Source: a virus
Direction: 5' to 3' (one strand)
Length of the DNA: 50,673 nucleotides
Virus record (IMG/VR): IMGVR_UViG_3300031645_000001
Span: 1 to 50,673 of that record
In this document: positions 1-50,673 of the stretch, one piece after another
How the letters are laid out: each line of letters starts with the position of its first letter
Position numbering within the stretch: the stretch's first letter is position 1
Translations under genes and position numbers: made by a program
The notes under the pieces: generated by a model
Seen by the model: only the letters and a program-made list of their open reading frames with translations
Databases searched by the model: none
What the model was told of the DNA's origin: nothing

Positions 1-73
1 GCCGCCGCATAATCCAATATCGACCAAACCTTACCATACGACCACTGCTCAGTATCATCAGTAACACCAGAGT
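1..73. repeat. Terminal direct repeat, left copy
   Basis: These 73 bases are identical to the last 73 bases of the window. A fibre gene reads in frame through the join, so the repeat marks closure of a circular contig of 50,600 unique bases. An exact overlap this short is more typical of an assembler k-mer overlap on a circularly permuted phage genome than of a biological terminal repeat, but sequence alone cannot exclude the latter. Confidence 0.95.
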
Positions 74-131
74 CAGTAAGGTTTACGACTTTGCCGTATG
101 ACCATGTAGGGGTTGGAGGAGTAGTTGCCAT
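1..131 (-). CDS. Fibre protein with PTT repeats, N-terminal part (continues at the right end of the window)
   Basis: This is the first part of the large fibre gene whose remainder lies at 49109-50673. The start ATG is at 131-129 and overlaps the TAA stop of the spike gene as TAATG, which suggests translational coupling. The N-terminus contains the motif WSYGKV twice, about 22 residues apart (residues 10-15 and 30-35 or so), before entering the Thr/Pro tract. On the circle the full gene is 1623 bases, 540 residues, with no frame break at the join. An N-terminal location of a short duplicated motif could be a virion-attachment segment, but this is inference. Confidence 0.85.
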   Translation of the reverse strand, partial: MATTPPTPTWSYGKVVNLTDSGVTDDTEQWSYGKVWSILDYAA

Positions 132-1717
132 TAGCTAATTACCACCTGCGGATCGATAAAGAATGTTCCTGCCGCTGAGTACTTAGACCAGTAGATTTTA
201 CACCTGACCTTGCTTGCCACTGCTGGATTTATTGTTGCGCTTAGCAGAGTCCAATCATCTGCATCTGCACCCCAGTCTGTAATGTCTATTAAAGTGCTGA
301 TTACTTTAGCATTGACATATTTTGTAGTATCATCATAACCAGCAACGTATTCTACTTCCAACCAGATATCATCCTGTGCAGTTATGTCATTAATAGTTGC
401 TGCCATATCGTTGAACACCCAGAACCCAAATGTCTGTGAGCCTATGTCTGCTTCTATTTCTGTTTCCATGATGCAGGCATGATGTTCTGGGTCAAAGAAT
501 TCAAAATCAGCTACATTAGGAACTATCTTGAGGACATCGTCAGATAGCTTTTTATTACAAACTTCTCCAGTTACAGCAGCTTTTTCGTAGTAACCACCTG
601 TAAACCATGTTCTGTGAGCACCAAGCACTTTTTGGTAGTTCTCTATAAAAATATTTGCTTGACTACCAAGCGCTATGTTATCATTTTTTACATACCCGTT
701 GTTTCCGCCGAGTTTTACATCTTTTCCGATATACTGGGATGAAGGAAAAGTGAATGTCCAAATATCCTCTAAAGCATTTTCAACCTCAACTCCAATGTTT
801 ACATTGTCTAAATAAATTTTTGACTTAATATTCACTATCCCATAACCACCACAGTTATAGATCGCACAATCTGATATATAAAATAGCCCACCGTAACAAT
901 ACATGCCATACTGACTTGACCCAGATCCAGATCCTTCAATAATAACCCGCTTTAAATAAATAAAAGTATCTCGCATTAACATTATTAAGCCGTTAACAGC
1001 TGTTTTTATTAAGCACCCAAGAAACATCATGACACCACCAGATGCGCAATAAAACATTGAACTGCTATTGGCGCAATTTAATGCTTCTATATATCGAAAC
1101 TGATAGAATTTATCTCCGTTGAGGATAATATTATAAATAGCACTGTTTCCATCAATCAGTGGCAAGTCATCAGCGTCAGCATCATAAGCAGCCTCCTTAA
1201 TTGTCCAAGCTGAATCATCAAACCCGTACTTGGTTCCCATGTCAGCTATCCAATCTTCATCAGCACTTATGGTTACAGCTTGATTCGTAAGAGTGCCTCC
1301 AGCATACTCCCTGTCAATTACAATATTTGAGGCATTAGTGACTTTCGTAATCAGATATTGAAATCCATCTGGACCGATTATATATCTCCCCTGATGCTTA
1401 TTCCTGTCCATGTCAGCGTCGTCAATTACAACTGCGGTACTTCCATTTGTCCAGTCTGAGGAAGAAACAGAATGAGCCGCACGAGGCCAGCCCATGAAGA
1501 TAATAGGAAAGGCAGCAGTTCCATCGTCAGCAACAATAATGTTAGCTACCATTGTATGAGAAGACACTCTGCGAATGAAGATTACGTTGACCTTAGTAAT
1601 ATCAAAACCTGAGTAAGCCATAGCAGTCGCAAGACTCTGCCAGGCATCGTCCATAGTAGTTCCGTCATCATTGCCTGTCCCAAGAGTAGTATCCACGAAC
1701 CAGCATTTATAAGCCAT
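131..1717 (-). CDS. Tail spike / tail fibre with probable right-handed beta-helix
   Basis: A 528-residue virion protein, probably a receptor-binding spike. The N-terminus (CWFVDTTLGTGNDDGTT, residues 5-21) matches the opening common to phage beta-helix fibres. Residues about 175-320 are rich in short strands with Ser/Gly/Cys/Ile ladders (YNIILNG, GMYCYGGLFYISDCAIYNCGG, NVNIG) typical of a pectate-lyase-like solenoid. The last 150 residues look like a separate beta-sandwich (FGFWVFND, WLEVEYVAGYDD). Its start ATG overlaps the TGA stop of the preceding gene as TGATG, and its TAA overlaps the next ATG, so three genes are tightly coupled. Polysaccharide depolymerase activity is possible but no catalytic residues can be assigned. 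Confidence 0.75.
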   Translation of the reverse strand: MAYKCWFVDTTLGTGNDDGTTMDDAWQSLATAMAYSGFDITKVNVIFIRRVSSHTMVANIIVADDGTAAFPIIFMGWPRAAHSVSSSDWTNGSTAVVIDDADMDRNKHQGRYIIGPDGFQYLITKVTNASNIVIDREYAGGTLTNQAVTISADEDWIADMGTKYGFDDSAWTIKEAAYDADADDLPLIDGNSAIYNIILNGDKFYQFRYIEALNCANSSSMFYCASGGVMMFLGCLIKTAVNGLIMLMRDTFIYLKRVIIEGSGSGSSQYGMYCYGGLFYISDCAIYNCGGYGIVNIKSKIYLDNVNIGVEVENALEDIWTFTFPSSQYIGKDVKLGGNNGYVKNDNIALGSQANIFIENYQKVLGAHRTWFTGGYYEKAAVTGEVCNKKLSDDVLKIVPNVADFEFFDPEHHACIMETEIEADIGSQTFGFWVFNDMAATINDITAQDDIWLEVEYVAGYDDTTKYVNAKVISTLIDITDWGADADDWTLLSATINPAVASKVRCKIYWSKYSAAGTFFIDPQVVIS

Positions 1718-2181
1718 CAGTCCACCTCCTCAAAGATATTATTAATTACATAGGTTTTGAACTGATTCCAGGTAGGCTCGAAGCCGATTTCCTTGGTTAG
1801 CCATTGACGCATTTTTAAGAGTAGCTGAATACCTCGATACAGGGCATCCGGATAGTTAGTATCATACCAACTGGTTGCCTGAGTGATGGTGAGGTCATGG
1901 TTGTTTCTGATTGCTTTGATAAGAACCAGCATAATTTCTTTCGATTCTCCACCCTCATCACCAAGATCAAAGCCATTAAGTACTGACCATCCAAGCTCGT
2001 ATCTGTTCTTCTTTTTTACCAGGCGGGCAGGGCCTTCGGTGGCGATCTGAGCTTCATTGCCAAAATGAAAGGTACAGGTTCTTTTGCACCCTGTTCCGGA
2101 TCGCTCAAACTCCACTGTTACGTCAATCCCACCTTGGATTGCATTGTCCTGTCTGGTTATATTGTGTGACCAAGTTGTCAT
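1717..2181 (-). CDS. Hypothetical virion-region protein
   Basis: 154 residues, family not recognised. The first half looks beta-rich (residues 1-60, including DVTVEFERSGTGCKRTCTFHFGN) and the second half helical (ESKEIMLVLIKAIRNNHD, IQLLLKMRQWLTKEIG). It lies between large terminase and the tail spike, with a one-base stop/start overlap to the spike, so it is most likely a tail-associated accessory or chaperone-like protein. The start ATG at 2181 is preceded by AGGAGAT at a normal distance. Confidence 0.7.
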   Translation of the reverse strand: MTTWSHNITRQDNAIQGGIDVTVEFERSGTGCKRTCTFHFGNEAQIATEGPARLVKKKNRYELGWSVLNGFDLGDEGGESKEIMLVLIKAIRNNHDLTITQATSWYDTNYPDALYRGIQLLLKMRQWLTKEIGFEPTWNQFKTYVINNIFEEVD

Positions 2182-2229
2182 TTTTATCTCCTAAATATTT
2201 TGCTTTACTATAAACCCGTCATAAGTAAT

Positions 2230-2254
2230 AGTTCGTTCGATTTTCAAATGATCT
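2230..2254 (-). repeat. 25-bp palindromic element, copy 1
   Basis: Plus-strand arms AGTTCGTTCGA and TCAAATGATCT around a T-rich centre. It overlaps the last two bases of the terminase stop codon and fills the start of the gap to the next late gene. In the transcript sense its well-conserved arm is downstream. Confidence 0.85.
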
Positions 2255-3794
2255 AAGCATATCTCCAATTTTCAATAGTTTTTTCATATTCTATGTCTCT
2301 ATACTCAGCTTCTATATCGTCTGGATTTTCAGCTGGTGAGAAGTAACGCTCACCAAGTTCAAGCATCTCGATTATGTAAGCTAAACCATCCATGATGTCC
2401 CATAGTGCAGAGCGAGGAAACATTAGAAGTTGTTGCTCAAGCCGCTTAACTGTAGCGCAGGAAGCATTATGGTAAATGTAGCCTCCACGGTAGTAAGGGA
2501 CAAGTTCCTTGACGCGAAGTTCTTTCTTCATTCCTCCACGTGCTTTGAGCCAAACGAGTTCATAGAACGTACCACGTCGAAACATCTCGTTTTTTATAGG
2601 TTGCTTGATAAATTCGTTAAGTGAAGTTTCTTCAATACCTATTACTTTTGCATCTAATCGTAGCGCCATAGCGAACATGTTGTCGTAGATTTCATCTGGA
2701 TAGAGTTTTTCTGAGATGATATCTCGGACGTAGAGTCGAGCACTTGCTAAGTCGATACCTATTCCAAGGATAGCAGTTTCAGCAGAGTGGATCTTTACAG
2801 TCTTTGCAGGGTCGACTATTATAACAGTTTCGATGGAAGTGTCAGCTTGTACAGTTGGCTCATCCACCTTGATATCTTCCTCACGCTGAGGTCTGTCAAG
2901 TGGTAAGTTGTAGTATTTAAAGTATTCAGTGCGAAATGCAGCGTCTTTAGATGAGATAGGTAAGTTACGATGTTCTTGGTAGAAGGTGTCAGTTTCACCT
3001 GCTTTAACAGCAGCATTCCACTTAGCAGCTATTACTTCATCAGGGACAAAGTGAGGTGCTACAGACTTTAAGTTGTCATCGCAAGATTCGAGCCGTATAG
3101 AATTCCAGTCTTCTGAGCTAAGTAAGTGTTGGAGTAGTGCGTCTTCATGTTTTAGAGTGTCTATGTAGACTATCTTCCAGTTCATGTGAAGTTGTGGTAC
3201 AGCTTCAATTACATCTGAGTAGAGCCAAGTTTTTAGTTCTTTGCGAATTTCTTCATTCATTACTTTTTTCTTGTCTTCAAGGTCGTCTATGACAATTAAT
3301 CCTGGGCGGTCATTTTTGAAGAGTACTCCACGCACTTGCTGGCCAGCTCCACGAGGTAAGATGAAAGTGTCATAAGCTACCCATGCCTTTTTGGAGAACT
3401 GTTCCTCAATCTCATCACGCCCAGCTGCGCGCGCTCGAATAGAGCCGAAGAAAGCTTTTATAGTTTTGTTGGTTAGAAGTTCACGCTTTAAGTTTTCAGT
3501 CTGCATGATAGCAGCTGTTTCTGATTTATTGATGTAGACTATGAAAGGACAGAGACGGAAGATTATGTAGCGAGCCATTAGAGCGAGGGCTACTATAGAA
3601 GTCTTGCCCCATCCACGAGGTGCAGCTATTACATCCTTGTTTGATTTGCTGTCAATTCGTGAGAAGATCTCTCCATGTACGTTTTCTGCAAAATCTGCCC
3701 AAAAGCGCTCAGGAAAGAAGGTTTTCGCAGTCAAGCGTGTGCTACTTTGGCAAGCAAAGAGTAAGTTATCTAATTGTTGATCTCGTTTAGACAT
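2253..3794 (-). CDS. terL: Terminase large subunit
   Basis: DNA-packaging ATPase/nuclease, 513 residues, a usual length. The ATPase domain has a Walker A-like PRGWGKTS at about residues 59-66 and Walker B VIDDLED near 168. The C-terminal nuclease domain has the RNase H-like acidic positions IIVDPAK, VIGIEETS and WDIMDGLAYIIE. It packages DNA into the prohead through the portal, with the small subunit encoded at 6247-6951. Three sugar/methyl-transfer genes separate the two subunits. The 25 bases upstream of the ATG consist entirely of a palindromic element and contain no clear Shine-Dalgarno, so translation may depend on coupling from the glycosyltransferase gene. Confidence 0.95.
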   Translation of the reverse strand: MSKRDQQLDNLLFACQSSTRLTAKTFFPERFWADFAENVHGEIFSRIDSKSNKDVIAAPRGWGKTSIVALALMARYIIFRLCPFIVYINKSETAAIMQTENLKRELLTNKTIKAFFGSIRARAAGRDEIEEQFSKKAWVAYDTFILPRGAGQQVRGVLFKNDRPGLIVIDDLEDKKKVMNEEIRKELKTWLYSDVIEAVPQLHMNWKIVYIDTLKHEDALLQHLLSSEDWNSIRLESCDDNLKSVAPHFVPDEVIAAKWNAAVKAGETDTFYQEHRNLPISSKDAAFRTEYFKYYNLPLDRPQREEDIKVDEPTVQADTSIETVIIVDPAKTVKIHSAETAILGIGIDLASARLYVRDIISEKLYPDEIYDNMFAMALRLDAKVIGIEETSLNEFIKQPIKNEMFRRGTFYELVWLKARGGMKKELRVKELVPYYRGGYIYHNASCATVKRLEQQLLMFPRSALWDIMDGLAYIIEMLELGERYFSPAENPDDIEAEYRDIEYEKTIENWRYA

Positions 3795-3819
3795 AGTTTG
3801 TTCGAATTCCGGGTGATCT
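3795..3819 (-). repeat. 25-bp palindromic element, copy 2
   Basis: Plus-strand arms AGTTTGTTCGA and CGGGTGATCT. It occupies exactly the whole gap between the glycosyltransferase stop codon (3822-3820) and the terminase ATG (3794), leaving no room for a separate ribosome site. Confidence 0.85.
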
Positions 3820-4788
3820 TTAATCGTTCCAAGGTTTCTTAGTTATAAGGTCAAAATAGCTATATTTTTGTTTTTCTTTCAACCATCCGTATTCAGCAGT
3901 TCCAAGACGTACAGCTTCAGGCCAGTAGTCGTCTACATTTATATGATGGCGAACTTTGAAAGCTTTCTCTCCAGCTTTAGCGAGTTTGTAACCTTCATCA
4001 GGTCCAGCTATTACCATGTAAGATAGGAGCACTCCAAAGCCGTGAGGCTTGTTGCCATTAGCTGCATAGGTACGATATTTGTACTGGCCGAGTTTTACAA
4101 CAGCTGGAGTGTAAGGCCCTATGTGGATTACAGGGTCAGTAGCAATAGACCAATTAGTGTAGCCTAACATGAGGGATTTCACTTGTTGAATTACCTCAGC
4201 ACCTCCCCATGAGATCATATGGTCAGAGTGTGAGCCGTAGCCTTTGAGGGTGTTAAGGTACCACTCACGACGACAGATCCAAGGCATGAACTTCCAGTAC
4301 ATTTTACGCTCATTACGATAAGCGCAATCCCAACCACCGTTAGGTAAGTTAGTAGGGCTAACTTTTAATGTGTGTTTGATACCTGCAGGACCTTGATGAG
4401 CCCAGCGAATTGGAGGATGGCCGAAACCCAGCATTTCCTCATCAGCATGACGATCCATGAAGTCTACAGAGTCATGCAGGGTGTTATAGCCAAATAGAAC
4501 ATGAGAGTCTACACAGAAAATGTATTCACCAGTTGCAGCTTCAGCTGCCCGCATTCGAGCGCTGGTAAAGCAGGGTTCTTCCTGTCTTATTATTCTTACG
4601 TTGTGTTTCTTGATGAAGCCTACTGGACAGGCTATTCCGATGAGTTCATAGAACTTTGGATCAGAGTTGTCACAGACCACTATTTCACACTCGCCAGATA
4701 CACTTTTGAGCATTTCTATAGCGTTGTTGAGAGTTACGTTGAGCATGACGATATCGTTTCTATTGGAGATAATTATTGAAAGTTTCAT
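3820..4788 (-). CDS. Family 2/27-like glycosyltransferase
   Basis: 322-residue GT-A glycosyltransferase. The N-terminus LSIIISNRND (residues 3-12) is the nucleotide-sugar fold opening. VDSHVLFG (93-100) provides a D-x-H metal site, and ISWGGAEVIQQVKSLMLG (192-209) resembles the WGGEN-type acceptor motif of polypeptide GalNAc-transferases (GT27) and galactosyltransferase 7C domains. The closest named relatives by motif are protein O-glycosyltransferases, but donor and acceptor are unknown. It overlaps the methyltransferase gene by ATGA and is transcribed with virion genes, several of which encode Thr/Pro-rich mucin-like tracts that would be obvious acceptors. A role in host-surface modification is the alternative. 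Confidence 0.8.
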   Translation of the reverse strand: MKLSIIISNRNDIVMLNVTLNNAIEMLKSVSGECEIVVCDNSDPKFYELIGIACPVGFIKKHNVRIIRQEEPCFTSARMRAAEAATGEYIFCVDSHVLFGYNTLHDSVDFMDRHADEEMLGFGHPPIRWAHQGPAGIKHTLKVSPTNLPNGGWDCAYRNERKMYWKFMPWICRREWYLNTLKGYGSHSDHMISWGGAEVIQQVKSLMLGYTNWSIATDPVIHIGPYTPAVVKLGQYKYRTYAANGNKPHGFGVLLSYMVIAGPDEGYKLAKAGEKAFKVRHHINVDDYWPEAVRLGTAEYGWLKEKQKYSYFDLITKKPWND

Positions 4789-5450
4789 TTCACCTCCAAG
4801 AAGTATACAACTTTTTTCTGGTTAGCACGAATAGTGTAGAACTTTATAGTTAAGTTATAGTTAGGAAACATAGTTATTATTTTTCTGGTCATCTCATGAT
4901 GTGATTGCCAAGTCATACGGAAGTTAACTAGTCCATCTTTAGTGGTTTTAATCAAGCGCTCGTAGTGATCAGTTTGTTTGATTTTCAAATGATCTATTTC
5001 ACCTTCACCTGGACAGTTAATGTCGAAAGTGAGAGCTTTAGGTTTAGTTGATAAGACGTTATTGAGTATAGTTTCCTGATCTTTTGTGCGTAAGTGGATT
5101 AAGACAGCGCTGATTAGCACTCCAGACTGTGAGTGAGTTATAGGTTGAGTAAGTTCCCTGTGAAAAACTTGAAGTATATATTCTGGGAAACGTTCTATGA
5201 TGCGACTAGTCATTGATAGTGAAGAGTCGTAACCTATGTAATTAGGCTCTTCTCTGACTTCCTTTAAGTATTCAAGGAACCTGCCAAAGCCGCAACCTAG
5301 GTCGAGGAAGGACTCAGTGTTGCTGTGTAAGAATTCGAACATGTCAAGAGTGTACTGAGGACGTTTATGGCCCCAGGTATTTTCAGCTCGCTTAGATTCA
5401 CGCTCATTCCAGTCGTTAGTTTTTGCTTTTGCACTTGCTTGTGCTACCAT
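4785..5450 (-). CDS. Class I SAM-dependent methyltransferase
   Basis: 221 residues. Motif I is FLDLGCGFGR (48-57), followed by the acidic motif II in IGYDSS, giving a Rossmann-fold SAM-binding domain. No DNA-methylase signature (DPPY/NPPY) is present, so a small molecule, sugar or protein acceptor is more likely. It sits between an SDR sugar enzyme and a glycosyltransferase with short overlaps on both sides, which suggests a glycan-modifying role. A copy of the 25-bp palindrome lies inside the coding sequence and encodes DHLKIKQT near residue 155. Confidence 0.75.
   Translation of the reverse strand: MVAQASAKAKTNDWNERESKRAENTWGHKRPQYTLDMFEFLHSNTESFLDLGCGFGRFLEYLKEVREEPNYIGYDSSLSMTSRIIERFPEYILQVFHRELTQPITHSQSGVLISAVLIHLRTKDQETILNNVLSTKPKALTFDINCPGEGEIDHLKIKQTDHYERLIKTTKDGLVNFRMTWQSHHEMTRKIITMFPNYNLTIKFYTIRANQKKVVYFLEVK
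4971..4995 (-). repeat. 25-bp palindromic element, copy 3 (inside methyltransferase gene)
   Basis: Plus-strand arms AGTTTGTTTGA and TCAAATGATCT. It lies fully inside the methyltransferase coding sequence, where the sense strand reads DHLKIKQT in the same frame as the other in-gene copies. Confidence 0.75.
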
Positions 5451-6250
5451 TTATAGTTCTCCATAAACCATTTAAAAGTTTTCTTAATTCCTTTATCTAG
5501 AGGTGTTTTAGCTTTTATGTCAGTTGAGGTCTCTACGTTAATTATTTCTCCTTTTATATACCCATTGAACTTTACAGGTGGTGCGTAGTTAGTTAATTCT
5601 TCAGAAGTATTTTGGATTAGGTATGCTAGTTGTTTTATGGAAGTTGTTATTCCAGAAGCTACACACATAGAGACCTTATTGCTGGAATTTATTATAGTAC
5701 TTACTACATCGTCAATGTAGATGAAGTCACGAGTTTGCTCGCCGTCTCCGAAGATTGTGAGGGCTTTTTTGTCTAGTGCATTGCGAATAAAAGCAGAGAT
5801 GACAGATGTCTTGTGGAGTGAATGAGGTCCGTAGACATTGGAAAGGCGTAAGATTGTAGTGTTTACGTTGTAAGCTTTACGATAGGTAGTGCAAAGTGCT
5901 TCACAGGCTAGTTTAGATGCAGAGTAAGGAGATTGAAGTTCTGGAGCCCCCATAGAGGAAGTGAAAACTAATCGAGCATCACAAGTTCGACAGTAGTTGA
6001 GGGCATTTAAAGTGCTAGTGATGTTTTCTAAAAATGCTTTCTTTGGCTTAAGAAGGGATTTCCTAACGTCTGTGAATGAGGCGAGATGGATGAAGTTAGA
6101 GCAAGATTGTATGTGGATAGAGACTTTGCAAAGATCACAGCCTGTGAGTTTGTCTAGGATGACGAAGTCTTTGAAAGATCTAGAAAGTTTAATAGATAAG
6201 TTCTTACCTATGAAACCTAAGCCTCCTGATATTATGTAGTCAGCATTCAT
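5444..6250 (-). CDS. NAD-dependent epimerase/dehydratase (extended SDR)
   Basis: 268 residues. The N-terminal GGLGFIGKN (residues 8-16) is the NAD-binding glycine motif, YSASK is the catalytic YxxxK, and LRLSNVYGPHS plus FGDGEQTRDFIYIDD are hallmark segments of nucleotide-sugar 4-epimerases/dehydratases. It is a little shorter than the usual 300-330 residues. The start overlaps the small-terminase stop by ATGA. It probably makes or alters a nucleotide sugar for the neighbouring glycosyltransferase. The exact reaction cannot be read. Confidence 0.85.
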   Translation of the reverse strand: MNADYIISGGLGFIGKNLSIKLSRSFKDFVILDKLTGCDLCKVSIHIQSCSNFIHLASFTDVRKSLLKPKKAFLENITSTLNALNYCRTCDARLVFTSSMGAPELQSPYSASKLACEALCTTYRKAYNVNTTILRLSNVYGPHSLHKTSVISAFIRNALDKKALTIFGDGEQTRDFIYIDDVVSTIINSSNKVSMCVASGITTSIKQLAYLIQNTSEELTNYAPPVKFNGYIKGEIINVETSTDIKAKTPLDKGIKKTFKWFMENYKW

Positions 6251-6951
6251 ATAGTTTGCTCAATTGTAGTTCGTTCGAATTTCGGATCATCTTCCTGTTC
6301 GTCAAGTCCGAAGTTGTCAGACTCTAGATCTTGTATAGTGGTAGGTAGTGATTCCTGAGTTTCTTGAGTTTCTTGATTTTTCGTATGCTTTTGCTCTCCT
6401 TCCTTAGGCTCAACGTCTATAATCATCCCCGCTTCACGTGCAGCTTTTAGCCCTCGATCTTTGAATTCTTGCAGCTCAACCTTGGTTAAAGTGTAAGAAG
6501 CACTTGTAGATTGGATTTTTGTAGGAGCACGTAGGCCTGAGAGTTCTAACATTACAGTGTCTGCAACTTTCATCTTATCTTTAAGATTACACTCACCAGA
6601 CTCATCATCGAAGATTTCATGGTAAGTTTTAAGCGCTTTGTTGGTAAGCACACGGATCTTCTCATAAACTTTTTTAGCTTCCTCATCTCGACTAGCGCGA
6701 ATTTCTGAAAGCTTAAGCTCACCCAGTTCACTGTTAAGCGTGCTACTTACAGTATCAGGTGAGATGTTGAGAATGTCAGCGATTTCACAGTATTTAAATC
6801 CCCTCGCAGCGAGATTAACTATCTCATGACTCCGCTGCCAGAGAGACTTGATGTTGTAGGTCTTTTTCTTACCATCTGTCCTGCGCTTGTCTACTTCCCT
6901 AAACTCGAATCCGTAGAGACCATTGCGTGTCTGTACATTTTCCATAGTCAT
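6247..6951 (-). CDS. terS: Terminase small subunit
   Basis: 234 residues and first gene of the leftward late unit. Residues about 40-75 form a helix-turn-helix (HEIVNLAARGFKYCEIADIL then ISPDTVSSTLNSELG) as in DNA-recognising small terminase subunits. A long helical middle (residues 80-150) would oligomerise, and the acidic tail, with a short ETQETQES repeat, would contact the large subunit. The C-terminus FERTT...EQT is encoded by a 25-bp palindrome copy. A consensus promoter lies 36-64 bases upstream of the start. Function is inferred from the HTH, size and operon position. Confidence 0.8.
   Translation of the reverse strand: MTMENVQTRNGLYGFEFREVDKRRTDGKKKTYNIKSLWQRSHEIVNLAARGFKYCEIADILNISPDTVSSTLNSELGELKLSEIRASRDEEAKKVYEKIRVLTNKALKTYHEIFDDESGECNLKDKMKVADTVMLELSGLRAPTKIQSTSASYTLTKVELQEFKDRGLKAAREAGMIIDVEPKEGEQKHTKNQETQETQESLPTTIQDLESDNFGLDEQEDDPKFERTTIEQTI
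6268..6292 (-). repeat. 25-bp palindromic element, copy 4 (inside terS)
   Basis: Plus-strand arms AGTTCGTTCGA and TCGGATCATCT. Lies within the last codons of the small terminase gene and encodes DDPKFERT on the sense strand. Confidence 0.85.
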
Positions 6952-6986
6952 TTTACACCTACTTTAGATAAATTTTTCATAATAGT

Positions 6987-7015
6987 ATCTTATCACATAA
7001 AGGTACTATTGTCAA
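6987..7015 (-). promoter_or_regulatory. Leftward late promoter
   Basis: On the minus strand: TTGACA (7015-7010), a 17-base spacer, then TAAGAT (6992-6987). This is a near-consensus sigma-70 promoter pointing at the small terminase gene 36 bases away. It is back-to-back with the early promoters at 7358-7437. Confidence 0.75.
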
Positions 7016-7057
7016 GGTAATTTCCTGTGTATTTATTAACTTAGTAGACTTAGATCC

Positions 7058-7106
7058 AGCGTCGAGCGTGCGCTAGAGCACGAGTGCACTACTTACGCTT
7101 GACGCT
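7058..7106. other. Stem-loop in the divergent control region
   Basis: AGCGTCGAGCGT (7058-7069) pairs with ACGCTTGACGCT (7095-7106) at 11 of 12 positions, the exception being a G-U wobble in RNA. The 25-base loop itself contains GTGC...GCAC pairing. The 6952-7457 interval has no gene; it holds this structure, two palindrome copies, a direct repeat ACACTCACCT twice near 7181-7200, and promoters on both strands. Confidence 0.6.
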
Positions 7107-7115
7107 TGACTACAT

Positions 7116-7140
7116 TGTTTGTCCAAAATTCGCACGAACT
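7116..7140. repeat. 25-bp palindromic element, copy 5
   Basis: Arms TGTTTGTCCAA and TCGCACGAACT, in the noncoding divergent region. It shares GTCCAAAA and CGCAC with copy 6, so the pair is probably a local duplication. Confidence 0.8.
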
Positions 7141-7152
7141 TTACAATCAATT

Positions 7153-7177
7153 AGTTTGTCCAAAAATCGCACATACT
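7153..7177. repeat. 25-bp palindromic element, copy 6
   Basis: Arms AGTTTGTCCAA and TCGCACATACT; its start is 37 bases beyond that of copy 5, in the same orientation, within the divergent control region. Confidence 0.8.
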
Positions 7178-7357
7178 TTCACACTCACCTACACTCACCT
7201 TATGTTCGATACACACTACAATGTACATTTTAGTACCATTTAATAAACTACTCACAAAATGGAGGAGAGGTAACCCGCGAACTATACACCTAGATTTCCC
7301 CCTTCGAGTTCATTATCATTTGTAAGTGCCTGTTACCATTGGATTTAAAAATAGTTG

Positions 7358-7386
7358 TTGACAAACTATCAAAATTATGATTTAAT
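7358..7386 (+). promoter_or_regulatory. Early rightward promoter 1
   Basis: TTGACA (7358-7363), 17-base spacer, TTTAAT (7381-7386). Full -35 consensus and five of six -10 bases. It drives the first early gene at 7458 and probably the early unit. Confidence 0.75.
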
Positions 7387-7410
7387 GGTTTCAACGTTGT
7401 AATTTGTTCT

Positions 7411-7437
7411 TTGACAATTTGGGTTAGGTGGTATACT
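7411..7437 (+). promoter_or_regulatory. Early rightward promoter 2
   Basis: TTGACA (7411-7416) and TATACT (7432-7437) separated by 15 bases, a short spacer. It lies in tandem with promoter 1, 21 bases before the start codon, so a transcript from it would have a very short leader. Weaker call than promoter 1 because of spacing. Confidence 0.5.
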
Positions 7438-7457
7438 AGACATGAAAGGAGTATATC

Positions 7458-7799
7458 ATGGAACTAACAAAAGCTATAGTTGTATCCAAGCAGTGTGCTT
7501 TAAGCCCTGATAAGGATAGTACAGAGTCTAAGCAGTTCAAGGTTGAACTAACCATACCAGCTGGTACAACTACACAGAATATGGCATTAGCTATCCTCAA
7601 GTCTGAAGTTATTAGATTTCAAAATAGCCAGCGTAGTAAGTATGACAAACTAGTCAATAATTCTACGCACAAGCTAACCTTTAAAGCTCCTATAGGTATG
7701 ATAGATCCTGAGCAAGCAATGGTAGCTAAGTTGCAAGCTATGACAAGTGAGGAGCAAGTAGAGTATTTGAAGAAGATGGTAGAGAAAGCAAGTAAGTAA
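7458..7799 (+). CDS. Small early protein with C-terminal helix, paralogue-like to 12270-12650
   Basis: 113 residues, family not recognised. The N-terminal two thirds look like a beta-rich domain (KAIVVSKQ, FKVELTIPAG, HKLTFKAP), followed by a helix-rich tail (DPEQAMVAKLQAM then TSEEQVEYLKKMVEKASK). The same architecture and tail pattern (DPxQA ... T-x-E-x-Q-x-E-x-L) appear in the protein at 12270. It has its own near-consensus promoter, an AAAGGAG ribosome site and an intrinsic terminator directly downstream, so it is probably an abundant, separately controlled early product, perhaps nucleic-acid binding or host-directed. Confidence 0.75.
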   Translation: MELTKAIVVSKQCALSPDKDSTESKQFKVELTIPAGTTTQNMALAILKSEVIRFQNSQRSKYDKLVNNSTHKLTFKAPIGMIDPEQAMVAKLQAMTSEEQVEYLKKMVEKASK

Positions 7800-7833
7800 T
7801 TTAACTACACCACCTAACACAAGTTGTAAGAAG

Positions 7834-7862
7834 CCCTAAGTGGAAACGCTTAGGGTTTTTTT
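7834..7862 (+). terminator. Intrinsic terminator after the first early gene
   Basis: CCCTAAG (7834-7840) and CTTAGGG (7849-7855) form a perfect stem with an 8-base loop, followed by seven T residues. A classic Rho-independent terminator, so genes from 8233 onward need read-through, antitermination or further promoters. Confidence 0.9.
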
Positions 7863-8184
7863 ATTGCTAGTTAGTAAGGTGAGTAGTTAGGAGCTAATCA
7901 ATGGTACGGAAAATTACTTTGATTTTGGGTTGTAGTTGTGTTATTATTATTATATGTTTATATTTTTAGTGCTTAGTGCCTGAATGCTGTACGGCTTATC
8001 CCCGATATTATTGTAGGAAAATATATATATAGAATTATATATATATAGAGATATAGAGATATAATAATATATATATATAATGTTAGTATCTAGTGTCGTT
8101 GTTATTAAAATGACCAGACATAAGCCGTACAGCATTCAGAGACTAGAGCACTAACGGCATTAATGTATTAATGACACTAACAAC
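7863..8184. other. AT-rich noncoding region with long inverted repeat; candidate origin
   Basis: No credible gene. TGAATGCTGTACGGCTTAT (7981-7999) is perfectly repeated in inverse at 8120-8138, and similarity continues outward into TTAGTGCT-type sequence on both sides (about 7965 and 8155). The roughly 120-base interior is almost pure A/T with long TA runs. CATTAAT and ATTAATG (8157-8172) form a further small palindrome. Easily melted DNA bracketed by an inverted repeat suits a replication origin, but a regulatory RNA or relic of a small mobile element are alternatives. Confidence 0.6.
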
Positions 8185-8209
8185 GGTTCGTTCGATAATC
8201 GTACGAACT
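8185..8209 (+). repeat. 25-bp palindromic element, copy 7
   Basis: Arms GGTTCGTTCGA and TCGTACGAACT, among the most symmetrical copies. It ends 23 bases upstream of the start codon of the gene at 8233. Confidence 0.9.
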
Positions 8210-8232
8210 ATAATGAAAGAAGGAGGTTAGCT

Positions 8233-9027
8233 ATGAAAGAATTTGGTAAGAAGAAAAGAAAGAATGTTCCTAGAGATGGATATTTAGAGGATAGTACTAA
8301 AGGCAGTAGTCATATGAACCCAGTTAACTATAAAGGTGATGTACTTGTTCAAGTATGGATGGATAGTAGAGTGATAGCTACGCTGAGTAACTGGATAGAA
8401 AGTAAAGGCTTAAGGCCTAGGTTTATGAGTGAGGTGATTAGAGATCCTTTAATGATGCTGGTGGACTTAATAACTGAAAATGGTGAGGTTGAGTTAGTAG
8501 ATAATACAGCTATTGCTAGAGACTTATTGCAAGCTAAGTATAGAATTAATCTAAACCGAGGAGGGAGAGGTAAGAAGAATGCATTGCATAATAGTATATT
8601 GACTGGTAGAAGGGAACAGTTTGGTGCTAGGTTAACCAGTAGTAAAACTAAAGACATATACACACCTGCGACTAAGACTAAGAGTTATATAACTGATGAA
8701 GAGTGGGAACATTACGGTAAGATGAATGCTGAAGCTAAAGAGCAAGAAATGAAAGAAGGTATAGCTAATGCAGTAGCTAGTGGTAAAGCCTCTGAGTATG
8801 TTATGAAAGAAGTTGAGGTAGATAAAGTAATTGAAGCTGAGCCTAAGGTTGAATCTAAACCTGAGTATGTTAGTGTAACAAAGGATGAAGTTGTTATGAA
8901 GGAAGGTGAGCTAGATGAGTTAAGCGAGGAGGAATTTGTAGAGAAGCAGAGGAAGAAAGATGAAGCGAGGATAGCAGCTGAGAATGCACCTGTTGACATT
9001 AGTCAGATGAAATTGGCTAAGGAGTAA
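8233..9027 (+). CDS. Hypothetical early protein, possible ribbon-helix-helix DNA binder
   Basis: 264 residues. Basic N-terminus (GKKKRKN), then residues about 38-85 with a beta strand followed by two helices (VLVQVWMDSRVIATLSNWIESKG, FMSEVIRDPLMMLVDLI), a pattern compatible with a ribbon-helix-helix fold. The C-terminal half is highly charged and repetitive in Glu/Lys/Val, likely disordered or coiled. GGAGG lies 8 bases upstream of the ATG. It is flanked on both sides by 25-bp palindrome copies (8185 and 9036), which makes it a candidate binder of that element. The fold call is tentative. Confidence 0.7.
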   Translation: MKEFGKKKRKNVPRDGYLEDSTKGSSHMNPVNYKGDVLVQVWMDSRVIATLSNWIESKGLRPRFMSEVIRDPLMMLVDLITENGEVELVDNTAIARDLLQAKYRINLNRGGRGKKNALHNSILTGRREQFGARLTSSKTKDIYTPATKTKSYITDEEWEHYGKMNAEAKEQEMKEGIANAVASGKASEYVMKEVEVDKVIEAEPKVESKPEYVSVTKDEVVMKEGELDELSEEEFVEKQRKKDEARIAAENAPVDISQMKLAKE

Positions 9028-9035
9028 TTGATTTA

Positions 9036-9060
9036 TGTTTGTACGGAAATCGAACGAACT
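9036..9060 (+). repeat. 25-bp palindromic element, copy 8
   Basis: Arms TGTTTGTACGG and TCGAACGAACT. Located 9 bases after the stop of the 8233 gene and 32 bases before the HNH start. Confidence 0.85.
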
Positions 9061-9092
9061 ATTAAATACCACCTAATGAAAGGAGAAGATAT

Positions 9093-9557
9093 ATGAAAAA
9101 TATAGTAGATAGATTTTGGGCTAGAGTAGATATCAAAGGAAAAGATGAGTGCTAGGAGTGGCAAGGATATACAGATCCAGATGGTTATGGTTTTATGTGG
9201 TATGATGGTAGAAATACACGAGCTCATAGATTCTCATATGCAATTAGTATAGGAGATGTAATAGATACATTGATACTACATAAATGCGATAATCCATCTT
9301 GTGTTAATCCTAATCATCTATATGCAGGTACTGCTAAAGATAACGTAAGAGATAGAAATGAAAGAAATCCACTTAACCCGTTTCAATCAGGTTTGGCAAA
9401 ATGTAAACTAAGTGATAAAGATATTAAACTTATAAGGTCTATGAAAGGTCAGCAATCATTAAGAGATATAGCCTATGAATTTAATGTAAGTCATGAAACA
9501 ATTAGAAAAGTACTAATGTCAACTAAATATATGTGCAAAGAAGGTTATTATATATAG
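9093..9557 (+). pseudogene. HNH endonuclease interrupted by an in-frame TAG
   Basis: Reading from ATG 9093 (AAAGGAG upstream) gives a typical phage HNH start (MKNIVDRFWARVDIKGKDEC), then TAG at 9153-9155 followed by EWQGYTDPDGYGF. In this family the position normally carries Trp in CWEW, so a single G-to-A change explains the stop. The HNH core continues downstream (RAHRFSYAI, LHKCDNPSCVNPNHLYAG) and the C-terminus has a helix-turn-helix (LRDIAYEFNVSHETIRKVL). TAG is the normal terminator of this same gene, so whole-genome recoding is unlikely. A truncated product could start at ATG 9195 but would lack the N-terminal part. Homing-type nuclease, probably inactive or suppressed. Confidence 0.8.
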
Positions 9558-9596
9558 GCAAAATGCGATAGTTTATCATTTATTCTAATTAACTAC

Positions 9597-9625
9597 TTGA
9601 CAAACGGGGTTAGATATGATATGAT
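9597..9625 (+). promoter_or_regulatory. Rightward promoter
   Basis: TTGACA (9597-9602), 17-base spacer, TATGAT (9620-9625): a near-perfect sigma-70 promoter located after the HNH gene and 64 bases before the small gene cluster beginning at 9689. Confidence 0.8.
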
Positions 9626-9688
9626 ATGTTATGAAAAATGAATTTGAAACATTTAATCAATAACTAATGAAAGGAGGTGATTTAAACT

Positions 9689-9874
9689 ATGGAACCTACT
9701 AGAAACTTTAGCACTCAAGAAAAACTCGTATTGTTTCTGAGGGAAATGACAGATGGTCGTGAGGATGAAGACTGGGGATGGCAGGAAGGATTCTGCTGTG
9801 GACTAAATGAGGCTGGGATTTTAACTGATAAAGAATTAACTATGACGATAGATGCTATGAAGGAGGTGATTTAA
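9689..9874 (+). CDS. Small hypothetical early protein
   Basis: 61 residues, not recognised; acidic and Trp-rich centre (REDEDWGWQEGF) with Cys-Cys at about 35. It starts after an AAAGGAGGTGA ribosome site; the same site-plus-spacer cassette (ending TTAAACTATG) is repeated exactly before the next gene, showing recent duplication of a translation signal. Confidence 0.65.
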   Translation: MEPTRNFSTQEKLVLFLREMTDGREDEDWGWQEGFCCGLNEAGILTDKELTMTIDAMKEVI

Positions 9875-9877
9875 ACT

Positions 9878-10075
9878 ATGAAAGAATGGAAAAAGAAAGT
9901 CGTAAGAAGGTATATGGAGGAGGAAAGAAATTTCCCTAATTATAAATTAGATCTTAAAATCTATCCATGTTACTCAGAAAAGTTATTTAACTGCTCTGTA
10001 TATCCTTGTAGAGCATTTGGCAAGCAACTTGTTTATAAACTATTTGATGAACTATTAAATATACCAGGTAGTTAG
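9878..10075 (+). CDS. Small hypothetical early protein
   Basis: 65 residues, not recognised. Basic N-terminus (MKEWKKKVVRRYMEEER) and a Cys/Tyr-rich middle (YPCYSEKLFNCSVYPCR). Ribosome site AAGGAGGTGA is embedded in the end of the previous gene and only 3 bases separate the two genes. Probably a host-directed early product. Confidence 0.65.
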   Translation: MKEWKKKVVRRYMEEERNFPNYKLDLKIYPCYSEKLFNCSVYPCRAFGKQLVYKLFDELLNIPGS

Positions 10076-10089
10076 GAGATAAATGACTA

Positions 10090-10278
10090 ATGATAAAGTC
10101 AATAATTAATGAGGAGGTTAATAGAAAGCATCTCATCTACCACTCACCTTTGCCACGTAAGAAGCAACGCACTACCATGAGAGCAGAAAGGTGTGGGAAG
10201 GTAGTAGTCTACAATGAGATGCAAGTAGCACTTTATAGGTGTAAATTAGTTTGTTCGAAAATCGGACAGACTGATTAG
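10090..10278 (+). CDS. Small hypothetical basic protein, weakly supported
   Basis: 62 residues, basic (SPLPRKKQRTTMRAERCGK), not recognised. The nearest GGAG is 12 bases from this ATG, and a competing 8-codon frame starts at 10084, so the start is uncertain. Its last codons (CSKIGQT) are encoded by a copy of the 25-bp palindrome, in the same frame as the other in-gene copies, which mildly supports the reading frame being real. Confidence 0.45.
   Translation: MIKSIINEEVNRKHLIYHSPLPRKKQRTTMRAERCGKVVVYNEMQVALYRCKLVCSKIGQTD
10248..10272 (+). repeat. 25-bp palindromic element, copy 9
   Basis: Arms AGTTTGTTCGA and TCGGACAGACT. It lies at the 3' end of the small 10090 gene and 45 bases before the next start. 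Confidence 0.85.
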
Positions 10279-10316
10279 GGCCATCAAAACAAAAAAAGGA
10301 GGTGAAACTAAACTAA

Positions 10317-10670
10317 ATGACTACTTTAAAGATATTACGATTTACAGGGCATGTGACTCAAATTGAGGACTGTTGGCAGAAGTCAGTAGCTTCCTTTTGT
10401 TCCTTGTCATGCTTCAACGAAGATCTTGCTTACATTCTAAGGGAAATTCCTCAAAGAAAACTACGCCACTGGGTATTTGGATTTACTAAAGATCAGTTTG
10501 TTCAAGCATGTAAAGGATTTAAAACGGCTTCTAAATTCTGTACTTACAAAGATATTTTAAACTGGTCAAATCAATCAGAACTTAAAGTATATAGAATTAA
10601 TGAAAAGCACATGTTTATATTTGAAGATCAAGTTCTATTCGATAAGCGTAAGGAGGTGAAACCAAAGTGA
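10317..10670 (+). CDS. Hypothetical early protein
   Basis: 117 residues, not recognised; probably a small globular alpha/beta protein with four Cys in the first half. It follows an AAAGGAGGTGA ribosome site. The stop overlaps the GTG start of the zinc-ribbon gene by four bases (GTGA). Confidence 0.65.
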   Translation: MTTLKILRFTGHVTQIEDCWQKSVASFCSLSCFNEDLAYILREIPQRKLRHWVFGFTKDQFVQACKGFKTASKFCTYKDILNWSNQSELKVYRINEKHMFIFEDQVLFDKRKEVKPK

Positions 10671-10849
10671 AATGTCCTAATTGTAACGCTAACAATGACC
10701 ACGTAGTTGACACTCGTTCTACTAGCGATGATGAAATTAGCCGCAGGCGTGAGTGCTTAACTTGTGGCTTTAGATGGAATACTAAGGAGGTCTTCGATGG
10801 AAGCAAACGAAAGTATAGAAGAAAAGAAAAGGCAAAGAGAATCACTTAA
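10667..10849 (+). CDS. NrdR-like zinc-ribbon mini-protein
   Basis: 60 residues starting at GTG 10667. MKCPNCNA, DTRSTSDD, ISRRRECLTCGFRW closely follow the N-terminal zinc ribbon of NrdR, the repressor of ribonucleotide reductase genes (CPxC ... D-x-R ... RRRREC-x-x-C). The ATP-cone domain that makes up the rest of NrdR (about 100 residues) is absent; instead there is a basic tail (SKRKYRRKEKAKR). It may bind NrdR boxes of the host without nucleotide control, relieving or locking nrd expression. GGAGGTGA lies upstream. Confidence 0.75.
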   Translation: MKCPNCNANNDHVVDTRSTSDDEISRRRECLTCGFRWNTKEVFDGSKRKYRRKEKAKRIT

Positions 10850-11108
10850 CATTAAACTTAAACAACTGCATAAAGTAAGAATTGAAGCTCTCAATGCTTA
10901 TCATATAATAAATGAGAGATATTCAGACACTAAAGCTGAATATGAAGTACTTGACTATGAAATAGCTATGTCAGTGCGAACTATCTTGCCACCTGCAGGA
11001 ACTACCAAGAAGACACCTAAATCGCCTGAACTTTCAGTCGAGCAGATAATAAATATAGCTGATCGCCTTGGGATTCAGATAACTGTTAAATCAGAAGGAG
11101 AGAAATAA
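10797..11108 (+). CDS. Coiled-coil hypothetical protein
   Basis: 103 residues from ATG 10797, chosen because AAGGAGGT sits 6 bases before it; an upstream ATG at 10764 in the same frame has no ribosome site. Residues 1-65 are a long charged helix with heptad-like Leu/Ile spacing (SIEEKKRQRESLNIKLKQLH, EYEVLDYEIAM), followed by a Pro-rich linker and a small C-terminal helix-strand segment. It overlaps the zinc-ribbon gene by 53 bases in another frame. Function unknown. Confidence 0.65.
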   Translation: MEANESIEEKKRQRESLNIKLKQLHKVRIEALNAYHIINERYSDTKAEYEVLDYEIAMSVRTILPPAGTTKKTPKSPELSVEQIINIADRLGIQITVKSEGEK

Positions 11109-11111
11109 ATT

Positions 11112-11273
11112 ATGGGACTTTACGTCTTGGCAATTCTCCAATTGTGTCGCAGATGGTGGTTTGCCTTAGTAATAGGAGTAATACTTTGGTACTGCATTTA
11201 TCAGTTTGCAATAAATGTAGATGGTTACTTGACAACTCAACTTAGTTGGTATAGAACTAATCTTGGAATTTAA
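11112..11273 (+). CDS. 53-residue single-pass membrane protein
   Basis: Short gene with one clear membrane span (WWFALVIGVILWYCIYQF, about residues 15-32) after a Cys-Arg-Arg segment, and a polar C-terminus. GGAG lies 11 bases upstream of the ATG. It stands immediately before the ribosome site of the next gene. Candidates are a membrane-acting early protein, superinfection factor or small holin; position in the early unit argues against a dedicated holin. Confidence 0.6.
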   Translation: MGLYVLAILQLCRRWWFALVIGVILWYCIYQFAINVDGYLTTQLSWYRTNLGI

Positions 11274-11291
11274 GGAGGTAAATTAACTATT

Positions 11292-11852
11292 ATGTACAAA
11301 GTAGAAAAAACTTGGCGATCTATCGACTATCCATGTGTAGTTGTAATGAGTTCACTTGGACACAGATGTGGTTATGTAGGCATTCCGCCTACTCATCCAC
11401 TTTATAATGTAGCATACGATAAAACTACATACAAACTTCAATCTTACTGGGATATGATACAGGGGCAAAGAAAAGTAAGTATTAAATGTCTACAAGATAA
11501 CCTTGGGATAATAGGTACTTTCCTTTTTATGTGTGGGAGTAATAAACTTACTCCTGGAACAAATCTAGGTATCCATGGAGGGGTGACTTACTCAGATAAC
11601 AAAGATAATTATCCATCAACTATCCAAGACCATTGGTGGTTCGGCTATGATTGTGCTCATTTAGATGATGCTAAAGATTTGTCTGTTGTAAGTGATCAAA
11701 TAAGAGAGTTAGAAGAAAAGTATCCAACTGGTGGAGTTATTAGATCACTTAATTATTGTTTTTATGAGTGTGTAAAGCTTGCAGATCAACTACGTGAGAT
11801 AGAAACTAATTATAATATAAGAAGAGAAATCTTGTTTAGATCTTTTCAATAA
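11292..11852 (+). CDS. Conserved phage hypothetical protein
   Basis: 186 residues. It contains segments familiar from a widespread phage family without assigned function: LGHRCGYVGIPPTHPLY (residues 22-38), LGIHGGVTYS (around 92-101) and WWFGYDCAHLDD (about 116-127). The conserved His, Asp and Cys could form a metal or catalytic site, but nothing more can be claimed. GGAGGT lies upstream at a slightly long distance of 12 bases. Confidence 0.7.
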   Translation: MYKVEKTWRSIDYPCVVVMSSLGHRCGYVGIPPTHPLYNVAYDKTTYKLQSYWDMIQGQRKVSIKCLQDNLGIIGTFLFMCGSNKLTPGTNLGIHGGVTYSDNKDNYPSTIQDHWWFGYDCAHLDDAKDLSVVSDQIRELEEKYPTGGVIRSLNYCFYECVKLADQLREIETNYNIRREILFRSFQ

Positions 11853-11866
11853 GGAGATAAGTAACT

Positions 11867-11965
11867 ATAAAAGTTAAAAATAAACAAGACTACAACAAGA
11901 AGATGAAAGCTCGTAAGCGTAAACCTAGGAAACTGAAAAAGAGGGAAAATAGACAAAGTCGCTAA
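11867..11965 (+). CDS. Short basic peptide with probable ATA start
   Basis: The ribosome-site cassette AAGGAGATAAGTAACT is followed by ATA at 11867-11869 and an open frame of 32 codons, very rich in Lys/Arg (KKMKARKRKPRKLKKRENR). The next gene has exactly the same cassette followed by ATG, so ATA stands where a start codon is expected. Either AUA initiates, the gene is a start-codon mutant, or translation begins weakly at ATG 11903 (20 residues). Confidence 0.5.
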   Translation: MKVKNKQDYNKKMKARKRKPRKLKKRENRQSR

Positions 11966-11994
11966 TTAAATGTACCAAAAGGAGATAAGTAACT

Positions 11995-12129
11995 ATGAAA
12001 TGCATAAGACACTATGTAAATGAAAAGGATGTCAGACGAGTCAGCGATAAAAAAGCTGAAAAACTTGTATCTATAGGGTACTACAAATACTGTCCGAAAA
12101 AGATTTTTAAGAGACTAAATAAGAGGTAA
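11995..12129 (+). CDS. Small hypothetical basic protein
   Basis: 44 residues (MKCIRHYVNEKDVRRVSDKK ... GYYKYCPKKIFKR). The pattern of a Val-rich start, a SDKKAEKLVSIGY helix and a YxYCPKK end recalls small phage proteins often found in clusters. AAAGGAGATAAGTAACT precedes the ATG. It is the last gene before the promoter at 12174. Confidence 0.65.
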   Translation: MKCIRHYVNEKDVRRVSDKKAEKLVSIGYYKYCPKKIFKRLNKR

Positions 12130-12173
12130 ATAGACAATTGTACACGCTTGACTAAAATGTACCAAATATTACC

Positions 12174-12202
12174 TTGCAATTCATATGTAGATGTGTTATA
12201 AT
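12174..12202 (+). promoter_or_regulatory. Rightward promoter
   Basis: TTGCAA (12174-12179), 17-base spacer, TATAAT (12197-12202): perfect -10 element. It is followed by a small hairpin (TTGGT-CGGAA-ACCAA, 12211-12225) in the leader of the 12270 gene, which could stabilise the 5' end. Confidence 0.85.
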
Positions 12203-12269
12203 CACTTTACTTGGTCGGAAACCAATCCATTCTTTAACTCAACTTTAAACAATCTAGGAGGTATTAACT

Positions 12270-12650
12270 ATGCCAGTAAAATTAAGTATAACAGCACAGG
12301 TTCCAGCGAATAAAGCTAAGAATACACCTCAGTTAGGTCCATGTACTGTGTCAGTAGACACAGGGAAAGATGCAAAAGAATCTATTGCCCTGTTCGGCGA
12401 TGAAGCGGTTAAAAGCAACTCCGACGCTAACTGGATAGTAACACTTCAGTCCAACATTAGAGCTGGCTTGAAGAAAGGTGAAACTCAGGATCAAATCCAA
12501 GCCCGCCTCGTCACTGCCAAAATGGGAATAGCTGCAAAAGGTGTCAAAGTTGACCCTGTCCAGGCTTACCTTGCACAGTTTGGTTCTGCTACACCAGAGA
12601 AGCAAAAAGAAATGCTCGCTGAACTTCAAAAGCGAGCAGCCAAGAAGTAA
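12270..12650 (+). CDS. Small protein resembling the product of 7458-7799
   Basis: 126 residues, family not recognised. Beta-rich N-terminal two thirds (KLSITAQVPANK, CTVSVDTGKD, ANWIVTLQSNI) and a helical tail (DPVQAYLAQFG then TPEKQKEMLAELQKRAAKK) matching the tail of the first early protein. Like that gene it has its own strong promoter, a consensus AGGAGGT ribosome site and an intrinsic terminator, so it is a monocistronic, probably abundant product. A nucleic-acid-binding or structural role is possible. Codon use is less AT-rich than in neighbouring genes. Confidence 0.75.
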   Translation: MPVKLSITAQVPANKAKNTPQLGPCTVSVDTGKDAKESIALFGDEAVKSNSDANWIVTLQSNIRAGLKKGETQDQIQARLVTAKMGIAAKGVKVDPVQAYLAQFGSATPEKQKEMLAELQKRAAKK

Positions 12651-12673
12651 TCTGCCATATTACTTCACTCCTC

Positions 12674-12715
12674 GGTGTTCTGAGTACTTCCGACCTACTC
12701 AGAATACCTTTTTTT
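12674..12715 (+). terminator. Intrinsic terminator
   Basis: GGTGTTCTGAGTA (12674-12686) pairs with TACTCAGAATACC (12696-12708) over 13 bases with one G-U pair, followed by seven T residues. A very strong Rho-independent terminator. Confidence 0.95.
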
Positions 12716-12754
12716 GATTCTAATTAAATTTGGTACAGTGAGGTAATTATTATT

Positions 12755-12779
12755 AGTTCGTACGATAATCGAACAATCA
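12755..12779 (+). repeat. 25-bp palindromic element, copy 10
   Basis: Arms AGTTCGTACGA and TCGAACAATCA. It lies between the strong terminator and the next gene (start 12803). Confidence 0.8.
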
Positions 12780-12802
12780 AATAACGAAAGGAGAATAAGA
12801 AG

Positions 12803-13039
12803 ATGAAAGTAAGTTCAATAAGTGTATTTAATGAAGAAGGTGGTCCTCTGGCTCACATCAAAAATTTAGACAAAGAGGATACATGGCCTGTTACACTAAA
12901 TATCACTAATAATATAAAAGATTCTTATATTGGACCTTCAATAACCTTCTACATGACTATCCCTGAACTAATCCAGTTTAAAAATTCCTTCCTTGGATCT
13001 TTCAACAAAGTTATGAAAGAGGCTGACTATGACCGCTAA
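12803..13039 (+). CDS. Hypothetical early protein
   Basis: 78 residues, not recognised; beta strands early (VSSISVFNEEGG, WPVTLNITNN) and a C-terminal helix (ELIQFKNSFLGSFNKVMKEA). Start follows GAAAGGAG. The end overlaps the DNA ligase start by 11 bases, so it may be co-translated with ligase. Confidence 0.65.
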   Translation: MKVSSISVFNEEGGPLAHIKNLDKEDTWPVTLNITNNIKDSYIGPSITFYMTIPELIQFKNSFLGSFNKVMKEADYDR

Positions 13040-13880
13040 ATGGCAGCGTTGGAAGAACATCATGAAAGCGCACCCTTTCGAAGAAAAACGTCTTGCAAAG
13101 TGGCAGCCACCATATATCTGTCAGCCTAAATATGACGGCTGGAGGTGTCGAGCTATTCCAACTGAAAGTGGATACTTACTACTTAGCAGTGAAGAAAACA
13201 TTTTCTATTCAGTACCTCATATAAATGAAGCATTAAATTCTTGCGGCTTTGGTGTTGAACTAGATGGTGAACTTTACTGTCATGGTATGAAGTTTGAACA
13301 GATTAGTAGCATAGTTGGCAGATCTATTAACTTACACCAAGACTATAAACAAATACAATTTCATATCTTTGATATAGTTAATAAAGACCCACAAATGGCT
13401 AGAGTATTAAGTATTGATAAACTCAAGGGACTCAATTCCTATATTAAAGTATCTCCATTTTGGTTAGCTAATTCATTAGATGGAGTTAAGTCTATTTATG
13501 ATAAGATCATAGATCTTAATTATGAAGGAATCATTATAAGACATATCTACTCAACTTATGAAACTAAACGCTCAACATACCTTATGAAATTTAAACCTAA
13601 AAAACAAGACACTTACACCATTGTAGGTTGGAATGAAGAAGTCTCAATGAGTGGAGTACCTAAAGGTCGTATAGGTTCACTAATTATGTCTTCGCAGACT
13701 GGAGATGAGTTTGCAGTAAGTGCTGGATTAGATGGTAATGAAAAAGCTAGACTATGGAAGATTAGACACGAAATAGCAGGCCTTTCAGCTATCGTTCACT
13801 ATCAGCACATGAATAACAAAAAGATACCTAAAGGAACTTTTAACGTGGAGGTGATTAAAGATGAAAATGATAATAGATGA
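13029..13880 (+). CDS. ATP-dependent DNA ligase
   Basis: 283 residues, a minimal ligase. Adenylation motif I is KYDGWR with the nucleophilic Lys at 34; motif III is VELDGELY, motif IV YEGIIIR, and motif V LMKFKP. The C-terminal 80 residues form an OB domain (YTIVGWNEEVS, GRIGSLIMSS). It seals nicks, joining Okazaki fragments or recombination products. It overlaps the upstream and downstream genes, consistent with a polycistronic replication operon. Confidence 0.9.
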   Translation: MTAKWQRWKNIMKAHPFEEKRLAKWQPPYICQPKYDGWRCRAIPTESGYLLLSSEENIFYSVPHINEALNSCGFGVELDGELYCHGMKFEQISSIVGRSINLHQDYKQIQFHIFDIVNKDPQMARVLSIDKLKGLNSYIKVSPFWLANSLDGVKSIYDKIIDLNYEGIIIRHIYSTYETKRSTYLMKFKPKKQDTYTIVGWNEEVSMSGVPKGRIGSLIMSSQTGDEFAVSAGLDGNEKARLWKIRHEIAGLSAIVHYQHMNNKKIPKGTFNVEVIKDENDNR

Positions 13881-14121
13881 TATACTAAAACAAATAGAAG
13901 AACTAAAACCTGGAGACACACAGTCATTTATAGCTTCTCACATACTAATGTTAGCTGTCCACACCAAAGCATTAGCTTGTCATAGTGAATGTTTAGGAAT
14001 GAATGCTGAGAATGCTATATCTTGCTGTGAAAATGGAGTTCCTCCTTTTAATCAAGCATCTTACTTCGAAGTTATGCAAAAGTGGGAAATGGTAGATGAG
14101 AAAGGAGAAGTTATTATATGA
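13861..14121 (+). CDS. Hypothetical protein
   Basis: 86 residues, helical with a Cys/His-rich middle (HTKALACHSECLGMNAENAISCCENG); could bind metal. The ribosome site GGAGGTGA is inside the ligase end, and the stop overlaps the next start by ATGA. Family unknown; possibly a regulator or structural partner in the replication operon. Confidence 0.65.
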   Translation: MKMIIDDILKQIEELKPGDTQSFIASHILMLAVHTKALACHSECLGMNAENAISCCENGVPPFNQASYFEVMQKWEMVDEKGEVII

Positions 14122-14666
14122 AAAGGTCAGATCTAATAATGGATGATTTTATAGGAGAAGGAAATCCTTCTTCACGTGAAAAACTATTAAAGTGCTCAAG
14201 AATAATTCTTAGAAATAGGAATAGATTCTATTGCAAAGTATGTAAATCTAATATTACAGATAATGGCTGTACGTTCTGTGATAAAACAGAAGGTAGAAAT
14301 CCACCGAAGGAGGTAACGACTATGAACAAGGAAAAAGACACAACAACTGACAATCAAGCTGCCTACAAAGTATCTCACAAGTTCTACATCGCAGGTGTAC
14401 AATACCACCAGTTGCATAAAGTCCTCGACGGACTTGAAGTAGACCAACATATGCAATTAGTTCCTGAACCTACAAACAAGTATGATCCTAACGCTGTGCG
14501 CATTGAGTTTAAAGACACTATGTGTGGCTACTGCCCAAAGAAATTTAGCTCTGAAGTATGTGCTTCTATTGCTATTGGATGCTCTTTAAAATGCATAGTA
14601 GTCGAACTTAACAAGCTAGCGAAACCCTGGGAGATGTGCAAAGTTGAAATTAGGGAGGTAACCTAA
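14118..14666 (+). CDS. HIRAN-domain protein with N-terminal zinc-finger-like segment
   Basis: 182 residues. Residues about 84-180 fit the HIRAN domain (FYIAGVQYHQ, LVPEPTNKYDPNAVRIEF, CGYCPKKFS), which in other proteins recognises 3' DNA ends at stalled forks. Residues 38-55 hold CKVCKSNITDNGCTFC, a possible zinc site. An AAGGAGGT site with ATG at 14322, in the same frame, could also produce a 114-residue HIRAN-only form. It probably helps repair or recombination alongside the neighbouring ligase and nuclease. Confidence 0.8.
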   Translation: MKRSDLIMDDFIGEGNPSSREKLLKCSRIILRNRNRFYCKVCKSNITDNGCTFCDKTEGRNPPKEVTTMNKEKDTTTDNQAAYKVSHKFYIAGVQYHQLHKVLDGLEVDQHMQLVPEPTNKYDPNAVRIEFKDTMCGYCPKKFSSEVCASIAIGCSLKCIVVELNKLAKPWEMCKVEIREVT

Positions 14667-15035
14667 ATGAAAATAATCTACTGCTCTGTCTGTGGAACTC
14701 CTCTACCAGTAATCCGTAAGGCTGTAAAAGCCTATGGTAGAATAGTGGACATAATAGACCCTCATGAATGTGTAGATCCACCTGTACCTTTTGACTTAGA
14801 CCCACTCATCGTTCCTGAGTATACTGAGGAAACTGAGGAAAAAAGAAAGTTTGTACAAAATTTGGATAATCTAAGACCTTCAACAGTAAGCACCGCTGAC
14901 CTACGTGATAGAAGGAAGGAGCAAGATGTTAAATCATCTGCTCCATCTTCTCTCGTCGACAGCATTAAAGACCTAATGCCCAGCAGTCCAGAACATGAGC
15001 TTACTAACGGCAATTTTGAAGGGAATGAGTTATGA
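14667..15035 (+). CDS. Hypothetical protein with N-terminal zinc-ribbon-like motif
   Basis: 122 residues. YCSVCGTPLP at 5-14 and HEC near 33-35 could form a CxxC...HxC metal site. The remainder is acidic and Ser/Pro-rich (LIVPEYTEETEEKRK, LRPSTVSTADLRDRRKEQD), likely disordered with a short helix at the end. Starts directly at the HIRAN stop (GGAGGTAACC upstream) and overlaps the following start by ATGA. Confidence 0.65.
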   Translation: MKIIYCSVCGTPLPVIRKAVKAYGRIVDIIDPHECVDPPVPFDLDPLIVPEYTEETEEKRKFVQNLDNLRPSTVSTADLRDRRKEQDVKSSAPSSLVDSIKDLMPSSPEHELTNGNFEGNEL

Positions 15036-15325
15036 AAAAGAACGTCTTTATAGTAAATAAGTCATCGCATGACTTTTCTGCAGCGAGGAACTATGGAGAT
15101 GTAATCTTTCTCAGTGAAGGACCTATGAATCGTTATTCTACCAACAACATGATGAGAGTCTTTACTGAACGTATGAAAGATTCTACAGAAGAAGACTACA
15201 TAGTTCCTTGCTCTTTAAACGTCATGAATAGCATAGCTTGTGCAATTTTCGCTCATAAACATAGCAAACTCAACTTATTACTCTTTAAAAATGGAAACTA
15301 TATCGAAAGGAATCATATCTTATGA
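15032..15325 (+). CDS. Conserved phage hypothetical protein
   Basis: 97 residues. The segments FIVNKSSHDFSAARNYGD (residues 6-23), GPMNRYSTNNM and VMNSIACAIFAHKHSKLNLLLF belong to a recognisable phage family of unknown function. A Rossmann-like alternation of strands and helices is suggested. It overlaps both neighbours, fully embedded in the replication operon. Confidence 0.7.
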   Translation: MKKNVFIVNKSSHDFSAARNYGDVIFLSEGPMNRYSTNNMMRVFTERMKDSTEEDYIVPCSLNVMNSIACAIFAHKHSKLNLLLFKNGNYIERNHIL

Positions 15326-15361
15326 AAGGGATCTACGATAAGTATTTAGGAGGTGATTAAC

Positions 15362-15688
15362 TTGTATCGACTAAAGCTAACTACCACTGATGGTAGAACT
15401 ATCCTTGGCCTTTTCGTCCATAACTCAGATCGAATTCTCATGGAAAGAAAAGTTAGGAAAACGTCTTGGATGCTTCCTAGAAATAAAAAAGGTGAAATCA
15501 TAGGTGCTGCTAATCTTGAGTTCATCAAAGTAAAAAGTTATCCTAAGTCTGCTATCTACAAATCAGATGCAGCCTACTGGGATCATGAAGAGTTACTATT
15601 AAATAAACTTAATAAACTAATGGAGGATTGGAAGCCTTATGATTACAGAGAGAACATTGAAGAAATGGAGGAAGGAAGCACTACTTGA
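15362..15688 (+). CDS. Hypothetical protein, TTG start
   Basis: 108 residues from TTG 15362, chosen because AGGAGGT lies 7 bases upstream; an earlier GTG in frame overlaps that ribosome site itself. Small beta-rich start (YRLKLTTTDGRTILGLFVH, RILMERK) and an acidic helical end. Function unknown. The next gene begins inside its 3' end in another frame. Confidence 0.6.
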   Translation: MYRLKLTTTDGRTILGLFVHNSDRILMERKVRKTSWMLPRNKKGEIIGAANLEFIKVKSYPKSAIYKSDAAYWDHEELLLNKLNKLMEDWKPYDYRENIEEMEEGSTT

Positions 15689-15824
15689 AAATAGTGACTA
15701 TGCTAATCTACCACCTGATGCAAAAGATCATAATGCACTTGTGTATATAAATGAGTTACATAGTCGCATTCTTCGTATGACTCAAGAATTAATGGACTTA
15801 CATTTAATAAAGAGAGGAAAATAA
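15639..15824 (+). CDS. Small hypothetical helical protein
   Basis: 61 residues, mainly helical (MITERTLKKWRKEALLENSD, YINELHSRILRMTQELMDL). The first 20 residues could be a helix-turn-helix-like segment, but this is weak. It is followed by only one base before the nuclease start. Confidence 0.6.
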   Translation: MITERTLKKWRKEALLENSDYANLPPDAKDHNALVYINELHSRILRMTQELMDLHLIKRGK

Positions 15825-15825
15825 G

Positions 15826-16827
15826 ATGCTAATCCCCTACCACCCTACGTGGGACATAAAAGATTCATCTAAACTAGACACCTCCATCGAGTGTCTACGG
15901 CAATACTTCTTTCGTTACCTTCTCGGCTGGCGTCCTGATTATCCTGAACATGACCTTTACTTCGGTCAAGCTTGGCATCTCGCTCGTGAATACCAACTAC
16001 TAAACGGCTACCAAGATTTCCAAGGCGCTTATCAAGTATTTGAAGAATACTACCGCAAGGAATTTCCACCTGAAGGCGACGAACTCTACAAACCTAAAAC
16101 TCCAACAGGTGTACTAAACGCTCTGATGGAATTTGAAGCTCAATACTCTCGTGACTTAACTGACAATGAAGTAGTTGAAATAGACGGTGTTAAGATGACT
16201 GAAATTTCAGGCACTGTACCTATTGACGAAAATCGTACAATCTGCTATCGAATGGACTCTGTAATGAGGAGATTGGAAGATGGCAAGATCTTCTCCTGGG
16301 ATCATAAAACTACTCACGAAAAGTATCTATTAGGTCGACAGTGGTCTGAGAACTTTCACTTAAGTTTCCAGAATGGTACTTACACTCACTGCCTTTACTG
16401 TATGTTTCCTATTGAGCAAGTCTTAGGCATCGAATTCTGTGGTGTAGGTTTTACGTTCCTAAAGCGTGGATCTAAGAATCGTCCAGCAGGCTACCATGCT
16501 TCACTACGTAGAGTCCCTGCCTTTAAAACTCCTGAGCAAATGAATACTTGGCTCTGGACTATTAACAATCAGATGGATATACTAGACCGTGAGATGGATC
16601 GTCTCTCACATTGTAAGGAAGGTGACAGCGTCTTAATGGCGTTCCCTATGAACCCTAAGGCTTGCACAAACTATCGAGGCTGTCCCTTCCACGACTATTG
16701 CCTAGCATGGCAAAATCCACTACAACATTGCTACGAACCACCTATTGGTTTTAGAATTGAGTTCTGGAATCCAATGGAGCAGGATACTAGAAATAGAAAA
16801 GACCTTGAATGGAAAGGAGATAATTAA
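15826..16827 (+). CDS. PD-(D/E)XK nuclease, Cas4/RecB-like with Cys cluster
   Basis: 333 residues. ECLRQYFFRYLLGW (about 23-36) supplies the first Cys and the RecB-family arginine/tyrosine motif; GQAWHLAREYQ matches the conserved His helix; YRMDSVM and FSWDHKTT are the acidic and D-x-K catalytic motifs; C-terminal Cys residues in ACTNYRGCPFHDYC complete a probable 4Fe-4S cluster as in Cas4 and AddB-type nucleases. It probably resects DNA ends for recombination with the ATPase at 17592 and the ssDNA-binding candidate at 18664. Confidence 0.85.
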   Translation: MLIPYHPTWDIKDSSKLDTSIECLRQYFFRYLLGWRPDYPEHDLYFGQAWHLAREYQLLNGYQDFQGAYQVFEEYYRKEFPPEGDELYKPKTPTGVLNALMEFEAQYSRDLTDNEVVEIDGVKMTEISGTVPIDENRTICYRMDSVMRRLEDGKIFSWDHKTTHEKYLLGRQWSENFHLSFQNGTYTHCLYCMFPIEQVLGIEFCGVGFTFLKRGSKNRPAGYHASLRRVPAFKTPEQMNTWLWTINNQMDILDREMDRLSHCKEGDSVLMAFPMNPKACTNYRGCPFHDYCLAWQNPLQHCYEPPIGFRIEFWNPMEQDTRNRKDLEWKGDN

Positions 16828-17060
16828 TGTTTAGTAAACAAGAGAAGATAGAAATAGCTCAAAAAGTTGAAGAGTTATTACTAAGTTACAATCACCCAGA
16901 GATGCCAAAGGAAAAGCCTAATTTCTCTCTCCAAGTAAATGGAAAGCATAATTGGTCTTGGGCTGAAATACTTCCAAATTGGCACTATGAAAATAAGGAA
17001 CCATCTATTAATCCTTGGAATGAAGGAGTTAGAGAAAGAATGAAGGAGAGAGATAGCTAA
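16827..17060 (+). CDS. Hypothetical protein
   Basis: 77 residues, not recognised. Helical start (SKQEKIEIAQKVEELLLSYN) then a Trp/Pro-rich end (WSWAEILPNWHYENK, INPWNEGVRERMKER). Start overlaps the nuclease stop by one base (TAATG), and its own stop overlaps the next ATG in the same way. Confidence 0.65.
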   Translation: MFSKQEKIEIAQKVEELLLSYNHPEMPKEKPNFSLQVNGKHNWSWAEILPNWHYENKEPSINPWNEGVRERMKERDS

Positions 17061-17230
17061 TGCTAACACTTGAAAATACACTAAAGCTAATCAACGACTT
17101 AAAAAGACCTGATCAAGAGTTCTACGTTGAAGATCAATGGGGAAGACTTTACGAGGTAGAAGATGTCAGAATCTCAGATGATATGTTGATAGTTGACATT
17201 GACTTTATTGAATCAAAGGGGAGTAACTAA
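17060..17230 (+). CDS. Small acidic hypothetical protein
   Basis: 56 residues (LENTLKLINDLKRP, FYVEDQWGRLYEVEDVRI, DMLIVDIDFIESKG), acidic, alpha followed by three strands. Both ends overlap their neighbours as TAATG, strong evidence that this short frame is translated by coupling. Function unknown. Confidence 0.7.
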   Translation: MLTLENTLKLINDLKRPDQEFYVEDQWGRLYEVEDVRISDDMLIVDIDFIESKGSN

Positions 17231-17589
17231 TGAAAATATTAAGTAATAAAGAAATTGAATATAAAGACTGGTATGATAAAAATGACGATCCTTATGGTAA
17301 AGCTTGTCTTATTTTTGCTGAAAGATGGGCAGAACTGATGGAAGAAGCTATAGCCAAAGGAGAAAAACTTGAGTTAGTAGCTAAACAACTATCTCATGAT
17401 GCTGACGAAGAAGGAATAACAGGCTTTATGTACGGTATGGCAGTTAATATTCTCTCTAGTGTCTGGATACATAGAGAGAAACTAAGAATTTGGCATAATC
17501 TCAATACCCAAATAAGTAATGAAGGAGAAAAAGCTAATGAATCTGGAAAGGTTTTAAATCCAGCACTTTTAAATATAAGAGGTAACTAA
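17230..17589 (+). CDS. Conserved phage hypothetical protein
   Basis: 119 residues. YGKACLIFAERWAELMEEAI, SHDADEEGITGFMYGMAV, WIHREKLRIWHN and GKVLNPALLNIR are signature segments of a widespread phage and prophage protein of unknown function that tends to sit beside recombination genes. All-helical. Directly precedes the RecA-like ATPase. Confidence 0.75.
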   Translation: MKILSNKEIEYKDWYDKNDDPYGKACLIFAERWAELMEEAIAKGEKLELVAKQLSHDADEEGITGFMYGMAVNILSSVWIHREKLRIWHNLNTQISNEGEKANESGKVLNPALLNIRGN

Positions 17590-17591
17590 CT

Positions 17592-18434
17592 GTGGCCTAC
17601 AATTACCATAAGGAACTACAAAAAGTAAAGGAATTTTACGAGGGTGACCCACTTCAAAAGCGTTTCTCAGCACTTGTAACAGGGGAAACTAACGCTGGGA
17701 AAACTTTCATTCTCCGTACAGCACGGCGTCCTATTCACATAGACTCGTTTGATCCAGGAGGTACCAAATGTCTTAGGGATCTCATTGAAAAAGGTGACGT
17801 AATAGCTGACACTCGCTGGGAATCTGATGATCCTTTCAGTCCTACAACTTTCGCTGAGTGGAAGAAAACTATTGATATAAGAATGAGAATAGGTTATTTC
17901 AATCACTTTGGAACTTATTGCTTAGATTCTGCAACTACTTTTGGCGACGCTGTAATGAATGAACAGTTAGCTAGCAAAAATCGAGCAGGTGAAGCTCCTC
18001 AGCATCGTCATGACTATAATCCACAGAAGGTAAGTATGACTAATTATATCAAGAAACTAATGCGCTTACCTTGTGACTTTATCATGACTGGACACTTACG
18101 AGAGATTAAAAAGCTAGTCCGTATAGACCCTAAAACTGGGATAGCAACTGAAGATATAAAGTATCGCTTCTTAACAACTGGTCAAGCAGTTGTAACTATT
18201 CCACTTCTTTTTGACGAGATCTATGTCATAATAGGTAAAGATGGCAGAGGACGTGAACCTAAGCGTGAAATGCTTATCGACTCACTAGGTGAGTACATTG
18301 CTAGGTCACGCTTGAAAGCTAACGGTAAATTAGAAGCAAAGGAGCCTCCTGACATCCGTGCGCTGCTAAAGAAAATAGGGCTAAGTTGGGAGGATAAACC
18401 TAAGTTGGATTTGAAAGGAGGTGATAAAGAATGA
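17592..18434 (+). CDS. RecA-like phage ATPase (Sak4/AAA_24 type)
   Basis: 280 residues, GTG start at 17592 two bases after the previous stop. Walker A GETNAGKT at 31-38, a Walker B-like YCLDSATTFGD near 107-117, and a conserved FIMTGHLREIK segment fit the small RecA-related ATPases (Sak4/AAA_24) found next to phage ssDNA-binding proteins. They promote single-strand annealing or recombination. It sits between the nuclease and the candidate SSB, supporting this role. Confidence 0.8.
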   Translation: MAYNYHKELQKVKEFYEGDPLQKRFSALVTGETNAGKTFILRTARRPIHIDSFDPGGTKCLRDLIEKGDVIADTRWESDDPFSPTTFAEWKKTIDIRMRIGYFNHFGTYCLDSATTFGDAVMNEQLASKNRAGEAPQHRHDYNPQKVSMTNYIKKLMRLPCDFIMTGHLREIKKLVRIDPKTGIATEDIKYRFLTTGQAVVTIPLLFDEIYVIIGKDGRGREPKREMLIDSLGEYIARSRLKANGKLEAKEPPDIRALLKKIGLSWEDKPKLDLKGGDKE

Positions 18435-18637
18435 GTGGAGATCTTTGGAAACATAGAAGTAAGGGTATAAGTTGTGCTACCTGTATGTGGTACATTGAAA
18501 AGGTTAAGGCTGAAGGTAGTAAAAACACAGCCCCAATCGGCAGATGTAGACGACACGCTCCCACTATGAATGGTTACCCAGTTGTATTTGAAACTGATTG
18601 GTGTGGAGATCACAAGCTAAATGAAAACGTAGTTTAA
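18431..18637 (+). CDS. Small zinc-binding phage protein
   Basis: 68 residues. CATCMWY, GRCRRHAPT and WCGDHK supply four Cys and two His in the spacing of a small treble-clef or zinc-ribbon protein seen in phages. Overlaps the ATPase stop by ATGA with GGAGGTGA upstream. Perhaps a cofactor of the ATPase or SSB. Confidence 0.7.
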   Translation: MSGDLWKHRSKGISCATCMWYIEKVKAEGSKNTAPIGRCRRHAPTMNGYPVVFETDWCGDHKLNENVV

Positions 18638-18663
18638 TTAACTATTAACGAAGGAGAACTATC

Positions 18664-19080
18664 ATGTCATTAGTTGACTACAGCGATTTAGAAAGAGACA
18701 TTGACGATGCACCTGAGCCCAAGGTTCTTAACAGAGGAGCAAAAGTAAACGCTCGCATCATCTTTGTAAATGAAGGGATCTCAGACAAGAATGGAGCTCA
18801 GTGGTACATGCCTACCTTTGATGTACCTGATGATTCTATGGTAGTTGAGTTCAACGATTTCTTCTGGGATCTCTCAGAGCAAAACAAGGTTGACCCAAAG
18901 CAGTTCCAACGTAACCTTTATCGATTCAAGAATTTTGCAGAAGCTTTCGACATTGACTATTCCCGTCCTTTCTCATGGACTGATGACCTTCTAGGTAAGG
19001 AAGGTTGGGTAATCCTTGGGACTAAAAAAGACGACTATGGTGAGAAGAATTCTGTCTCGAAGTATGTCTCTGGAAAGTAA
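18664..19080 (+). CDS. Putative single-stranded DNA-binding protein (DUF669-like)
   Basis: 138 residues. Residues 20-60 (VLNRGAKVNARIIFVNEGISD, WYMPTFDVPD) form the beta barrel opening, the middle is helical (FQRNLYRFKNFAEAFDID), and the end GWVILGTKKDDYGEKNSVSKYV closely follows the closing segment of DUF669-type phage OB proteins. Position after a Sak4-type ATPase is the usual place for a phage SSB. A large hairpin follows the stop. Confidence 0.7.
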   Translation: MSLVDYSDLERDIDDAPEPKVLNRGAKVNARIIFVNEGISDKNGAQWYMPTFDVPDDSMVVEFNDFFWDLSEQNKVDPKQFQRNLYRFKNFAEAFDIDYSRPFSWTDDLLGKEGWVILGTKKDDYGEKNSVSKYVSGK

Positions 19081-19084
19081 CCAA

Positions 19085-19123
19085 GCCTAGAATGGTTGAA
19101 GATGATGAGATTCCATTCTAGGC
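19085..19123 (+). terminator. Strong hairpin after the SSB gene (terminator-like, no T tract)
   Basis: GCCTAGAATGG (19085-19095) and CCATTCTAGGC (19113-19123) pair perfectly over 11 bases around a 17-base loop. No U run follows, so it may be an mRNA-stabilising or processing hairpin and not a true terminator. Confidence 0.6.
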
Positions 19124-19132
19124 ATTAATCAA

Positions 19133-19157
19133 TGATTGTACGAAATTCGTACAAACT
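19133..19157 (+). repeat. 25-bp palindromic element, copy 11
   Basis: Arms TGATTGTACGA and TCGTACAAACT. It abuts the left arm of a second stem-loop (19157-19210). Confidence 0.85.
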
Positions 19158-19210
19158 TATTAAGGTGAGGGTGGGAAACTGGTGGGCAAAGTAAAGTGTA
19201 ACCTTAATAA
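19157..19210 (+). other. Stem-loop with G-rich loop between two palindrome copies
   Basis: TTATTAAGGT (19157-19166) is the exact inverse of ACCTTAATAA (19201-19210). The loop contains GAGGGTGGG and GGTGGG, several G runs that could make a two-layer quadruplex. The stem ends coincide with the inner edges of palindrome copies 11 and 12, giving one compact nested structure without coding potential. Confidence 0.65.
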
Positions 19211-19234
19211 GTCCATCCAATAATCGAACGAACT
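19210..19234 (+). repeat. 25-bp palindromic element, copy 12
   Basis: Arms AGTCCATCCAA and TCGAACGAACT; left arm degenerate, right arm perfect. Begins on the last base of the preceding stem. Confidence 0.75.
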
Positions 19235-19252
19235 TAAAAAAGGGGATTAAAG

Positions 19253-19531
19253 ATAACAACTAATAAAAATGTTGCTGCAGTAAGAAGAGAATCTCAGGTG
19301 GAATCTGAGATATCTATATTAAGTCAGTCATGTAATGAGCTTATTGATACAATATCAACACTGGAAGATAGGTTAACTAATATACTAAACTCAGAACTTC
19401 CATGCAAAGCTGAGGCGGATAAAGATGAGAAAGAAAGAGTCCCACTTGCAAATGCAATAAGAAGTGAGTCAGATAAGATAGTATACACAGTTCATAAATT
19501 GGCAACTTTAATTAACAGAATAGAACTGTAA
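19253..19531 (+). CDS. Hypothetical coiled-coil protein, probable ATA start
   Basis: 92 residues if translation begins at ATA 19253, seven bases after AGGGG, giving the plausible start (M)TTNKNVAAVRRESQVESE. The alternative GTG at 19298 (77 residues) lacks a ribosome site. The protein is helical (ISILSQSCNELIDTISTLED, SDKIVYTVHKLATLINRI), likely a coiled coil. This is the second gene in the early unit with ATA where ATG is expected. Function unknown. Confidence 0.6.
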   Translation: MTTNKNVAAVRRESQVESEISILSQSCNELIDTISTLEDRLTNILNSELPCKAEADKDEKERVPLANAIRSESDKIVYTVHKLATLINRIEL

Positions 19532-19556
19532 CTAACCCAAAACAAAGGAAGCAGCT

Positions 19557-19868
19557 ATGACTAACGAACAATTTCTTATCGAACTTGAATCAGCTTTCCT
19601 TCGTAGTAAACAAATCCTTAATAAAAAAGAAAAGGAATACTCTGAAGGAGTCGACCGCTTTGATCAATTTAAAAAGGTTGCTATTCTCAACAACGTCTCA
19701 CCTACTGAAGCTCTCTGGGGTATGGCTTCTAAGCATGTAACTTCTATAGCAGATATGTGTAAAGATCCAAAAATGTACGATTTAAAACAGTGGAGAGAAA
19801 AACTTACAGACCTTCGCAATTATACCTTTCTTGCTGATGCGCTGTTAATTGACTTAGAGGTGAAGTAA
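19557..19868 (+). CDS. Nucleotide-modification-associated (DUF1599/Nmad1-like) protein
   Basis: 103 residues. RFDQFKKVAILNNVSPTEALWGMASKH with SIADMC and WREKLTDLRNYTFLADALL matches the small all-helical DUF1599/Nmad1 family, often found beside phage nucleotide-metabolism genes. It lies just upstream of dCMP deaminase, in keeping with a dNTP-related role. Whether it acts in base hypermodification is unknown. Confidence 0.7.
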   Translation: MTNEQFLIELESAFLRSKQILNKKEKEYSEGVDRFDQFKKVAILNNVSPTEALWGMASKHVTSIADMCKDPKMYDLKQWREKLTDLRNYTFLADALLIDLEVK

Positions 19869-19901
19869 GTATTTAATACTTGGGCAGTAGGTTTAGGAAC
19901 T

Positions 19902-20537
19902 ATGACTAGATACATTCAATCAATCTGTTATAAATGTGACCCTCGTCACTATACACCTGGTAAAACAATCCAGGTAGATAACGAGGGTTGCTGTACTTCA
20001 TGTGGAAGGGATATAATGACTAAAATCTGTAATCCATTAGACTCTAAAATATATGCTAATGTACAACCAGAACGAGAAAATTACTACAGAGAAAAACTAA
20101 AGCGCTGGGATACCTACTTCTACTCTATCTGTGTTGCAGTAGCTTCTAAATCACCTTGCCTTTCTCGCCAGATAGGTGCTATCCTAGTACGAAATAAGAG
20201 AATAATCTCAACAGGTTTCAACGGTCCTCCTGTCAACTATCCTCATTGCTTAACCTGTCCTCGAAAAGAACAAGGATTTAAATCTGGTGAAGGTCTCCAC
20301 ATTTGCCCTGCTACTCATGCTGAGGGCAACTGTATAGCAACTGCAGCTTTGAATGGAGTTTCTACATTAAACACTGCACTTTACATGAACTGCATCATAT
20401 CTTGCAAAGACTGCATGGCTTTACTAATCAATGCAGGAGTTAAGGAAATAATAGTTGATAAATCTGAACCTTACCACTATCTAGCACTTGAAATGGCTAA
20501 ACATGCTAACATTAAAATAAGGAAATTCATACTATGA
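19902..20537 (+). CDS. dCMP/cytidine deaminase
   Basis: 211 residues. Zinc motif THAEGNCIA (His-Ala-Glu) and the downstream SCKDCM pair of Cys are the deaminase catalytic signature; ISTGFNGPPVNYPHC is the substrate-loop segment of dCMP deaminases. The first 45 residues hold two extra CxxC pairs (CYKCDPR, CTSCGRD), an additional zinc ribbon. It makes dUMP from dCMP, the substrate for the ThyX encoded at 26167. Ends by ATGA overlap with the next gene. Confidence 0.85.
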   Translation: MTRYIQSICYKCDPRHYTPGKTIQVDNEGCCTSCGRDIMTKICNPLDSKIYANVQPERENYYREKLKRWDTYFYSICVAVASKSPCLSRQIGAILVRNKRIISTGFNGPPVNYPHCLTCPRKEQGFKSGEGLHICPATHAEGNCIATAALNGVSTLNTALYMNCIISCKDCMALLINAGVKEIIVDKSEPYHYLALEMAKHANIKIRKFIL

Positions 20538-21724
20538 AAATCTTAGTACTTGGCTCAGACGGTTACATCGGCTATCCACTCACTCAACACTTACTCAAAG
20601 AAGGTCATCAAGTAATAGGACTCGACAACTACTCAAGACGTGGGAGAGTAAGTTATCTTGGAAGTAATTCACTAACTCCTATAAAAGAACCTGATATTAG
20701 AACAAAATACCTAAACACTCTTGGAGAGTACTTAGGAACTATTCAACATACTTTAAATGAGCATAGTATAGATGGACTTAAAAATGCTATCAGGAAATTT
20801 TCTCCATCTAATAACTCAATAGATGCTATAGTTCATCTTGCTGAGCAACCTTCAGCACCTTGGTCTATGTTTAATGCTCAACAAGCTGTAATAACCCAGC
20901 GTGAAAACGTTTTAGGAACACTAAACCTTCTCTGGATAATGAAAGAAATCTGTCCAGAAGCTCACTTAGTTAAATTAGGAACTATGGGAGAGTATGGAAC
21001 ACCTACTTGTGATATTCCTGAGGGAGTTATACCTGAGGATTGCATAGGAAACATTCAAGACGAATATCATGGATCTGTAGCAGAATGTCCTATGTCCGGA
21101 CTCCTCTTCCCTCGCACACCTGGTTCCTTCTACCACCTAACCAAAGTACACGATACTTACAACATCCACTTTGCTTGTCGTAACTGGGGATTACATTCCA
21201 CTGACATTATGCAAGGTGTCTTATTTGGACTTGAGTCTGGAACTCGCTTCGACTACGACGAATACTTTGGCACAGCTATTAATCGCTTCTGTGTTCAGGC
21301 TATAATAGGTATGCCACTTACTGTCTATGGTTTAGGTCAGCAAACTCGTGGATTTCTACCTCTAAAAGATTCTATCCAGTGTTTAACAATAGCGTTAGAA
21401 AACCCACCTGAACTTGGTGAGTATAGAACACTTAACCAATTCGAGAATATTTACTCTATTAATCACTTAGCTGATATGGTATGTAGAGGTGCTAAACAAC
21501 TAGGAATCCATGCTTCTATTTCTCACATTTCTAATCCACGTAAGGAAGCTGAAAGTCATTACTACAATCCAGATCATCAGAAGCTATTTGATCTAGGTTA
21601 CATACCTACTACTAATATCCAAGGTGAGATAAATAACTTACTTGAAACTATCTTACCTTACAAAGATCGAGTAATTAAAGATGTAATAATGCCTAAAACA
21701 AACTGGAGGTTAACTAATGGCTAA
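20534..21724 (+). CDS. sqdB: UDP-sulfoquinovose synthase homologue (SqdB/SQD1 family)
   Basis: 396 residues, the normal length for this family. NAD motif GSDGYIG (7-13); LVKLGTMGEYGTP contains the catalytic Thr; FYHLTKVHDTYN contains the YxxxK pair; then DYDEYFGTAINRFCVQA, GMPLTVYGLGQQTRGFL, NPRKEAESHYYN and YKDRV all follow plant SQD1/bacterial SqdB in order. The family converts UDP-glucose and sulfite to UDP-sulfoquinovose for sulfolipid or, in archaea (Agl3), protein glycans. In this genome it lies inside the DNA-metabolism operon, overlapping dCMP deaminase, with no sulfoquinovosyltransferase next to it. A sulfated sugar for virion or host-surface glycans is the simplest inference. Confidence 0.88.
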   Translation: MKILVLGSDGYIGYPLTQHLLKEGHQVIGLDNYSRRGRVSYLGSNSLTPIKEPDIRTKYLNTLGEYLGTIQHTLNEHSIDGLKNAIRKFSPSNNSIDAIVHLAEQPSAPWSMFNAQQAVITQRENVLGTLNLLWIMKEICPEAHLVKLGTMGEYGTPTCDIPEGVIPEDCIGNIQDEYHGSVAECPMSGLLFPRTPGSFYHLTKVHDTYNIHFACRNWGLHSTDIMQGVLFGLESGTRFDYDEYFGTAINRFCVQAIIGMPLTVYGLGQQTRGFLPLKDSIQCLTIALENPPELGEYRTLNQFENIYSINHLADMVCRGAKQLGIHASISHISNPRKEAESHYYNPDHQKLFDLGYIPTTNIQGEINNLLETILPYKDRVIKDVIMPKTNWRLTNG

Positions 21725-21962
21725 TGAAAACTACAAGCCGCGCTTCTCATTTGAGGTAAGTGAGGAACAAAAGCAGCGTGCTGATAAAGTACTTTCTACC
21801 TACGGCTTACGCAAAGCTATCTTTGGTCAAATCTTAGACGATGTCTGTGACTTGATCGAAGAGTATGGTGGAGTAGCTATTGGAGTAATAATGAGTGGCA
21901 AGATAAAACCTAGAGACGTAATTCCATCTATGAAGCGAGCAGAGGAGGTGGGCAAAAAATGA
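21717..21962 (+). CDS. Possible ribbon-helix-helix DNA-binding protein
   Basis: 81 residues. PRFSFEVSEEQKQRADKVL (8-26) then LRKAIFGQILDDVCDLIEEYG gives a strand-helix-helix arrangement compatible with ribbon-helix-helix repressors. GGAGG lies upstream; the start overlaps the SqdB-like gene by 8 bases. If it binds DNA, the dispersed 25-bp palindromes are candidate targets. Fold assignment by pattern only. Confidence 0.6.
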   Translation: MANENYKPRFSFEVSEEQKQRADKVLSTYGLRKAIFGQILDDVCDLIEEYGGVAIGVIMSGKIKPRDVIPSMKRAEEVGKK

Positions 21963-22153
21963 AAATCTGTGCTATGTGTGGTAAGAAACTAGTAAATGCA
22001 ATGCTACCTTTCAAGATAGTCATGGGTAAAGATATAACCATTGATGCATGTGGAAGGTGCTTTATGCTAACCAGAATCAATGACTTATTAATACAAATAA
22101 AGGAGCAACGAAATGGCAGATCTGAGCGACCTAGAATACAAATCCCTCACTGA
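21959..22153 (+). CDS. Small double-CxxC zinc-ribbon protein
   Basis: 64 residues. CAMCGKK (4-10) and CGRCFML (about 31-37) form a two-knuckle zinc ribbon, followed by a basic tail. Overlaps the upstream gene by ATGA and the downstream gene by 41 bases in another frame. Possibly a nucleic-acid-binding accessory. Confidence 0.65.
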   Translation: MKICAMCGKKLVNAMLPFKIVMGKDITIDACGRCFMLTRINDLLIQIKEQRNGRSERPRIQIPH

Positions 22154-22319
22154 TATGAACAACGATGAGGCTATAGAACTAATACGTCAAATTAGGCTCA
22201 GCCGTAGAATACCAGTAAAAAAGGTTAAAAAGACAACTAAAGCAACTAAAGCAAAAGCAGCAGTGCAACCAAATGCTGATCAAGCAGCTGAACTATTAAA
22301 GATCTTAACTGGAGGTTGA
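22113..22319 (+). CDS. Small phage protein with basic centre
   Basis: 68 residues. LSDLEYKSLTDMNNDEAIELIRQIRLSRR is a recognisable conserved phage segment of unknown function, followed by a Lys/Thr-rich stretch (KKVKKTTKATKAKAA) and a short helix. AAAGGAG precedes the ATG inside the end of the zinc-ribbon gene. It directly precedes the ParB-methyltransferase gene. Confidence 0.7.
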   Translation: MADLSDLEYKSLTDMNNDEAIELIRQIRLSRRIPVKKVKKTTKATKAKAAVQPNADQAAELLKILTGG

Positions 22320-22322
22320 CTA

Positions 22323-23636
22323 ATGACTATTGACGTAGGTACTGTAGCAATGATTCCATTGGAATCTATAACTATCTCAGAACGAGCTCGCAAGGAAATG
22401 GGAGACCTTAATGAACTAGAACTTGACATGAAGGAATCAGGTCTTATCCAACCACTTGCCTTTCAAAAAACTGACTCTGGATACTTACTCTTAGCTGGTG
22501 GTAGAAGATTTGCAGTCTTAGAAAAAAACAAGACTCCACTCATTCCAGCTAGAATATACGACAGAGAACTAACAGAACTTGAAATAAAGATCATTGAGAA
22601 GTCTGAAAACTTTCACCGTAAAGACTTTGAATACTATGAGTTAGATGTATTAACTATGGAAATCCATAGAATGAAACAAGAACTCCACGGTGTGAAAGCT
22701 CCAGGTCCTGATCAAGATGGTTGGGGCACTCGTGATACTGCAAAACTAATCAACGTTAAGAGTCCATCTGTCGTTGTAGATGCAGTTAAGCGAGCTGAAG
22801 CACGGGAAGTATTTCCAGAACTATTCGACAGCTGTAAAACAGCAAGTGATGCTTCTAAAGTGCTCAAGAAAATGGACGAAGCATTGATTAAACAAACTAT
22901 CGTACAGAAATTAGAAAGTGATAAATCAACTGGTACATTAACACAGTTATCTAAATGCTTTATTATCAAAGATTTCTTCAAAGGTGTTAAGGAAATCCCT
23001 GATAGCATCATGCACTTAGTAGAAATCGACCCTCCCTATGCTATCAACATCAAAGGTAAGAAGAAGAAAGATGGTGAGTCTAAATATATGCTACAAGACT
23101 ATAACGAGATAGATGTTGAAGACTACCAACTCTTCATGGCTAATGTTTTTAAAGAATGTTATCGAGTAATGACCAACCACTCATGGCTTATCTGCTGGTT
23201 TGCTCCAGAACCGTGGTTTGAAATTATTTACCAAGAACTAAACAATGCAGGATTTTCTACTAATCGTATGGTAGGTGTTTGGGCTAAAGGTTCAGGTCAA
23301 AGTATGCAACCTCAAACTCGTCTAGCTAACTCTTATGAGATGTTCTTCTACGCATGGAAAGGTCAACCTGCACTTAACAAAGCAGGTCGTAGTAATCTAT
23401 TCAACTTCCCACCAATCTCTGGACAACATAAGATTCATCCTACAGAGCGTCCAATAGAGCTTACCACTGAAATTTATAACACTTTTGCCTTTCCAGGTTC
23501 ACGTGTCCTTATTCCATTCCTCGGCTCAGGCAACGGTCTTATATCAGCTCACTTACTTAGCATGAGTCCTGTTGGATTTGAACTAGGTAAATCCCACAAA
23601 GATTCATTCTTGGTCAAAGTTCACATGATGAAATGA
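22323..23636 (+). CDS. ParB-domain / DNA methyltransferase fusion
   Basis: 437 residues. Residues about 10-110 form a ParB/Srx-like domain (LELDMKESGLIQPLAF, LLAGGRRFAVLEK, EKSENFHRKDFEYYELD). Residues about 220-435 are a DNA amino-methyltransferase with DPPY (236-239) before FLGSGNG (about 399), the permuted order of N6-adenine/N4-cytosine enzymes, and FNFPPISGQHKIHPTERP between them. Such fusions are common in phages and protect DNA from host restriction or mark it. Target sequence unknown. Its TGA stop is the first three bases of a palindrome copy. Confidence 0.88.
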   Translation: MTIDVGTVAMIPLESITISERARKEMGDLNELELDMKESGLIQPLAFQKTDSGYLLLAGGRRFAVLEKNKTPLIPARIYDRELTELEIKIIEKSENFHRKDFEYYELDVLTMEIHRMKQELHGVKAPGPDQDGWGTRDTAKLINVKSPSVVVDAVKRAEAREVFPELFDSCKTASDASKVLKKMDEALIKQTIVQKLESDKSTGTLTQLSKCFIIKDFFKGVKEIPDSIMHLVEIDPPYAINIKGKKKKDGESKYMLQDYNEIDVEDYQLFMANVFKECYRVMTNHSWLICWFAPEPWFEIIYQELNNAGFSTNRMVGVWAKGSGQSMQPQTRLANSYEMFFYAWKGQPALNKAGRSNLFNFPPISGQHKIHPTERPIELTTEIYNTFAFPGSRVLIPFLGSGNGLISAHLLSMSPVGFELGKSHKDSFLVKVHMMK

Positions 23637-23658
23637 TCGTTCAATAATCGAACAAACT
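23634..23658 (+). repeat. 25-bp palindromic element, copy 13
   Basis: Arms TGATCGTTCAA and TCGAACAAACT. The first three bases are the stop codon of the methyltransferase gene; it ends 14 bases before the polymerase ATG. Confidence 0.9.
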
Positions 23659-23672
23659 TGGAGGTTAGCTAA

Positions 23673-26186
23673 ATGAAACGACTAATCGTACCACCCTCAG
23701 GTGACCGTAATGCTAAACTAGCCATCTGCGGTGAACAGCCAGGACCTTATGAAATACGTGCTCGTCCACCTAGACCTTTCATAGGTCCTTCAGGTAAAGG
23801 CTTAGACGAATGCTTGTCTATAACCAAAATCCTTCGCAGAGAACTGTACATAACTAATGTAATAAAAGATCTCGATAAACCTCTACGTGCTTACATTAAT
23901 ATAGGTACTCAAGGCCGCTTCACCATTAGTCCTGAAGGCTACCAATATATTCAAGAGTTAGGCAAGGAACTTAAAGCACTAAACTTAAACTGTATAGTAG
24001 CTTGTGGAAACGTACCTTTAATTGCCCTTACAAACAGAGTAGGAATTACAAAGTGGCGTGGATCTGTACTTGAATCTACACTCGTACCAGGACTTAAAGT
24101 AATACCTACTTTCCATCCAGCTACTTTCATCCCTCCAAAGTTCAACTTCCTTAACAAACCTTTAGTCTGCGAGGATTTAATAAATGCTAAAATTGAGTCA
24201 GAATTTAAAGAGATCAGGCGTAAAGAACGTAAGATTACAATTAAGCCGGTCTTTAGACAATCCATTGATATTCTCGACTACTGCTATCAAGCTGGACTAC
24301 GAGGGCAAACCATTGCTATTGACATTGAAGTCATCAATGGAGAGGTGGACTGTATCTCTTTTGGCTGGGCTATTGATCAAGCAGTGTCAATTCCCTTCCG
24401 TGATTCGCAAGGTGATTATTTCACTATTGATCAAGAAATTGAGATTATGCTCTTGGTTGCAAAGATTATTCAAGAACCTCGTATAGCTAAAGGTGGTGCT
24501 AATTTCATCTTTGACCTTCAATTCTTGTTTCACAAGTATGGAATACTGCCTACTGGCATAAACCACTGTACACAAATAGCTCAGAAAATATCTTACCCAG
24601 ATTTTGCTGCTAGCTTAGCTTTCGTAACTACCATGTACACTGATGTTCCGTATTACAAGGAAGACGGTAAGCAATGGATGAAGATGCAAGCTGGTTCATG
24701 GGAAGAGTGGTGGAACTATAACGGCATGGACTCTATCGTCCCTGTTGAAGCTCTCCCTAAGCAAATGGAAGTTCTTCGTAAACAAGGTAATGCTGAAACT
24801 TATGAACAGCAACGTAGGTTAATAGATCCACTCATCTACATGTCCGAGCGTGGCATTAAGTGTGACGTTCAAGGTATGTTGGACTATAAAAATGAACAAC
24901 AATGTACGTTAGATGAACTTGCCAAAGAATTAAATGAAGAAATTGGCTATTCTATTAACTTCAACTCACCACAGCAGTTAATGAAATACTTCTATGATGA
25001 GTGTAAGATAAAGCCTTATAAAAAGAAAAATTCAAAAGGTAAATATACAGTAACCACAGACGTTGATGCACTTAAGCGTATCAAGCGTCGTGATATAAAA
25101 GGTTCGCAAGCTGCTACTTTGATGCTAGATATTAGGTCACTTAGCAAGCGAATTTCAACTTACTTAAACATAGGAAAGGTGGATAAAGATGGAAGATATA
25201 GAAGTTCATATAAGCCAGTCGGAACTGAAACAGGTCGCCTCAGTTCTGGAGAAACTATCTTTGGTACTGGAGGCAATCAGCAAAATTGGCCTCATGACCT
25301 ACTTAGATTTTTCTTATTCGACGAAGGGTACATCGGGTATTCTTTTGATCTCTCACAAATTGAAAACAGAATTGTCGCTTACGTTGGAGGAGTCATCTCC
25401 CAAATCGAAGCCTTCGAATCCGGAGTAGACCTTCACCGTCTTACAGCGTCAGTAATCTTCGGTAAACCTTATGATCAAATTTCAGGTGAAGACGGATCAT
25501 CTACTCTAGGTGACGGTCGACAGTCGGAACGCTTCTGGGGTAAGAAGGGTAATCATGCAACCAACTACGACGTAGGCTTTAAGACCTTTGCACTTAAAAA
25601 TGAAATGCCTGAAGGTGAATCTAAGTATATCCTCGAAACTATCCATCGTGGTTATCCTCAAATCCGAAATGGCTATCACGTAGTAATCCAAAATATGCTT
25701 AAGAAAAATAGAGCTGTTACCAACCTATTTAACCGAAATAGATTATTCCTAGGCCCTATAATACCTTCCCACCCAAATGTACCTAAGGCTGCTTGCCTTG
25801 ACACTTATCGTCAGGCCTATGCGCAGCTTCCACAAAGTACTTGTGCGGATAAGATAAATCGTCAGGGACTTAACTTCGTCTATTACAATCAAACTATGTT
25901 CAAACCTCTCGAACTCCTCTCTCAAATACATGACTCTATTGTATTCCAGATTCCTTTATCCTTATCTTGGGAGGAACATGCTAAGATGTTACTCCTTATT
26001 AAATCATCACTTGAACAACCACTTCACTGGCATGACACAGAGATAGCTACACCAGCTGACCTCTGCATTGGACTTAATATGTGTAAGGATGATATGAAAG
26101 AATTAAAAAGTAAAGAAATTCCAACTTCAATTAATGCATTAGCTATTAAATTACAGGAGGTACACAATGATCTTAGTAAAACCTAG
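23673..26186 (+). CDS. Uracil-DNA glycosylase-like / family A DNA polymerase fusion
   Basis: 837 residues. Residues 1-175 resemble family 4 uracil-DNA glycosylase (CGEQPGPYE, PFIGPSGKGLDECL, VIPTFHPATFI). Then a 3'-5' exonuclease with DIE near 216, ANFIFDL and YNGMDSIV. The polymerase domain has GTETGRLSS, motif A DLSQIENR (from 559), motif B GKKGNHATNYDVG and motif C IHDS (752-755). The usual HDE of motif C is HDS. It is the replicative polymerase; the fused glycosylase-like domain may inspect uracil, which fits a phage making dUMP in bulk. The ThyX gene overlaps its end by 20 bases. Confidence 0.92.
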   Translation: MKRLIVPPSGDRNAKLAICGEQPGPYEIRARPPRPFIGPSGKGLDECLSITKILRRELYITNVIKDLDKPLRAYINIGTQGRFTISPEGYQYIQELGKELKALNLNCIVACGNVPLIALTNRVGITKWRGSVLESTLVPGLKVIPTFHPATFIPPKFNFLNKPLVCEDLINAKIESEFKEIRRKERKITIKPVFRQSIDILDYCYQAGLRGQTIAIDIEVINGEVDCISFGWAIDQAVSIPFRDSQGDYFTIDQEIEIMLLVAKIIQEPRIAKGGANFIFDLQFLFHKYGILPTGINHCTQIAQKISYPDFAASLAFVTTMYTDVPYYKEDGKQWMKMQAGSWEEWWNYNGMDSIVPVEALPKQMEVLRKQGNAETYEQQRRLIDPLIYMSERGIKCDVQGMLDYKNEQQCTLDELAKELNEEIGYSINFNSPQQLMKYFYDECKIKPYKKKNSKGKYTVTTDVDALKRIKRRDIKGSQAATLMLDIRSLSKRISTYLNIGKVDKDGRYRSSYKPVGTETGRLSSGETIFGTGGNQQNWPHDLLRFFLFDEGYIGYSFDLSQIENRIVAYVGGVISQIEAFESGVDLHRLTASVIFGKPYDQISGEDGSSTLGDGRQSERFWGKKGNHATNYDVGFKTFALKNEMPEGESKYILETIHRGYPQIRNGYHVVIQNMLKKNRAVTNLFNRNRLFLGPIIPSHPNVPKAACLDTYRQAYAQLPQSTCADKINRQGLNFVYYNQTMFKPLELLSQIHDSIVFQIPLSLSWEEHAKMLLLIKSSLEQPLHWHDTEIATPADLCIGLNMCKDDMKELKSKEIPTSINALAIKLQEVHNDLSKT

Positions 26187-26811
26187 CTTTGAGATTCTGG
26201 CTATCAGTGAAAATCCATTACCTTTAATAGAGCTGGCAGGAAGAACGTGTTATAAATCAGAAGACAAAATAACTCCTAAATCAGCAATGGCTTTTGTTGA
26301 TATGGTCACGAGAAGAGGTCACCATTCTGTAATCGAACATGCTTTTGCTACAGTAAAAATCATCTGTGATCGAGGAGTAACACATGAGATTGTGAGACAT
26401 CGACTTTGTTCTTTCTCACAGGAATCAACAAGGTATTGTAACTACAAAGGTGGAGTTACTTTTGTTATTCCACCTTGGGTAAATCTCAAACCTTGTGAAG
26501 TGCAACAAATAGATAAATTCCCAAATACTACTTGCCAAGCAGATTGGAACTGGCTGAAAGCTATACACATGGCTGAAGGTGAGTATGTACATTTACTAAC
26601 ATTAAACTGGTCTCCTCAACAAGCCCGTTCTGTTCTGCCAAACTCTACCAAAACTGAGATCGTCATTACTGCCAATGTCCGTGAGTGGAGACATATCTTC
26701 ACTCTTCGATGTTCAAAAGCTGCTCACCCACAAATGCGGGAAGTAATGATTCCTCTCCATAAAGAAATGAAATCTATAATTCCTGTAATCTTTGATGATA
26801 TAGAATATTAA
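26167..26811 (+). CDS. thyX: Flavin-dependent thymidylate synthase ThyX
   Basis: 214 residues. The ThyX signature RHR-x7-S is present as RHRLCSFSQES (77-87), followed by TRYCNYKGG; GHHSVIEHA and WRHIFTLRCSKAAHPQMR are the other conserved segments. It uses methylene-tetrahydrofolate, FAD and NADPH to turn dUMP into dTMP, working downstream of the dCMP deaminase. AGGAGGT precedes the ATG inside the polymerase gene end. Confidence 0.95.
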   Translation: MILVKPSFEILAISENPLPLIELAGRTCYKSEDKITPKSAMAFVDMVTRRGHHSVIEHAFATVKIICDRGVTHEIVRHRLCSFSQESTRYCNYKGGVTFVIPPWVNLKPCEVQQIDKFPNTTCQADWNWLKAIHMAEGEYVHLLTLNWSPQQARSVLPNSTKTEIVITANVREWRHIFTLRCSKAAHPQMREVMIPLHKEMKSIIPVIFDDIEY

Positions 26812-26812
26812 T

Positions 26813-28069
26813 ATGACTAACAAGCGGAATATCCCTGACTGGATCAATGGCTTCATGCTACTCACTGAAGAATCTGAACCTCCTATTCTATTTCGTAAGT
26901 GGACAGCTATTGCAACTATTGCAGCTGCACTCCAACGTAAGGTTAGTATAGATATAGGAATTTCACTTCGCTTTTACCCTAACTTCTATATAGTCTTAGT
27001 TGGCCCTTCTGCTACTGGCAAAGGAACCGCTATGAAGTATGCTCATGATATAATAGAACAAGTTCCTAACATACGATTAAGTGCTCAAGCTACTTCACTC
27101 CAAGCAATAATCAGACGTATGAAAGAAACTAATCTTACAGACATAGATATGGAAACAGGTGATCAGATCTACCATTCATCTATGACCATCTTCTCTAACG
27201 AATTTACAGTATTTCTAGGCTACCAAAATCGTGAACTAATCACTGCACTATGTGATTGGTATGACTGTCCTAATCGTTGGGTCTACGATACTATTAGTCG
27301 TGATAAGGAAGAAATAGTTGGAATGTGGGCTAATCTTTTAGGTGGCACAACACCTGAGAATATCCAAGAAGCATTACCAGTAGCTGCTATAGGTGCTGGC
27401 CTTACATCTCGAATCATCTTTGTTAATGAAGAGAAGAAGAATAAGTTAGTAGTGTTTCCTAAAACTACTTCACATGAAAGAGATCTCCAAGAATACTTAG
27501 TCCATGATTTAGAACAAATAGCATTATTAAGTGGTTCGTTTAGATTTACTGCTGAAGCTATGGATTACTATGCTGAGTGGTGTTACTTAGCTGACTCTAA
27601 TCCTCCATTTCATGATAGTAAGTTTGACGGTTACTGTGGTAGAAGACGTAATCACTTATTATCCCTCGCTATGGTATGTTCAGCTAGCTGTGATAGTTCC
27701 TTAGCTTTACGAAAAGACGATATTGAAAGAGCTGCTGAGTTACTAGCAGAAGTTGAAGTTAGAATGGGACTTGTTTTTAGAGGTATGGGTAAGTCTGACA
27801 TATCATCTTTAATATCTGATGCTATAGTATTTATAGAAAATAGTACAACTGATCAAATAATGCTATTTGAATTTGCTAGAAAGTTCGAAGGTAATATGGA
27901 TAAGTTTACTATGGATAGAGTAATTAGTACTTTGGAAGCTCTAAATTATATAAGAGTAGTTCGCAAACCAGGAATGGAAAACTATATAGATATTTTAGAT
28001 CGTGCTGAAAATGATTGTACGAAAATCGAACAAACTAATCCAAACCCTGACTCTGAGGATTGTATCTAA
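26813..28069 (+). CDS. DUF3987-type replicative helicase/primase-associated ATPase
   Basis: 418 residues. Walker A GPSATGKGT at about 64-72 after an N-terminal IPDWINGFMLLTEESEPP; FSNEFTVFLG, ALCDWYDCPNRW and NLLGGTTPENIQEALP are typical of the DUF3987 superfamily, whose members combine with or replace phage replicative helicases. C-terminal winged-helix-like segment (LFEFARKFEGNMDKFTMDRVISTLEALNYIR). No separate primase was found. The gene ends inside the oppositely oriented ejection-protein gene, overlapping it by 35 bases, and its tail TKIEQT is encoded by a palindrome copy. Confidence 0.8.
   Translation: MTNKRNIPDWINGFMLLTEESEPPILFRKWTAIATIAAALQRKVSIDIGISLRFYPNFYIVLVGPSATGKGTAMKYAHDIIEQVPNIRLSAQATSLQAIIRRMKETNLTDIDMETGDQIYHSSMTIFSNEFTVFLGYQNRELITALCDWYDCPNRWVYDTISRDKEEIVGMWANLLGGTTPENIQEALPVAAIGAGLTSRIIFVNEEKKNKLVVFPKTTSHERDLQEYLVHDLEQIALLSGSFRFTAEAMDYYAEWCYLADSNPPFHDSKFDGYCGRRRNHLLSLAMVCSASCDSSLALRKDDIERAAELLAEVEVRMGLVFRGMGKSDISSLISDAIVFIENSTTDQIMLFEFARKFEGNMDKFTMDRVISTLEALNYIRVVRKPGMENYIDILDRAENDCTKIEQTNPNPDSEDCI
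28012..28036 (+). repeat. 25-bp palindromic element, copy 14 (at the convergent junction)
   Basis: Arms TGATTGTACGA and TCGAACAAACT. Located in the last codons of the helicase gene and touching the stop of the convergent ejection-protein gene. On the plus strand it encodes DCTKIEQT. Confidence 0.85.
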
Positions 28070-31000
28070 GGTCATTTAATACATCAAAGAAGCGATCTTC
28101 ACTTTCCTTACCTACATATCCAGCATCTAATAACCTATCTAACTCTTCATTCAAAGCAGATCTTTCAGCTGGAGAAGATTCTGCTTTCCATATCTTGTAA
28201 AAATCCTTAGCTTTAAACTCTGGTGTAGTGTGAAATAATGAGGACCAACTAGACCTATGTGGTAAGTGAGCTGTGTCTTCTACAAATTTCTTCTTGCGTT
28301 CTAATGAAGCTATAATATGCTTTTCCTCAAACTTATCTATAAACTTATCTACATCTGCTTCATTCCCTACACCTTTCCAATAGTATCCTTCAGCTATAGC
28401 ATTAAATTCTTCCCGTCTAAGCATGTTATTAAAGGATTCATCTTGTAACATTCCACTTCTATCACTTTGTCTGTAAGCTCTTGGAACTGTAACTCCCATT
28501 AAGTTTCTCAATCCTGGAGTTTGTGCTATAGTCATAGCCCAGTGTTGTTTCTTTAATCTTGGGTCTAAGTCACTTGTAGCTAAGTCATAAATCTTACCTA
28601 TAGCCCAGGTGTATTCATTACTCTGCAATCCAAGGTTACGTCCAGCTGCTTTCAACCTTGGAGCTGACAATCCAGTAGCCTTACCTACATCCTTTGCAAG
28701 CTGTCCTAACTTAGGGTCACGCTGACCTTCTTCACCACTCTTAGGCCAATCAAATGCTTCATCTACTACACTCCTATTCTTCCATGTATCTAAGTTATGA
28801 AAGTAAGCAAAATAAGCAGCTAATGTTGGTGAAAGTGGAGTGTCAGTAGGTAGTGACCTAGTAATTGAATCCACTATCGACTGATAGTCTGGTTCTATAT
28901 CTGACATACCAGTTTCATATAACATCTTATTAGTAAGTCCTCTAAAGATATTATAAAAGGTAGCTGCAATAGGATCAGAAGGAACTGTAAAGGTAATCCA
29001 TCTCTTATTACCTTCTTCATCTATAAAGTTAAGCGAGTCAGGGAATAGTGTAAAAGTAGGGCCATTAATATGCTTCCATTCTGGGATATCTCTATTAGCT
29101 TCAGTTGCAAAGAGTGCCATAGCAGTTGTCATACCAACTGTAGGTATCGCTATATTAGCAACTCTAGCCCAAAAGTCTACTGGATTTTCCTTAGCTCCTC
29201 TCCCAAATGTCCTACCTGCGTTATAGCTAGCACTAATAAAAGGTCCAAATACTTTATCAATCTCCTTAACTAACCATCCACCTTGTCTATAAGGTAAACG
29301 TTCAACAGCTACATTGGTAGCTTCCATAGTCATGTCTCTGTTTTTATAAGCTTCCTCCAACGTAATGCCAGCTGCTTCAGCTTGCTGCTTAAGTGACCTT
29401 TCCATAACTGCTACTCTATTCCACCTCTCCATGCTTTGTCCCCAGAAGCTTAAACCATCTAATGCCTTATTCCAAGCATTAGGAGGCTTAATTCCTCTAC
29501 CCATAAAGTGACTTTCTCGCATAGCAAGGAAAGGCATAACTCCACCATTCTTTTCATACACTCCAGTTTTCTTACCTCTACTCATTACATCGTAGAAAGT
29601 GTTACCCATATCTTTACCAATCTGACCTACATATTTAGGTGAGAATCTACTAAACGTACGCTTGTATTTACCTGTATCTGAATCAAATGATCTAGCACTA
29701 AAAAAGGTATGACCTAAGTCCATCGTAATACCTCTTGTAGTAGCCCACATAGCAGATGTTCCAACTGCTAAAGCCCTTGTAAGATTAACACCTAACACTG
29801 TTGTAAGAACTCTAGTCAATGGATAACTCATGTGACCACCAGTTGATAGCAACTGTAGTGCTACATCAGGATGATAGTACATGGTCTGCTTCTTTCCGTT
29901 GTCATACCAAAAATCCCTGACCCACCCTTTTGGGATCTTACGGACAGGTCTACTTGCAGCCTTGTCATTCTGCTGGAATATTACAAGTGGATTATCTGGA
30001 TACTTTTCATCAAAGTCTTTCCATTCAAGCTTAGTTTCCTGATTACTAACTCGTCTGTAAATTCTATCCGCTGTCTCTTTGTACAAGATTCTTGAATCAG
30101 TTTCTATCATCGAGATAGCATTCTTACCTAATGGATCAATACCTGAGTCAGATTGTCTAACTAACTTATCGCCTACTCTTATTTTATACTTCTGATCAAA
30201 CATCTTTTCAATATTAAAAGATCTAATCTTTCTATAATCATGAGATTTTAACAGCTTACCTTCCTCCTCTGACTTAAGCCCTACTCTAACCATATCGTCT
30301 ACCCATAACCTAACATGGTCAGACATTACAGCACTTGCCTTTTCAGCTATAGCTCTTTCCTCAACAGTCATTCCCATGTAGAGATTAACTAACTTGTCAA
30401 CAGCTGCTGTCTGCTCAGCATTCATGCCTTTAGGACCTTTAAATTCTTTAGCAGTCTTATATCCATAGATGTCCTTTAACCTTTTAATTAGATCAACTGC
30501 ATCTATTTGCGTTGTTAAATTCTTAGGTACTCCTTTGTAAGCTTCTTTTCTCATCTCATAGAACATCCTATCAGCGCGTCCATCTGCAGCATCACCTGCA
30601 TCTATATACTGCAACATTCTATAACCGTCTTTTCCATATTCTTTAATCAGCTGACTGCGTAGCTGAAACTTCTTCTCATGTATAGCACGACCTGTGTGTA
30701 AGCCTGATCTGTCTAGGAATCTCTTCAGTTTAAACCGCTTAGCATTTCTAGCATCTTCAAATGACTCATACCATTCACCTGCTTTGTAAACTGCACGTTC
30801 TTTAGGTGAGGTACTACCTATTCCTTTACTCTTTATTTTATCTTTGATAGTTTTGTATAGTTTAATTACTTCCTTAGGATCTAGACCTGAATAAGCAGTA
30901 AATCCCTCTCCGTCAGGCCCTTTTTTACCTTTAAGCATATCAGTCTTTATACGTAGTTCTGTAATATTAAGACCGTTAGTTCTAAATACTCTATTATCAC

Positions 31001-33668
31001 TTTTCAAACTCCATAATAATCTAGGCTTCTCACCAGACTCAGCAGTAATACCTTCTTCCTGACCTAAGTATTTAGCATCATATTGTCTCCCAAGTTTATC
31101 TGCTAATGATTTATAAGGATCATCAGCAGTTACTTCAGGAAATTTTTGTGGTGGATATACTTTACCAACTGGCTCAAGTTCATGTACATCAGTTCGTTCA
31201 ATTTTCGGACGTTCTAAACCTCGTGCCCAAGTTGATGATGTACTTATTCCTTCCTTCCACTGCATATGATGCTCAGTTTGCAAGAAGAAAGCATTACCAT
31301 CTTGGTCTAACTTATTCAAGAACTCATCAGCTGTAGCATTTAACTTTGTTAGCTCATTCCTTGTATGCTCTACATCTATGCTCTCATCCCCTCCATACCA
31401 CCTATTCATATCATTGAGTAGTTTCCTCTCATACTTCTCTGGGTTATCTTTAATCCACTTAAGTTGATAAGGGTCTGTATAGGTAGCTTTGCGTAGCTCT
31501 GTTTCTTCTGGGCTTGTTAAGTAGAAGCTACTATCTGGATCAATGCCCATCTGCTCATCTACATCTGTAATCGGTTCAGGCCCTAATAGAAAATCTTCTA
31601 TCTCCTTGTCTGTTATTTTATCTATAGACTTACCATAGTTTTTCTCAAGCTCATTTATTAATGCTAAGTCTTCTGAAACAGTTTGTTCGATTTTCGGTTG
31701 ATCTTTTTTAGTTCGTCCAATTTCCGTTCGATCTACTTTTCCTTTCTCAGCAGCTTTAATCTTAAATGTATTAGTAACTGGCTTCCTCTCACTATCATAC
31801 CATTGCTCTCCAACCTTAAAATATTCATGCCCTTTCTTACTCTTAAACGTAGCATCTGGTTCCACACCTTCAGGTGCTCTCTCCATGACTGCTCTAACTT
31901 CAGCCGCAGTTCGTTTCTTGATTCTAGAAACCTCTGGAGGAAATGTCTTAGCTCTAGCTACCTGCTCAGCATCCCACATTATTTCTTCGGCTATAGCTAC
32001 ATTATCTCCTAAGGTCTTAACATACTCATTGTAAGTAAGATCAAATTGTTTTTGTTTAGTTTCTACTATACTATCAAGTGCTGCCTTTACATCTTCATCC
32101 ATAGTAGACTCAGCAACTTTCTTAGCTGTGTCTAAGTCAGCTGCTTGCTTACTTAAATTATCTACATCAGCTGCTGCTTTGTTAAAGTCAGCTCTTGGCA
32201 GACCTTTCCATAGAAACACTACATCCATTAAGGTGTCAAATACTACATTTCCAATAGGTCTGTCAGTAAAAGGATTACCTCCTACTTCTATTGCTCTTTG
32301 AGCATTAAGACCTACAAGACCAGTAATTATTCTTGCAGCTTTCTCAAGCCCTTCTTTAGGAAATACCCCTCTTGCTGCACCAAAGATTATACCAGTTAAA
32401 GCACCACTCTTGGTACCTTCCCAGATTTGTCCAGCTGCCTGTGAAAAAGTTACACTCTTAGATGCTTCACCTAACTGTGTCAATCCACCAGCTACACCAA
32501 GTAAGGTAGCATCATGAAGAGCTTCCATTAGTATCCTACCAGCTATATGACCTTCTTGAGTAGCTCTAGGAATAAACTTTGTAAATGGTCTAGTTAACAC
32601 TTTAGCTGTTTGCACAGGACCGAAAAAGAATCCACCTAAAGTTCCAACTGCAGTACCTATACCACCTATAGTGTTAGTAGCTGGAAAGTCAATCTCACCA
32701 GTTGTTTCTTCTCTAATAGCTGAAACTATACCAAACGTTGCAGTGTTAACAAATGCACTAGCTGCCTTCTCAATTAGCTCAGGTGAGTTTCTATATTGGT
32801 CTAACGGTATGCCTTCTCTAGATGCTGAATCCATAACTACAGCTTGAGCCCTTGCTGCATTTGATAACTTAGATTCATTCTCAACTCCAATTATAGATGT
32901 TAGCTTATCTAAGGATTTTTTAATAAAGCTAGTCTTAGTATCTGCTAATAGTTTCTCCTCACTGTCTCTTAGCTCAACACCTTCACCATACAGACCTTCT
33001 CCACTTACTTCACTAACCTTCTTACTCAACCCATACTTAAATCCCATGTGCATAGGGAAGTTAAATCCAGGAGGTGTTTCTTCCTTTGCCCAAGATCCAG
33101 TAACTCCATGAGGTTTTTTAACTTCAGGCTCAGGCTCAGGCTCAGGCTCAGGTTTAGTAACCTTAACCTTAGCTTCATTTATCCTATCTATATAATTAGC
33201 AGTTTCCTCAAACCCTCTAGGACCAACCTTCTTAAGGTTTCCAGGTCCCATGTTATAAGCTGCCTTAGCCATATCCCAATCTTTATATTTATCATAGTGC
33301 TTTTTATAAAGACCAGCTCCATAGTCTATAGCCTTCTCAGTATCAAGTGGGCTTGCATCTGGATGATATCTAGGAACTATCTGCATGAGTCCAACGGCTC
33401 CAGCTTTAGACATAGCTGCAGGATTAAAGCTGCTTTCATGCAGAATGACATTAGGTAGTAGTCCCTTAGGCAACTTATGTTTAGCCTCAGCAGCTTCTAT
33501 AGACTTTCTATAAGGTGCTGCATTTGGATAAGCATCCCAGTCGAAGTTGTAAGCTTCCACATCTGGAGTAGTAGCTGTAGGTTTAGGCTTAGGTGAGGGT
33601 CCAGATATGAAATCATCTAAGTTAGTCTTAGTCTTAGCTTCACCACTTATAAAATCACTTAGAGCCAT
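28035..33668 (-). CDS. Giant internal virion protein with N-terminal lytic transglycosylase (T7 gp16-like)
   Basis: 1877 residues, last gene of the late unit. Residues about 50-165 are an SLT transglycosylase domain with catalytic Glu78 in HESSFNPAA, then GLMQI and AAYNMGPGN. DFISG occurs twice in the first 23 residues. A hydrophobic Gly/Ala-rich stretch lies near 315-400, long charged helices follow, and the region about 1350-1600 (VFGPFISASYNAGRTFGR) resembles large polyvalent phage proteins. Expected to be ejected with the DNA, digest peptidoglycan and help form the trans-envelope channel. Three palindrome copies lie inside the gene, encoding KIEQT-like peptides near residues 645-663 and 818-826. 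Confidence 0.88.
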   Translation of the reverse strand: MALSDFISGEAKTKTNLDDFISGPSPKPKPTATTPDVEAYNFDWDAYPNAAPYRKSIEAAEAKHKLPKGLLPNVILHESSFNPAAMSKAGAVGLMQIVPRYHPDASPLDTEKAIDYGAGLYKKHYDKYKDWDMAKAAYNMGPGNLKKVGPRGFEETANYIDRINEAKVKVTKPEPEPEPEPEVKKPHGVTGSWAKEETPPGFNFPMHMGFKYGLSKKVSEVSGEGLYGEGVELRDSEEKLLADTKTSFIKKSLDKLTSIIGVENESKLSNAARAQAVVMDSASREGIPLDQYRNSPELIEKAASAFVNTATFGIVSAIREETTGEIDFPATNTIGGIGTAVGTLGGFFFGPVQTAKVLTRPFTKFIPRATQEGHIAGRILMEALHDATLLGVAGGLTQLGEASKSVTFSQAAGQIWEGTKSGALTGIIFGAARGVFPKEGLEKAARIITGLVGLNAQRAIEVGGNPFTDRPIGNVVFDTLMDVVFLWKGLPRADFNKAAADVDNLSKQAADLDTAKKVAESTMDEDVKAALDSIVETKQKQFDLTYNEYVKTLGDNVAIAEEIMWDAEQVARAKTFPPEVSRIKKRTAAEVRAVMERAPEGVEPDATFKSKKGHEYFKVGEQWYDSERKPVTNTFKIKAAEKGKVDRTEIGRTKKDQPKIEQTVSEDLALINELEKNYGKSIDKITDKEIEDFLLGPEPITDVDEQMGIDPDSSFYLTSPEETELRKATYTDPYQLKWIKDNPEKYERKLLNDMNRWYGGDESIDVEHTRNELTKLNATADEFLNKLDQDGNAFFLQTEHHMQWKEGISTSSTWARGLERPKIERTDVHELEPVGKVYPPQKFPEVTADDPYKSLADKLGRQYDAKYLGQEEGITAESGEKPRLLWSLKSDNRVFRTNGLNITELRIKTDMLKGKKGPDGEGFTAYSGLDPKEVIKLYKTIKDKIKSKGIGSTSPKERAVYKAGEWYESFEDARNAKRFKLKRFLDRSGLHTGRAIHEKKFQLRSQLIKEYGKDGYRMLQYIDAGDAADGRADRMFYEMRKEAYKGVPKNLTTQIDAVDLIKRLKDIYGYKTAKEFKGPKGMNAEQTAAVDKLVNLYMGMTVEERAIAEKASAVMSDHVRLWVDDMVRVGLKSEEEGKLLKSHDYRKIRSFNIEKMFDQKYKIRVGDKLVRQSDSGIDPLGKNAISMIETDSRILYKETADRIYRRVSNQETKLEWKDFDEKYPDNPLVIFQQNDKAASRPVRKIPKGWVRDFWYDNGKKQTMYYHPDVALQLLSTGGHMSYPLTRVLTTVLGVNLTRALAVGTSAMWATTRGITMDLGHTFFSARSFDSDTGKYKRTFSRFSPKYVGQIGKDMGNTFYDVMSRGKKTGVYEKNGGVMPFLAMRESHFMGRGIKPPNAWNKALDGLSFWGQSMERWNRVAVMERSLKQQAEAAGITLEEAYKNRDMTMEATNVAVERLPYRQGGWLVKEIDKVFGPFISASYNAGRTFGRGAKENPVDFWARVANIAIPTVGMTTAMALFATEANRDIPEWKHINGPTFTLFPDSLNFIDEEGNKRWITFTVPSDPIAATFYNIFRGLTNKMLYETGMSDIEPDYQSIVDSITRSLPTDTPLSPTLAAYFAYFHNLDTWKNRSVVDEAFDWPKSGEEGQRDPKLGQLAKDVGKATGLSAPRLKAAGRNLGLQSNEYTWAIGKIYDLATSDLDPRLKKQHWAMTIAQTPGLRNLMGVTVPRAYRQSDRSGMLQDESFNNMLRREEFNAIAEGYYWKGVGNEADVDKFIDKFEEKHIIASLERKKKFVEDTAHLPHRSSWSSLFHTTPEFKAKDFYKIWKAESSPAERSALNEELDRLLDAGYVGKESEDRFFDVLNDLRYNPQSQGLD
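31191..31215 (-). repeat. 25-bp palindromic element, copy 15 (inside ejection protein)
   Basis: Plus-strand arms AGTTCGTTCAA and TCGGACGTTCT. The sense strand encodes ERPKIERT. Confidence 0.8.
31680..31704 (-). repeat. 25-bp palindromic element, copy 16 (inside ejection protein)
   Basis: Plus-strand arms AGTTTGTTCGA and TCGGTTGATCT. Encodes DQPKIEQT; only 5 bases from copy 17. Confidence 0.85.
31710..31734 (-). repeat. 25-bp palindromic element, copy 17 (inside ejection protein)
   Basis: Plus-strand arms AGTTCGTCCAA and CCGTTCGATCT. Encodes DRTEIGRT; forms a tandem pair with copy 16 at a 30-base period, so the frame is preserved. Confidence 0.8.
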
Positions 33669-34842
33669 AAGGATCCCTCCTAATTAATTTACCATCTAGA
33701 AACCAACCTTCATCAACTCTATACTCAACTCCATCACCAAACTGTTGTCTAAGTTGTGCGTCCATCTTTTGACGTACAGCAGCTTGTCTTAATATAGACT
33801 TAGCTTTAGCATAAGGAACATTCTGCTGTTTAGCAACTCGTTGAGCATCTTCACCAGTGTAGTATTTTCTAGAGTTTTTGTCTACTTGAGATTCAATATC
33901 AGCAACTACTTTAGGCCCTTGAAGATAAGCTTGACTTTCAGCTGATTTCCTTTCAAGTGTTCTTTCACCTATGTTAATATTAGTAGCTGATGCAGTAGCA
34001 AGATCTTTAGCAGCTCCCATTAATTCAGGATCTTCCATAGCTGAGCGTAGAAACTTTTCTTTCTCAGTAGGGTCAAGTATATCAAAATTATGCCTGCTTA
34101 ACTCATCAGATCCAAGTTTCTTAGCTTCATGTACATAACTTGCATATTCCTTCTCACTCTGTGGCAGTGCTTTCCACTGACGAAGCGATAAAGTTCCAGC
34201 TTCAGGGTGAGGTATTGGAAAGTTTTTATCAAGTGGTTCACCTTTAAGAATTTCACCAGTTCTAGCACCTGACTCTTTAATCAATGCACTTTTATACATA
34301 GTATCAACTAAGTCACTAACCCTCTTATCTTTCAGCCCCTCGATACTTACAGCGCCTGATAAAGCATTGGAAATATCTGTCGGTGAGAGGCCAGCCACAT
34401 CGTGAGCTGTGATACGTGACTGGCTATCGGAAGGGTTTAATTGATTACCTATAGATGCATTACCTTCAGGTGTAGTAGGTGCAGTACCTGTATTAAGTTC
34501 ATTACCTAATGAATACTTACTTGAGTCAAGAATTTGGTCTGAACCAGGTGCTCCCATCAATGTCTCATTATCAAATGAGAGATTTGACTCACCACCTAGC
34601 AATCCACTAAATGTCTCATTATCAAATGAGAGAGTAGTACCTTTAGCATCTGACTTCATGGTACCACCTTTCATCTTACCACTTATGATGTCTCTAAAAA
34701 TCTGAATCATATTACCTTGGCTTTGCCCAGCTATGTTTTGCTGAGTTATTGCATCAAGTGCACCAGCAGTACTCTCACCTTGCTGCATTGCAGAGCCTGC
34801 ACCTGATAGATATTGCATTAGTAAATTTGTCTGAATAGGCAT
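33655..34842 (-). CDS. Internal virion protein (T7 gp15-position)
   Basis: 395 residues, not matched to a named family, but its place between the Gly/Ala-rich gp14-like protein and the gp16-like transglycosylase protein, and the 14-base overlap with the latter, support an ejection-complex component. N-terminus Gln/Gly-rich. A duplicated segment LSFDNET occurs twice 17 residues apart; at DNA level both copies form a perfect small palindrome (34563-34580 and 34614-34631). The C-terminal third is helical and basic with SILRQAAVRQKMDAQLRQQFG. Confidence 0.7.
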   Translation of the reverse strand: MPIQTNLLMQYLSGAGSAMQQGESTAGALDAITQQNIAGQSQGNMIQIFRDIISGKMKGGTMKSDAKGTTLSFDNETFSGLLGGESNLSFDNETLMGAPGSDQILDSSKYSLGNELNTGTAPTTPEGNASIGNQLNPSDSQSRITAHDVAGLSPTDISNALSGAVSIEGLKDKRVSDLVDTMYKSALIKESGARTGEILKGEPLDKNFPIPHPEAGTLSLRQWKALPQSEKEYASYVHEAKKLGSDELSRHNFDILDPTEKEKFLRSAMEDPELMGAAKDLATASATNINIGERTLERKSAESQAYLQGPKVVADIESQVDKNSRKYYTGEDAQRVAKQQNVPYAKAKSILRQAAVRQKMDAQLRQQFGDGVEYRVDEGWFLDGKLIRRDPYGSK

Positions 34843-34857
34843 TTTGTTACCTCCAAA

Positions 34858-34882
34858 ATATCGTTCGATAATCGAACAAACT
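34858..34882 (-). repeat. 25-bp palindromic element, copy 18
   Basis: Plus-strand arms ATATCGTTCGA and TCGAACAAACT. Overlaps the stop codon of the gp14-like gene and ends 15 bases before the next start codon; the ribosome site (GGAGGT) is between. Confidence 0.85.
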
Positions 34883-35768
34883 AAAAGAAAGAAGCTGCTA
34901 ATCCTAGCACTCCACCTATAACAGCTCCAGCAGGATTACCTCCACTTACCATATAACCAGCTGATGCACCAGACATAGCACCTCCAAGTGCCTTTGAAGC
35001 TTGACTAGGTTCATTTTGAGATGTAGTAGCTGCAGATCCTGCCCCTGCCATAGCACTAATTATACCTCTAACATTTTCAAATAAGTTAATATCCCACATA
35101 GCGTCTTTAGCTCTATATTCAAGATTTGCTCTATCAAGATCTAACCTACTTGCATAGTATAACTGATACATGTCAGAATAGACCTTAATAACACTGGTGT
35201 TCCACTCTAAATGTTTAGCAAACTGTTCATTAGATATACTAAGTGCGTGAAGTCTAATTTGTGAAGCAAACTTATTAATAGACTTAACATAAGCATCTTG
35301 AATAATAGCCTTTCCCATTACAAAAGTCGTTGATTGCACTGAGTTAATATCTCTCATACCAGCTAGAAACTTAGGCAAAACAACTGTGTCTATATCATCT
35401 TGTAACAGTGCAGCCTGTGCAGATATAGCATTTTGGATCTCAGCTCCATCAATTACATCTGTATATATCTGACCCCATAAAGCATGGAGATCCAGTCCAG
35501 CCATGAACTTACCAAACATATCCCAGAGAGATGGAAAGTCAACTAACCCATAATCAACTCCAAATAACTCTGATGGTATATCTACTGAAGCATAGTCTCC
35601 ATAAGGCGATAGTCCAAGAGTAGCATTGAAGATGTCTGTAAAACTTGATGTAGGTTCATCGGCTTCTTCATGATTTAAGTACTGTTCATGCATTGTCTCT
35701 AAGTAAGGAGCATAACGTACAGTAGTTTCTGTATCACCACCTCCACTACTTCCACCACCACTACTCAT
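34881..35768 (-). CDS. Internal virion protein (T7 gp14-like)
   Basis: 295 residues. Low-complexity start (SSGGGSSGGGD), helical centre (residues 100-225), and a C-terminal Gly/Ala glycine-zipper segment (GGAMSGASAGYMV, GAVIGGVLGLAASFF) typical of small ejection proteins that insert in the outer membrane. Gene order relative to the gp16-like protein matches T7 gene 14. GGAGGTAAT upstream of the ATG. Confidence 0.7.
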   Translation of the reverse strand: MSSGGGSSGGGDTETTVRYAPYLETMHEQYLNHEEADEPTSSFTDIFNATLGLSPYGDYASVDIPSELFGVDYGLVDFPSLWDMFGKFMAGLDLHALWGQIYTDVIDGAEIQNAISAQAALLQDDIDTVVLPKFLAGMRDINSVQSTTFVMGKAIIQDAYVKSINKFASQIRLHALSISNEQFAKHLEWNTSVIKVYSDMYQLYYASRLDLDRANLEYRAKDAMWDINLFENVRGIISAMAGAGSAATTSQNEPSQASKALGGAMSGASAGYMVSGGNPAGAVIGGVLGLAASFF

Positions 35769-35777
35769 AATTACCTC

Positions 35778-36224
35778 CTAATCAAACATCCTTCTACAGG
35801 ATGATTTGTAAGTTTCAAATCCATGGGAATCTAAAAGCTGTTTTACTCTTTTACTAGAATAGTCAGCTATTATCCCATTGCAGTTATTAGCTTTAGCATA
35901 AATTTTGAAGTTTTTATAAACCTCATCCATTGAAGCTATTGAAACCATCCTAAAACCATATAGTGAATCAATATTTAAGACTCTATCTCCATAGTATTTC
36001 TCATCAATTATTTTAGTTGTAAAGATAAAGTTTATTCTCTTTTTATCTTCCTTATCTAACTTATAACCTATCCAAGCTTGATATAGACCTGATAGTATAT
36101 TTTCTAAATACTTTATACCAAAGTCTTGTTGAAACTTCTTTGGTATCTTATAAGCCTGTATTACACAATGTCTAATCATCTCCCAGAATAATGGCACTTG
36201 ATCCGGCTGAAGTTTAATAAACAT
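35778..36224 (-). CDS. GNAT-like protein in T7 gp13 position
   Basis: 148 residues. The C-terminal part AKANNCNGIIADYSSKRVKQLLDSHGFE fits the end of an acetyltransferase (GNAT) fold, as seen in several podovirus proteins at this position. A-motif residues for acetyl-CoA binding are not obvious, so a structural or assembly role is possible. Overlaps the preceding gene by 11 bases. Confidence 0.6.
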   Translation of the reverse strand: MFIKLQPDQVPLFWEMIRHCVIQAYKIPKKFQQDFGIKYLENILSGLYQAWIGYKLDKEDKKRINFIFTTKIIDEKYYGDRVLNIDSLYGFRMVSIASMDEVYKNFKIYAKANNCNGIIADYSSKRVKQLLDSHGFETYKSSCRRMFD

Positions 36225-37392
36225 CTATCTCTCCTTTTGGGTCTCTTGTAAATCGTTGGTCTATAAATTTAAACTGGATACTCATATAGGAAAGATCAAA
36301 AGTTCCATATATTAAACCTTTTAACCTAATCCTAAATTCAACTCCAGCTGTTCTTATATGTGCTACTCCTTCATCATTTAAAGGTGTCCAAGGAGTTGTT
36401 TTGAATTCTTCCTTCTTTTTATATCTGTAATCTATTGCAGCTTGCAGTGGGATATTAGAGATAGCATCAAACTGAATTGATTCAATAGATTTCAAACCTC
36501 TACGTTTAAGATCTAATGTATCAATTACTACTTCAACTGGATTAGCTTCTAATGTCTCAGGTGATACGCCAGTAAGATTTTCCTTAATACGATAGAGACC
36601 AGTTAAGTTAGCATACCCACCTGTTAGCGTTCCTTCATTAAAGATATACCCAGCTACTTCATCACTGATGTGAAGTCTGTCTTCATCAGCATCCCAAGTT
36701 AAGACAGGGTTAGTTAAAGGTAATAAGAATTCTTCATAACCTAGTTTGTTAAGTCCTTCAGATGTTAACTTATAAAGGCAACCTAGGGTGTCTATAAAGA
36801 AATGAGTAAATTGATCTCCACCAACAGCTGTCTTATTCTTAATACCTACCTTTGATAAATCTTTGAATCCAAAAGTTGGTGCAGGTGCTGAAACTGGAAA
36901 GGCTAAGGTTATTCCAGTGCTGCCATAAATTACTACATTCTTATCTAATTGCCTAACTTGATAAACATATCCAGTCCAAGACATAGGTCTACGACCTGCA
37001 TCATTTGTCAAGTCAAGTTCCATACTTACATTACCTATCTTACTCCAAGCTACCCAATTCTTTTTATTACTGTTAGCTACAGCCCAACCAGATAATGAAA
37101 CTTCAATTGTCATAGTTGAATTAACTATAGTAGTTGATATAGGAAACTCACCTGAAATAGATACACTAATAGATAATTCTAGATCATCCATTATATAGGT
37201 CCCATTTAAAGGATCACCTTCAAGTGAGATTTCTATAATAGGGACACCAAAGTAGTTATTAGCTGCGCAATCAAAGGTAAGGTCAGCATCAAAGTTATGA
37301 GGAGATGGAGTAGTAGGAGCAGGTGTAGTAAGTGTAGTTGTAGGAACTAGCGTTGTAGGTGGAACTGTTGTTGGAACAACTGTAGTTGCCAT
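36214..37392 (-). CDS. Tail nozzle/tube-like protein with N-terminal PTT tract
   Basis: 392 residues. Residues 3-30 are a mucin-like tract (VVPTTVPPTTLVPTTTL, PAPTTPSP). The rest is beta-rich; FTHFFIDTLGCLYKLTSEGLNKLGYEEF, LTWDADEDRLHISDE and GYIFNE are propeller-like repeats as in T7 gp12-type nozzle proteins. At under half the normal nozzle length it may be the C-terminal portion of a split nozzle, with 39294-39791 providing the N-terminal portion. It ends with FIDQRFTRDPKGEIDVY. Confidence 0.6.
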   Translation of the reverse strand: MATTVVPTTVPPTTLVPTTTLTTPAPTTPSPHNFDADLTFDCAANNYFGVPIIEISLEGDPLNGTYIMDDLELSISVSISGEFPISTTIVNSTMTIEVSLSGWAVANSNKKNWVAWSKIGNVSMELDLTNDAGRRPMSWTGYVYQVRQLDKNVVIYGSTGITLAFPVSAPAPTFGFKDLSKVGIKNKTAVGGDQFTHFFIDTLGCLYKLTSEGLNKLGYEEFLLPLTNPVLTWDADEDRLHISDEVAGYIFNEGTLTGGYANLTGLYRIKENLTGVSPETLEANPVEVVIDTLDLKRRGLKSIESIQFDAISNIPLQAAIDYRYKKKEEFKTTPWTPLNDEGVAHIRTAGVEFRIRLKGLIYGTFDLSYMSIQFKFIDQRFTRDPKGEIDVY

Positions 37393-37403
37393 CTAATCCT
37401 CCA

Positions 37404-37832
37404 CTATACTCCAGCTATTGCTAATGCTATATTTGCTACTGTATAAGTTCCACCATTGTAAGTTGTCATAGTACCGCCGAAATCTATGAAACCTACAACT
37501 GGATCATTAGCGATACTAGCAGCTATAATAACAGCACCACAAGCTTGGAGGTTTCCACCAGCTATAGGCCAAGCTGCATTATTCCAAGTTACAATTAATG
37601 CGTTTAGCAAGTCACTTCTTGTAGTAGCTACACCAGCAAGAGGTGTTCCTCCAATAGTATAGCCATAAGCTGTAGGTAGTTCATTAGCTGACAGATCCAA
37701 ATACTCATCATGATTTACTCTATTGAAGGTAAAGCCTGGCGCCATTAAGATAATATTAAAAGTAACAGCATCAAAGTCTACATCAGCACCAGAGATTAAC
37801 TCAAGTATGTTGTTAGATACTAAGGAAGCCAT
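37404..37832 (-). CDS. Small beta-rich virion protein
   Basis: 142 residues. FNIILMAPGFTFNR, DEYLDLSANELPTAYGYTIGG, WPIAGGNLQACGAVI follow a recurrent phage structural family (strand-rich with a Y-x-L-x-x-x-E-L-x-x-x-GY core). The protein at 38650-39054 is built on the same plan, suggesting two paralogues. Probably a head or tail decoration protein. Confidence 0.65.
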   Translation of the reverse strand: MASLVSNNILELISGADVDFDAVTFNIILMAPGFTFNRVNHDEYLDLSANELPTAYGYTIGGTPLAGVATTRSDLLNALIVTWNNAAWPIAGGNLQACGAVIIAASIANDPVVGFIDFGGTMTTYNGGTYTVANIALAIAGV

Positions 37833-37856
37833 TTTAATTCCTTTCAGTTTAAATTA

Positions 37857-37881
37857 AGTTTGTTCGAAAATCGGTTGATCT
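37857..37881 (-). repeat. 25-bp palindromic element, copy 19
   Basis: Plus-strand arms AGTTTGTTCGA and TCGGTTGATCT. Overlaps the stop codon of the 38647-37880 gene. Confidence 0.85.
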
Positions 37882-38647
37882 AAAAATCCATTGGCCAGAT
37901 TTGAGGCTCTAAAGTATAAGGTACAAGTTCTTTATCAACATGTAGTGGTTTAACATAGTTATAACGAGTTAATTTGTTAACATATGTATCAATAGGGCCA
38001 GGAGCTATATCTCCGCCAGTACCAACAGAGAAAAAATCAAAGTCTGTTCCATCATCATCTATTCTTGGAGTATGCTGTCCTGGACCTATCCAGCCTCCAC
38101 CACCTATATCACCATCTACAATATCTATATCCCAAGCAACTGGTTCAGAAGATCCATCACTCCAAGCTTTTAATTTTAAACTGTTGCCTATAACTCTAAA
38201 TCTCATCCAAATCCAAGTATTCTCTATAAAACCAAAGAATGTACTACTAAGCACAGCTTGAGCTCCACCAGAAAGTTCTTTAGATATTCTTATTCTATTA
38301 TTGCGATTATCTGCAGTGCAACAATAGTATTCATAATTTGCTCCTAATGCTCCTGAAGCCCTAACAAACATCTCACAAGTTTCTTCATCAAAACCATTTT
38401 TAGTTCTCATCTTTCCTAAAACTTCTACATCAGCTGGTGTACCTACATCATCCCAAGAGATAAGATAAGACCTAGGATTAAATCCATTATAACATTGAAG
38501 GAAAAGTAACTGTCCACCCAAATCTCCACCAACTTGTATAAACCCTTGATGAGATCCAGCCCAAAGCCTTTCAGTCCAGTTTAATCCAGATGCTTGAGGA
38601 AAGACACAAACTGCACAATCTGTAAAATATGTTCTAAAAGTAGCCAT
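37880..38647 (-). CDS. Virion protein with ConA-like (jelly-roll) domain
   Basis: 255 residues. ISWDDVGTPADVEVLGKMR, WIWMRFRVIGNSLKLKAWSDG and EPVAWDIDIVDGDIGGGGW match a domain in the large fibre protein (49109-50673) almost word for word, so the two share a concanavalin-like carbohydrate-binding fold. C-terminus (YNYVKPLHVDKELVPYTLE) differs. Likely a head or tail adhesin. Confidence 0.7.
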   Translation of the reverse strand: MATFRTYFTDCAVCVFPQASGLNWTERLWAGSHQGFIQVGGDLGGQLLFLQCYNGFNPRSYLISWDDVGTPADVEVLGKMRTKNGFDEETCEMFVRASGALGANYEYYCCTADNRNNRIRISKELSGGAQAVLSSTFFGFIENTWIWMRFRVIGNSLKLKAWSDGSSEPVAWDIDIVDGDIGGGGWIGPGQHTPRIDDDGTDFDFFSVGTGGDIAPGPIDTYVNKLTRYNYVKPLHVDKELVPYTLEPQIWPMDF

Positions 38648-38649
38648 AA

Positions 38650-39054
38650 TTAAATATCGAAAATCCCTGTTGGATCAAAGTTTATAAGATAATTACCACC
38701 ATCTGGAAAGTTAGTAAATTCCCAATAGCATAGTAGACAATCTAGTGTAGTATCTATTAATATAGCATGTGATACAGCAGCTACACCAAGATTTATCCAA
38801 GTAATATCAGATGCTTTAAAGGTAGTATATACAGCACGAGTAAGACTTTTGCCAGTTAAAGTTTCTCCACCTGCTCCATAACCTAGCCCGACTACTTCAA
38901 ATCCTGAAACGTCAGAGTAGTCTACATGAGCATCAACATCAGGAGTATAGCCAACTACTAACATTAGTTTAATAATGTTATTTAGAAGGTCTATATTTCC
39001 TTGAGGAAGTTGGTATGAAAATTCGTTATAAAAGTAACCATCTCCATGAGCCAT
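38650..39054 (-). CDS. Small beta-rich virion protein
   Basis: 134 residues. IIKLMLVVGYTPDVDAHVDYSD then VVGLGYGAGGETLTGKSL and SHAILIDTT...LLCYWEFTNF parallel the 37404-37832 protein, so probably a paralogue with a decoration role. Located in the cluster of small structural genes between adaptor and nozzle genes. Confidence 0.65.
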   Translation of the reverse strand: MAHGDGYFYNEFSYQLPQGNIDLLNNIIKLMLVVGYTPDVDAHVDYSDVSGFEVVGLGYGAGGETLTGKSLTRAVYTTFKASDITWINLGVAAVSHAILIDTTLDCLLCYWEFTNFPDGGNYLINFDPTGIFDI

Positions 39055-39085
39055 AGTTTTGTCCTTATTGATTAAGTTGCTTTAT

Positions 39086-39292
39086 CTAATCTAGTTCTAT
39101 TAATTCTACCGACTTATGCCAATGCCCACAAGGGAAATGCTCAGAAGGATTAAGAGGAAGATTTCTATGTAAGCAAAACCTTCTAGCAAGTATCTCAGAT
39201 GACCATCTTTTATTATTCAAATAGCCATATTTATTCATCTGATCAACAAAATCCCATGGTCCTGCATCTTTATGATCTTCAATCCAACTCAT
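39086..39292 (-). CDS. Small hypothetical protein
   Basis: 68 residues, not recognised (HKDAGPWDFVDQMNKYGYL, PLNPSEHFPCGHWH); Cys/His/Trp-rich end might bind metal. One base separates it from the upstream gene. Probably virion-associated or assembly factor. Confidence 0.6.
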   Translation of the reverse strand: MSWIEDHKDAGPWDFVDQMNKYGYLNNKRWSSEILARRFCLHRNLPLNPSEHFPCGHWHKSVELIELD

Positions 39293-39293
39293 C

Positions 39294-39791
39294 TTAATCC
39301 CCTAAAAATCCTGCACTTATGCTAACATCAGGTCCACCTACAAACAACTGCCCATTAACATCACAGACGCATAAGCATTTAGAAATTTCAGCTTCATCAT
39401 ACTCACACCAAGCACCAGTTTCTGGATCTAATGTTAGAAACTCAGCTCCATTTGTTAAAACTAAGAAGTCATAAAAGTCAGCTATAGTCCAAGTAGATCC
39501 TTCAGCTGCTGTGTAGATAAGAGTTAATACACCATCTATGTATGTGTAGATGTTAACTGGTGTACAAATCAAGCACCAATTTCTAAGTTGGAAGCACTGA
39601 GGAAATGGAAAGGTGCAAGCTGGTATAGTTGATATGTCAAAGTTTTTTAATTCATCTATGTTTATCAACTTACCAGCTTCTTGAAACACTCCATTAGCTA
39701 AAGTAAGTGCTCCAATATTCTTAGGATTATGTTTAGAGTTTCTAAGACCTTTCTTTAATCCATCTTTGAATATTATAGTATATTCTCGCAT
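39294..39791 (-). CDS. Beta-propeller-like tail protein, possible N-terminal part of the nozzle
   Basis: 165 residues. The start EYTIIFKDGLKKGLRNSKHN, the PFPQCFQLRNWCLICT, YTYIDGVLTLIYTA, DFYDFLVLTNGAEFLTLDPETG and VCDVNGQLFVGG repeats look like propeller blades at the N-terminus of podovirus nozzle proteins (T7 gp12 family). It ends abruptly after GFLGD, so if a nozzle it is split from the 36214 gene. Its start overlaps the preceding gene stop by one base. Confidence 0.55.
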   Translation of the reverse strand: MREYTIIFKDGLKKGLRNSKHNPKNIGALTLANGVFQEAGKLINIDELKNFDISTIPACTFPFPQCFQLRNWCLICTPVNIYTYIDGVLTLIYTAAEGSTWTIADFYDFLVLTNGAEFLTLDPETGAWCEYDEAEISKCLCVCDVNGQLFVGGPDVSISAGFLGD

Positions 39792-40189
39792 TAGAGTTTT
39801 CCTAAATTATCATCAAAGATTTCAAGATCTAATGGGTCATTGTTAGTAACCAATTTCATATTACTAAGCTGTTCCCTAGCAATTGTAGCAGACTTCTTTA
39901 GAACTTCCTCATATGAAATTCCAGGGTTTTTACTCTCTACCTTCTCCATAACTTTAGTAACAAGCTTTCTATTATTATCTAAGTCTTTATTATCTTTATA
40001 GAAATTATCACTTAATGTTTTAAGGTAGATAGATTGCTTTGATAAGTGAGTTATAACATGAGGGATAGCCTTTAAAGCTTCCTCAACACAGAACTTAGAT
40101 ATCCTCATTAAGTAATCACAGAACTGTGAGTAGGTTAATTTAGACATCCTGTTATATTCAGCTTCCGTAATAACGTCTTCTATTTTCAT
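39791..40189 (-). CDS. Scaffold-tail paralogue
   Basis: 132 residues. LSDNFYKDNKDLDNNRKLVTKVMEKV and ISYEEVLKKSATIAREQL match the C-terminal region of the scaffold protein (LSESFYKDNKDLVKFKKVVANVFDDL, RTYGEVMADVAPEVRKRL) in order and spacing. It lacks the acidic scaffold N-terminus. It may be a second assembly factor or a duplicated capsid-interacting domain. Start overlaps the upstream frameshifted gene by TAATG. Confidence 0.65.
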   Translation of the reverse strand: MKIEDVITEAEYNRMSKLTYSQFCDYLMRISKFCVEEALKAIPHVITHLSKQSIYLKTLSDNFYKDNKDLDNNRKLVTKVMEKVESKNPGISYEEVLKKSATIAREQLSNMKLVTNNDPLDLEIFDDNLGKL

Positions 40190-40402
40190 TACTTGACTCC
40201 AAACTTTTTCTTTCTAGAGGTTAAATAAGATCCATCAGCTGCTGAGTGATGAGTTTTAATCCCACCTTTAGGAACAGGCTTAGGTGCTGGAGTTGTTGGA
40301 ACCTTTAGTTTAGCAGGTCCTAATGCATCCATTAAAGATTTATATTTTTTATTGCTCTTTTTTAATTAGTTTAGCTGCCCAAGGCAATAGTCCATCAGCC
40401 AT
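40189..40402 (-). pseudogene. Small late gene with a frameshift in a homopolymer
   Basis: ATG at 40402 with AAAGGAGG upstream gives MADGLLPWAAKLIKKEQ and then a stop. Removing one base from the run of six A (plus-strand T 40358-40363) joins it to a second frame: LIKKSNKKYKSLMDALG ... TTPAPKPVPKGGIK ... LTSRKKKFGVK, ending at 40189 with a TAATG overlap to the next gene. The joined 71-residue product is well formed, so the gene is either frameshifted in this strain, mis-assembled, or read by +1 frameshifting. Confidence 0.7.
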
Positions 40403-40422
40403 GTTAGCCTCCTTTGTTTAAT

Positions 40423-40447
40423 TGTTTGTACAAATTTCGGACGAACT
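40423..40447 (-). repeat. 25-bp palindromic element, copy 20
   Basis: Plus-strand arms TGTTTGTACAA and TCGGACGAACT. Overlaps the stop codon of the adaptor gene; followed downstream by the frameshifted gene. Confidence 0.85.
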
Positions 40448-41162
40448 AACCATCCATCTGATCAACTTCAGCAATTAGTTCCTCAACAAGATCCATTCCA
40501 AGTTGCGTCATTTCAGTTGTAATAGCATTAGTCCAGTCATTTACACCTTGTGTACTGCGATTGATTACCTCTATCTGACGCATAGTAGACATGTAAAGTA
40601 GCATAGGGTGACTATCAGACCATTTGTTAGAATCTGTGTCTAACACTAACAGTGGAGAATAGAATAAGCCACTAATTATTAAAGTTATATCAGTACTTGT
40701 AGGAACATTTATTAAAATAGCATTATAGTCATTTCCAGCTACTTCTACATATCCCATGAATTCTTCAAAGCTATCTAACGTTTCATTTGGAGGAACAGAT
40801 CTAGTAATACATGGAGAGTAGTAAAGTGGTACACCAGCTTCCATTTCAGCTGGAAGTGTTGATAAGTAGCCTTCCATTAGATCTTGAAGATTCTTTTTAG
40901 TTAACTGCCAACGGCCTTCAGTTGATGATGCAGCCCAGACTTCCTTAATAGCTCTGCAGTAAGGTAAGGTTGTATAGATATTACCAGTAGTCAATCGACT
41001 AAACTTAACAGCCCATGATTTTTGAGTTTCATCTAATCGATCAAGGAATTTAGATCCAGCATCTATAAAGTGCCCTAATCCATCATCTGAGTAGTCATCT
41101 TTGACTAAGTCAAAGCGCCCTGAAAGTTTTCTAAACATTTTTCTGAACTGTAGTAAGTTCAT
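40446..41162 (-). CDS. Head-tail adaptor (T7 gp11-like)
   Basis: 238 residues. Opens with an N-terminal helix (LLQFRKMFRKLSGRFDLV) and a conserved FIDAGSKFLDRLDETQKSW, followed by YCRAIKEVWAASSTEG and a C-terminal helical bundle (MLLYMSTMRQIEVINRSTQGV) as in adaptor/tail tubular A proteins of podoviruses. It follows the capsid gene, the usual location. It connects portal to nozzle. Confidence 0.75.
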   Translation of the reverse strand: MNLLQFRKMFRKLSGRFDLVKDDYSDDGLGHFIDAGSKFLDRLDETQKSWAVKFSRLTTGNIYTTLPYCRAIKEVWAASSTEGRWQLTKKNLQDLMEGYLSTLPAEMEAGVPLYYSPCITRSVPPNETLDSFEEFMGYVEVAGNDYNAILINVPTSTDITLIISGLFYSPLLVLDTDSNKWSDSHPMLLYMSTMRQIEVINRSTQGVNDWTNAITTEMTQLGMDLVEELIAEVDQMDG

Positions 41163-41180
41163 ATTAATACCTTTTAAATA

Positions 41181-41214
41181 AGCTGAGAGGGAGCTACATT
41201 AGTCCCTCTCAGCT
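41181..41214 (-). terminator. Hairpin between capsid and adaptor genes
   Basis: AGCTGAGAGGGA (41181-41192) and TCCCTCTCAGCT (41203-41214) pair perfectly over 12 bases with a 10-base loop. On the minus strand it is followed by TTATTT, a weak U tract. It probably attenuates transcription after the capsid gene so that capsid exceeds adaptor and tail proteins. Confidence 0.8.
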
Positions 41215-41235
41215 ATTAGTGGCCTAGGAGGTTAG

Positions 41236-42534
41236 CTAAGCAAGATTATTATCCAGGCCGACACTGTTAAGGACAGCACACTTTTGTGGCAGTCCAAATT
41301 CAAGACCGCACTCAGTAAGATATTCCTCCCAAGTGCCATCAAGTCTACGTTGTCCGTAACCTTCCGGATGCTGTTTAGCAGATGACTCACCAAAGAACTG
41401 TGTATCATCTACATAACGATAGCCCATTTCCTTAGGTTCAATGATAATTCCCATGTTGCGAGTAGTTGGGTCATAAGAGAAGAGCGGATGAGTCTTCATA
41501 TGGATAGTACCAAAAGGTGTTATCCAGGAACGAATGTCCATCCCGTAGGTCTTCTGTGCTGGTTGAAGGTTAATCTGACCACCAGTCATTGCAAGAGCAT
41601 CAATGCCGAGCAAGAAGCCAGAGCCACAGAGACAAAGTTTCTCATTAGCTCCATAGCGAAAGATCTGCTCAAGTATAGCTTTGAACCAGATTTCTCCACT
41701 AGCTGCCCATGTTTGACCTGCATAGTCTACATTAAGTGAATAGTCATCACAATTAGCAGCCGCATACTGACGGATGAAGTTAATTACACCCATAGTAGTA
41801 CGTTCAGGTTTTCCGTTATCTCCGATATTCTCAGTTCGAATACCCCAGAGGAATGCAAGTTCTATTTCCCATGAGTGCATCTCGAGCGCTTCAGATTTCA
41901 TCTTCTGGTAAGCATCCCCAGTTCGAAGACAAGTCTTGCGAGCAGTTCGAGTAATAGAAAGTGGAGTACGGAAGATCTGTGTATAATTGTAGACCTTTAC
42001 TGGATTAAGTGCAATAGCATCAGGCATCTCACCGCCCTCAGGATTGATGTTACCTATGATCTTAAAACAATCACAGTCGCTAAGGTCATGACCTCCGGCA
42101 GCACCATTAGTATCAGCTTCGAGTAAGTTAATAGCAAGAACTGTATTAACTGCTCCTCGAGTTACTCCAGTTACTTTACCAACTACAGTCATACGATAGT
42201 CAGAAGCATCTTGAAGAAGAATCTGATGCCCTTCACGAATACGATTGCCAAGCACTGTAGTAATTTGAGCATAGACTACAGTAGGGCCAGCAGCAGTGTA
42301 AGCTACACTAAGGTCAGCTAAAGTATAAATACCCTCGATGTCTCCACCTACAGCTGTTTGCTCCTGTGTCCACCAATGGAACTGAGGATCGTCAACACCT
42401 TCATTGCCGATCATTGATAGGATAGCTGTTAAAGGAGCCATACCATTAGGGTAAAGCTTCATTATTTGTTGTCTCCAGTTCAGGGGTCTTTGATCAGTGA
42501 CCCAGTCACCGTTTCCTCTCATTCCAAGAAACAT
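41236..42534 (-). CDS. Major capsid protein (DUF5309 / SU10-like)
   Basis: 432 residues. Position after the scaffold, length, and segments LNPVKVYNYTQIFRTPLSITRTA, ALEMHSWEIELAFLWGIRTEN, TTMGVINFI and WITPFGTIHMKTHPLF agree with the HK97-fold DUF5309/SU10-like capsid family. Preceded by GGAGGT and followed by a strong hairpin. Base composition is more GC-rich than adjacent genes, as expected for a highly expressed gene. Confidence 0.85.
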   Translation of the reverse strand: MFLGMRGNGDWVTDQRPLNWRQQIMKLYPNGMAPLTAILSMIGNEGVDDPQFHWWTQEQTAVGGDIEGIYTLADLSVAYTAAGPTVVYAQITTVLGNRIREGHQILLQDASDYRMTVVGKVTGVTRGAVNTVLAINLLEADTNGAAGGHDLSDCDCFKIIGNINPEGGEMPDAIALNPVKVYNYTQIFRTPLSITRTARKTCLRTGDAYQKMKSEALEMHSWEIELAFLWGIRTENIGDNGKPERTTMGVINFIRQYAAANCDDYSLNVDYAGQTWAASGEIWFKAILEQIFRYGANEKLCLCGSGFLLGIDALAMTGGQINLQPAQKTYGMDIRSWITPFGTIHMKTHPLFSYDPTTRNMGIIIEPKEMGYRYVDDTQFFGESSAKQHPEGYGQRRLDGTWEEYLTECGLEFGLPQKCAVLNSVGLDNNLA

Positions 42535-42557
42535 AATTGATTACCTCCTATTGATTA

Positions 42558-42582
42558 AGTTCGAACGATTTTTAAACGAACT
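42558..42582 (-). repeat. 25-bp palindromic element, copy 21
   Basis: Plus-strand arms AGTTCGAACGA and TTAAACGAACT. In the gap between the decoration protein and capsid genes, ahead of the capsid ribosome site. Confidence 0.8.
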
Positions 42583-42594
42583 GTTAATGTTAAA

Positions 42595-43020
42595 TTATCC
42601 AGCCTGTGTAGTTGGTGCTGAAGAAGGTGGTGCTGTAGTAGGCGGCTGAGTAGTACCAGGAGCTGGTGTAGTTAAGAAACAAGGTACAGTTGTACCAAGA
42701 GCGTGCCAATTAAGGCCGTCACTATACAACAATGCTTTATCACATTTACCATTGAATACTATGTTAGTCCAGCACTCACTATCATCAAAATCTGTGATAG
42801 TAACATACTGTGTCGCATTAGCCCCTCGACATACTAGAGAGTAAAACCTCCCCTTTGCATCAGCTACAGGTGGAAGTGTTATAGTGATAGCTCCACTATC
42901 TCTATCCGCAGTAGGACGCAAGACATAGTCCCTAGTAGTCATCTGATAATTCGCATTAGGGTTATGGTATTTATCAGGTGACTCTCTATAATGTTGCTCA
43001 TTATTTTGCTCAAGTCCCAT
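42595..43020 (-). CDS. Possible capsid decoration protein with PTT-type tail
   Basis: 141 residues. Beta-rich domain (DYVLRPTADRDSGAITITLPP, GRFYSLVCRGANATQYVTI, ALLYSDGLNWHALGTT) followed by a Thr/Pro/Ala tail from about residue 117 (TTPAPGTTQPPTTAPPSSAP). It lies between scaffold and capsid, the usual place for a decoration or head-fibre protein, and carries one of several mucin-like tracts in this genome. Confidence 0.65.
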   Translation of the reverse strand: MGLEQNNEQHYRESPDKYHNPNANYQMTTRDYVLRPTADRDSGAITITLPPVADAKGRFYSLVCRGANATQYVTITDFDDSECWTNIVFNGKCDKALLYSDGLNWHALGTTVPCFLTTPAPGTTQPPTTAPPSSAPTTQAG

Positions 43021-43046
43021 AGTTAAATTACCTCCTTATTGTTAGT

Positions 43047-43850
43047 TTATCCCATTAAGACTTTGTTCATATCATCTATCTGGGATTCGATGTTAGTTAA
43101 ATTAGGTTTATTATCAGCCTTCCCAGACTTCCCTTTCTTACGAGGAAGCTTTGGAGGGGTTCCTTTGTCTAAAACTTTTTTACTAGGTTCTGGTAATTCA
43201 AGACGTTTGCGTACTTCAGGTGCTACATCAGCCATTACTTCTCCATAGGTTCTTGTAGTGTCTTTTGCATAAAGATCGTCAAAGACATTAGCTACAACCT
43301 TTTTAAACTTTACTAAGTCTTTGTTATCTTTGTAAAAACTTTCAGATAAAGTCTGCATGTTTGTAATAGATTTTACCATCTCAGGAACTGATTGATTAAC
43401 ACTTTGACCTAATGAACCTTGTACATCAGTTACTGCTTTTTGATAGATTTTGTTTAATAACTTGTTAAATTTCTTAGGATCATCCTTTACATCATCAAAG
43501 TCAAGATCACCTATAAAATCTTGATCGTCAAAAGTTAAAGGTGCCTTAGTTGTAGGAGCTAAAGTTTTAGGTGGTTTATCTTTTTCAGCCAGCTTCCTAC
43601 GTAATTCTTCAATAGTCTGATCACGGTCGTCAGGTGCTTCAGTTGAAGGTGAATCTGTTTTAGGCTCATCAGTTGTTGGCGGATCTGTTTTTAGGTCTTC
43701 TGGAGCATCAGTTGATGGAGCTTCAGTTTTAAGATCATCAGGTGCATCTGTTGAAGGTGCAGCTGTTGGATCTGGTTCATTACCAGGATCATCAAACGTC
43801 TTATTCATCTGATCAATGTCACTTTGGATCTTCTTCAAATATTCATTCAT
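43047..43850 (-). CDS. Capsid scaffold protein
   Basis: 267 residues. Very acidic, repetitive N-terminal half with APSTDAPDDLKTE-type repeats (residues about 29-75), then helices (QTIEELRRKLAEKDK), and a C-terminal domain with FYKDNKDLVKFKKVVANV and RKRLELPEP, ending in a basic tail (KLPRKKGKSGK) that would bind capsid. Position between portal and capsid matches scaffolds of T7-like phages. Confidence 0.78.
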   Translation of the reverse strand: MNEYLKKIQSDIDQMNKTFDDPGNEPDPTAAPSTDAPDDLKTEAPSTDAPEDLKTDPPTTDEPKTDSPSTEAPDDRDQTIEELRRKLAEKDKPPKTLAPTTKAPLTFDDQDFIGDLDFDDVKDDPKKFNKLLNKIYQKAVTDVQGSLGQSVNQSVPEMVKSITNMQTLSESFYKDNKDLVKFKKVVANVFDDLYAKDTTRTYGEVMADVAPEVRKRLELPEPSKKVLDKGTPPKLPRKKGKSGKADNKPNLTNIESQIDDMNKVLMG

Positions 43851-43854
43851 TTAG

Positions 43855-44148
43855 CTAACCTCCGTCTATTGGTTTATTATCTTGCTTTTCTTCTTTCATT
43901 GATAGGAACATGTCTACTATTCCAAGAATGTAGTCGACTGCTTTCTGTCTACCATTAAGGTCTCCCATGTGAAGTAAGATAGATGCTGTTGAGGGATTTT
44001 CAGTCTCTGCATTATCTACTATTGAAAGCATCTCCATGTTAAAACCATGCTTCCAGGTTTTAAGTTCTCGTCTCATGTCAGACCAAACTATAGATTCTTT
44101 AAAGTCTTCAAGTTGGTCTTTAGTCGAATGTACTTTTATCTCTTCCAT
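43855..44148 (-). CDS. Small hypothetical head-region protein
   Basis: 97 residues, helical (LEDFKESIVWSDMRRELKTW, LNGRQKAVDYILGIVDMFLSMKEE). Not recognised. It lies between portal and scaffold with one- to four-base gaps and may be a head assembly factor; similar small proteins stand here in related phages. Confidence 0.65.
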   Translation of the reverse strand: MEEIKVHSTKDQLEDFKESIVWSDMRRELKTWKHGFNMEMLSIVDNAETENPSTASILLHMGDLNGRQKAVDYILGIVDMFLSMKEEKQDNKPIDGG

Positions 44149-44149
44149 T

Positions 44150-46102
44150 TTAAACTCCTACAGGTACCATGTTACCTTTGTCAACTTCATTCATAACTTG
44201 TTCATCAGGCATAGTTTGTCCTTGCACCTGATCCATATTACGCCGAAAGTCTTCTACATTTTTAGCTCCTAGTTGCTGTGCTATGTACATGAAGATACGA
44301 GTGGTGTCAAACTGTTGCATAAGTTCAGGTGTTGTACCTATTATCTTAAACATCTGAATCCATGCCTCAGAGAAATTCCCTCCAGGTATGGAACCATCTC
44401 GGACTATTAAGTCGTAGTTTACAGCTAAGTCATAAGGTGTTACTCGAGCATTTTTCTTCTTATTACCATATATAGATGCTAACTGTTCAGCATATCGTCC
44501 TATTAAACGTACGTAAGTTTCTTGAGACTGATACTGTTGAGTATGAACAGCAAACATAGTTCCTATATCTTGCATGTACTGCATACCTATTATCATAGCT
44601 ATTCGCTGTAAACGTGAGATTGCTGAGCCACGAGTTCCTTGAAACTCACCTTTGGTTAAGCGCTCAGGTCCACCTTGTCGTAGAGATCCTTGCATAGATT
44701 GATCAGCACCTGAGATGCGATCCATCCACTGAGTTATGTAGCCTGAGTCAGCTATATTAGCACGAGTTATGTCTTGGACTTGAAGCTGCTGGACTACTTT
44801 ATCAACTCCACGTCCCCATGCAGGGCGACGTAAGCGAATTAGTTTTCCTGGTTGAGGATCCTTAAGATCGTTAATATTAACAAGATAAGGATCAACAACC
44901 AGCATATCATTAATAGCCTTCTTGACATTGCTAATATGACTATTGAATAAGAAGTCGAGAGTATGCTGAAGTCCATAGAGTACCTCCATACGCCCTATAG
45001 GTGTTATTGAGTAGCCGTCGTACTCTGGTGAAGCTACACTTATAGGATACATTCCATGATTGTGATCAGCTCGTTCACAAGCTATGATAATGTCATCTGA
45101 GGCAAGTTCAAAGTACCACTTTTCTGGATATTCATTAGTGCCTAGTTTCCAATCCTTTGGAATTAAGTTAACATACATCTTGATAGTGTCAACTGGATTA
45201 ACTGTCTGGGTCATTGACCTATCTATGTCAATAGATCCACCATGACGCTTTTGTCTATCACTTTGGTCTAGTGCCAGAGTTGAGCGTTTATCTTTTTTAC
45301 TTTTAAGATACTTTACGTTGAATAAGTTTGAATTAGGCCTGCTTTCCTCACTTAAAATATTCATATAGTTATCGCGGTCTACCCAACCATTGAATTCACC
45401 AGATTGAATATCTGAACTTGCTACTGATGGATCAGGAAGCCACATGTAAGGGTCGATGTTAGATAAGTCATTACCTTCGAATAAGAGAGATTCAACCATA
45501 TCTGTTTGGTGAGAAGTACTTTCACCTAATTCTGACTGAGTAATTATTGAAGACTTAACAGGTTTACGACCATAAGTAGAGCGCCATCCAGGAATTGCAA
45601 TACCTACTCCATAACCTAAAGCATCACGAAGGGAAGTGTGAATGTTTAGAGGTACTTTGTTTTTAATACAGTGCATACGAATTACTAACTCCATTAACAT
45701 AGCACCCTGTGTATCGTCGTCTTCTACACCCTCATATTGGAATAGAGGGTCTTGGAAAAAGGCCATTGAAAGATAAGTTAAGAGTGCTTCTAGCATAGAG
45801 TAGGAGTAAGGAAAGACTATAGATACAGGCTTGGAAGAGTCTTTCTTTTGAAGCTTTTCTTCCTTATCTTTTAAAGGGATGTAAGCAGTAAGTGTTCTAT
45901 CTATTTCCCTCCAAGATGAGAAGCGCTTAGATATCTCCATACGAGATTCATTAGCTCGCTGCCAGATCTTAGACCGTAAAGATTTATGGAGATCTGATTC
46001 AGGCCTGAGGTCTAGACCATTAGGATAGTCATAGTCAAATGACTTTTTATTGTATATGTCGTCCTTCCAAGAGGAAGGTTCTCCTTGTACTATGTATGGC
46101 AT
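44150..46102 (-). CDS. Portal protein
   Basis: 650 residues. RSKIWQRANESRMEISKRFSSW at the start, FNSHISNVKKAINDMLVVDP, a turn rich in Pro/Arg (PGKLIRLRRPAWGRGVDK), and LQRIAMIIGMQYMQDIGTMF fit the clip-stem-wing organisation of large podovirus portals. It forms the dodecameric entry for DNA, contacting terminase, scaffold and the adaptor encoded downstream. Confidence 0.82.
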   Translation of the reverse strand: MPYIVQGEPSSWKDDIYNKKSFDYDYPNGLDLRPESDLHKSLRSKIWQRANESRMEISKRFSSWREIDRTLTAYIPLKDKEEKLQKKDSSKPVSIVFPYSYSMLEALLTYLSMAFFQDPLFQYEGVEDDDTQGAMLMELVIRMHCIKNKVPLNIHTSLRDALGYGVGIAIPGWRSTYGRKPVKSSIITQSELGESTSHQTDMVESLLFEGNDLSNIDPYMWLPDPSVASSDIQSGEFNGWVDRDNYMNILSEESRPNSNLFNVKYLKSKKDKRSTLALDQSDRQKRHGGSIDIDRSMTQTVNPVDTIKMYVNLIPKDWKLGTNEYPEKWYFELASDDIIIACERADHNHGMYPISVASPEYDGYSITPIGRMEVLYGLQHTLDFLFNSHISNVKKAINDMLVVDPYLVNINDLKDPQPGKLIRLRRPAWGRGVDKVVQQLQVQDITRANIADSGYITQWMDRISGADQSMQGSLRQGGPERLTKGEFQGTRGSAISRLQRIAMIIGMQYMQDIGTMFAVHTQQYQSQETYVRLIGRYAEQLASIYGNKKKNARVTPYDLAVNYDLIVRDGSIPGGNFSEAWIQMFKIIGTTPELMQQFDTTRIFMYIAQQLGAKNVEDFRRNMDQVQGQTMPDEQVMNEVDKGNMVPVGV

Positions 46103-46104
46103 TT

Positions 46105-46431
46105 TCAGCCTCCAGAAAAATAACTTTTAATAATTTCTATTACCTTATCAATAGCGACGTAGCTAACAGTACCAGTTCCAGCACCTACACCAAGGTCTAA
46201 CTTACGATTCCTCTTTGGTAAATTAACAGCTTTATCAACTATCTTATCACATCTATCAAATTGGTTTTTGAACCCTGCTACAGTTTTACTACACACTTTT
46301 GTTTGATCTCTTACTTCACCTTGTAAGACATTAACTACTTGAAATATCAAACTAAGTTTCTTATCTGTAGAATCTATCTCATCAAATTGCTCAGTTGATA
46401 CTTTAATTTCTAACCCATTTTCATCAGCCAT
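46105..46431 (-). CDS. Small hypothetical protein with helical centre
   Basis: 108 residues. Residues 25-75 form a helix with coiled-coil character (LSLIFQVVNVLQGEVRDQTK), followed by a Gly-rich turn (LGVGAGTGTVSY) and an amphipathic C-terminal helix. The layout vaguely recalls XhlA-like lysis proteins, but no clear membrane span is present, so the assignment is open. Confidence 0.55.
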   Translation of the reverse strand: MADENGLEIKVSTEQFDEIDSTDKKLSLIFQVVNVLQGEVRDQTKVCSKTVAGFKNQFDRCDKIVDKAVNLPKRNRKLDLGVGAGTGTVSYVAIDKVIEIIKSYFSGG

Positions 46432-46442
46432 TTATTATTCCC

Positions 46443-46467
46443 AGTTCGTCCGGAATTCGTACAATAT
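46443..46467 (-). repeat. 25-bp palindromic element, copy 22
   Basis: Plus-strand arms AGTTCGTCCGG and TCGTACAATAT. Overlaps one base of the stop codon of the next upstream gene and separates it from the 46431 gene. Confidence 0.8.
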
Positions 46468-46787
46468 TATGGAGCTGCAGTTGTAGGTACCATAGTTGTA
46501 CAGTTTAAAGCTAGTGGATTGTTTACTATAAAGCTACACCATTGGCCAGTTAATCGTACTCCAGGATCAAATACTATACCTTGATATAGCCACTCACCAA
46601 CTTGATCAAGCTCACCTAGTGTGATGTCGTAGTATATACAGTTATCGTCTGTAGCACATAATATAGCAGCCCAGCACCCAGTCGTCCCATCAGGCTTCCT
46701 ATATCTAATCTGTAATGTATCGTAACCTGATAAGTCTAAATTTGTACAATAAGTTAATCTTGGAGTATCATTAACAAAGGTTTCCAT
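46467..46787 (-). CDS. Small tail-region protein with PTT end
   Basis: 106 residues. CTNLDLSGYDTLQIRYRKPDGTTGCW and LDQVGEWLYQGIVF follow a small phage tail/baseplate-associated family (Ig-like). The last residues (CTTMVPTTAAP) begin a mucin-like tract. Overlaps the start of the next gene by 17 bases. Confidence 0.65.
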   Translation of the reverse strand: METFVNDTPRLTYCTNLDLSGYDTLQIRYRKPDGTTGCWAAILCATDDNCIYYDITLGELDQVGEWLYQGIVFDPGVRLTGQWCSFIVNNPLALNCTTMVPTTAAP

Positions 46788-47970
46788 AGCATCTTAGTTC
46801 CTTAGTTATTATTGAATGACAGATTATTTCATCAACTATTATTGAATTACAAGTTTTTATACAAACTTCTGCATCACTAATTAAAGTAGTAGGCACTAGA
46901 GTAGTTGGAGGAATAGTTGTTGGCACTACTGTTGTAGGTGCAGAAGTAGTTACTATAGATGTTGTTGGCAATTGAGTTGTAGGCGCTGTAGTAGTAGGAA
47001 CGATAGTAGTGGGTGAGATAGTAGTGGGTGCAACTGTAGTAAGTAAGACAGTAGTCGGTGCGATAGTAGTAGGTAATAAACTAGTAGGTGCAGCTGTAGT
47101 TGGTACAACTGTTGTCACAGCTAAAGTAGTAGGTGCTAGAGTTGTCGGTGCTAAACTTGTGGGCGCTAACGTAGTAGGAGCCAAGGTAGTAGGTAAGATT
47201 GTAGTAGGGACTACTGTAGTAGGAGCTAAAGTAGTCGATAAGATAGTTGTTGGAGCTAAAGTAGTTGGAACAGTAGTTGTTGGATACACTGTAGTAGATA
47301 CTGGTGTAGTAGCTACAAATACTGTAGTAGGTGCAACAGTTGTCGGATATACTGTAGTTGGAGCTAATGTAGTCAGTAATAAAGTCGTGGGTGCAAGTGT
47401 CGTAGGTGCTAAGGTCGTTGGAGCAAGACTGGTTGGAGTTACAGTAGTTGGAGTCAGAGTAGTTGGAGCTAAGCTTGTCGGCGCAGCTGTGGTAGGTGCT
47501 GCAGTAGTCGTAGGTATTGGAGTAGTAGCTACTAGAGATGTAGTAGGTGAAATAGTTGTGTAGATAGGTGTAGTTGGAACAGGTGTCGTTGCAGGTGCTA
47601 TCGTAGTAGGCGTCACCGTTGTTGGTGCTAAGGTGGTAGGCGATAGTGAAGTGGGAGCTAAAGTGGTTGGAGTTGTGGTTGTAGGAACAGCTGTCGTTAC
47701 AAAATCAGCAACCACATCTTGAACTTCAATAATTGGAGCTGAAGTTGTGGGTGCCAAAGTAGTAGATGCTATAGTTGTAGGTGCTACTGTTGTAGAAGGT
47801 GATGTAGTAGGAGACTCAGCGTCTCTCAAAACCTCGATACATGCTTGTATGATATTGACAGAGGGATCGCCAGCCCTGAGTACCTCGACACAAGCTTGAG
47901 TGATATTGACAGAGGGATCGCCAGCCCTGAGTACCTCGACACAAGCTTGAGTGATTTTAATATCTGTCAC
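46771..47970 (-). CDS. Mucin-like PTT-repeat virion protein
   Basis: 399 residues. The start has three copies of a 17-residue unit ITQACVEVLRAGDPSVN (DNA period 51 bases, nearly identical), a motif known in phage fibre attachment proteins. Residues about 53-370 are an almost pure tract of (A/V/S)PTT(L/V/I/S) repeats of five residues, and the end is Cys-rich (CIKTCNS, ICHSII, CYGNLC). Codons within the repeats are diverse, so the protein repeat is what is selected. Likely a long flexible virion projection, potentially heavily O-glycosylated. Confidence 0.75.
   Translation of the reverse strand: MTDIKITQACVEVLRAGDPSVNITQACVEVLRAGDPSVNIIQACIEVLRDAESPTTSPSTTVAPTTIASTTLAPTTSAPIIEVQDVVADFVTTAVPTTTTPTTLAPTSLSPTTLAPTTVTPTTIAPATTPVPTTPIYTTISPTTSLVATTPIPTTTAAPTTAAPTSLAPTTLTPTTVTPTSLAPTTLAPTTLAPTTLLLTTLAPTTVYPTTVAPTTVFVATTPVSTTVYPTTTVPTTLAPTTILSTTLAPTTVVPTTILPTTLAPTTLAPTSLAPTTLAPTTLAVTTVVPTTAAPTSLLPTTIAPTTVLLTTVAPTTISPTTIVPTTTAPTTQLPTTSIVTTSAPTTVVPTTIPPTTLVPTTLISDAEVCIKTCNSIIVDEIICHSIITKELRCYGNLC
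47851..47955 (-). repeat. 51-bp tandem repeat in the fibre gene
   Basis: The sequence beginning GATATTGACAGAGGGATCG is repeated at a 51-base interval (47851 and 47902) and extends partly into a third, diverged unit. It encodes the 17-residue repeat above and is much more conserved than the PTT tract beside it, indicating recent duplication. Confidence 0.85.
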
Positions 47971-49058
47971 GAACTTACCTCAACACCTATTTCCGCACCT
48001 GTTATATCAGCTTCCGCCCACGCTGCCGAATCGTCAGGATTAACCTGGTATACCTTCGCAAAAGTTTCATAATCAGTACTTGGGTCTACTTCGTCACTTT
48101 TATAATAAGTTCCGTTAGACCGGGTAAGAATCTTGGCTCCCTTAGCTCCAGCATCAGTTTTATTAATACAGATACAAAATTTAACTCCATAAATAGTGCC
48201 ACCTGAAGCCAATGACGGTAATGCATATGAATCTTGATGATCAACCGTATCGCTTGAATTATAAGTAGAATCGTCGTCAGGGGTAACATCATCTACATTT
48301 TCATAGTTGCTGCCAACGGAAGGGGTGAAATCTGCATCTGCACCTGCCCCATTTGGCCTGAGCACATCACATCGACAGTCACCAAGGAAATCGTTTTGAG
48401 GGGCATCACCTGCATTATCCATAATCCAGATGCAATCAAATGAAGTATCTAAATCATTATGGACTCCACCGAATTGAAACTGTCTTGCATAGACGTTTGC
48501 GCCTTCAAGAGTGTCTTGACCTGACAAATCTAATATCTGAGTGCCATCTAATTTGACTTCTACAGTTCCAGCACTGGCATGAATTAGAAGTTTCACTTCA
48601 AGATAATGCCATTTATAATCTTGAAGTGTTGCACCGGAGCTCGTTCCAAGCAAAGTTGTATTGCGATATGCTTTTAAATTATCACTTGAATCCCAACATA
48701 AATTCAGGTGATTATTTCCAGCTCCATCAGATATTCTAATAAATGGATATGAAGCACTTTCTGATGGAGCATCAGCGTTGTCTTTATAAAAAACAACTCC
48801 AACGATTACCGTAGCGGGTGATAATGTATTTACTAAGGTATATTTGAAATAAGCAGAAGTTCCATAATCTGTATTTGGTAATCTTAGTCCTATATTAGGA
48901 GATCCAAATCTACTATAGGCAGTACTAAAACCACCCTGAGGCAAATACCACTGAGTATTTTGAGATTCAACTGTTTCTGTGGAAACAGCATTAAAATCCG
49001 CAGAAGTACCATTATCATCTGCATAACTTCTAAAACCATCAAAGTGTAGTAAAGTCAT
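47967..49058 (-). CDS. Tail fibre protein with LamG/ConA-like domain
   Basis: 363 residues. N-terminal jelly-roll domain (YFKYTLVNTLSPATVIVGVVF, YKWHYLEVKLLIHASAGTVEV, FDCIWIMDNAGDAP) followed by FLGDCRCDVLRPNGAGADADFTPS and TYYKSDEVDPSTDYETFAKVYQ, which form a recurring phage fibre module. Probably glycan-binding or connects to the next gene product, which starts with repeat motifs typical of its neighbour family. The gene stop overlaps the following start by four bases. Confidence 0.7.
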   Translation of the reverse strand: MTLLHFDGFRSYADDNGTSADFNAVSTETVESQNTQWYLPQGGFSTAYSRFGSPNIGLRLPNTDYGTSAYFKYTLVNTLSPATVIVGVVFYKDNADAPSESASYPFIRISDGAGNNHLNLCWDSSDNLKAYRNTTLLGTSSGATLQDYKWHYLEVKLLIHASAGTVEVKLDGTQILDLSGQDTLEGANVYARQFQFGGVHNDLDTSFDCIWIMDNAGDAPQNDFLGDCRCDVLRPNGAGADADFTPSVGSNYENVDDVTPDDDSTYNSSDTVDHQDSYALPSLASGGTIYGVKFCICINKTDAGAKGAKILTRSNGTYYKSDEVDPSTDYETFAKVYQVNPDDSAAWAEADITGAEIGVEVSS

Positions 49059-49084
49059 TATTTACCTATATATTAACAATATTA

Positions 49085-49109
49085 AGTTTGTCCGAATTTT
49101 GTACGTTCT
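49085..49109 (-). repeat. 25-bp palindromic element, copy 23
   Basis: Plus-strand arms AGTTTGTCCGA and TTGTACGTTCT. Overlaps one base of the stop codon of the large fibre gene and lies in the 50-base gap before the LamG-like fibre gene. Confidence 0.85.
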
Positions 49110-50673
49110 TATGCAGCAGATATTTTCACTTTAATCCATCCACTACATACAAAAGGTATTGTATAATCATGCCATATATCAGCTTCACAATTAACTTCTG
49201 AATTCCCTTGTTTATACTTTAATTCTGGATCACCAAATCCAGCATCATATTTATCTATAGTTAATCTAACTCTTCCTGACCCTATATGCCAAGTTTCTGA
49301 TTCTTCTGATTCTCCAGAGTCAAATAGTATTCTTTCAGTATCAGCTACACCAGCATCTACTATTTGACCTGTACCAGTCCAATTAACGTTAAAGTTTCTT
49401 ATATTATCCTCAACAACTCCAGTATCATGGCCCCAACAAACTGTTCCAATAGTAGGGGCACTTGTGGTAGGAACAAGTGAAGTTGGCGCTAAAGTTGTTG
49501 GTGCAAGTGTTGTTGGTGCTAGAGTAGTAGGGGCCGTTGTCGTGAGCGCTAAGGTTGTGGGAGCTAGAGAAGTTGGTGCAAGTGTAGTTGGACCTAAAGT
49601 AGTAGGAATACCTGTAGTTGGTGTTAACGTAGTAGGTGCTATTGTAGTCGGTGCAACCGTAGTCGGTGGCACTGTACCAGCGTCATCTCCACAAACCCCT
49701 ACAGAAAAATAATCACAGTCTCCATAACCATAATTGAGAGTGCTTGATGAAAATCTATGAGCAACCCAACCAGATCCAGTAACATCAGAATCGGTCTCAT
49801 CAATTAACCAAGTTCCTGGTTCAGCATCGCCATCTTCCCAGACACGAACCTTTAAACTTGTTCCTATAGCCCTAAATCTAATCCAGTACCAAGTGTCGTA
49901 ATCAACAGTAAAGGCTTCTGATTTTATTAAATAATCAAGAGCCCCACCTGTACGCTTACGAAGTTGAAGAACATCTGAATCAAATATGTGAGCTAAATAG
50001 CCAGAACAACTACCAACGCTACCAGATCCTCTAACCACTACACCGGTGGTTGAAGAATAACCATTATCTGATATTCTAGATTTACATAAAACTTCTACGT
50101 CTGTAGGAGCTCCAACATCATCCCAAGAAACTACACAATCAGTAGATTCATAGATTTTACATTCTAAACACTTACCTCCAATATCTCCATCATCTCGAAT
50201 AGTAAACCACTGATCTCCATTGTCCCATCTAAGTGTCCAATCCCCTGGAGTCAAATCAGTAGTATATTCACTAAAGTCAGTAACATAACTTGCAGGCGTA
50301 CAAGTAGTAGGTGCAACTGTTGTAGGTGCAAGACTTGTTGGTGCTAGAGTAGTCGGTGCCATTGTCGTAGGCGCCAACGTAGTAGGTGCTAAGCTTGTCG
50401 GAGCTAGTGTAGTAGGTTCCATGGTGGTAGGAGCTAACGTGGTAGGAGCTAATGTAGTAGGTTCTAATGTTGTAGGGCTTATAGTTGTAGGTGCTAACGT
50501 AGTGGGTGCAAGTGTCGTAGGGGCTAAGGTAGTAGGTGCTAATGTGGTCGGCACTGTGGTAGTTGGTGCACTAGTTGTGGGTACAACTGTTGTTCCACTC
50601 GCCGCCGCATAATCCAATATCGACCAAACCTTACCATACGACCACTGCTCAGTATCATCAGTAACACCAGAGT
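49109..50673 (-). CDS. Large fibre protein with two mucin-like tracts and ConA-like domain (partial; starts at 131 across the join)
   Basis: C-terminal 521 codons in the window of a 540-residue protein. From the N-terminal WSYGKV repeats it enters a PTT tract of about 95 residues, then a ConA-like domain (SWDDVGAPTDVEVLCKSR, WYWIRFRAIGTSLKVRVWEDG) shared with the 37880 gene, a second PTT tract of about 70 residues, and a C-terminal beta domain of about 105 residues. TTG at 50617 is an internal codon, not the start. Function: host recognition, with Thr/Pro stalks likely modified. Confidence 0.82.
   Translation of the reverse strand, partial: SGVTDDTEQWSYGKVWSILDYAAASGTTVVPTTSAPTTTVPTTLAPTTLAPTTLAPTTLAPTTISPTTLEPTTLAPTTLAPTTMEPTTLAPTSLAPTTLAPTTMAPTTLAPTSLAPTTVAPTTCTPASYVTDFSEYTTDLTPGDWTLRWDNGDQWFTIRDDGDIGGKCLECKIYESTDCVVSWDDVGAPTDVEVLCKSRISDNGYSSTTGVVVRGSGSVGSCSGYLAHIFDSDVLQLRKRTGGALDYLIKSEAFTVDYDTWYWIRFRAIGTSLKVRVWEDGDAEPGTWLIDETDSDVTGSGWVAHRFSSSTLNYGYGDCDYFSVGVCGDDAGTVPPTTVAPTTIAPTTLTPTTGIPTTLGPTTLAPTSLAPTTLALTTTAPTTLAPTTLAPTTLAPTSLVPTTSAPTIGTVCWGHDTGVVEDNIRNFNVNWTGTGQIVDAGVADTERILFDSGESEESETWHIGSGRVRLTIDKYDAGFGDPELKYKQGNSEVNCEADIWHDYTIPFVCSGWIKVKISAA
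50601..50673. repeat. Terminal direct repeat, right copy
   Basis: Exact copy of bases 1-73, see the left copy. It lies within the coding sequence of the large fibre gene. Confidence 0.95.

Follow-up and report, generated by a model that had tools for sequence, protein, structure and literature searches.

A SqdB-clade sugar-nucleotide enzyme of SU10-like phages co-occurs with a predicted polypeptide GalNAc-transferase-like enzyme and may take part in virion glycosylation

What a homologue of the UDP-sulfoquinovose synthases does among the replication genes of a phage, which sugar it makes and to which acceptor this sugar is passed, are the questions raised by this locus. The window, i.e. the whole stretch of DNA analysed (50,673 nucleotides), comes from an IMG/VR virus record and is a phage genome, encoding Sak4-like, PolA, ThyX, primase and terminase proteins, an SU10-type capsid and portal, an SLT protein and, by a weak match, a P22-gp7-like protein. 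The initial annotation had located the reading frame inside the phage replication module, overlapping a dCMP deaminase gene, and both statements hold. The gene and its immediate neighbours are:

20534..21724, + strand: SDR gene, 396 aa, ATG start, frame open; nucleotide-sugar SDR of the SqdB/SQD1/Agl3 clade, with Pro106 in place of Arg101
19902..20537, + strand: dCMP deaminase (PHROG 174), overlapping the SDR gene by 4 bases
21717..21962, + strand: small conserved gene 3' of the SDR gene, overlapping it by 8 bases; right-hand marker of the insertion site

The replication module also includes a ParB-like N-terminus fused to a DNA methyltransferase domain (22323-23636). A virion-type protein of 1877 aa, with an SLT transglycosylase domain close to the N-terminus, is encoded at 28035-33668.

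The SDR protein is a full-length homologue of SqdB/SQD1 featuring the catalytic Thr and the YxxxK motif, as the initial annotation had it. Residues 2-392 align to SQD1 (1qrr) in phmmer searches (E 3.6e-94), and residues 1-392 match the NCBIfam model NF041015 UDPsulfquin_syn (E 1.6e-133) with 445.4 bits, a score below the curated cut-off of this equivalog (575 bits). The triad is in place (Thr150, Tyr200 and Lys204, the latter two in YHLTK), the NAD motif GxxGxxG reads GSDGYIG at position 7, and the Glu153/Tyr154 pair is also kept. The AlphaFold model has a pLDDT of 77 and is weak at residues 150-203; among the entries listed by VIA-align, the closest fold is SQD1 with UDP-sulfoquinovose (1i2b, Z 41.9), the next family scoring 28.2. 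In one related phage (L024, about 3406-5598) the SDR gene is interrupted by an intein-like in-frame insert, with a Cys start, a TPNH block and an SGN/T end, located exactly within the active-site motif GTMGEYG/TPNC (slashes mark the junctions).

Agl3 mutants H95A, R101A, M145A, Y182A and K186A are devoid of activity, E147A and Y148A are impaired, and T144A is still active (PMC4388408). All the residues probed in Agl3 are retained in the window SDR except Arg101 (EQRSAP), which corresponds to Pro106, a replacement relative to SQD1 and Agl3 that had been overlooked in the initial annotation. Arg101 may be a sulfite contact. Pro is found at position 106 in 58/58 sampled viral rows, and Arg in every proven UDP-sulfoquinovose synthase lineage; this position is the only one at which all 58 viral rows are set apart from all 19 Arg-type rows by a fixed residue, the latter rows including SQD1, S. 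meliloti SqdB and Agl3. Cellular rows lacking Arg at 106 (n=60) carry Pro (58) or Ala (2). Many cellular genes (loci L026-L105) which can be annotated as UDP-sulfoquinovose synthase are of the Pro type, and lack the Arg essential in Agl3.

The window SDR is a member of the SqdB/SQD1/Agl3 clade of extended SDRs. In the tree, in which the Agl3 sequence was recognised through the exact DNA of published mutagenesis primer sites, a single branch with 100/100 support unites the phage enzymes with the Agl3 clade and with the Pro types of bacteria and archaea; SQD1 and SqdB fall outside, and the phage SDR is nearer to Agl3 than SQD1 is. A distant non-sulfonating SDR clade, the alternative that phylogeny had been expected to settle, is not where the phage SDR falls, so that the tree does not speak against sulfonation. 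The Arg/Pro state changed twice on the tree and Agl3 is nested among Pro types, which rules out that Pro types form one monophyletic non-sulfonating clade. Pro-type SDRs near the cellular ones were found also in three contigs of 173-241 kb (L021, L022, L139), presumably jumbo phages. The neighbourhoods of cellular Pro-type genes feature glycosyltransferases and epimerases, and no clear pathway could be recognised in them.

The designation UDP-sulfoquinovose synthase, proposed in the initial annotation, stands as to clade membership; as an enzyme name it is weakened by the change of the essential Arg to Pro, by the NF041015 score under the cut-off and by the lack of a co-varying sulfite gene. 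Proven synthases flank the phage enzymes in the tree, yet the latter miss a residue essential in one of these; the chances that the product is UDP-sulfoquinovose appear about even, and the window SDR is not filed under that name.

Full-length SDR relatives are encoded by 122 IMG/VR stretches. Among cultured phages (INPHARED), no full-length relative was found for the SDR or for the transferase described below, and no near DNA match. The gene order of the window, i.e. ligase-like, exonuclease, Sak4, (deaminase), SDR, small gene, ParB-methyltransferase, PolA, primase, is common to some 45-50 of the loci fetched. The identical site is occupied in dozens of related phage contigs, which rules out that the SDR is a host or contaminant gene. 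When loci were anchored on the polymerase instead of the SDR, about half of the SU10-like lineage turned out to lack the SDR; in these relatives the deaminase gene, or the gene before it, abuts the downstream gene, leaving a clean empty site. The notion that the SDR is a core gene of the lineage was discarded for this reason. Several SDR carriers have lost or relocated the deaminase and retained the SDR. In a sister group (L135, L136, L152, L155, and G026 near 16180) the SDR gene is part of the late operon, where it immediately follows the gene for the SU10-type capsid protein. The window counterpart of this capsid protein is:

41236..42534, - strand: SU10-type major capsid protein, the gene of which directly precedes the SDR gene in four related loci

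Empty sites and the alternative location in the late operon denote the SDR as an accessory gene, retained at preferred sites.

The gene content of near-complete contigs of the lineage was compared, taking into account all ORF families in 27 genomes. Apart from the SDR itself, a single family shows a strong association with the SDR: a glycosyltransferase encoded by 18/18 carriers and by 1/9 non-carriers (p 4e-6), the next family reaching p 0.026. It is found in a cassette together with two further genes:

3820..4788, - strand: GT-A glycosyltransferase, 322 aa, PF00535 only; between terminase genes, late strand
4785..5450, - strand: SAM-dependent methyltransferase of the transferase cassette, found in a minority of relatives
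5444..6250, - strand: second nucleotide-sugar SDR, epimerase-like, optional; best PDB match Pal

A scan from the transferase side added one near-complete genome which is transferase-positive and lacks the SDR, and the figures become 18/18 versus 2/10 (p 1.4e-5). The association is not due to adjacency, as 16 kb separate the two genes, which lie on opposite strands in the window. A phage tree built from four genes has at least 6 changes of the SDR state on supported branches; the transferase changed along with the SDR in 5/6 independent pairs and in the opposite direction in none (sign test, p 0.0625, a value limited by the number of pairs). No sulfite-supply gene was associated with the SDR among the ORF families of the 27 genomes, and no lipid-carrier or flippase family strongly so. 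The second SDR, being found in a minority of carriers, was ruled out as an obligate partner of the first. The suggestion that the SDR supplies a glycosyltransferase of the phage itself gains support from the strong co-occurrence of the two genes; the other proposal made at the outset, that the host membrane lipids are altered, is unsupported, as a sulfolipid glycosyltransferase is not among the genes seen and the transferase linked to the SDR is of a predicted polypeptide type.

By its predicted structure, this transferase resembles enzymes that O-glycosylate polypeptides. Residues invariant in an alignment of 20 phage members are D94-S95-H96, W194-G195-G196 and H222. Profile matches to PDB entries include chondroitin synthase (E 6e-8) and polypeptide GalNAc-transferase 10 (E 3e-7). 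The model has a pLDDT of 91, and all 29/29 polypeptide GalNAc-transferase entries listed match it with Z scores of 23.9-26.2 over about 270-285 residues, the next family scoring 18.9; Foldseek concurs on the GalNAc-transferase fold (E 2e-12). In polypeptide GalNAc-transferases, Mn is bound by DxH and a later His (PMC4202792, PMC6994419), to which H222 of the phage transferase would be structurally equivalent. The ricin-like C-terminal lectin domain is missing and identity to GalNAc-transferases is about 12-19%; for these reasons the phage enzyme is said to work like GT27 enzymes, not to be a member of GT27.

Candidate acceptors were found in the window as Thr-rich proteins, which their late-module position would make virion components:

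46771..47970, - strand: late-module protein with mucin-like Thr/Pro-rich repeats, about 300 aa (119 Thr and 54 Pro in 308 residues)
49109..50617, - strand: late-module protein, mucin-like, with two APTTLAPTT stretches flanking a globular domain; the frame is open up to the window end, and the true start may therefore be beyond it
36214..37392, - strand: late-module protein, mucin-like over a short N-terminal part (Thr-rich run)

The mucin-like proteins of the window reach 9 PTT motifs within 40 residues. In the repeat of 46771-47970, the third base of the Thr codons is variable (T in 62, A in 39, G in 10 and C in 8), denoting that a protein pattern is kept, not a DNA repeat. Runs were scored as mucin-like when 40 residues contain five or more PTT/PTS or TT[TS]T motifs; this motif rule superseded an earlier one based on Thr/Ser/Pro composition, which gave 31/80 cellular false positives. 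Under the motif rule, devised after seeing the data, mucin-like runs are found in 12/20 transferase-positive and 0/8 transferase-negative phages (p 0.008, for a rule set post hoc), and in 0/80 cellular loci. SDR-bearing viruses outside the lineage have no mucin-like runs near the SDR. Poly-Thr/Ser runs replace the APTT repeats in two transferase-positive phages lacking the SDR, G039 (contig 41237-43717) and L439. A clear mucin-like run is missing in 8/20 transferase-positive phages, and the acceptor may therefore be another molecule.

The reading preferred here, to which a probability of roughly 55% is assigned, is that of a phage pathway in which a modified UDP-sugar, produced by the SDR, is used by the transferase to O-glycosylate mucin-like virion proteins. 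What is observed is the gene with its family assignment, the loss of Arg, the accessory distribution, the co-occurrence and the Thr-rich repeats, along with the fold predicted for the transferase; the substrate and product of the SDR, the direction of transfer, the acceptor and any sulfonation are inferred. During infection, the NAD-dependent SDR would oxidise C4 of UDP-glucose, or of a near relative, and then eliminate the C6 hydroxyl; the product would be UDP-sulfoquinovose if sulfite is added, otherwise an unsaturated or differently C6-modified UDP-sugar. The transferase (3820-4788) would move the sugar to Thr residues in the Thr/Pro-rich stretches of the proteins encoded at 46771-47970, 49109-50617 and 36214-37392, and in the window phage the second SDR and the methyltransferase probably modify the sugar further. 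Counted against the pathway is the residence of the SDR with replication genes, the transferase and the Thr-rich proteins being in the late module.

Two alternatives concern the product. If sulfite is added, the SDR is a true UDP-sulfoquinovose synthase and the virion bears sulfonated O-glycans, a view differing from the preferred one in the product only and given somewhat less than an even chance. It is favoured by the bracketing of the phage enzymes between SQD1, outside, and Agl3, inside the 100/100 clade, by the retention of the other catalytic residues tested and by 1i2b (SQD1 with UDP-sulfoquinovose) being the nearest fold, Z 41.9, but it has to accommodate Pro in all 58 viral rows at the site where R101A inactivates Agl3 (PMC4388408), the unreached NF041015 cut-off and the absence of a co-varying sulfite-supply gene. 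A non-sulfonating 5,6-dehydratase, or another C6-modifying enzyme, would instead release UDP-glucose-5,6-ene or a derivative, from which a deoxy or methylated sugar would arise by the action of the second SDR and the methyltransferase; the same credit, a little under even, is given to this. The loss of the essential Arg fits such an enzyme, and Agl3 itself yields the 5,6-ene when sulfite is absent (PMC4388408, PMC8987622). The best PDB match of the second SDR, Pal, acts on a UDP-sugar-5,6-ene according to a title in the references of PMC8987622, though this match is scarcely ahead of those to ordinary epimerases; epimerase-type SDRs adjoin cellular Pro-type genes too, but among the phages the second SDR is present in a minority of carriers only. 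The Agl3 mutant R101A is inactive overall (PMC4388408), and Pro enzymes must hence carry out even the first half reaction without Arg.

The remaining alternatives concern the acceptor. Delivery of the sugar to a wall polymer or lipid at the host surface, resulting in serotype conversion or superinfection exclusion and leaving the virion unmodified, is judged unlikely. Similarity of the transferase to chondroitin polymerase, TarP/TarS and RmlT, and the early position of the SDR gene, are consistent with it; matches to these polymer transferases are however about 7 Z units below those to polypeptide GalNAc-transferases, the transferase gene sits between terminase genes on the late strand, no lipid-carrier or flippase family is strongly associated, and mucin-like proteins track the transferase. 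Transfer to phage DNA, as hypermodified bases, is suggested by the location of the SDR among replication and nucleotide genes, near dCMP deaminase, PolA and ThyX, and modification of DNA by phage glycosyltransferases is known (reference in PMC12619734). Yet no base hydroxymethylase was seen among the annotated genes of the window, several carriers keep the SDR though the deaminase is lost or moved, and the transferase is predicted to adopt a polypeptide-type fold; this destination is held to be very improbable.

The phage SDR resembles plant SQD1, bacterial SqdB and Sulfolobus Agl3 in full length, predicted fold, NAD motif, triad and Glu-Tyr pair. It differs from them in being an accessory gene, in having Pro106 for the essential Arg101 and, in most phage members, in a longer, Cys-containing loop ahead of the YxxxK helix. 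It is not the first viral homologue reported. In the accessible text of a 2020 paper, a putative UDP-sulfoquinovose synthase is ascribed to a Mu-like virus of the Cariaco Basin and to a second contig (PMC7785012); there, as here, a virus-borne homologue was deduced from sequence. In contrast to the phages described here, that virus is Mu-like, an effect on host N-glycosylation was proposed, and that text reports no linked transferase or acceptor. GT27, the family of mucin-type GalNAc-transferases, has been described as never found in bacteria, plants and fungi (PMC6994419). The phage transferase shares with it the predicted fold of the catalytic domain, DxH, WGG and the later His, and departs from it in the low identity (about 12-19%) and in the missing ricin-like lectin domain. 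Mycobacteriophage virions carry glycans on the C-termini of capsid and tail tube proteins (Freeman et al. 2023, as cited in PMC12619734). A phage-encoded glycosyltransferase acts on virion proteins there, as is proposed here, and the window lineage adds a co-inherited sugar-nucleotide enzyme and mucin-like repeats. Judging from the open-licence papers searched, what is new is the loss of Arg throughout the viral family, an accessory gene that leaves empty sites, its pairing with an enzyme resembling polypeptide GalNAc-transferases, and the mucin-like proteins.

Many metagenomic SqdB-like genes annotated as sulfoquinovose synthase lack one essential residue, and sulfoquinovose may not be what they make; claims on the sulfur cycle drawn from viral SqdB-like genes are affected by this. 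Phage virion glycosylation is known from few isolates only; the gene pair described here, repeatedly gained or lost, connects a dedicated sugar-nucleotide enzyme with a transferase predicted to fold like the animal mucin initiators, and with mucin-like proteins of the virion module. Mucin-type O-glycosylation in tailed phages with a SqdB-clade sugar, possibly sulfoquinovose, which would give a negatively charged, sulfonated mucin coat, is a rather doubtful proposal. If true, phages would exist with a mucin-type coat and a chemically unusual virion glycan, sulfoquinovose would be found on a phage particle, and mucin-type O-glycosylation would extend beyond eukaryotes, providing a testable origin of, or parallel to, the eukaryotic process.
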